Shown one piece after another: positions 1-26,297 of a DNA stretch of 26,297 nucleotides. How positions within the stretch are numbered: position 1 is the first letter of the stretch; each line of letters opens with the position of its first letter. The position numbers and the translations under genes were made by a program. Source of the DNA: a virus; IMG/VR virus record IMGVR_UViG_3300046000_011790, positions 1 through 26,297 of that record. One strand, given 5' to 3'. Below the pieces are notes generated by a model. The model did no database searches and was not told the DNA's origin. It was given only the letters and a program-made list of their open reading frames with translations.

Positions 1-1
1 A

Positions 2-58
2 GAAGGGCATCCGATGGGCTGGTCAGGTTTTGACGTTTTATTAGAGCAAAGAAGATAA
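2..58 (+). CDS. Possible 3' end of an upstream gene (partial)
   Basis: Frame 2 is open from the window edge to a TAA at 56-58 and encodes a short tail ending in GFDVLLEQRR. The other two plus frames stop earlier, at 31-33 and 42-44. This would be the C-terminus of a plus-strand gene cut by the window edge. The fragment is too short to assign a function or to be sure that it is coding. Confidence 0.3.
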   Translation, partial: EGHPMGWSGFDVLLEQRR

Positions 59-162
59 GCGCCTCTTATCTGAGAGATTCAACTACAGCTTCTAATAGGG
101 GGGTATTTCTATAAAGATTGTCCCTTTTTCTATTTCTCTCAAACCCTCGAACTCAAAAAAAA
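59..162. other. Intergenic stretch with a small hairpin
   Basis: No credible gene is visible here. A 7-base-pair inverted repeat (AGATAAG at 53-59 and CTTATCT at 65-71, loop CGCCT) overlaps the possible stop codon of the upstream fragment, but no T-run follows it, so it is not a convincing terminator. A G-run at 98-103 and a pyrimidine-rich stretch at 121-140 have no assigned role. On the minus strand a T-run follows the deaminase stop codon, without a clear stem before it. Confidence 0.4.
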
Positions 163-573
163 TCAGCGCCCAATTTTTGAAAAACCATTTTCAGAATCAG
201 AATAAAAAATAGCTTTATATCCAACCCCATCCAATACCTTTTGGCAGTTCTTGCAAGGTTTTGCGATTGTTGTTTTATTGTTATTATCTATTCTAACATT
301 AACGAAAGTATAGCGCGAACAGTCTTCCTCTCCCAGCCGCAAAAGTGCGCTAATCTCAGAGTGCAAACAAGGTTGATAGTTTTGGGGGTTGTTTTTATAA
401 CCAACGTATTTTCCCATTTTGTGATAGGGATGGTGTTTGTTATAGTCGTTTGTACCAATGCTAATGAGGCGCTTTTTATCAAAGATGAATGTTGAGTGAA
501 AGCTGCGGCCATTTTGTTTTTGAGATCTCAGCCCAAAAGCTATTTCTACACATTTTTCCAATCTTTTGTCCAT
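163..573 (-). CDS. Zinc-dependent nucleoside/deoxycytidylate deaminase-like protein
   Basis: This 136-residue protein carries the two zinc-binding signatures of the cytidine/dCMP deaminase fold. They are HSE at residues 71-73 (the usual form is HAE; His is the zinc ligand and Glu the proton shuttle) and PCKNC at 106-110, with Cys107 and Cys110 as the other ligands. Members of this fold hydrolytically deaminate cytosine-containing nucleosides or nucleotides, and phage versions often feed dUMP/dTMP synthesis. The exact substrate cannot be read from the sequence, and a tRNA or nucleic acid substrate is also possible. The length is normal for a single-domain deaminase. The gene is divergent from the tail-tube-like gene at 607, with only 33 bases between start codons, and is the only metabolic gene on the minus strand here. 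Family call likely; substrate unknown. Confidence 0.75.
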   Translation of the reverse strand: MDKRLEKCVEIAFGLRSQKQNGRSFHSTFIFDKKRLISIGTNDYNKHHPYHKMGKYVGYKNNPQNYQPCLHSEISALLRLGEEDCSRYTFVNVRIDNNNKTTIAKPCKNCQKVLDGVGYKAIFYSDSENGFSKIGR

Positions 574-606
574 TGGTGTAATTTAACTTATACAGCTTTA
601 TTGTCA
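574..606. promoter_or_regulatory. Short divergent intergenic region, putative promoter(s)
   Basis: These 33 bases separate two divergent start codons, so they must hold, or lie beside, promoters for one or both genes. The plus strand has GTGTAAT at 576-582, matching the element seen before other genes in this window. The minus strand reads GTATAAG across 587-593. No sigma-70 pair with proper spacing is clear. Confidence 0.35.
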
Positions 607-1512
607 ATGTCAAAATTCATTAAATACACAGATGTTCCCGTTTTTGCAAACTTTAGCAATCCAAGTTCTGCGCCCTCTACTGGAAACGGCGGAGACTTGA
701 TGGCGGCTAATGATGTTAGTATTAGTTTTGACGCTCAATTAGAGCCGCGAAAATACTTGGGCAAAAACCCTATCAGTAATGACTATGCGCCCACTGGGCC
801 ATTGCAAGCAAAACTTTCTTTTTCTTGGTTTCCTCTTATTGGTTCGAACGCTAATTCCTCAAGCATTTCTCAAACAGGAGTTTTGGCATTAACTGGAGAT
901 TTCGCGACTGGCCATCAGATTCGCGTTGGTAATTTCTTGTTTAAAGAGTGTTACCTCAACTCCTACACGGTTCAGATTACTCCTTATCAGCCGATTGTTT
1001 TTAGCGCCGATTTTAACAGCTACGATGTGAGCGGCATTGAAGGAACTGCTTTTACTGGGTTGAGAGGAGCGCCAGCCTTGTTGCAAGCTGCTGGCACAGG
1101 AGCTTATTTTGATGCTTTGCACGCTTTAGCGTTTGGCGTTACTGGCACTCTTGAACCCTTGCCTCAATCAAAGAAAAGTATTCAAATCTCTGCAAGTTGC
1201 GCTCGCTCAGCGATTTACACCTTGGGCAGCGAATACCCCGAAGAAGTTCTTCTAAACAGCGTCGAAAGAACAGTCACAATCGAGGGCGAAAATGTTGGCA
1301 GCATCATTGACTTTAATGGTTCTGGCGATGGCTCTAGTGTGAGTTTTATGTTTTCTCCGTTTAGAAATTTCATCACAGGTTCTAATTTTAATCCTAGAAC
1401 AGATTACGCTTTCTCTATTGATGTTAGAGGTAAGATTGTTTCGCAGTCTCTCTCTGTTCAGCCAGGAAATACTTTAAATGGATCGGTAACTATTAAAGAA
1501 AACGTCTATTAA
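607..1512 (+). CDS. Tail-tube-like virion protein, diverged paralogue of the major tail tube protein
   Basis: This 301-residue, beta-rich protein lacks cysteine clusters and membrane segments. An in-frame ATG at 496 exists, but it lies inside the divergent deaminase gene; the ATG at 607 is chosen because it leaves a normal divergent spacer. Its layout follows the minus-strand tail tube protein at 14191-15336. An N-terminal beta segment is followed by LNSYTVQITPYQP (compare ITDYTLNAAVGDLP), then RSAIYTLGS (compare RTPIERLGS) leading into a TVTIEG strand (compare TATMSV), and finally a YAFSIDV strand (compare YTFAAAR). I infer a duplicated tail tube fold. It may form a tube end piece, a minor tube component or a head/tail decoration. 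The paralogy was judged by eye and is distant. Confidence 0.55.
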   Translation: MSKFIKYTDVPVFANFSNPSSAPSTGNGGDLMAANDVSISFDAQLEPRKYLGKNPISNDYAPTGPLQAKLSFSWFPLIGSNANSSSISQTGVLALTGDFATGHQIRVGNFLFKECYLNSYTVQITPYQPIVFSADFNSYDVSGIEGTAFTGLRGAPALLQAAGTGAYFDALHALAFGVTGTLEPLPQSKKSIQISASCARSAIYTLGSEYPEEVLLNSVERTVTIEGENVGSIIDFNGSGDGSSVSFMFSPFRNFITGSNFNPRTDYAFSIDVRGKIVSQSLSVQPGNTLNGSVTIKENVY

Positions 1513-1514
1513 AA

Positions 1515-1524
1515 GTGTATAATA
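1515..1524 (+). promoter_or_regulatory. GTGTAA-type element before phoH
   Basis: GTGTATAATA lies 16 bases before the phoH start codon, after the previous stop codon, so it is not constrained by coding. It matches the element at 7414 and 13246. It contains a TATAAT string but has no -35 box at normal spacing. Use as a promoter would give an almost leaderless message. Confidence 0.35.
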
Positions 1525-1530
1525 ATATGA

Positions 1531-2253
1531 ATGGCAAAACCCAAAAAGTCAGTAGATGGTTCTGTTGAGATTGGTTCAGCAGAAAGAAGAATTGAATTTA
1601 AACCCCGCAAATTTAAATTTTCCGAAAAGCAAAAAAAGCTCTTAGAAATTTGTTTAAATCCTGAGACAAAAATTGTCTTTGTGACTGGCCCTGCTGGATC
1701 GAGCAAAACATTCATGGCAGTTTACTCTGCTCTTAATCTTCTTGCCGCTAATAAAGAGTGGGACATGACATACATTCGCAGCTTGGCAGAAAGTGCTGAT
1801 CGTGGCATCGGCAGCTTGCCAGGAACAGTAGAGGAGAAGTTCGCGCCTTTCATGATTCCCTTGGAAGATAAAATGGACGAAATCATCACTGCTCCCTCAA
1901 TGATTAATCTTAAAAAAGATGGAGTCATTAACGCTATACCAGTAAACTTTATTCGCGGCTCTAGCTGGACAAATAAAATCATTGTTTGTGACGAAGCTCA
2001 AAACTTTTCTAAAAAAGAATTAATCACCATAATTACTAGAATAGGTGAGAATGCTAAACTGTTTATTTGCGGCGATTTGATGCAAAGCGACATTCGCTCC
2101 AGTGGATTCAATCAGTTCAACGAACTGTTCGAAGGTGCTGATAGTGAAGCTCAAGGAATTCACGTTTTCAAATTTGATAAAGACGACATTTACCGCAGCG
2201 AAATATTAAAATTTATTGTTGGAAAATTGGAAAAATTAGACAAAAAGGTGTAA
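1531..2253 (+). CDS. phoH: PhoH-like P-loop ATPase
   Basis: This 240-residue protein is a single-domain PhoH-family ATPase. The Walker A motif is GPAGSSKT at residues 53-60. The Walker B motif is IIVCDEAQN at 150-158. A GDLMQSDI sensor-like segment follows, close to the GD.xQxD pattern of PhoH proteins and related helicase-like P-loop ATPases. PhoH-like genes are widespread in phages from marine and fresh water. Their role is unsettled, with RNA helicase/nuclease-associated or phosphate-stress functions proposed. The protein lacks PIN, KH or other extra domains and matches the short phage form. It starts 18 bases after the tail-tube-like gene, and a second ATG at 1527 is out of frame. No Shine-Dalgarno sequence is present; the leader is A/T only. 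Confidence 0.9.
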   Translation: MAKPKKSVDGSVEIGSAERRIEFKPRKFKFSEKQKKLLEICLNPETKIVFVTGPAGSSKTFMAVYSALNLLAANKEWDMTYIRSLAESADRGIGSLPGTVEEKFAPFMIPLEDKMDEIITAPSMINLKKDGVINAIPVNFIRGSSWTNKIIVCDEAQNFSKKELITIITRIGENAKLFICGDLMQSDIRSSGFNQFNELFEGADSEAQGIHVFKFDKDDIYRSEILKFIVGKLEKLDKKV

Positions 2254-2261
2254 TAATTATT

Positions 2262-2540
2262 ATGCCAGAAAAGCCTAATTCTCTCAAGTCTTTCGATTGG
2301 TTCGGTGTTGCCAAAAGCGCCGCTCTAATCTTTGCTGGCATTACTGTTTTGTGGTTGAATAGTAATTATGCGTCCGTGGTTGATTTGCAGGAACTCGACA
2401 AGAAAGTTTCAGCAAATGAAGTAAAAACTCAAGTTTTAGATCAAAAAGTTCAATCTATTGTTGAATTAATAAACACTAAACTTGAATATATTAAGCGGGA
2501 CACGGACGAAATTAAGAAAAAACTAGAAACAGCAAAATAA
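2262..2540 (+). CDS. Small single-pass membrane protein with coiled coil
   Basis: This 92-residue protein has a hydrophobic segment at about residues 16-35 (AKSAALIFAGITVLWL) after a short basic N-terminus. A charged helical stretch rich in heptads (about 42-92) fills the rest. The arrangement suggests an inner-membrane anchor with the coiled coil on one side. Inner-membrane spanins (Rz-like) share this arrangement, as do some holin-associated proteins. No outer-membrane spanin, endolysin or holin is visible nearby, so a lysis role is only a possibility. The gene starts 8 bases after phoH and 3 bases separate it from the next gene, which indicates co-transcription. GTG TAA at the end of phoH forms another GTGTAA element 14 bases before this start. 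Confidence 0.65.
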   Translation: MPEKPNSLKSFDWFGVAKSAALIFAGITVLWLNSNYASVVDLQELDKKVSANEVKTQVLDQKVQSIVELINTKLEYIKRDTDEIKKKLETAK

Positions 2541-2543
2541 CTT

Positions 2544-2909
2544 ATGGCATCATCTTTTTGTACTAACTGCGGTCATAAAATGACTTATAATTTTGCACCC
2601 CCAAATTTCTGTGGGGCGTGCGGTACAAAAATTTCAGCTTCAATTGTTGGCGGTAATTCTCCCGCGAAACCAAAGAAGGTTGTTTCTAAAGTTGATGACG
2701 AAGATGAGTTTATTGACGATGAAGATGAAGAGTTCTCCTCTAATGAAGAAATTCCTTCTATTCGTTCGTTTGCTTACGAGATTGAAAATGATTCTCAAAA
2801 CCGCCAATATCAACTTGGCGAACTCTTTGGTCAACCCAAAGTTTTTTCACGCAGAAACCGTTCCATGTCGCTAGATGATTTAAAAGAACGGCATGGTAGA
2901 AACAAATAA
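2544..2909 (+). CDS. Zinc-ribbon protein with acidic linker
   Basis: This is a 121-residue protein. Four cysteines (C6, C9, C23, C26) in two CxxC knuckles form an N-terminal zinc ribbon of the rubredoxin/zinc-ribbon type. A strongly acidic, probably disordered segment follows (about residues 50-75, many Asp/Glu), then a basic C-terminus that ends in DDLKERHGRNK. Zinc ribbons of this kind bind nucleic acid or protein. The position directly before a sigma-factor-like gene, with a 17-base overlap, makes a role in transcription an attractive but unproven idea. No enzymatic motif is visible. Confidence 0.65.
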   Translation: MASSFCTNCGHKMTYNFAPPNFCGACGTKISASIVGGNSPAKPKKVVSKVDDEDEFIDDEDEEFSSNEEIPSIRSFAYEIENDSQNRQYQLGELFGQPKVFSRRNRSMSLDDLKERHGRNK

Positions 2910-3579
2910 ATTCTCTTTCGAAGAAAAGCTCGAAATCATTGACATTGAAATTAAAAAGCGCCGAAATAAATGGCAGCTTAATATTTTAAAGTGGATGTCT
3001 TTCGAAGATGTTGAACAAATCATCAAGCTCCATATTTTCCGTAAATGGAGCATGTGGGATCAAGATAAACCCTTGGAGCCTTGGGTTTCTAGAATCATCT
3101 CTAATCAGATTCGAAATTTAATTCGTAATAATTATACCAATTATGTAAAACCGTGCATGAATTGCCCGCATAATTTGGGAGATGATTTTTGCTCGCTTTC
3201 ATCTAACGGTCTTCAGAATTCTAGCTGTGACCTTTTTTCTATTTGGGAAAAAGGGAAAAAGCATGGCTACAATATCAAGCTGCCTCTTGAGCTAGAAAAT
3301 CACTCTAAAGAGATTGAGAACATCTCTAGCGAGAGTTTAGATTTCGACAGCGCAATAATTTCTTTGAACGAGCACATGCAGCATGTTTTACCAGAGAATT
3401 ATTATAAAGCTTATAAAATGCTTTATTTTGAAAAGAAAAGCGACGAGGAGGTGGCTAAATTTCTAGGTTATCGTTCTAGCGAGAAGAACCGCAAAATAGG
3501 CTACAAACAAATTAAAAATCTTAAAAAACTTTTTAGAGACAAGGCTATTGAGATATTAAAGAATTTTGATATTTTATGA
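2893..3579 (+). CDS. RNA polymerase sigma-factor-like protein with a cysteine-rich insert
   Basis: This 228-residue protein resembles small sigma-70-family factors (ECF-type, or phage late sigma factors). Residues about 36-82 look like region 2: FEDVEQIIKLHIFRKW, then PWVSRIISNQIRNLIRN, the helix that in sigma factors contacts the -10 element and core polymerase. Residues about 170-215 look like region 4, with a helix-turn-helix (SDEEVAKFLGYRS) and a basic last helix. Between them, Cys88, Cys91, Cys100 and Cys112 form a likely zinc-binding insert, which typical ECF factors lack. It probably redirects host RNA polymerase to late phage promoters, and the repeated GTGTAA element is a candidate target. 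It overlaps the zinc ribbon gene by 17 bases and the next gene by 4 (ATGA). Confidence 0.6.
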   Translation: MVETNKFSFEEKLEIIDIEIKKRRNKWQLNILKWMSFEDVEQIIKLHIFRKWSMWDQDKPLEPWVSRIISNQIRNLIRNNYTNYVKPCMNCPHNLGDDFCSLSSNGLQNSSCDLFSIWEKGKKHGYNIKLPLELENHSKEIENISSESLDFDSAIISLNEHMQHVLPENYYKAYKMLYFEKKSDEEVAKFLGYRSSEKNRKIGYKQIKNLKKLFRDKAIEILKNFDIL

Positions 3580-4628
3580 ATGAACTAACAGAAGAGCAAA
3601 AACAATTCATTCGGGAGAATTACATGAAGATGCCCGATCTTAATGAGTTGACAAGAAATTGCTTTAAAAATACAGAACTAGATGGTCGCAAAAAGGAAGG
3701 CCGATTAGTGCGCCAATTCTTGATCGACAATAACTTTCAGTATTCAACGACTAAGAAAGTTAAAAGCGACGAGATTGAATTCACCAATTCTCAAAAAGAA
3801 TTTATTCTAATGCAGGCTCAGGCTGGACTCTCTTCCCTGCGCATTGCTGAAATCATTTTTAAAGATCGCGAAGTTAAAAAGTTAGGATTGGAGCAGAGGG
3901 CAGTTTTAGACTACATTCGTTCTGTTAATCCTGATTTTGTTATTGGCAATGAAAACGCTGCTTTGACAGAATATATTCCGCCAAAAGCTTTTAGCCGAGT
4001 CTTGAAAAAGATTAATGATGCAACTGGTTTACTTCTTGAAGAAAGTAAAATTTCCAGACAGTACAGAATATGCGTTGACAAACTAGGGATTAACCTTAGC
4101 AACTCGCGCTTCACTGCAATCATGAACAATTATCTTTCCATGAAGGATCGGTTATTGTTTGAGGAAGAATTTATTCGTTTAACTTGGGACAAGCCAGACC
4201 TCTCTGCTGACGAACTCAATTTGTATATGAACGTTTGCAAGGAAATCATTAACCTTGAAGTTATTGGCAAACACCTTAATAAACTAAACGAACAGTTTGA
4301 GGAAATCGAAGACCAGCAAGACATGAGTGTTCGCTTGGCTGAGATTATTAAAGCAAAATCTGGTGAATATCACCAATGCGAGGGACGTATTGAAAACTTA
4401 ACTAAAAAACTGCAAGGTGATCGCGCAGAAAGAATGAAAAGCAGGCATAAGGAAAATGCCTCTATCATTTCATTAGTTCAAATGTTCCAAGATGAAGAAG
4501 AGAGAAAGAATATGGTTAGAATCGCTGAAATGCAAAAAGAATTAATTTCAGAAGAGGCTAATCGCTTGGAAAGCATGGGCGAGTGGAAAGCGCGTGTCTT
4601 GGGAATTTCAAAAGATGATGTCATTTAA
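3576..4628 (+). CDS. DNA-binding protein with tandem helix-turn-helix repeats, candidate small terminase subunit
   Basis: This 350-residue protein starts with two similar segments, about residues 5-54 and 70-121. Each has TxxQKxFI, then a predicted helix-turn-helix with an FK(N/D) motif, then E-x-R-x-V-x-x-(F/Y). This indicates a duplicated DNA-binding domain. The C-terminal third (about 225-330) is highly charged, helical and likely coiled coil, suited to oligomerisation. DNA binding plus oligomerisation, two genes upstream of the large terminase, fits a small terminase that recognises the packaging site. The protein is long for that role, so another DNA-binding function is possible. It is translationally coupled to the sigma-like gene by ATGA. 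Confidence 0.5.
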   Translation: MNELTEEQKQFIRENYMKMPDLNELTRNCFKNTELDGRKKEGRLVRQFLIDNNFQYSTTKKVKSDEIEFTNSQKEFILMQAQAGLSSLRIAEIIFKDREVKKLGLEQRAVLDYIRSVNPDFVIGNENAALTEYIPPKAFSRVLKKINDATGLLLEESKISRQYRICVDKLGINLSNSRFTAIMNNYLSMKDRLLFEEEFIRLTWDKPDLSADELNLYMNVCKEIINLEVIGKHLNKLNEQFEEIEDQQDMSVRLAEIIKAKSGEYHQCEGRIENLTKKLQGDRAERMKSRHKENASIISLVQMFQDEEERKNMVRIAEMQKELISEEANRLESMGEWKARVLGISKDDVI

Positions 4629-5532
4629 CTGTTTAGAGTGTCGCGAAACTTTCGATTCGGAAAGAAGTCTTCATGCCCATATCAAAAAGCATGATATGTA
4701 TCTTCATGATTATTATGTTAAAAATTTTGAGAGGCGCGATTTAGAAACTGGAGAGCTTTTGCCTTTTAAAAATAAAGAGCAATATTTTTCTTCATTCTTT
4801 TCTTCTGATGAGAGTCAGTCTAAATTCTTTGAGAGGGATAATTTTGAAGCTCCATTGGTTTTATCAGAAATGCTGGAGAAAAAGACTAAAGATGGAGTTT
4901 GCCCTTCAGAGCTTGTTTTACGCAGTTATGGCCTTCCGAGTATATCCACATTCAAAAAGTTTTACAAGAGCTACACGGGCGCGTGTGAGGCCGTGGGAGG
5001 CAAGCCAATGTTTAACGGTAGATTACCAAAAGATTTTTCCGATAAAGTAAACGCTAAAATATTCATTGATACTCGCGAGCAGCAACCTTTGAGTTTCTCA
5101 AACAGCGAATCTCTCAAATTAGATTTGGGAGACTACGCAATTGAAAATAAGTTTTTTAACTATACTTTTGTTGACCGTAAAGCGGAGGGGGATTTTAAAT
5201 CCACCTTGAGTCAAGACAACTTTGAAAGATTTCGCCGCGAACTCCAGAGAGCTAAAGAGCAAGACTCTTATATTTTTGTAGTCGTGGAAAGCGATCTAAA
5301 ACAAATCGAAGCTAATAATAAAAAGACAAAACATCAGGCAAACTTAACTTATATTTATCACAATATGAGAGCTTTGCAATTTGAGTTTTCTGATTGTTGT
5401 CAATTTATTATGACTTCTAACAGGGAAAATAGTCAAAAAATAATTCCTCGACTACTGAAGCATGGTAGAAGCTTGTGGAATGTTGACTTACAATACTATA
5501 TTAACGAGGGATTATTAAATGGCTTGGATTGA
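4618..5532 (+). CDS. C2H2 zinc finger - ERCC4-type nuclease
   Basis: This is a 304-residue protein. The N-terminus has a C2H2 finger: Cys5, Cys8, His21, His25, with spacing C-x2-C-x12-H-x3-H. The C-terminal half has the ERCC4/XPF-Mus81 nuclease signature. It consists of IDTRE at residues 150-154, LGDYAI around 170-175 and VDRKAEGDF at 185-193, the last matching the (E/D)RKxxxD catalytic motif. ERCC4 nucleases cut branched or flap DNA with a metal ion. A role in resolving concatemers or trimming branched replicative DNA before packaging is inferred from the position next to the large terminase, which it overlaps by 14 bases. Two adjacent ATGs (4615 and 4618) could both serve, and an ATG at 4594 would overlap the previous gene by 35 bases. 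Family call strong; role inferred. Confidence 0.75.
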   Translation: MSFNCLECRETFDSERSLHAHIKKHDMYLHDYYVKNFERRDLETGELLPFKNKEQYFSSFFSSDESQSKFFERDNFEAPLVLSEMLEKKTKDGVCPSELVLRSYGLPSISTFKKFYKSYTGACEAVGGKPMFNGRLPKDFSDKVNAKIFIDTREQQPLSFSNSESLKLDLGDYAIENKFFNYTFVDRKAEGDFKSTLSQDNFERFRRELQRAKEQDSYIFVVVESDLKQIEANNKKTKHQANLTYIYHNMRALQFEFSDCCQFIMTSNRENSQKIIPRLLKHGRSLWNVDLQYYINEGLLNGLD

Positions 5533-7381
5533 AGGAAATCAAAAACGTCGAAAACACTACTCTAACATCAATCAAGAGATTTTAGAGAAAGAGGGTTATC
5601 TAGAAGATAGAGAAGCTAAAGTTCTTCTTTATAAATTCTTAAAAGAGAACCCATCATTCACTTGTGAACTTTTAACAGGGATTCGATTGTTCCCGTTTCA
5701 ACACATGGCAATCAAAGCTATGATGTTGACGGATTATTTTTTAGGAGTTTGGAGTCGAGGTCAATCAAAGTCATTCACAACAGGTTTGTTTGCAGCTTTG
5801 GACGCTACCCTTAATCAAGGTGTTCATATTGGTATTATTTCAAAGAGCTTTCGTCAGAGTCGAATGATCTTCAACAAGATTGAAGACATTATGAAAACTC
5901 CTAAAGCTGGAATGTTTTCAGAAGCAGTTACTAGAATTTCTAAAAACAACGATCAATGGGTAATGGAAATTGGAAGAAGTAAGATCACAGCGCTGCCTCT
6001 TGGCGACGGTGAGAAGCTGCGCGGTTTTCGTTTCCAACGAATGATTATTGATGAGTTCTTGCTAATGCCAGAGCGAATTTATAATGAAGTTATTGTGCCG
6101 TTCCTCTCTGTTGTGGAAAACCCTACTGAGCGCCAAGAAATTCACAACTTGGAAAATAAACTTATTGAAACTGGTAAAATGCTTGAAGAGGAAAGAACTC
6201 AATGGCCAAACAATAAAATTATTGGTCTTTCTTCCGCCTCTTATAAATTCGAATACTTATATAAACTCTACCAACAATATGAAAACTTAATTCTCAATCC
6301 TGAGAAAAGCGACGTTGCTCATCGCGTCATTATGCACTTGAGTTATGATTGCGCACCTTCTCAGTTGTACGATCAATCTTTGATTCAGCAAGCTAAATCA
6401 ACCATGAGTCAATCTCAGTTTGATCGAGAGTTTGGTTCTTTGTTCACAGATGATTCTAGTGGATATTTCAAAGTGAGTAAAATGGCAGCTTGCACCATTG
6501 AAGATGGTCGCGGTCAATGCGTGGAAGTTGCTGGTGATCCTCAAGCCGAATACTTGCTGTCATTTGACCCTTCTTGGTCTGAGAGTGAAAGCTCTGATGA
6601 CTTTGCGATGCAAGTATTTAAACTTAATAAAGAAACAAGACAAGGAACTCTTGTTCATAGTTATGCTATGCCAGGGACTAGCCTTAAAAGTCATATTTTT
6701 TACCTGCTATACTTGCTTCAAAAATTTAACGTTGTGTCAATGGTGGGAGATTATAACGGCGGCGTGCAGTTCTTGAATGCTTGCAATGAGAGTGAAATGT
6801 TTAAAGAGGCTGGAATTAAAATCGAATGTTTCGACGCTGATTTTGACAATCCTCAAGAGTATCAAGCTGCGCTAAGAGAAGCTCGCAATCTTTACAATCT
6901 AGAAGCTAAAAGAATTTGTTTGCTTCGCCGCCCGACTTCTTACTGGATTCGTAGCGCGAATGAATTGTTGCAGTCAGCATTTGACCATAAGCGCATTTGG
7001 TTCGCCTCTTCCGCAATTGACGACGATTATCAGAGGCAGAGAGCGAAGAACATTCCAATTGACAAAATTAAGTTCCTGCGATTTTCAGATTCAGAGGAGA
7101 AAGGCGACTCTGCCAAAATGATTGATTTCATTGAGCATCAAAAAGATATGATTGATTTGACAAAAGCTCAATGCGCCCTAATTCAAATCACAACAAGCGC
7201 TCAAGGCGTTCAGTCATTCGATCTTCCTTCAAACTTGCGTCGTCAATCTGGCCCTGATAAAGCTAGACGAGATTCCTATTCAGCTTTGGTTCTTGGGAAT
7301 TGGATGATTCAAACTTATTTTGACATGATGGCTTTTGATGAAGAGGAGACTCCATTTACATTCACACCATTCTTGATTTAA
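5519..7381 (+). CDS. Terminase large subunit
   Basis: This 620-residue packaging motor has both domains of the large terminase. The ATPase domain has a deviant Walker A (SRGQSKS, residues 79-85, after a hydrophobic strand), as is common in terminases, and Walker B MIIDEF with Asp178 and Glu179. The C-terminal RNase H-like nuclease domain has plausible metal ligands at Asp350 (SFDPSW), Asp411 (VGDYNGG) and Asp585 (RRDSYSAL). It binds the procapsid portal, pumps DNA with ATP and cuts concatemers. The length is normal for the T4 gp17-like class. The start ATG at 5519 follows a GAGGG stretch and overlaps the nuclease gene. It is followed by a 46-base gap holding a palindrome and a GTGTAA element, then the portal gene. 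Confidence 0.9.
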   Translation: MAWIEGNQKRRKHYSNINQEILEKEGYLEDREAKVLLYKFLKENPSFTCELLTGIRLFPFQHMAIKAMMLTDYFLGVWSRGQSKSFTTGLFAALDATLNQGVHIGIISKSFRQSRMIFNKIEDIMKTPKAGMFSEAVTRISKNNDQWVMEIGRSKITALPLGDGEKLRGFRFQRMIIDEFLLMPERIYNEVIVPFLSVVENPTERQEIHNLENKLIETGKMLEEERTQWPNNKIIGLSSASYKFEYLYKLYQQYENLILNPEKSDVAHRVIMHLSYDCAPSQLYDQSLIQQAKSTMSQSQFDREFGSLFTDDSSGYFKVSKMAACTIEDGRGQCVEVAGDPQAEYLLSFDPSWSESESSDDFAMQVFKLNKETRQGTLVHSYAMPGTSLKSHIFYLLYLLQKFNVVSMVGDYNGGVQFLNACNESEMFKEAGIKIECFDADFDNPQEYQAALREARNLYNLEAKRICLLRRPTSYWIRSANELLQSAFDHKRIWFASSAIDDDYQRQRAKNIPIDKIKFLRFSDSEEKGDSAKMIDFIEHQKDMIDLTKAQCALIQITTSAQGVQSFDLPSNLRRQSGPDKARRDSYSALVLGNWMIQTYFDMMAFDEEETPFTFTPFLI

Positions 7382-7384
7382 AGT

Positions 7385-7396
7385 AACTTTAAAGTT
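7385..7396. repeat. Perfect 12-base palindrome upstream of the portal gene
   Basis: AACTTTAAAGTT is a perfect palindrome just after the terminase stop codon. A related AACTTTAAA occurs at 13238-13246 before another gene, also near a GTGTAATATA element. It may be an operator-like site or only a chance A/T-rich palindrome. Confidence 0.3.
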
Positions 7397-7413
7397 GGAT
7401 TGAGACTTTTTTT

Positions 7414-7426
7414 GTGTAATATAATT
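7414..7426 (+). promoter_or_regulatory. GTGTAATATAATT element before the portal gene
   Basis: The element lies 14 bases before the chosen ATG, in a non-coding gap and after an unbroken T-run. It includes TATAAT at 7420-7425, but no -35 hexamer lies at the usual distance: TTGAGA would be 14 bases away and TTGGAT 19. It marks the start of the head gene run and is a candidate late promoter core. Confidence 0.4.
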
Positions 7427-7427
7427 G

Positions 7428-9395
7428 ATGTCTAGGTCATATAACAAAAAAAGTTCTTATTGGAAAAAGTTTGAACAAAAGTCTGCCCCCAACTTTTCTG
7501 AACAAATTCAAGCGGGGATTGATCCTGTATTAGCGGGAGAACCCTTTTACACATCTGACGCATCAGTTGTTTTCCAAACTGCCAAAGCTTCTCGCGAAGG
7601 TCTTTCTCGAACAGAAGCTACAAGCGGGAGAGTTAACAGAGCGGCGCTAGCTCCTACATTTGACAGGTACAGCAGCATTCGTGCTGGCATGTTGCCCTAC
7701 AGCTTCTCCAACGATGGCGTTTATATTCGCGAGGCTATCGAGTTGTGTCAGAAGGCTTACGCTAATGTTCCCATTTTCCGCAACGCTATTGATTTGATGT
7801 CGGAATTTTCTAATGGCGAAATTTATCTGGAAGGTGGCACTGAAAAAGCGCGAGATTTCTTTTATCGCTGGATGCGTAAAATCCGCATGTGGGATTTAAA
7901 GGATCAGTTCTTCCGCGAATACTATCGCAGCGGTAATATTTTCATTTACCGCACGGATGGTAAGTTTGACTTGGAAGACTTCAAGAAGCTTTCAACCGCT
8001 TACGCAGCAGAAGGAGACATTGTTGCCAACACTATTCCTCTAAAGTATATTTTGCTAAACCCGTTTGATATTGTGGCTAAACGAGCTACAACCTTTAGCT
8101 CTGTTTCCTACGAAAAGGTTTTATCTGAGTACGACTTGGAACGTTTGCGCCATCCTCAAACAGAAGAGGACAGGGAGCTTTTAAATTCTTTCCCAGAAAA
8201 CGTAGTTAAAGATATTAATCGTGGAGGTTTTGCCAAAAACGGATTGAAGATTAAAATTGATCCAGTAAAACTACATTTTTCCTTTTACAAAAAACAAGAT
8301 TATGAACCTTTCGCTATCCCTTTTGGCTTCCCTGTTCTTGCAGACATCAATGCCAAGCTCGAACTCAAGAAGATGGATCAAGCCATTACTCGAACCGTTG
8401 AGAATGTCATTCTACTTATCACAATGGGCGCACCTCCCGACAAAGGAGGAATCAACCACAACAATCTCAAAGCAATGCAAGACCTCTTCCGAAACGAATC
8501 TGTCGGAAGAGTGCTCATCTCAGACTACACAACAAAAGCTGACTTCGTTATTCCAGACCTTAACAAGGTTCTTGGCCCACAAAAATACGAAACCTTAAAC
8601 AAGGACATTGAACAGGGTCTTCAAAACATTTTCTTTGGCGATGACAAGTATGGTAATATCGCCACTAAGATTGACATGTTTATTGATCGTCTCAAAGAGA
8701 GCCGCCAAGCTTTCTTGAACGAGTTCTTGCAGCCAGAAATTAAAAGAATCTCTAAAGCTCTAGGTTTTCGCGCTTATCCAGAAGCTCGCTTCAAGGAAAT
8801 TGATTTCAAAGACAACACTCAACTTCTTCGCGTTACCACTCGTCTCATGGAGCTTGGCGTTATCACTCCACAGCAAGGTCTTACAGTGTTCAACACTGGT
8901 CGATTCCCGCAGGCGGAAGAGATCGCTCCTGCTCAAGCAACCTTCGTTTCTGATCGCGAGAAAGGATACTACAATCCGATTGTTGGTGGAGTGCCTGTTA
9001 TGCCAAGTGCGGAAGCGGGCGTTAATGAAACACCCAAGAGTGCTGGTCGCCCAGAGGGTGCAATTACGGAAGCGAATTTCTCACGCAAAAACATTCAAGA
9101 AATTGTTTATAGGATTGAAGCTCTAGACTCTTTCGCAAAAGCAAAAGCAAAAGAAAATATGAACATCAAAAAGCTCTCAAAGCAGCAAACTTCTGCTATC
9201 GAGGAGCTTTGCAAAAAGATTGTTTGCGCTCATGATTTAGATAATTGGGAAGCAAACGCTTTAGAATGTGTAAAAGATTTTAGCAAAATTGAATCACTAG
9301 GTCTTCTTGATGAGGTTTCGGAAATTGCCGAGTCTCATCAATTGGATTTTTATTCTGCCGCCATTCTCCATCACAGTAAAAATTATGAATCCTGA
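7428..9395 (+). CDS. Portal protein
   Basis: This 655-residue protein sits directly after the large terminase and before the head protease, the canonical portal position. Portal-like features include an early helical stretch with AIELCQKAYANVPIFRNAID, a segment FFREYYRSGNIFIYR typical of the wing/stem region of portal proteins, and a long helical C-terminal part. The twelve-subunit portal ring forms the DNA entry vertex and docks the terminase and neck. The upstream TTG at 7425 is rejected in favour of ATG 7428. A stretch near 8390-8600 uses more C-ending and CTC/ATC codons than the rest. The gene end overlaps the next gene by 11 bases. Position and length give good confidence; no catalytic motif exists to confirm it. 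Confidence 0.85.
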   Translation: MSRSYNKKSSYWKKFEQKSAPNFSEQIQAGIDPVLAGEPFYTSDASVVFQTAKASREGLSRTEATSGRVNRAALAPTFDRYSSIRAGMLPYSFSNDGVYIREAIELCQKAYANVPIFRNAIDLMSEFSNGEIYLEGGTEKARDFFYRWMRKIRMWDLKDQFFREYYRSGNIFIYRTDGKFDLEDFKKLSTAYAAEGDIVANTIPLKYILLNPFDIVAKRATTFSSVSYEKVLSEYDLERLRHPQTEEDRELLNSFPENVVKDINRGGFAKNGLKIKIDPVKLHFSFYKKQDYEPFAIPFGFPVLADINAKLELKKMDQAITRTVENVILLITMGAPPDKGGINHNNLKAMQDLFRNESVGRVLISDYTTKADFVIPDLNKVLGPQKYETLNKDIEQGLQNIFFGDDKYGNIATKIDMFIDRLKESRQAFLNEFLQPEIKRISKALGFRAYPEARFKEIDFKDNTQLLRVTTRLMELGVITPQQGLTVFNTGRFPQAEEIAPAQATFVSDREKGYYNPIVGGVPVMPSAEAGVNETPKSAGRPEGAITEANFSRKNIQEIVYRIEALDSFAKAKAKENMNIKKLSKQQTSAIEELCKKIVCAHDLDNWEANALECVKDFSKIESLGLLDEVSEIAESHQLDFYSAAILHHSKNYES

Positions 9396-9861
9396 AGAAG
9401 TACCCATCCCGCTCGAAAAAACCGTTGAAATTAAAAACGGAACTGTTGAAGTCTCAATTGCTGAAAAGAAAATGAGCGACAAAGAAAAAAAAGCTTATCG
9501 CAAGTTCATGGCTAAGTGCGTTAACGGCGCTACTGACAAGAGCGAAAAAGATGCTATGCTTGCTTGTGCCGTTGACTTCGAAAAGGTGAAAGAAAAGATT
9601 ATGGCTGAAGATGATCTTGAAGAGATTGAAGAAGAAGAGGAGGACGAGGAAGATGAGGAAGAAGAAGTGGAGGAATCTGAATCTTCAATTAAGAAACAAG
9701 GTAAAATTGCCTACCGCGAAAAGCCTAAAAATTTTACAAACTCTATCAAAATTATCACTGTCGAACAAATTCGCAAATTGGAAAAACATGAGAAGGGTGA
9801 AACGGCAGAAGATGAACGCAAAGAAACAAAAGAAGCTTGGAGAAATACTGTAGATTTATAA
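9385..9861 (+). CDS. Small acidic protein between portal and protease, possible prohead core component
   Basis: This 158-residue protein has an internal run of Asp/Glu (about residues 74-99) flanked by charged helical regions. The first third holds a compact segment with KAYRKFMAKCVNGATDK and a second cysteine in MLACAVDF. The ATG at 9385 is chosen over an in-frame ATG at 9307, because the earlier start lies deep in the portal gene. In T4 the equivalent position, between portal and head protease, holds the small prohead core proteins gp67 and gp68, also charged, so a core or scaffold role is inferred. Homology to them cannot be claimed. The acidic run may contact basic scaffold or core proteins. 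Confidence 0.6.
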   Translation: MNPEEVPIPLEKTVEIKNGTVEVSIAEKKMSDKEKKAYRKFMAKCVNGATDKSEKDAMLACAVDFEKVKEKIMAEDDLEEIEEEEEDEEDEEEEVEESESSIKKQGKIAYREKPKNFTNSIKIITVEQIRKLEKHEKGETAEDERKETKEAWRNTVDL

Positions 9862-9862
9862 T

Positions 9863-11395
9863 ATGGATTTTAAATATAAAACTAAATTCGATGTATCGCT
9901 TCGTCAATGCAAGATTGGCGAAAACTCTTTCATTTCAACCGCTTCACTTGAAAACCTGAAGCAGCTTCTCCCCAGCAATCAAATTGATCTTGGTAAAAAT
10001 ATTGATTTGATGGGCGTGGCTTTTGACGCTGCTGTTATTAACCAATTTAACAAAAACGACGATGGAATTGATTCTGAAACCGCTGTTAAAATTGCTCCCT
10101 ATTTCATCCACAAGCCAACTAATATCGAGCATAACAAACAAAAAATTGTTGGTCATATTGTTTCTGCTGGCTTTAGTTCTTGGGGTGAGAACGTGCCACT
10201 GACAAATGACGAAGTTCTTCAAACAAATGGTTTGGTGAACTTAGCTTTGGGCGCTGTTGTTTATAAACTTATTGATCCTAAATTTACCGACTTGGTTTAC
10301 AGATCAACTAGCGAAGGCAATGATTTATTTAATTCTGTTTCTGCAAGCTGGGAGCTTGGATTTAGTGAATATGTTTTAGCGCTTGGCAGCACCAATCTTA
10401 ATGAGGCCGAAATCATTTCCAACCCTAAACACATTGAAGAGTTAAGGGGCAATTTACGCGCTTATGGCGGTAACGGCAAAACCAAAGACGGCTCAAAAAT
10501 TTATCGCTTAGTTAAGGGTAATGTTTATCCTTTAGGGATTGGATTTACCTCTACACCCGCTGCAAATGTCAAAGGCTTACTCTTGGACAATGCGGAAGTT
10601 GAGGAAAATGTAACCTTTAAAGATAAAAGGGATAAAAAAGTTTTCGCAATAAATGAAAATTTAATTTCCCAATTTAAAATTAAAAATGTAAACAACAAAA
10701 AATCTATGGATTTAGAAACATTTCTTTCAGAATTAAAAGCTTCTCTACAAGAGAAGAAGTTCTCCGAAGAAGCGATTGCTGGGATGACCAGCACTTTTGC
10801 TGATGCTATTCGTGAAAAAGACGAAGAGTATCGAGCCGCTAAACAAGAGAAAGAAGCAACCGAAACAAAAGCCAAGGAGTTACTTGCTTCTGTTGAAGGT
10901 CTTCAAAAAGAACTTTCAGAAACAAAAGTCAAACTTCAGGAAATTGAAGCAACACAAGAAGCTGAAAAAGCCCTTGTCCGTTTTAATTCCCGCATGGAAG
11001 CCGTTGACAGCGTTTACGCTTTAGAAGACGAAGATCGTCAGATCCTCGCTTCTGAACTAAAAGCTCTTAACGTTTCCGACGAAGCTTTTGCTTCTTATCA
11101 GGAAAAACTAGCAATTGTTTGGAAACATAAAAACAAAGAACACATCGCTCGTTTGGCTGAAGAAGCTGAAGCTAAGATCAATGCAGAAGTCGAAAAACGT
11201 CTCGCTGAACTTAACAAGTCAACCGCTTCTGTCGAAAAGACTGAAGCTGAATTGGCCGAAGAAGCTCTTGAGAAAGCTAAAGCTTCTGAAAAAGAAACAA
11301 TCCCAAACAACAACGGTGAATCTGGCAAAGAAACCAAGAGCTTCAAAGAAAGGTTCGCTGCTGCATTCTCCCGCGACAACATTAAAATTTCTTAA
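9863..11395 (+). CDS. Prohead maturation protease fused to scaffold domain
   Basis: This is a 510-residue protein. The N-terminal ~250 residues look like a head maturation serine protease. There are conserved-looking histidines in NIEH (His90) and VGHI (His98), and a likely catalytic serine in FNSVSASWE (Ser160, with Ser158 and Ser162 as alternatives). The remaining part (about 282-500) is a long, charged, Ala/Glu/Lys-rich coiled coil typical of capsid scaffolds. Scaffold directs capsid assembly and is then degraded or released by the protease. Fusions of protease and scaffold are known in several phages (lambda C contains the Nu3 scaffold). It lies one base after the acidic gene and nine bases before the decoration-like gene. 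The protease clan is not assigned. Confidence 0.75.
   Translation: MDFKYKTKFDVSLRQCKIGENSFISTASLENLKQLLPSNQIDLGKNIDLMGVAFDAAVINQFNKNDDGIDSETAVKIAPYFIHKPTNIEHNKQKIVGHIVSAGFSSWGENVPLTNDEVLQTNGLVNLALGAVVYKLIDPKFTDLVYRSTSEGNDLFNSVSASWELGFSEYVLALGSTNLNEAEIISNPKHIEELRGNLRAYGGNGKTKDGSKIYRLVKGNVYPLGIGFTSTPAANVKGLLLDNAEVEENVTFKDKRDKKVFAINENLISQFKIKNVNNKKSMDLETFLSELKASLQEKKFSEEAIAGMTSTFADAIREKDEEYRAAKQEKEATETKAKELLASVEGLQKELSETKVKLQEIEATQEAEKALVRFNSRMEAVDSVYALEDEDRQILASELKALNVSDEAFASYQEKLAIVWKHKNKEHIARLAEEAEAKINAEVEKRLAELNKSTASVEKTEAELAEEALEKAKASEKETIPNNNGESGKETKSFKERFAAAFSRDNIKIS
10706..11395 (+). CDS. Possible separate scaffold product from an internal start
   Basis: An in-frame ATG at 10706 (residue 282 of the fusion) begins MDLETFLSELKASLQ, exactly where the coiled-coil scaffold part starts. 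An A-rich leader precedes it, like the leaders of other genes in this window. Use of this start would give a 229-residue scaffold without protease, as in the lambda C/Nu3 arrangement. This is inference; no strong Shine-Dalgarno sequence supports it. Confidence 0.35.
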   Translation: MDLETFLSELKASLQEKKFSEEAIAGMTSTFADAIREKDEEYRAAKQEKEATETKAKELLASVEGLQKELSETKVKLQEIEATQEAEKALVRFNSRMEAVDSVYALEDEDRQILASELKALNVSDEAFASYQEKLAIVWKHKNKEHIARLAEEAEAKINAEVEKRLAELNKSTASVEKTEAELAEEALEKAKASEKETIPNNNGESGKETKSFKERFAAAFSRDNIKIS

Positions 11396-11404
11396 TAAAC
11401 TAAT

Positions 11405-12022
11405 ATGTCACTCAGACTACTCCCATTCCGTCAATACGATGATAACGATGTTATCAATCTATATGCACTGGCTGATGCTGCTGTCAACGAATCCGTAACT
11501 GGCGTTGGCTCTGGCGATGCTGGTGTTTTCGTCAAAGTTTCCGCTGGTAACTTTGATCTAGACCCTGTAAGTTATGCTACGAACAGCTACCTCGGCAAAA
11601 CCGACTATCCTTTCGTTGGCGCTAACCAATACCCTTCCGTTAACCTCAAGGTAACTCCTGCCGCTTCTGGCGACACAACCAACTGCCTTGGTATTACTCT
11701 TCGCCAGACTGCTAAGTTTGACGAAAACGGCGAGAAGCTTCTTTACTACCGTCAAAAGGCTGAAGAACTCATGTGCGTTCTTCCTGGTCAAGCTGTACCA
11801 GTTGCCACTCGCGGTGTATTTAGCCTTGGCGCTAATGCTCTTGACGGTACTCTTACCGTTGGTAGCGGATTCAAGCTTTCCGCTAATGCTGGTAAAGTTA
11901 CTGGCTGCGCTCACAGCGACGCTGGCAAACTTGGTATCGTTCTCGGTACTGGTTCCCGCACTTCTCAGTCAACCACAGATCAATTCGCTGGCAATTTCGC
12001 CGTGATCGGTCTTCGCATGTAA
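11405..12022 (+). CDS. Head decoration/stabilisation-like protein
   Basis: This 205-residue protein, rich in Gly, Ala, Thr and Val and predicted to be mostly beta, lies immediately before the major capsid gene. Its Gly/Ser-rich repeats of short strands (VFVKVSAGNF, TLTVGSGFKLSA, GKLGIVLGTGSR) resemble capsid decoration proteins, which trimerise on the mature head and stabilise it. Codon use shifts to C-ending and GGT/CGC codons, as in the capsid gene, suggesting very high expression. The gene starts 9 bases after the scaffold gene, and the next gene starts 28 bases downstream. No enzymatic motif is visible. Another minor head protein remains possible. Confidence 0.6.
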   Translation: MSLRLLPFRQYDDNDVINLYALADAAVNESVTGVGSGDAGVFVKVSAGNFDLDPVSYATNSYLGKTDYPFVGANQYPSVNLKVTPAASGDTTNCLGITLRQTAKFDENGEKLLYYRQKAEELMCVLPGQAVPVATRGVFSLGANALDGTLTVGSGFKLSANAGKVTGCAHSDAGKLGIVLGTGSRTSQSTTDQFAGNFAVIGLRM

Positions 12023-12030
12023 TTCAACCA

Positions 12031-12036
12031 AGGAGG
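12031..12036 (+). promoter_or_regulatory. Strong Shine-Dalgarno sequence before the capsid gene
   Basis: AGGAGG lies 14 bases before the capsid ATG, longer than the usual 5-9 base spacing. It is the only full-consensus Shine-Dalgarno site I noticed in the window. Most other starts have A/T-rich leaders instead. Confidence 0.5.
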
Positions 12037-12050
12037 AACACTAATTTAAA

Positions 12051-13178
12051 ATGAAAATCACTCTTAAAAGAACTCCCGAACAGGTCGAACTAATCAAGGC
12101 TATGGCTTCCCGCAATCGTCAGGTTGCTTACGAAGCTCAAGTTGCCCTTGCTGAATTCATCGGCCCTGTTCTAGCCGAAGTCATCAACAACGCTCCTACT
12201 CTGAGCAATCTCTTTACTCAGCTTCAGTTCAACGCTGATGACAATCCTTCAATCCCTCTTGACCTCTACTATGATATTTCCGACGAGGACTATATCACTG
12301 TTTACAGTCAGAGCGTTGCTGGTGGCCTTCCTCAGAACCAAGTCCTTCCGACTGTTTCTGAAATGAAGATCGCTACCTACACCCTTGACTCCGCACTTAG
12401 CTTCGACCGTCGCTACGCTGCCAAGAGCCGCATGGATGTAGTCAGCAAAACCTTCACTCGTATGGCTCAAGAAATCCTTCTCAAGCAGGAGCGCACCAGC
12501 GCTAACCTTCTTTTGAGCGCCTTGGGTGCTGCTGAAACCAATGGTCTTCAACACCTTGTTTCTTCTACAACCGCTGGCACTTTCTTGCTACAGGACTTCA
12601 ACAACCTCATCACCCGTGCTCGCCGCATCAACACTTCCTTCTCTAAGGGTACTCCAGAAGGCGCTGCTAATGCTCGCGGTATTACTGATCTAATGATCAG
12701 CCCTGAGTTGGAAAACTCAATTCGTTCGATGGCTTATAACCCTATCAATACTAAAGGTGCTGGTGGTCTTGCTCTTAGCGCAACCCAACCTGCTTCCAAT
12801 GGTATCGCCGCTCCTGATGAAATGAGAATGGCTCTATATAACTCCGCTGGTCTTCCAGAGTTCTACGGCGTTTCTCTCATGGTAATTAATGAGTTGGGCA
12901 TTGGTCAGAAGTATAACACCATCTTCGGTTCAGTTTACTCTCCTTCTGGTGGCGACATCACCTTCGATGCCAACTCTCAGCAAGTTGCCGTTGGTCTTGA
13001 CCGTGGCCGCGAGTCCTTGATTCGCGCTACTGCAATTGACGGCGAAAGCGGTTCTGAGTTCAGCCTCATCGCTGACGACCAGTACAGCATCCGTCAGAAC
13101 AAGATCGGCTACTTCGGTTCACTCGAAGAAGGTCGTATGGTTCTCGACAACCGCGCTCTACTCGGTGTGATCGTCTAA
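12051..13178 (+). CDS. Major capsid protein (HK97-type fold likely)
   Basis: This 375-residue protein is in the canonical capsid position after protease/scaffold and decoration genes. It has the general pattern of an HK97-fold capsid protein. A helical N-terminal segment (EQVELIKAMASRNRQVAYEA) is followed by an extended region (LPTVSEMKIATYTLDSALSF), a helix-rich spine (FTRMAQEILLKQERTSANLL), a DLMISPELENSIRSMAYNP peripheral segment and a beta-rich C-terminal A-domain. Codon choice is the most biased in the window (many AAC, CGC, CGT, CTT, GGT), consistent with being the most abundant product. It has the strongest ribosome binding site and is closed by a hairpin terminator 16 bases after the stop. 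Confidence 0.88.
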   Translation: MKITLKRTPEQVELIKAMASRNRQVAYEAQVALAEFIGPVLAEVINNAPTLSNLFTQLQFNADDNPSIPLDLYYDISDEDYITVYSQSVAGGLPQNQVLPTVSEMKIATYTLDSALSFDRRYAAKSRMDVVSKTFTRMAQEILLKQERTSANLLLSALGAAETNGLQHLVSSTTAGTFLLQDFNNLITRARRINTSFSKGTPEGAANARGITDLMISPELENSIRSMAYNPINTKGAGGLALSATQPASNGIAAPDEMRMALYNSAGLPEFYGVSLMVINELGIGQKYNTIFGSVYSPSGGDITFDANSQQVAVGLDRGRESLIRATAIDGESGSEFSLIADDQYSIRQNKIGYFGSLEEGRMVLDNRALLGVIV

Positions 13179-13194
13179 TCAACCTCAACAATTT

Positions 13195-13225
13195 GGGACT
13201 GCTCGAAAGGGCAGTCCCTTTTTTT
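13195..13225 (+). terminator. Intrinsic terminator after the capsid gene
   Basis: An 8-base-pair perfect stem (GGGACTGC at 13195-13202 and GCAGTCCC at 13211-13218, loop of 8) is followed by seven T residues. This is a classical rho-independent terminator that ends the head operon. Confidence 0.9.
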
Positions 13226-13245
13226 GTTTATTTTAACAACTTTAA

Positions 13246-13260
13246 ATGTAATATATAGTA
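13246..13260 (+). promoter_or_regulatory. ATGTAATATATAGTA element, putative promoter after the terminator
   Basis: The element lies between the capsid terminator and the next start codon and begins 14 bases before ATG 13260. It is preceded directly by AACTTTAAA, also found upstream of the portal gene. Since a terminator lies just upstream, a promoter is needed here. Confidence 0.4.
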
Positions 13261-13625
13261 TGAATCTAAAAGATGAATTAAATAATATCGAGCATATCAA
13301 CGGCAAAGAATTCAAGGAAAAGGTTATTGAGCTAGAAAAAATTCTCGGTGTTCAAGAAGTTAACCCTTTCAAAACAACTGAACCTCAAGTGTTTGAGGAT
13401 CGCTTGGCTGATATGAATTATTCTGAAATGCAAGCTTTGGCTATGCGCGTCGGTCTTAGTCCGTATCTTCAAAAACCACAACTTAAAAAGGCGTTGTTTA
13501 AAGAGTTCAAGAGTTATAATTTAAATGCTACAGGCAAGATGCTTCCTTTATCAACTAAATCTATTCAACTCAACTCAAACAATCCCCAACATAAAGAAGC
13601 CCTTAGAATCTTAGGAGAATTTTAA
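13260..13625 (+). CDS. Small SAP/Rho-N-like helical protein, possible connector-associated protein
   Basis: This is a 121-residue protein. The ATG at 13260 is chosen; an earlier in-frame start would reach back into the terminator T-run. Residues about 48-82 (MNYSEMQALAMRVGLSPYL, then LKKALFKEFKSY) resemble a helix-extended-helix SAP or Rho N-terminal fold, which usually binds nucleic acid. The rest is helical and hydrophilic. Its place between capsid and the adaptor-like gene suggests a head completion or connector role. It overlaps the next gene by one base (TAATG), so the two are translationally coupled. Confidence 0.6.
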   Translation: MNLKDELNNIEHINGKEFKEKVIELEKILGVQEVNPFKTTEPQVFEDRLADMNYSEMQALAMRVGLSPYLQKPQLKKALFKEFKSYNLNATGKMLPLSTKSIQLNSNNPQHKEALRILGEF

Positions 13626-14134
13626 TGAGTGTATATTCTGATTTAGCGCACGAAATTTTCACTGTAGAGTTTGGCTCTGATACCAGCGTCACTACATTTT
13701 CTCAAATTAGTGGATGGTTCTCCACTAATCTTGGGCTTTTAAATAACCTTCTTTATTCCAACTTTTCTGGCTCTGATCCTTCCCTTGGAGAAGAGGAGAA
13801 ATCTATTTTTAAAGAACTTTATTTGAGCAATTTCTATACCAAACAAGCTCGTAATGCTTTGCGCGGAATCTTGTCTTCTTCAAACAATGGAGATAATATT
13901 CTTTCTGTTTCAGATGGTGACAACTCTATTACTTTTGTTAACCGTAATGAGGTTAGCAAAGTTTATCGTGGGTTAGCTTCTGATTCTCAGATTAAATTAA
14001 AAGACCTTATTGCTACCTATAATAGTTATAAGGCTGAACCTCGTCAGCTTGGAGGCATTGAGGCTGGATACTTTAGTGGCAGTGGCAGCTATTATGCTTA
14101 CCCTTACGCTTACTATCCTGGCGGCTATCTATAA
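13625..14134 (+). CDS. Head-tail adaptor-like protein
   Basis: This 169-residue protein is mostly helical (about residues 20-95 and 105-135), in the pattern of portal-binding adaptor proteins such as HK97 gp6 or SPP1 gp15. The segment EEKSIFKELYLSNFYTKQAR and the helix ending in DLIATYNSYKAEP are the clearest landmarks. The last ~18 residues are a Gly/Tyr-rich tail (GSGSYYAYPYAYYPGGYL), probably flexible. It follows the capsid module and precedes, in function if not in strand, the neck genes of the minus-strand block. It ends just before a bidirectional terminator. The assignment rests on position and helical layout. Confidence 0.5.
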   Translation: MSVYSDLAHEIFTVEFGSDTSVTTFSQISGWFSTNLGLLNNLLYSNFSGSDPSLGEEEKSIFKELYLSNFYTKQARNALRGILSSSNNGDNILSVSDGDNSITFVNRNEVSKVYRGLASDSQIKLKDLIATYNSYKAEPRQLGGIEAGYFSGSGSYYAYPYAYYPGGYL

Positions 14135-14147
14135 AATATTTGGACAC

Positions 14148-14179
14148 AAAAAAACCCCACCTTTTCAGGTGGGGTTTTT
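14148..14179. terminator. Bidirectional intrinsic terminator between convergent genes
   Basis: A 7-base-pair GC-rich stem (CCCCACC at 14155-14161 and GGTGGGG at 14168-14174, loop TTTTCA) is flanked by an A-run on the left and a T-run on the right. It can therefore terminate transcription from both the plus-strand connector genes and the minus-strand tail tube gene, which converge here. Confidence 0.92.
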
Positions 14180-14190
14180 AATTTTAAGGG

Positions 14191-15336
14191 TTAAGCAAAG
14201 GCTAGAGGGGAAGCTCCAGAGAAGTAGATACCGTGAACAAGGTCATTCGGGCCACCAATCTGAGTGGAGAAGCTGATGTCAACACTCTTGTTTGAACCAA
14301 TGTCTGAGGAGTAGCTTTCGCTGTCAAGACGAGCGGCTGCAAAAGTATATTTAACAGCAGGAGTGCTTGTTCCAGGAGAATTGATTGTGAGAGTAATGCT
14401 TCTCTCGCTACCGTCATCAATCATGTCGGCAAGGTTGCGAGCTTGCACTTCGTTTACTAGAGCATTTACGCTCATAGTTGCAGTAACAGGGAAATCTGTT
14501 ACACGGGCGAAGGCGAAGCGGCTTCCGAGACGCTCAATTGGAGTACGGCTCATTGGGAGGCTCAAGCTAACACTTTGGATGTTGATTGCATCTGAACTAT
14601 TGTCAACAGTAGATGTTGGAGTACCGCCAGTGCTAGTGAAACCGCCAAAGCTTAGAGTAATATCTCCAGGGCGAAGAGCGGTTACGCCATCACCTGTGCT
14701 TGGAATAGGTAGTTTGATATAGTCACCTGTACCAGTGAACAATTTAGTTCCTAGAGCTGGGTTGATGGCTGGGCCTACAAAGCCAGTAACGTTACCGCTA
14801 ATGCCGTAAGTTGCAGCGCAGAAACCAAGACCTTCGACGGAAACGGAAACAGTTGGCAGATCACCAACAGCAGCGTTAAGAGTGTAGTCGGTAATGAAAC
14901 CATTACCAACACCAATAACTCCTTTGCCACTTAGAGCGGTTGCTCCAGTGTTATAGTTAAGGTCAATACCTTCACTATCAGTGACGATGTAAAAGTTGAT
15001 GCCAGATGAGCTAACCATTTGACCTGATGCGAAGTTACCAACGGTAACAGGGCCAGCAGGAGCGCCAGTTCCTTGAACGTAGAAACCAAGAGCGGATTCA
15101 TTGAATCCGTCAGCTAGGTAATATGATAGGTCAAGGCTTACAGTCGGAGACTGAAGCACAAGAGCATCAATACGAGCAAGCTGACCAAATTGGTTAACAT
15201 CTTGACGAGTGATTTCAAAACTATAATTAGCACTCTGCACGCGCTTTAGTTGCTTGTGTTGTGCTCCAGAGATTGAATTTAGACCGCTGCTTACAAACAG
15301 CCCTTCAGATTGATAGATTACGCGATTTCTTGCCAT
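14191..15336 (-). CDS. Major tail tube protein
   Basis: This 381-residue, beta-rich, Gly/Ser/Thr-rich protein lies last in the minus-strand neck-tail block, the expected place for the major tail protein. It seems to hold two related beta domains. The start SGLNSISGAQHKQLKRVQS and the repeated pattern SVSLSLPMSRTPIERLGS followed by FPVTATMSVNALVNEV resemble tube proteins that stack as hexameric rings. Its end pattern (YTFAAARLDSESYSS, then KSVDISFSTQIGG) is also typical of tube-type subunits. The diverged paralogue at 607-1512 shares the same order of strands. A bidirectional terminator lies 12 bases past the stop. The tube function is inferred from position, composition and paralogy. Confidence 0.65.
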   Translation of the reverse strand: MARNRVIYQSEGLFVSSGLNSISGAQHKQLKRVQSANYSFEITRQDVNQFGQLARIDALVLQSPTVSLDLSYYLADGFNESALGFYVQGTGAPAGPVTVGNFASGQMVSSSGINFYIVTDSEGIDLNYNTGATALSGKGVIGVGNGFITDYTLNAAVGDLPTVSVSVEGLGFCAATYGISGNVTGFVGPAINPALGTKLFTGTGDYIKLPIPSTGDGVTALRPGDITLSFGGFTSTGGTPTSTVDNSSDAINIQSVSLSLPMSRTPIERLGSRFAFARVTDFPVTATMSVNALVNEVQARNLADMIDDGSERSITLTINSPGTSTPAVKYTFAAARLDSESYSSDIGSNKSVDISFSTQIGGPNDLVHGIYFSGASPLAFA

Positions 15337-15381
15337 AAAAGAAAGTTTGACTTATTTACATCTAAAATGTTTAAATGAGAA

Positions 15382-16254
15382 TTAATTTCTTGAGTATCTC
15401 ATCATAGAGATGTCAAAATCAATAAAGCCGACATAAAGATCATTAACTAATGACTTTCGAGCTTTGTCATTCATTTTAGAAGTTGTTACTTTATCAACGA
15501 AGTATTTGTTGTTGTTGACGTATTTTGTTTTTAAATTTTGATAATTGTAATAGCCGCTTTTTAAATCTCCATATTCTGTGAATGGATATTCATCAAATGG
15601 AATGTCTGTGATCACCTCATTGAATGAATCCGCGAAAATAGAGAGAACGCCATCTAATTGATAAGGATTCTCAGCAATTACCACAGCGTTAAGGTTAGTC
15701 ATTGTTTGATTCATTCCTCCAAACGCGAAAGGTTTGTTTTGGAAAGCGGCATTGCAAATGTAGATTGCTGGAACAACTTGGTCGTATGGTTGAATGTATG
15801 TGATGTTTTCGTCTGTCGCAATTCTTCTGTTTACGACGAATTTTTTCTCAACTAAAATGTCTTCTTCTGTATCGTTTGAATAATAAACATTAAAATCTTT
15901 CACTGCGAAAGAACCAGTAACAGTTGAACCTGTAGCTAATCCGCTAATCAAAGCGCGGCCATTGTCAAAGTCTAAAACTCTTTGAGCAGAACTATTATCC
16001 ACTCCAGTAGCGCGACCATAAAAGGTGCCGCCAACAAAAACGCCTGAAGGAATAGCTGCGCCACTCACTGAATAGTCTGACACCCACTGCTTGTATGGAC
16101 TTCCAAAAACAGAATAAACGTTTGGCAGTCTTTCGTCTGAATAATTGTAAAAACGACCAGTTGTATTAGAGTAGGCTTGACCCTTGGTTAGCAAGTAATT
16201 GTCAAACCAAAGCGTAAAAGATGAGGCTAATTTGTGTTGATATTGTGGGGTCAT
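15382..16254 (-). CDS. Tail completion/terminator-like structural protein
   Basis: This is a 290-residue protein. It begins MTPQYQHKLASSFTLWFDNY, a helix at the position where siphovirus tail terminator proteins start, then becomes beta-rich with many Tyr, Asn and Asp residues. It follows the gp10-like gene with an ATGA overlap and precedes the tail tube gene by 45 bases. In the standard siphovirus order (head closure, neck, tail completion, tail tube) this is the tail completion slot. It is too short for a contractile sheath protein. I see no motif that proves the role. Confidence 0.5.
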   Translation of the reverse strand: MTPQYQHKLASSFTLWFDNYLLTKGQAYSNTTGRFYNYSDERLPNVYSVFGSPYKQWVSDYSVSGAAIPSGVFVGGTFYGRATGVDNSSAQRVLDFDNGRALISGLATGSTVTGSFAVKDFNVYYSNDTEEDILVEKKFVVNRRIATDENITYIQPYDQVVPAIYICNAAFQNKPFAFGGMNQTMTNLNAVVIAENPYQLDGVLSIFADSFNEVITDIPFDEYPFTEYGDLKSGYYNYQNLKTKYVNNNKYFVDKVTTSKMNDKARKSLVNDLYVGFIDFDISMMRYSRN

Positions 16255-16874
16255 AATATTCCTGAGATGACTACTGAATTGTTTATTTGTTGGAAGCGTT
16301 TAAGGTATTTATTCATCAATGCCGAAATGTATGGCGTATTTTTAAACTTTCCTGTTCTAATTACACCATTTACTTGAACACCTTCGCCCGAACGACTATA
16401 CACGCTTTCGGTATTTAAATATTGTCCAAAACCAGATATTCCGCGCTCTATGCCTTCCGCCCAACTGCGACCACTAGCCCACGGCATAGGAGTCTCAGCA
16501 AATATTTCTTGTTTAGATGGTAGGTAAATTGTCATGATGAAACCATCTTTAGTTTCTCTATTGTATTCAATTCTACTAAGATTAAGAAGTCCTTCTATGC
16601 TGTCTGTTGGACTGTCTCCCTCGTCGAAACCAATGAAAGAAAAAAGATTGCCATAACCTCCCAATGTTCCGCTAGAATTTTCTGCAAAAGGCCCAGATTT
16701 TATTTCTACAGTAATTGGATGATTCTTGAACTCAGCCAGCATTTCTCGCTTAATTTTGTTGAAGGCTGTGACTATTCGCTGCTGAAAAGCTTTGCTATAC
16801 GTTTGCGCAACTTTTTTACTTACAAAAGCTGACAGTTGTTTCTCAAGATTGCGAGTTGTGATTTTCTTTGCCAT
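16251..16874 (-). CDS. HK97 gp10-like neck/tail-connector protein
   Basis: This is a 207-residue protein. A basic helical N-terminus (LEKQLSAFVSKKVAQTYSKA, then AFNKIKREMLAEF) is followed by a beta-rich middle (HPITVEIKSGPF, FIMTIYLPS) and a C-terminal helix. This is the layout of HK97 gp10-like neck proteins, which join the head connector to the tail. It starts within the stop codon of the head-closure-like gene (TAATG) and overlaps the next gene (ATGA), so the three are translated together. The assignment is by layout and order. Confidence 0.5.
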   Translation of the reverse strand: MAKKITTRNLEKQLSAFVSKKVAQTYSKAFQQRIVTAFNKIKREMLAEFKNHPITVEIKSGPFAENSSGTLGGYGNLFSFIGFDEGDSPTDSIEGLLNLSRIEYNRETKDGFIMTIYLPSKQEIFAETPMPWASGRSWAEGIERGISGFGQYLNTESVYSRSGEGVQVNGVIRTGKFKNTPYISALMNKYLKRFQQINNSVVISGIL

Positions 16875-17317
16875 TACTCATCTACAGGTGTTAAAACGAA
16901 TTCGTAATATTGTGGGCCAAACATTCCCAAGGGTTTACCATCGCTTTTAATGGAGAAACGGCGACCATCAAGCTCAACTCTTTTCGCTTCTTTAACGTAT
17001 TCGTAGCCTTCCAAGTTGACTTTAATTTTTACTGTTCCTGTTGGGAGAATAATCTTGTCTTGGCCAGGGCCAGGGTTTTTCAAAAGCTCCTCATTCATAT
17101 CGACATATTTGATTCGAGCTTGGAAAGCTTGAGAAACTTCTGTTGTCGCAGTATTGGAAGTTTGCTGCCTATACAATGCGTTGTAAGTTGGCGAGGAAGC
17201 GATAACGGTTCTTTGGCCGATTTTAAACACAGTAATTTCACGCGCAAAGGTGTCGTGAATCTGGTCAATGATTGACTTGATGTTAGTTTTTTGGTTTTCT
17301 GATAAAAATCCAGCCAT
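16874..17317 (-). CDS. Head closure/connector-like protein
   Basis: This is a 147-residue protein. A short N-terminal helix (NIKSIIDQIHDTFA) leads into a beta domain starting REITVFKIGQRTVIASS, with a later KIILPTGTVKIKVNL strand pair. Small beta-barrel head closure proteins (SPP1 gp16, HK97 gp7-like) have similar length and place. It is the first gene of the minus-strand neck-tail block. A GTGTAA element on the minus strand (17334-17329) lies 17 bases before its start, and no Shine-Dalgarno sequence is visible. The exact neck role is inferred. Confidence 0.5.
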   Translation of the reverse strand: MAGFLSENQKTNIKSIIDQIHDTFAREITVFKIGQRTVIASSPTYNALYRQQTSNTATTEVSQAFQARIKYVDMNEELLKNPGPGQDKIILPTGTVKIKVNLEGYEYVKEAKRVELDGRRFSIKSDGKPLGMFGPQYYEFVLTPVDE

Positions 17318-17365
17318 ATTATTTATTTTTACACTTTATCTTTTATTATAATAAAGGTATAAGGC
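17318..17365. promoter_or_regulatory. Divergent promoter region between neck-tail block and tape measure operon
   Basis: This 48-base A/T-rich gap separates two divergent operons, so promoters in both directions are expected. The minus strand has GTGTAA (17334-17329) followed by A/T bases and the ATG. The plus strand has TATAAT at 17347-17352, with TTTACA only 13 bases upstream, and then AAGG before ATG 17366. Neither fits sigma-70 spacing well. Confidence 0.5.
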
Positions 17366-17656
17366 ATGAACGCTAAAAAAATTCTATCGCGCAGGCAGTG
17401 TGAAAGCACAACTGTTCTCTTCAAACAGTTTTTAAAAATTCTAGAAGATTTGAAAAGAGAGCATGATGCTGCATACAAAAAGCTTTACGACAACTTGCCA
17501 GTTGAGTATTCTCCTATTTTAAATGTGGCCAATTACTTTGATCTTGATAAGATGGCTCACCTAAGAAAGCGCGTTTTAGACTTAGGAAATGAAACAATGC
17601 GTTCAAATGACAACGAATTAAATGATTTTAGTATAAGTTTTGTTTTTAACAATTAA
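17366..17656 (+). CDS. Small helical protein of unknown function
   Basis: This 96-residue protein is basic at the N-terminus, with predicted helices at about residues 8-45 (CESTTVLFKQFLKILEDLKR) and 58-80. There are no membrane segment, zinc ligands or known motif. It is the first gene of the rightward operon that runs into the tail assembly chaperone position and the tape measure, so a virion or tail assembly role is likely. An AAGG two bases before the ATG is a weak ribosome site. I do not recognise the family. Confidence 0.65.
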   Translation: MNAKKILSRRQCESTTVLFKQFLKILEDLKREHDAAYKKLYDNLPVEYSPILNVANYFDLDKMAHLRKRVLDLGNETMRSNDNELNDFSISFVFNN

Positions 17657-17673
17657 TATAAATACCAAGGAAT

Positions 17674-18504
17674 ATGGAACTCAAAGAAATTTACAATTTT
17701 ACAATCTACGAAGAAACTGAGAAATCAGTGGAAACAATCTCTAAAGATGAAAGCGGAGACGAGATTAAGGTGACTAAAAAGGTCACTGAAAAAACTCCCG
17801 TTAAGGTTATTCTTAAAAGACCTTCGCGCCGACAAATCGAAGAGGCTGATCTAGAATACAGTGTGGAAATGTCCCGCTGTGTTAAAAAGGGCATTCTCAC
17901 CAAAGCTATGCTTGTCAAGAAGTATTCTGATACTGGCGGCTTAATGAGCGAAACTGAAGCTAAGACTCTTTATCAGCTTTACCAAAAGCTCATGGAACTT
18001 CAGCGCGATTACACTGAAAACGAGACTGTCAACAAGGCTGAACCTAATCGCAAAAAGAAAAGCGAAGAACTTACTTTTGAAATGACCAAGGTTCGCGATC
18101 AGATTGTCAAGACAGAAATGGCCTATCAGTCATTGTTTGACCATACTGCTGACATGAAGGCTCAGAATCGCTTGCTTCTTTGGTACATTATTAATCTCAC
18201 ATACATTCAGCGCGAAGAAGATTCCAAACCTTCCCCTTACTTCAAGGGAGAAGATTTCGAAGACAAGCTCGAAGATTACTACCAAAAGGAAGAATCAGAA
18301 AACCTACAATATTTTGAAATCGCTCGCAAGGTTTCTAATATTGCTGCTTTTTGGTTCTACAACCAAGCCTCCACGAAGGAAGATTTTGACGGCCTTCTCT
18401 CTGATAAGAGCGAAACGGAAGAGTCTGAAGAAAAGACTGAAGAAGTTCCAGCGGAGGAATCGGAAACTAAACCCGCTTCCAAGCGCAAAACTAAGAAGTC
18501 TTGA
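17674..18504 (+). CDS. Tail assembly chaperone-position protein 1
   Basis: This 276-residue, charged and helical protein has an N-terminal beta segment (TPVKVILKRPSRRQIEEADL). A segment SRCVKKGILTKAMLVKKY follows, resembling the compact domain of phage tail assembly chaperones. Helical domains follow, then an acidic Glu-rich tail ending in basic KRKTKKS. Genes placed between tail tube and tape measure normally encode chaperones that coat the tape measure protein during tail assembly (lambda gpG/gpGT), often as a pair. Here the partner gene begins at TTG overlapping this stop (TTGA). The leader contains AAGGAAT just before the ATG. Function inferred from position and length. Confidence 0.55.
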   Translation: MELKEIYNFTIYEETEKSVETISKDESGDEIKVTKKVTEKTPVKVILKRPSRRQIEEADLEYSVEMSRCVKKGILTKAMLVKKYSDTGGLMSETEAKTLYQLYQKLMELQRDYTENETVNKAEPNRKKKSEELTFEMTKVRDQIVKTEMAYQSLFDHTADMKAQNRLLLWYIINLTYIQREEDSKPSPYFKGEDFEDKLEDYYQKEESENLQYFEIARKVSNIAAFWFYNQASTKEDFDGLLSDKSETEESEEKTEEVPAEESETKPASKRKTKKS

Positions 18505-19481
18505 AAGACAATTTCTACATAGAAATAGTCAACGAAATTTTTGACGGATACACACGGTTTGACTTTCAGGGTCAAGCCGTGTTTTTGCGTCATTTTGATT
18601 TCAAGGATCAGAAGATTCTTAATGATTGCTTTGAGAAGCATAAGAAAGTTGCTTTAAAAAAGGGCATCCAAGACGAAGAAGATATTTTAAAACGTCTAAA
18701 AAAAGACGGAACTTGGACAAATGAGGACGACTTAAAGCTCAAAGAGTTAGAGAATTATATTGATTCCCTAGAAAAGACAAAAGCTAAAATAGTTATCCCA
18801 TCTCAAAAAGTTACTCATCAAAAAAACATTGATGAAGAAAAAATTAAGCTTCTAAACTTGCGCTCAGAAAAGTATCAACTCGTTGGAAAGACAGCTTCCG
18901 AGTATGCTAGCAATCGTTCCAACGAAGATTTCCTACAAAACCTACTCTATAAAGATAGGCTATTAACTGTTCCATTTTTTTGCGACGAAGACTTTGCGGA
19001 ACTCGATGGAGATGAGCTTTCGCAATTGATGAACGCTTATTATAAAGTAACTGGAAAATTCAATGACGGCGAAATTCAAAAAGCAGTTTTGCAGGATTGC
19101 TTTAGTTTATATTTAGCGCACTGCGAAAAACCTTGGGACTTGTTTGGCAAGCCAATTATTAGTCTTTCTGTTTATCAATTGAAGGTTTTAGCTTACGGTA
19201 GAATGTTTCTCAATATTTTCCAGAATGTTGACAAGATTCCAGATTCTATTCGCAAAGACCCTGACGCTCTTATTAGTTTTGCTGAAAGCAGCCGCAACAA
19301 AGAAAAACTCTCGTCTAAGATGAAAGACAACTCTGCGACAGCAGTGTTCGGCGCTACCAAGGAAGATTTAGACTTTGTTGATCCAGAAGCGAAGCCTCTT
19401 TCCCTTAAACAACTCTTGGAAAAAAATGGCGGACAATTAAATATGGAACAAATGATGGAAGTAATGGGACAAAAAGTGTAA
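18501..19481 (+). CDS. Tail assembly chaperone-position protein 2
   Basis: This is a 326-residue, mostly helical protein of unknown fold. No early ATG exists in frame. The TTG at 18501 overlaps the previous stop codon (TTGA), so translation probably depends on termination-reinitiation. The frame is -1 relative to the upstream gene. An in-frame TAA at 18492-18494 leaves only about ten bases for a ribosomal shift, and no slippery heptamer is visible there. Landmarks are FYIEIVNEIFDGYTRFDFQG, a charged helical middle, and LAHCEKPWDLFGKPI toward the C-terminal part. A terminator-like hairpin (18552-18586) lies within codons 18-29. It precedes the tape measure by 21 bases. Confidence 0.6.
   Translation: MKDNFYIEIVNEIFDGYTRFDFQGQAVFLRHFDFKDQKILNDCFEKHKKVALKKGIQDEEDILKRLKKDGTWTNEDDLKLKELENYIDSLEKTKAKIVIPSQKVTHQKNIDEEKIKLLNLRSEKYQLVGKTASEYASNRSNEDFLQNLLYKDRLLTVPFFCDEDFAELDGDELSQLMNAYYKVTGKFNDGEIQKAVLQDCFSLYLAHCEKPWDLFGKPIISLSVYQLKVLAYGRMFLNIFQNVDKIPDSIRKDPDALISFAESSRNKEKLSSKMKDNSATAVFGATKEDLDFVDPEAKPLSLKQLLEKNGGQLNMEQMMEVMGQKV
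18552..18586 (+). terminator. Terminator-like hairpin inside a coding region
   Basis: CACGGTTTGAC (18553-18563) pairs with GTCAAGCCGTG (18571-18581), one G-T wobble, loop of 7. An outer A-T pair is formed by 18552 and 18582, the first base of a run of five T residues (18582-18586). The shape is that of an intrinsic terminator but it is translated, so it is likely an attenuator or a processing/expression-ratio element. Termination activity is inferred from sequence only. Confidence 0.6.
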
Positions 19482-19502
19482 TAAACCTTTAAGGAATAAG
19501 GT

Positions 19503-22500
19503 ATGGCACAAGCAATCAACGCTCCACTCAATGTTCAAGTTCAAAATGGTCGTCAGTTAACGCAGCAAGTTCAGGCTTCGTTAAATGCCGTTCGTTTAAA
19601 TTTGGGAAACGGCAAAGCTTTAAGCTCACTTTCTCAACCACTTGGCCGATTGACTGGACAAGCTGACGAGTTCACTAAATCTCTTGACGCTGCTAATGCC
19701 CGTGTTTTGGCGTTCGGCGCTTCTGTTGGTATCGTTAATGCCTTTTCTAATGCTTTTAAAAGTTTAGTAAATTCTACCATTGAAGTAGAAAAAGCAATTA
19801 AAGCCATCTCAGTTGTTGGTGATCAGTTTAACGGAAAAACTAAACAGCTAACGCAAGGTCTTTTTAACGTAGCTAAAGTTACTGGCCAAAGCTTTGCGGA
19901 AGTTTCTAAAGCTGCTCTTGAATTCTCTCGTCAAGGTCAAAATGTTGAAGAAACTTTAAGACGAACTCAAGATGCTCTTATTCTTACTCGATTGACTGGT
20001 TTAGATGCTGCAAAAGCTGTGGAAGGTCTTACTGCCGCAGCTAACGGATTTACCAAGGCTGGTTTGAACACGACTCAAATCTTGAACAAGCTCGTTGCTG
20101 TTGACCAAGCTTTCGCCGTTTCATCCGCTGACCTTATCGAAGGTTTTAACCGATCCGCCGCTGTTGCTGAAAATGCTGGTGTAACATTTGATGAACTAGC
20201 TGGTATTATTACAGCATTGCAGCAGAAAACATCTCGCGGTGGTGCAGTTATTGGTAATGCCCTTAAAACAATTTTCACTCGCCTTCAAGATACAAGTACT
20301 CTTAATCAGTTACAAGGTTTAGGAATTGCTGTTCAAGACTTGCAAGGTAATTTATTACCTGCAAGACAAATTTTACAAAACTTAGCTAAAGATGTCGAAG
20401 GTCTTGGTCAAATTACTAAAGCTGGTATTTTTAAAGATGTGGCTGGAGCTTTCCAGATTAACCAGTTAATTTCTTTAGTTTCAGATTTAAATAGTCAAAA
20501 TAGCATTGCCGCTGATGCTACTAGAAAATCGACTGGAGCAACAAATGAAGCTTTTTTAGCTAATGAAAAACTCAGCCAATCTCTTGACGCAATCATTAAT
20601 AAAGTTTCATTAACTGGTCAACAGTTAGGCTCTTTGATTGGGGAACTTGGTCTTGCAGATAGTTTCAAAAGTATTCTTAGTGGAATCAATGGTTTCTTAG
20701 AAGGCGCTACGGACTTGCTGCAAGGAGACGATTTAGGTGCTAAGTTCGCTAAAGGTATTGTCAAAGGCATTGGCGCAGTATTAACTGGCCCTGGTCTTGG
20801 TATTTTTTTGGCAGTTATTGGTAAATTAACTCTTGACTTGGTTAAGTTTGGTAGTCAGAGTATCAAAGCTTTCTTTGGCATTGGCCAAGCAGCAAAACAA
20901 CAGCAGCAAATTCAAGAGTCTATTGTTCAAACACTTTTGAGAAATGAGAATGTTTTAAGAACGATCTTAAATACTCAAGGTGGTCAAAATGCTCAAGCTC
21001 AAGCTTTTTTAGGAATTTTAAATCAGCAAGAAAAAGCTCTTCAAAGCATCAGAAGTCTTGCTGGCGGTATTGCCGCACCTGTAATTGCTGCTGGTTATGG
21101 TGTTGGATCAGAAGGAGGCATTCAGCGCAGGGGCCGCGCTGCTGGCGGCTACTTGCCCGCTCAGGAAGCCTCAGATGTTCGCCGTGGTGTTGGCGGCGCT
21201 TCACCAAATTCTAAAGTTGTTTCTATCCCGAACTTTGCGTTTGGCGGCGGCAAGCGCGGCACAATGATCGCTAATACTAGCGAATATATTGTTCCTAATT
21301 ATGCTGGCGGTGGTTCTGCCATCTTTAATCAAGACATGGTGAAGACCATGGGTTTGCCTGCTGGAGCAAAGAAGATCGGTGCGGCTAGTGGGTATGTTCC
21401 GAATTTTGCTAATTTCAATGTCCAAACTAGAAAAAAAAGAAAAGAAAAAGATGCCAATATCATTAATGATATTAAAATTGGAGGGATGTCTCCTTCCGCA
21501 TATTTAACTTTAGGAAGTGGTGCTAGAACTAATGCTGGAAAATTCAGAGATTTACAAACTACAGCGCAAGAAATTTTACAGCAAAGATTGGGGCCAATTA
21601 GTCAATCTGCAAAAATCGAAGGATCAGGAATTGAATTTATTAATCTAAATAGATTACAAAGCACTTATCTTTCTGGCGGAGAATTAGTCTCCGATATTAC
21701 GGATTTAAGATTAAATATTAATTCTGGTCAAGTTAATAAAAGTGATTTAGGTCAGAGACTTCGAAATATTGCAAACAAAATTTTACCTCAAACTCCAGGT
21801 AAATTAGATGATGGTTTGCGCGAGCAGTTAGAGTCAGAAATTTTTAGCACTAGCCAAGCAAAATTTAGCGCTGGAAATATATTTGAGCAGGTTTTAGTTA
21901 AAACTGTTTCGGGCCAATTAGCTGAAAAAAATAGTAAAACTTGGGATTTACCAAAAAATATGTCAGCAGCGTTCAAAAAACGCTTTGGTATTGGCAGTGA
22001 ATTTGGAGATATTAAATTAGGTATTTCTCCGTCTAGCGTTTCTTCATTTATTGGCAAGCATATTATAAATCCAACAGGAGATAATAAATCATCAGCTTCT
22101 AATGGCTATATCCCCAACTTTGCTGATTCTAATTTCACCAACGATCAGTTGGGAGTTCTTGGGCTTTACGGTTCAAATGAACCAATTAACGGTTCTCCAG
22201 TCTATACCTTTGAAAGTAACCGTCCAGAATTTTATAAAGATATTAAATCTGGTTATCAAAAGCGAATAACAGGTTTTGTGAATAGTTATTCAAAACAAAT
22301 TGCTAGTAAAATTGGAGGCGGATTTCAAGTTTCCCCCAAAGCAGTTATTAAATCTTTAGATTCTACAGATAGAATTTCTGGTTTTATCTTTGAAGATGTA
22401 ATGAATCAACTTGCAGGCCCAAACTTCGATACTAATCGAGTTAGTGGCAATGTTAGAATTGATTTTCCAATGACCAGTAATTTGCGTGAAGTATTTGGCG

Positions 22501-25500
22501 TAACTGGAGCACAAAGATTTGCTGAAGTTAAATTAACTCCACAAGAACAAATTTCTAGCGTTATAGAAAAACAACAGGCTCTAGCGAGAGCTTTGGCTAC
22601 TGGAGGATACACACCTAAAGAAACTGATTCAAAACTTATTGAGGAACTTAGGAAAGAAGCTATAGAAGTTGAGTTTGGGAAAGGTGGACGACCAAAAATT
22701 GAATTAAAGGATAGGAAAAAAGCTTTTATCCAAAAGATGCGCAGTTCTGGTTTATTAACTCAAACTTATCTTGGACAAGGTGCTGATGAAACAAATGCGA
22801 TCAAAAAAGTTTTAGGATTAGCTTCTACTGGTTATATTCCTAACTTTGCCGCTTCTGCTCTTCAAGAAGCTATTGCCCGCGAAAAGAACGCTGGGCTTTC
22901 CAGTTCTCAAATTTATGTTGACCAAAGCTCGGCGCTAAAGTCCGCCTCAAATCCAATGGGATTAATGGTGGCAAATACTCGCGATGAGCCTAGCGGCGGT
23001 TTCCAAGGTATCGCACGCGCACGCAGGGAAGGATCTAATCCTAAAACTTATGGTGCCTCTAAAGGATTCGTGCCAAATTTTGCTCCACCAGCGCCAGTAG
23101 GCACTGGCCCAAATGATCCTTTTACTGGAGCCTTACCAAAGTCTATTGCTAATAATGCGCAGAAGCTTCAAGAATTCGCAAAATTAATTGACGATATTAA
23201 TAAAAAATTAAGCAAAAATAAAATCACTCAAGACGAAGCAAATAAAAAACTTGAACAATTTGTTACTGGAATCAAGGCTGGTAGTCAAAATTTAAATCCA
23301 ACAAAGGGGAAAGGATTGCAAGCTGTACAAGCCGCACAATCTCAGTTAATTTCTCCACAAGAAAAAGTAGCTTCTGGTTTTGGAGATGTTGCTGGCAAAG
23401 TTTTCTTGGCTCAAAGTGCTTTAGCATTTTTCAATGGAGCTATTGAAGATACCGAAAATTCTTTTGCAAAACTAACCGCTCAGATTACTACATCTATAGG
23501 TAATATTGCTTCTTTAGGTCTTATTGGTTCGCAAATTGCTTCAATGAATCCCACTACAGCTTTTGGGGGTTTTATTAAAGGATTAGGTTTAGCGGGAATT
23601 GGCGCTGCTGGAATTTACGAAGGGTTTAAATTATTAGATTTTGGAATTAAAGAATTCTCTGGAGAAAATGCTAAAGCTGCACTGGCTTCGGCAAAGCTTG
23701 CAGAAGCTTCTGATAAATTATCAGTAAAATTCGATTCTTTATCAAAAGTAAGGCAAAACGAATTAACGACACAAGCTAGTAAAATTTTAGGCGAGTCTGG
23801 TTTTAAAAGTTTAATAGGCAGTATTTTTGGCTCAGAAAAAGGCGGTGGAGAAATTGGTGGTAACGTTGATGTTCAAAAAGCTGTTGCTCAATTATCCGCT
23901 TTAGGAGCTAGCGAAACCGATATTAAAAAAATTCTAGAAGGAAGCAGGAAGTTTTCTAAGCAAACTATTGGAGTTTATGGCGGGACGGGATCAAGAGAAG
24001 TTGTTACAGACGTTACTCAAGTTTCAGATGTAGTTTCTGGTTTAGAAGAAGCTTTATCATCTGGTTTAGGTAAAACTTTAAATACTCAATTTAAATCTTT
24101 TGAAACAGCTTTGTCTGGAATAGATTTAACAAAAGCTGGTGGAGCCGCTTATACAGTAGGAGCCAAAGCTTATGGAAAAGAAAAATTTTCAGAATTAAAC
24201 CCTGAGCAACAAAAATTAGTTAAAGAAAGAGTCAAACAAGAAATTGAATTAAATAAAGAAAAATCGCTTCAAATACAAGCCGATCAAAAAATCGCTCTTG
24301 GAGAGAAGGTTTCTGTTGAACTTGCCAAACTAAAATTAGACACTTTGATTGAACAGAAAAAAGCAGCAATAGACCTAAACACAGTTCAAGGTACTGACAG
24401 TCTTCGTTTTCAATTGGAAACTTTAGATGTTTCAGAATCATACAGAAATGAATTGGAAAAACAAATAAAAGTAAAGGAAATTGAAGCAGAATTATCTAAG
24501 ACAAATTTAGGATTAGTTAGCGCAGTCATTGATAAATTATCTTCTCTTCCTAGTGACAGTGTTTTGGGGGTTAGCGCCGATCAGTTTAAAACTATCGCTT
24601 CCGAATTAGAAGATTTAGATATAAAATCAGTTAAAGATTTAGATAATGCTATTTTTGAAATAGGTGGGGGTCTTAGTTTAACTAAAGATCAATTGCAGAA
24701 TATTCTCGATCTTTATAGAGAACAATTTAATCAAGCTCAAAAAAATGCAGACGCTCAAAAGCTATCCATTACTAATGCCGCTGATTTTACAAGAAGAGTT
24801 ATTGATTCAAAAAATGCCTTAGAGTCAGCTAGATTATTAACGGAAAAAATCGCATCAGATTTGGAAAGAGCTGGTCGAGTTCGCATTTCCGTAGAGGAAG
24901 TACAAATTGGTTCTTTAGAAAATCAAGCTAAACTTTTAAGAGAGCGAGCTAGCGCAACTACAAATACTTCAGAGCAAAGAGGTTTAAATAACGCAGCCAT
25001 TGCATTAGATAAAAAAATAAATGATGCTCGCGCCACCTCTGCTGAAAAAACATATCAAAGCGAAAAAAAGGCAGCAGAACTCAGAAGAAACACTGCGGCT
25101 GGAGAATTAATGCGGATACAAAACGCAAAAGATTTTTTAAATAATCCTCAATACGATAAAAATCAAATTGAAGCCGCTAAAAAAGCTTACGCAGATGTAG
25201 AAGCAGAACTCAGAATACTGGACAACACTCAGCAAAAAACTCGCGAAAGTTTTACGGCAACGAACGAATCTCTCGATCTTCAAGCTCAAGCAATTTACAG
25301 GTTAACTTCTGCTACAGACGCTTACCGCAACACTCTCTTGCAATTTAGAGAAGGGGCTGGAGAAAGAATTGGCGCTGCTGATATTAGTATTCTTTCTGCA
25401 ACCGATCCAACCTCATTGGCGACTGCCACCATTCAACGCAAAGTTGAAATGGAAGCTTTAAACAAAGGGTTGCAGGGCGAAGACTACTACAAATCTGTTA

Positions 25501-26297
25501 TTCAAGGAACAGAATTGGAGAAAAAAAGATTCGAACTCTCCACGGAAAATTCTAAAGTTCGCAAAATCGAATTAGAACGCGAACTAAGGTTAATGGAAGA
25601 TATTGCTAAAATTTCAGCCGCTACTGATGAAGAGCGTCTTGCTAAAATCAAAGAAATTATTGCTGCAAGGCAGCAGGAATCTCAAACTTTTGGTTCTGGT
25701 TTTACACAAGGAGTTGCTGATTTAAGCGATAAAACTCAAAACTTTAAAAACGAAATTGGCCGCGAAATCCCTAACCTTTTTGCTTCTAATCTTGCTCAAG
25801 GATTGAATGATGCAATCTCTGGAGCTAAGTCTCTCAAAGATGCTCTTAGAGATGCGGCCACATCTTTCCTCAACGCTATAACTCAAAAGAATGTTGAAAA
25901 CATAGCTAATCTTGTCACGGGCGGTGTCGGCAATGTTGCACAATCTTTTTTCGCTTCTGGTGGTCAAGTTAATGGCGGTTCTGGTGTCAAAGATGACGTT
26001 CCAGCAATGCTCATGGGTGGCGAATATGTGATCAGAAAATCTGCCGTTAAAAAATATGGCTCTAAATTCTTGGACTCCCTAAACAATGGCGGCATCAAAG
26101 CTTTTGCCAAAGGTGGCGGCGTTCAGAGTGGTCGCGGAGGCTTCTACGTCCCTGGCGACTACGGCGAGGGAGCAATCACTGGAAAAGGTCAACTCTTAGC
26201 TTTTGCTGGTCAGAGCTTCACTGGCGGTCAATATGACCAAGTTGGAGTTTCTGGAATGAGCGGAGCTTCTATTAATCTAGAATCTGAAAGCGCTAGA
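19503..26297 (+). CDS. Tail tape measure protein with PNFA repeats and nuclease-like modules (3' end beyond the window)
   Basis: The frame is open from ATG 19503 to the window edge (2265 codons). The N-terminal part (about residues 110-310, e.g. SADLIEGFNRSAAVAENAG and TSRGGAVIGNALKTIFTRL) matches the TP901-type tape measure core domain. A hydrophobic segment lies near 420-445 and a second near 1326-1377. The middle (575-1195) carries five PNFA and one PNYA motif and two nuclease-like modules. Long coiled coils follow. The segment near 2165-2195 (DDVPAMLMGGEYVIRKSAV) is the Gly/GEYVI-type motif common near the C-terminus of tape measure proteins. Tape measures set tail length and help DNA entry; at roughly 0.15 nm per residue, 2265 residues suggest a tail of 300 nm or more, less if the insert is not extended. 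AAGGAATAAGG precedes the ATG. Confidence 0.88.
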   Translation, partial: MAQAINAPLNVQVQNGRQLTQQVQASLNAVRLNLGNGKALSSLSQPLGRLTGQADEFTKSLDAANARVLAFGASVGIVNAFSNAFKSLVNSTIEVEKAIKAISVVGDQFNGKTKQLTQGLFNVAKVTGQSFAEVSKAALEFSRQGQNVEETLRRTQDALILTRLTGLDAAKAVEGLTAAANGFTKAGLNTTQILNKLVAVDQAFAVSSADLIEGFNRSAAVAENAGVTFDELAGIITALQQKTSRGGAVIGNALKTIFTRLQDTSTLNQLQGLGIAVQDLQGNLLPARQILQNLAKDVEGLGQITKAGIFKDVAGAFQINQLISLVSDLNSQNSIAADATRKSTGATNEAFLANEKLSQSLDAIINKVSLTGQQLGSLIGELGLADSFKSILSGINGFLEGATDLLQGDDLGAKFAKGIVKGIGAVLTGPGLGIFLAVIGKLTLDLVKFGSQSIKAFFGIGQAAKQQQQIQESIVQTLLRNENVLRTILNTQGGQNAQAQAFLGILNQQEKALQSIRSLAGGIAAPVIAAGYGVGSEGGIQRRGRAAGGYLPAQEASDVRRGVGGASPNSKVVSIPNFAFGGGKRGTMIANTSEYIVPNYAGGGSAIFNQDMVKTMGLPAGAKKIGAASGYVPNFANFNVQTRKKRKEKDANIINDIKIGGMSPSAYLTLGSGARTNAGKFRDLQTTAQEILQQRLGPISQSAKIEGSGIEFINLNRLQSTYLSGGELVSDITDLRLNINSGQVNKSDLGQRLRNIANKILPQTPGKLDDGLREQLESEIFSTSQAKFSAGNIFEQVLVKTVSGQLAEKNSKTWDLPKNMSAAFKKRFGIGSEFGDIKLGISPSSVSSFIGKHIINPTGDNKSSASNGYIPNFADSNFTNDQLGVLGLYGSNEPINGSPVYTFESNRPEFYKDIKSGYQKRITGFVNSYSKQIASKIGGGFQVSPKAVIKSLDSTDRISGFIFEDVMNQLAGPNFDTNRVSGNVRIDFPMTSNLREVFGVTGAQRFAEVKLTPQEQISSVIEKQQALARALATGGYTPKETDSKLIEELRKEAIEVEFGKGGRPKIELKDRKKAFIQKMRSSGLLTQTYLGQGADETNAIKKVLGLASTGYIPNFAASALQEAIAREKNAGLSSSQIYVDQSSALKSASNPMGLMVANTRDEPSGGFQGIARARREGSNPKTYGASKGFVPNFAPPAPVGTGPNDPFTGALPKSIANNAQKLQEFAKLIDDINKKLSKNKITQDEANKKLEQFVTGIKAGSQNLNPTKGKGLQAVQAAQSQLISPQEKVASGFGDVAGKVFLAQSALAFFNGAIEDTENSFAKLTAQITTSIGNIASLGLIGSQIASMNPTTAFGGFIKGLGLAGIGAAGIYEGFKLLDFGIKEFSGENAKAALASAKLAEASDKLSVKFDSLSKVRQNELTTQASKILGESGFKSLIGSIFGSEKGGGEIGGNVDVQKAVAQLSALGASETDIKKILEGSRKFSKQTIGVYGGTGSREVVTDVTQVSDVVSGLEEALSSGLGKTLNTQFKSFETALSGIDLTKAGGAAYTVGAKAYGKEKFSELNPEQQKLVKERVKQEIELNKEKSLQIQADQKIALGEKVSVELAKLKLDTLIEQKKAAIDLNTVQGTDSLRFQLETLDVSESYRNELEKQIKVKEIEAELSKTNLGLVSAVIDKLSSLPSDSVLGVSADQFKTIASELEDLDIKSVKDLDNAIFEIGGGLSLTKDQLQNILDLYREQFNQAQKNADAQKLSITNAADFTRRVIDSKNALESARLLTEKIASDLERAGRVRISVEEVQIGSLENQAKLLRERASATTNTSEQRGLNNAAIALDKKINDARATSAEKTYQSEKKAAELRRNTAAGELMRIQNAKDFLNNPQYDKNQIEAAKKAYADVEAELRILDNTQQKTRESFTATNESLDLQAQAIYRLTSATDAYRNTLLQFREGAGERIGAADISILSATDPTSLATATIQRKVEMEALNKGLQGEDYYKSVIQGTELEKKRFELSTENSKVRKIELERELRLMEDIAKISAATDEERLAKIKEIIAARQQESQTFGSGFTQGVADLSDKTQNFKNEIGREIPNLFASNLAQGLNDAISGAKSLKDALRDAATSFLNAITQKNVENIANLVTGGVGNVAQSFFASGGQVNGGSGVKDDVPAMLMGGEYVIRKSAVKKYGSKFLDSLNNGGIKAFAKGGGVQSGRGGFYVPGDYGEGAITGKGQLLAFAGQSFTGGQYDQVGVSGMSGASINLESESAR
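21873..22016 (+). other. Nuclease-like module 1 within the tape measure (PD-(D/E)XK pattern)
   Basis: Residues 791-838 read GNIFEQ (Glu795), then WDLP (Asp815), then GDIKL (Asp836, Lys838). The order E...D...(D/E)xK is the active-site pattern of PD-(D/E)XK nucleases. It lies between the PNFA motifs at 633 and 871. This is a pattern match, not a proven fold. Confidence 0.4.
22380..22532 (+). other. Nuclease-like module 2 within the tape measure (PD-(D/E)XK pattern)
   Basis: Residues 960-1010 read GFIFED (Glu964), then IDFP (Asp987), then AEVKL (Glu1008, Lys1010). The Asp-to-(Asp/Glu) spacing, 21 residues, is identical to module 1, and the flanking G-x-I-F-E and FG(I/V) match too. It lies between the PNFA motifs at 871 and 1113. 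Together the two look like a duplicated domain. Confidence 0.4.

Follow-up and report, generated by a model that had tools for sequence, protein, structure and literature searches.

A phage tape measure protein with exchangeable, motif-bounded cassettes carrying PD-(D/E)XK-like candidate nuclease modules

The stretch of viral DNA analyzed here (the window; 26,297 nucleotides, IMG/VR record IMGVR_UViG_3300046000_011790) encodes a terminase large subunit and a tape measure protein (TMP), whose layout is given in Table 1. The TMP assignment is based on the PhageMin_Tail family, which matches residues 125-315 (E=1.1e-28) and is the sole Pfam match above the cut-off in this truncated TMP, and on the PHROG tail length tape measure family, which matches the same ORF (E=1.6e-50). 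The hydrophobic segment on the 5' side of the cassettes is a shared property, being found in 62 of the 63 long TMPs.

Table 1. Features of the TMP gene, with positions in the window and residue numbers of the TMP
Feature	Residues	Position (nt)	Strand	Basis
TMP ORF, 3' end beyond contig	2265 aa	19503..26297	+	Pfam PhageMin_Tail and PHROG
Hydrophobic segment, upstream of cassette region	418-450	20754..20852	+	Hydropathy
First conserved PNFA/PNYA pair, fixed backbone	576-579 and 598-601	21228..21305	+	Same positions in relatives
GYVPNFA, left boundary of cassette 1	630-636	21390..21410	+	Identity to L002 (80%) ends at residue 637
Cassette 1	637-867	21411..22103	+	Interval bounded by PNFA
Module 1 core, PD-(D/E)XK-like: E795, D815, D836xK838, K852	790-853	21870..22061	+	Leave-out profile; column conservation
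GYIPNFA, boundary between cassettes 1 and 2	868-874	22104..22124	+	
Cassette 2	875-1109	22125..22829	+	Interval bounded by PNFA
Module 2 core, PD-(D/E)XK-like: E964, D987, E1008xK1010, K1023	958-1023	22374..22571	+	Leave-out profile; column conservation
GYIPNFA, right boundary of cassette 2	1110-1116	22830..22850	+	
GFVPNFA, end of cassette array	1188-1194	23064..23084	+	Homology to L002 resumes at residue 1182

The first-pass annotation had pointed out two related, nuclease-like segments in the TMP, and these are real, with exact coordinates. Module 1 has GNIFE at residues 791-795, D815, FGI at 828 and D836-I-K838, and module 2 has GFIFE at 960-964, D987, FGV at 998 and E1008-V-K1010. The patterns GxIFE and DxPx18(D/E)xK occur exactly twice each in the TMP, always together, and the two modules share, as had been described, the FG(I/V) and the spacing of 21 residues from the last Asp to the (Asp/Glu); the gap between GxIFE and DxP, described as 20 and 23 residues, measures 19 and 22. 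Each module also lies in its own PNFA-bounded interval, the boundaries being the full motifs GYVPNFA, GYIPNFA, GYIPNFA and GFVPNFA. A profile of 107 other modules, built without the window and its close relatives, recovers module 1 with an i-Evalue of 1.4e-7 and module 2 with an i-Evalue of 1.8e-6 (Z=5000), both in the catalytic register, and the family profile has no match in reversed ORFs; for these reasons the likeness of the two modules, as a property of their sequences, is not due to chance. Weak Pfam matches on module 2, such as PsiA (E=0.07), are dismissed as chance.

Both modules belong to one domain family, which is larger than noted before and comprises 113 copies (101 distinct) spread over 106 ORFs from uncultured, related phages. 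These relatives were gathered via the TMP N-terminus and a DNA pattern for GYIPNFA. A degenerate DNA pattern for the motif has three matches in the window as compared with none in 100 shuffles; the module is present in 102 of the 129 ORFs with two or more motifs. The median pairwise identity in the family is 19%. The candidate active-site columns of the distinct modules hold G (101/101), E/D (100/101), D (essentially all), D/E (101/101) and K (101/101), with a downstream K/Q in 93 of 95 modules, where the conservation of the G, F and E of GxxFE is partly a consequence of the seeds having been picked by G.[ILVM]FE, and that of the D, the (D/E)xK and the K/Q is not selected. The residue order E/D, D, (D/E)xK and K/Q is thereby near-invariant in the 101 distinct modules and present in both window modules, with a D to (D/E) spacing of 19-37, mostly 21-27, and the only other near-invariant columns are the G and F of GxxFE. 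Concerning the check on variation of the E/D/(D/E)/K residues that had been proposed, these are invariant or nearly so in about 100 very divergent modules. This pattern bears on the idea that the modules are inert spacers, globular insertions that are tolerated or that adjust the TMP length and are conserved only for folding. TMPs are known for length variation, and those of the relatives range from about 2200 to 3300 aa, but spacers would retain a hydrophobic core, whereas what is conserved at 19% identity is a set of polar catalytic-type residues with the G and F of GxxFE, making this explanation very improbable.

Judging from the alignments, the module-bearing cassettes are bounded by the motifs and are exchanged between related phages. 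Alignment ends between TMPs fall at motifs in 58% of cases versus 8% for random positions, and the TMPs of the window and L002 are 80% identical up to residue 637, with no homology until residue 1182. Cassette 1 is missing at its position in L002 and in L005-L008, and the identity of cassette 2 with modules of L005 and L003 is 46-48%. In nine TMP pairs the common cassettes are 15-31 points more similar than the backbones. The modules differ from TMP to TMP in their number, position and sequence, and their replacement is seen between phages whose backbones are 80% identical. Recent acquisition of module 1 is rejected for the comparison with L149, where the similarity of the module (42.8%) equals that of the backbone (43.3%), and therefore the module is vertically inherited in that pair; closer relatives differ at this slot.

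Movement of cassettes between TMPs is also a property of homing-type selfish elements, in which the nuclease would cut TMP genes that lack the module and thereby have its own cassette copied into them, and nuclease genes are known at boundaries of genetic exchange in phages (PMC10448857). However, nuclease-free cassettes (GNAT, P-loop, unassigned) use the same boundaries. In addition, the codon entropy of the motif equals the background, synonymous codons being as varied as elsewhere, and therefore selection acts on the protein and not on the DNA; with such free synonymous variation there is no shared DNA target. On this basis PNFA is rejected as a site of homing or recombination at the DNA level, and homing is considered highly improbable.

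The slots between the motifs hold other enzymes as well. In the TMPs of relatives, Pfam matches above the cut-off are found for SNase (1.9e-9) and GNAT (1.3e-4), and AAA_30 is matched below the cut-off (5.6e-4); a probable P-loop domain is among the cassettes. The profile of a second E-D-ExK cassette family aligns in the catalytic register to the PD-(D/E)XK family UPF0102 (P=5e-4). Disparate domains (SNase, GNAT, P-loop-like and E-D-ExK) are thus accommodated in the PNFA slots of the relatives; the cargo of the window TMP consists of two nuclease-like modules only. Kinase-like, HAD-like, ART-like and metallopeptidase-like cassettes, recognized by eye, obtained no confirmation from Pfam and are not relied on. 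The TMP of tailed phages lies within the tube and touches the DNA at its leading end, and at least one nuclease-like domain is found in most relatives, both in agreement with domains that work on the phage's own DNA or inside the virion (for example by trimming the leading DNA end or holding it in place, or in tail-head joining) and not on the host. From such a role a single conserved domain at a constant position would be expected, whereas these modules vary and are replaced, and unrelated enzymes occupy the same slots; it is regarded as improbable.

The classical PD-(D/E)XK pattern consists of this order, E-D-(D/E)xK-K/Q, together with a helix bearing GxxFE, and known type II enzymes (EcoRI, BglI) have spacings between the D and the (D/E) that overlap the range of the module family. 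By eye, helix A of Mrr_cat sequences likewise begins with FE. The AlphaFold2 models of modules 1 and 2, obtained from shallow alignments, are of low confidence (pLDDT 73 and 69, pTM 0.51 and 0.58, respectively) and show the order helix(E)-strand(D)-helix-strand((D/E)xK)-helix(K/Q), with tiny strands only. A Foldseek search of these low-confidence models against the PDB and BFVD gives no restriction-endonuclease-like or other match, Pfam and PHROG have no family matching the modules, and no nuclease Pfam is found among the 52 members scanned. The hhalign comparison of the module profile with two families, Mrr_cat and UPF0102, is not significant (probability 0.2-0.4%), the positive control of Mrr_cat versus UPF0102 giving 85.6%. 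The PD-(D/E)XK reading made at first pass consequently holds for the conserved E/D/(D/E)/K residues, but the restriction-endonuclease core is not found in the low-confidence models and there is no significant profile link to these two families.

These null results, together with the mainly helical models, in which a helix lies between the D and (D/E)xK strands, and the non-nuclease enzymes in neighbouring slots, such as GNAT, would also agree with exchangeable cargo enzymes that are not nucleases, having another fold with an E/D/(D/E)/K/K-Q site, such as that of a nucleotide- or phosphotransfer enzyme, or with a phosphate-ligand binder. The classical residue pattern and its spacing, and the occurrence of the second cassette family with canonical spacing in the same slots, argue against this alternative, which is unlikely but retains appreciable weight. 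The modules are best read as PD-(D/E)XK-like candidate nucleases, which would be the commonest cargo type.

It is marginally favoured, at slightly better than an even chance, that the TMP carries exchangeable cargo cassettes of PD-(D/E)XK-type nucleases, which are delivered into the host and cut nucleic acid. The backbone holds an array of globular cassettes (residues about 630 to 1195) separated by the GYIPNFA-type motifs, and each window cassette would contain a small metal-dependent nuclease domain with a catalytic site formed by the E on helix A, the D on a strand, the (D/E)xK on the next strand and the K/Q on the following helix. As parts of the TMP, the cassettes would travel in the tail tube, and on ejection of the TMP, before the DNA, they may enter the cell envelope or the cytoplasm, where they could cut nucleic acid of the host chromosome, of resident plasmids or prophages, or of defence components. 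The motif may be a protein-level linker, a docking site or a processing site between cargo units. Entry of the cassettes with the DNA is suggested by analogy with other TMPs (PMC13190303, PMC13277306); during injection, for example, labelling from ManZ at the inner membrane reaches the lambda TMP (PMC13190303). The proposal of injected effectors is strengthened by the exchangeability of the cassettes and by the SNase and GNAT domains that occupy such slots. Possible self-damage of the cell that produces the phage is a point against this reading. A wider reading, plausible but short of an even chance, is that the TMP is a general delivery platform in a widespread group of uncultured tailed phages. 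The motifs would then delimit, and release or dock, interchangeable effectors comprising nucleases of several types, acetyltransferases, P-loop enzymes and other, unassigned ones, all of them injected at the very start of infection and exchanged like polymorphic toxin domains.

Among cultured phages no match was obtained for the modules, for a cassette-rich TMP or for the conserved terminal interval, and a peptide-pattern scan of IMG/VR for relatives of each single module confirmed none. In bacterial genomes the GYIPNFA pattern finds 107 stretches, mostly chance single matches; only three have a module, all on MAG contigs (L197 of Verrucomicrobiales, L209 and L246 of Flavobacteriaceae), which are weak hints of the host at best.

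TMPs are usually regarded as rulers, sometimes with a wall-cutting domain. The TMP described here appears to carry a changeable payload of candidate intracellular enzymes, so that the ruler may double as a carrier, and the simple motif makes such cargo TMPs easy to find. If the cargo is delivered, catalytic effectors would be injected before any gene expression, a matter of relevance to host takeover, counter-defence and competition, and phage TMPs would be linked to the TMP-derived effectors of contractile injection systems. A survey of 2023 detected a mosaic signal in TMPs without being able to confirm any case as genuine (PMC10684548); genuine cases are provided by the motif-bounded exchange described here.

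The modules share with the PD-(D/E)XK superfamily (Mrr_cat PF04471, UPF0102/YraN PF02021, Holliday resolvases and type II restriction enzymes) the ordered E (on an FE helix as in Mrr_cat), D, (D/E)xK and K/Q on the next helix; they differ in lying inside a TMP, in the predicted helix between the D and the (D/E)xK, in lacking a significant profile match, and in that the four-stranded core is not confirmed. Folded enzyme domains are also present in the TMP of mycobacteriophage TM4 (a peptidoglycan hydrolase domain; PMC1796659) and in YomI of Bacillus phage SPbeta (annotated as a transglycosylase), but those act on the cell wall, whereas the domains described here resemble nucleases and cytoplasmic enzymes. 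TMP-related proteins as delivered effectors are known from Streptomyces: Tme of S. davawensis is an effector of a contractile injection system with a C-terminal endonuclease, of EndA type with DUF4157 (PMC11126660), and effectors of the type of Sle1 from S. lividans have interchangeable functional domains (PMC13277306). The points of likeness are delivery, which is proposed here by analogy, the endonuclease of Tme and the interchangeable domains; those are effectors of contractile injection systems with one C-terminal domain, whereas this is a true phage TMP with internal cassette arrays, and Pfam, scanned with this TMP up to the contig end where it is truncated, gives no match to DUF4157 or EndA. 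The polyvalent proteins of phages and conjugative elements likewise unite a number of unrelated enzyme domains in a single polypeptide, which is associated with the virion and predicted to accompany the DNA into the host (PMC5512222, whose text does not use the term 'tape measure'). As in these, disparate domains share one polypeptide in the relatives, and the protein, being the TMP, is encoded among the virion genes; what differs is that the carrier is the TMP and that a short repeated motif marks off the cargo units and is the place where they are swapped. Cargo TMPs are best read as a variant of the multidomain proteins delivered by virions, such as the polyvalent proteins and the TMP-derived effector Tme, in which the ruler itself would be what enters the host.

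The tape measure protein (TMP) of this 26,297-base viral fragment from IMG/VR contains the two nuclease-like motifs described in the first-pass annotation, at the same coordinates, and the corresponding modules 1 and 2 occupy adjacent intervals, each in its own interval bounded by GYIPNFA-type ('PNFA') motifs, as had also been proposed. The order and the residues of the motif are as described there, the first gap being 19 and 22 residues instead of 20 and 23. No convincing Pfam or PHROG match is found for either module.

Coordinates of features in the window and in related TMP-bearing loci (L handles)
Feature	Location	Strand	Evidence or remark
TMP gene, last in window	19503-26297	+	Pfam PhageMin_Tail 1.1e-28; PHROG tape measure 1.6e-50; ends at contig edge
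Module 1 catalytic candidates	TMP E795/D815/D836/K838		
Module 2 catalytic candidates	TMP E964/D987/E1008/K1010		
GYVPNFA	TMP 630-636		bounds first module interval
GYIPNFA	TMP 868-874		separates the two module intervals
GYIPNFA	TMP 1110-1116		bounds second module interval
Array-end segment	TMP 1117-1194, through 23064-23084		AIAREKNAGLSSSQIYVD...NPMGLMVAN..DEP..GGFQGI
Staphylococcal nuclease domain in cassette	L132 residues 445-638, locus 8760-9341	-	Pfam SNase 1.9e-9, above cut-off
GNAT acetyltransferase cassette	L087		Pfam 1.3e-4, above cut-off
GNAT acetyltransferase cassette	L082		Pfam 0.0024, below cut-off
Probable P-loop NTPase cassette	L007		AAA_30 5.6e-4, below cut-off
Kinase-like cassette	L014 13379-13963; L021, L034, L086	+ (L014)	GxGxxGxFYRLG, VKKF, DLHGSNY, DPG
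HAD-like cassettes	L101 853-1281; L149 929-1528; L052	+ (L101); - (L149)	DWDGT, DYDYT; by eye only
ART-like cassette	L135 678-1331	-	LYRGQS...SFSTS; by eye only
C2H2-like finger and ERCC4-type nuclease gene	4594-5529	+	phrog_3490 1.4e-12; Pfam ERCC4 8.3e-6
Four-gene block	14191-17317	-	
Cytidine/dCMP deaminase-like gene	163-573	-	Pfam 8.5e-7
PhoH-like gene	1531-2250	+	2.2e-41

Elsewhere in the window, the second nuclease gene lies immediately 5' of the terminase large subunit gene, the minus-strand block (three scanned genes of which have no PHROG family match) interrupts the plus-strand late-gene run, and the deaminase-like and PhoH-like genes lie toward the left end.

Relatives on 35 viral contigs were retrieved via the TMP N-terminus, without use of the PNFA motif, and nearly all carry a G-x-[ILV]-F-E ... 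D ... (D/E)xK segment within a PNFA-bounded TMP interval; a degenerate GYIPNFA DNA pattern added at least 120 further stretches. A module profile built from 26 seeds and then iterated identifies, among the matches listed, 113 modules (101 distinct) across 106 ORFs. All 106 have a PNFA-type motif, compared with 149 of 1932 ORFs overall among the matches listed, an association due partly to sampling, because the loci were in part fetched by the motif. Reversed ORFs give zero matches to the family profile. With the window and close relatives of its modules left out of the profile, modules 1 and 2 are matched at 1.4e-7 and 1.8e-6, both in the catalytic register. A wider scan with one module clade reaches only 14 loci, mostly contigs already in the TMP set.

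The E/D/(D/E)xK residues singled out in the first-pass annotation are near-invariant over the 101 distinct modules, the median pairwise identity of which is 19% when the key columns are excluded. The G and the K of (D/E)xK are present in all 101 and the D in 100 (the exception, 'RLDIAF' of locus L127, is an apparent two-residue alignment shift); the F column has 89 F and 7 Y, the E column 94 E, 6 D and 1 Q, and the (D/E) column 55 D and 46 E. The downstream K/Q column, 14 residues beyond the K in most modules, has 79 K and 14 Q (n = 95). Seed choice relied on G, F and E; D, (D/E)xK and K/Q played no part. An active site behaves in this way; a spacer does not.

The order E-D-(D/E)xK-K/Q is the signature of the PD-(D/E)XK superfamily, and an FE starting helix A is also seen, by eye, in fetched members of one of its families, Mrr_cat (PF04471). 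The AlphaFold2 models of modules 1 and 2 (52-53 divergent rows; pLDDT 73/69, pTM 0.51/0.58) predict a helix bearing the E, a strand bearing the D, a second helix, a strand bearing (D/E)xK and a helix bearing K/Q, the strands being no more than tiny, and Foldseek with these models finds no match in PDB and BFVD. When the module family is compared by hhalign with Mrr_cat and UPF0102 (PF02021), the probabilities are 0.2% and 0.4%, the best local paths pairing FE with FE and DxK with ExK; the positive control, Mrr_cat versus UPF0102, gives 85.6%. The modules thus resemble PD-(D/E)XK in their putative active-site signature, and superfamily membership is not established, because AlphaFold2 and Foldseek gave no fold confirmation and the hhalign probabilities are this low.

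The PNFA slots of relatives also carry enzymes other than the module family, and close relatives of the P-loop-like cassette occur in many TMPs. A second E-D-ExK cassette family ('SAVDGYK...LLEVKSG', 16 matches) aligns with UPF0102 at E, D and ExK (single-comparison P 5e-4), and therefore a canonical nuclease type probably also occupies these slots. Kinase-like motifs are present in a recurrent cassette that has no Pfam family match in L014; the scanned copies of the HAD-like and ART-like cassettes likewise match no Pfam family. Several relatives repeat the array-end segment ahead of the last PNFA motif, and this segment has no match in cultured phages.

Homology between the TMPs of the window and locus L002 breaks at the motifs, since the alignment of residues 4-637, at 80.5% identity, stops there and comparable alignment resumes only at residue 1182. 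Among 122 TMPs, alignments with at least 60% identity end, inside the cassette region, on a motif in 58% of cases versus 8% for random positions, and within 10 residues of one in 77% versus 16%, the pairs not being independent. In nine TMP pairs a cassette is more alike than the backbone by 15-31 points, which is direct evidence of cassette transfer. Between the window and locus L149, module 1 (42.8%) is as similar as the backbone (43.3%), and vertical inheritance therefore accounts for that copy there. Codon entropy in 313 motifs is at background (for example, P 1.57 versus 1.61 bits and A 1.74 versus 1.77), and GYIPNFA is therefore under selection as protein, which speaks against its being a DNA recombination or homing site and in favor of a possible linker, docking or processing element. 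Of the long TMPs, 63 in number, all but one have a hydrophobic segment ahead of their cassettes (62), and 48 have another within 400 residues after them.

A mosaic signal in TMPs was noted, and left unconfirmed, in a 2023 survey (PMC10684548). No paper combines 'PNFA' and 'tape measure' in a literature mostly without subscription journals and without bioRxiv preprints; in the titles and abstracts on TMPs and nuclease domains, effectors or cargo (few subscription journals, no bioRxiv), no swappable enzyme cassettes in phage TMPs are described, and systems of the Tme, Sle1 and polyvalent-protein type are found.

TMPs line the tail tube and exit ahead of the DNA. It is most likely that the cassettes travel in the TMP as delivered cargo, and that the two of the window would be nucleases resembling PD-(D/E)XK enzymes, which would act on nucleic acids at an early stage of infection. 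The module family, its conserved active-site residues, the cassettes and their exchange are observed, whereas the fold, the activity, the delivery, the target and the part played by the motif are inferred. The delivered-cargo reading is suggested by precedents: the lambda TMP acquires label from ManZ, in the inner membrane, at injection (PMC13190303); the TMP-related contractile-injection-system effectors Tme and Sle1 have, respectively, an endonuclease as C-terminal domain (PMC11126660) and interchangeable functional domains (PMC13277306); and polyvalent proteins are multi-enzyme polypeptides that phages are predicted to inject (PMC5512222).
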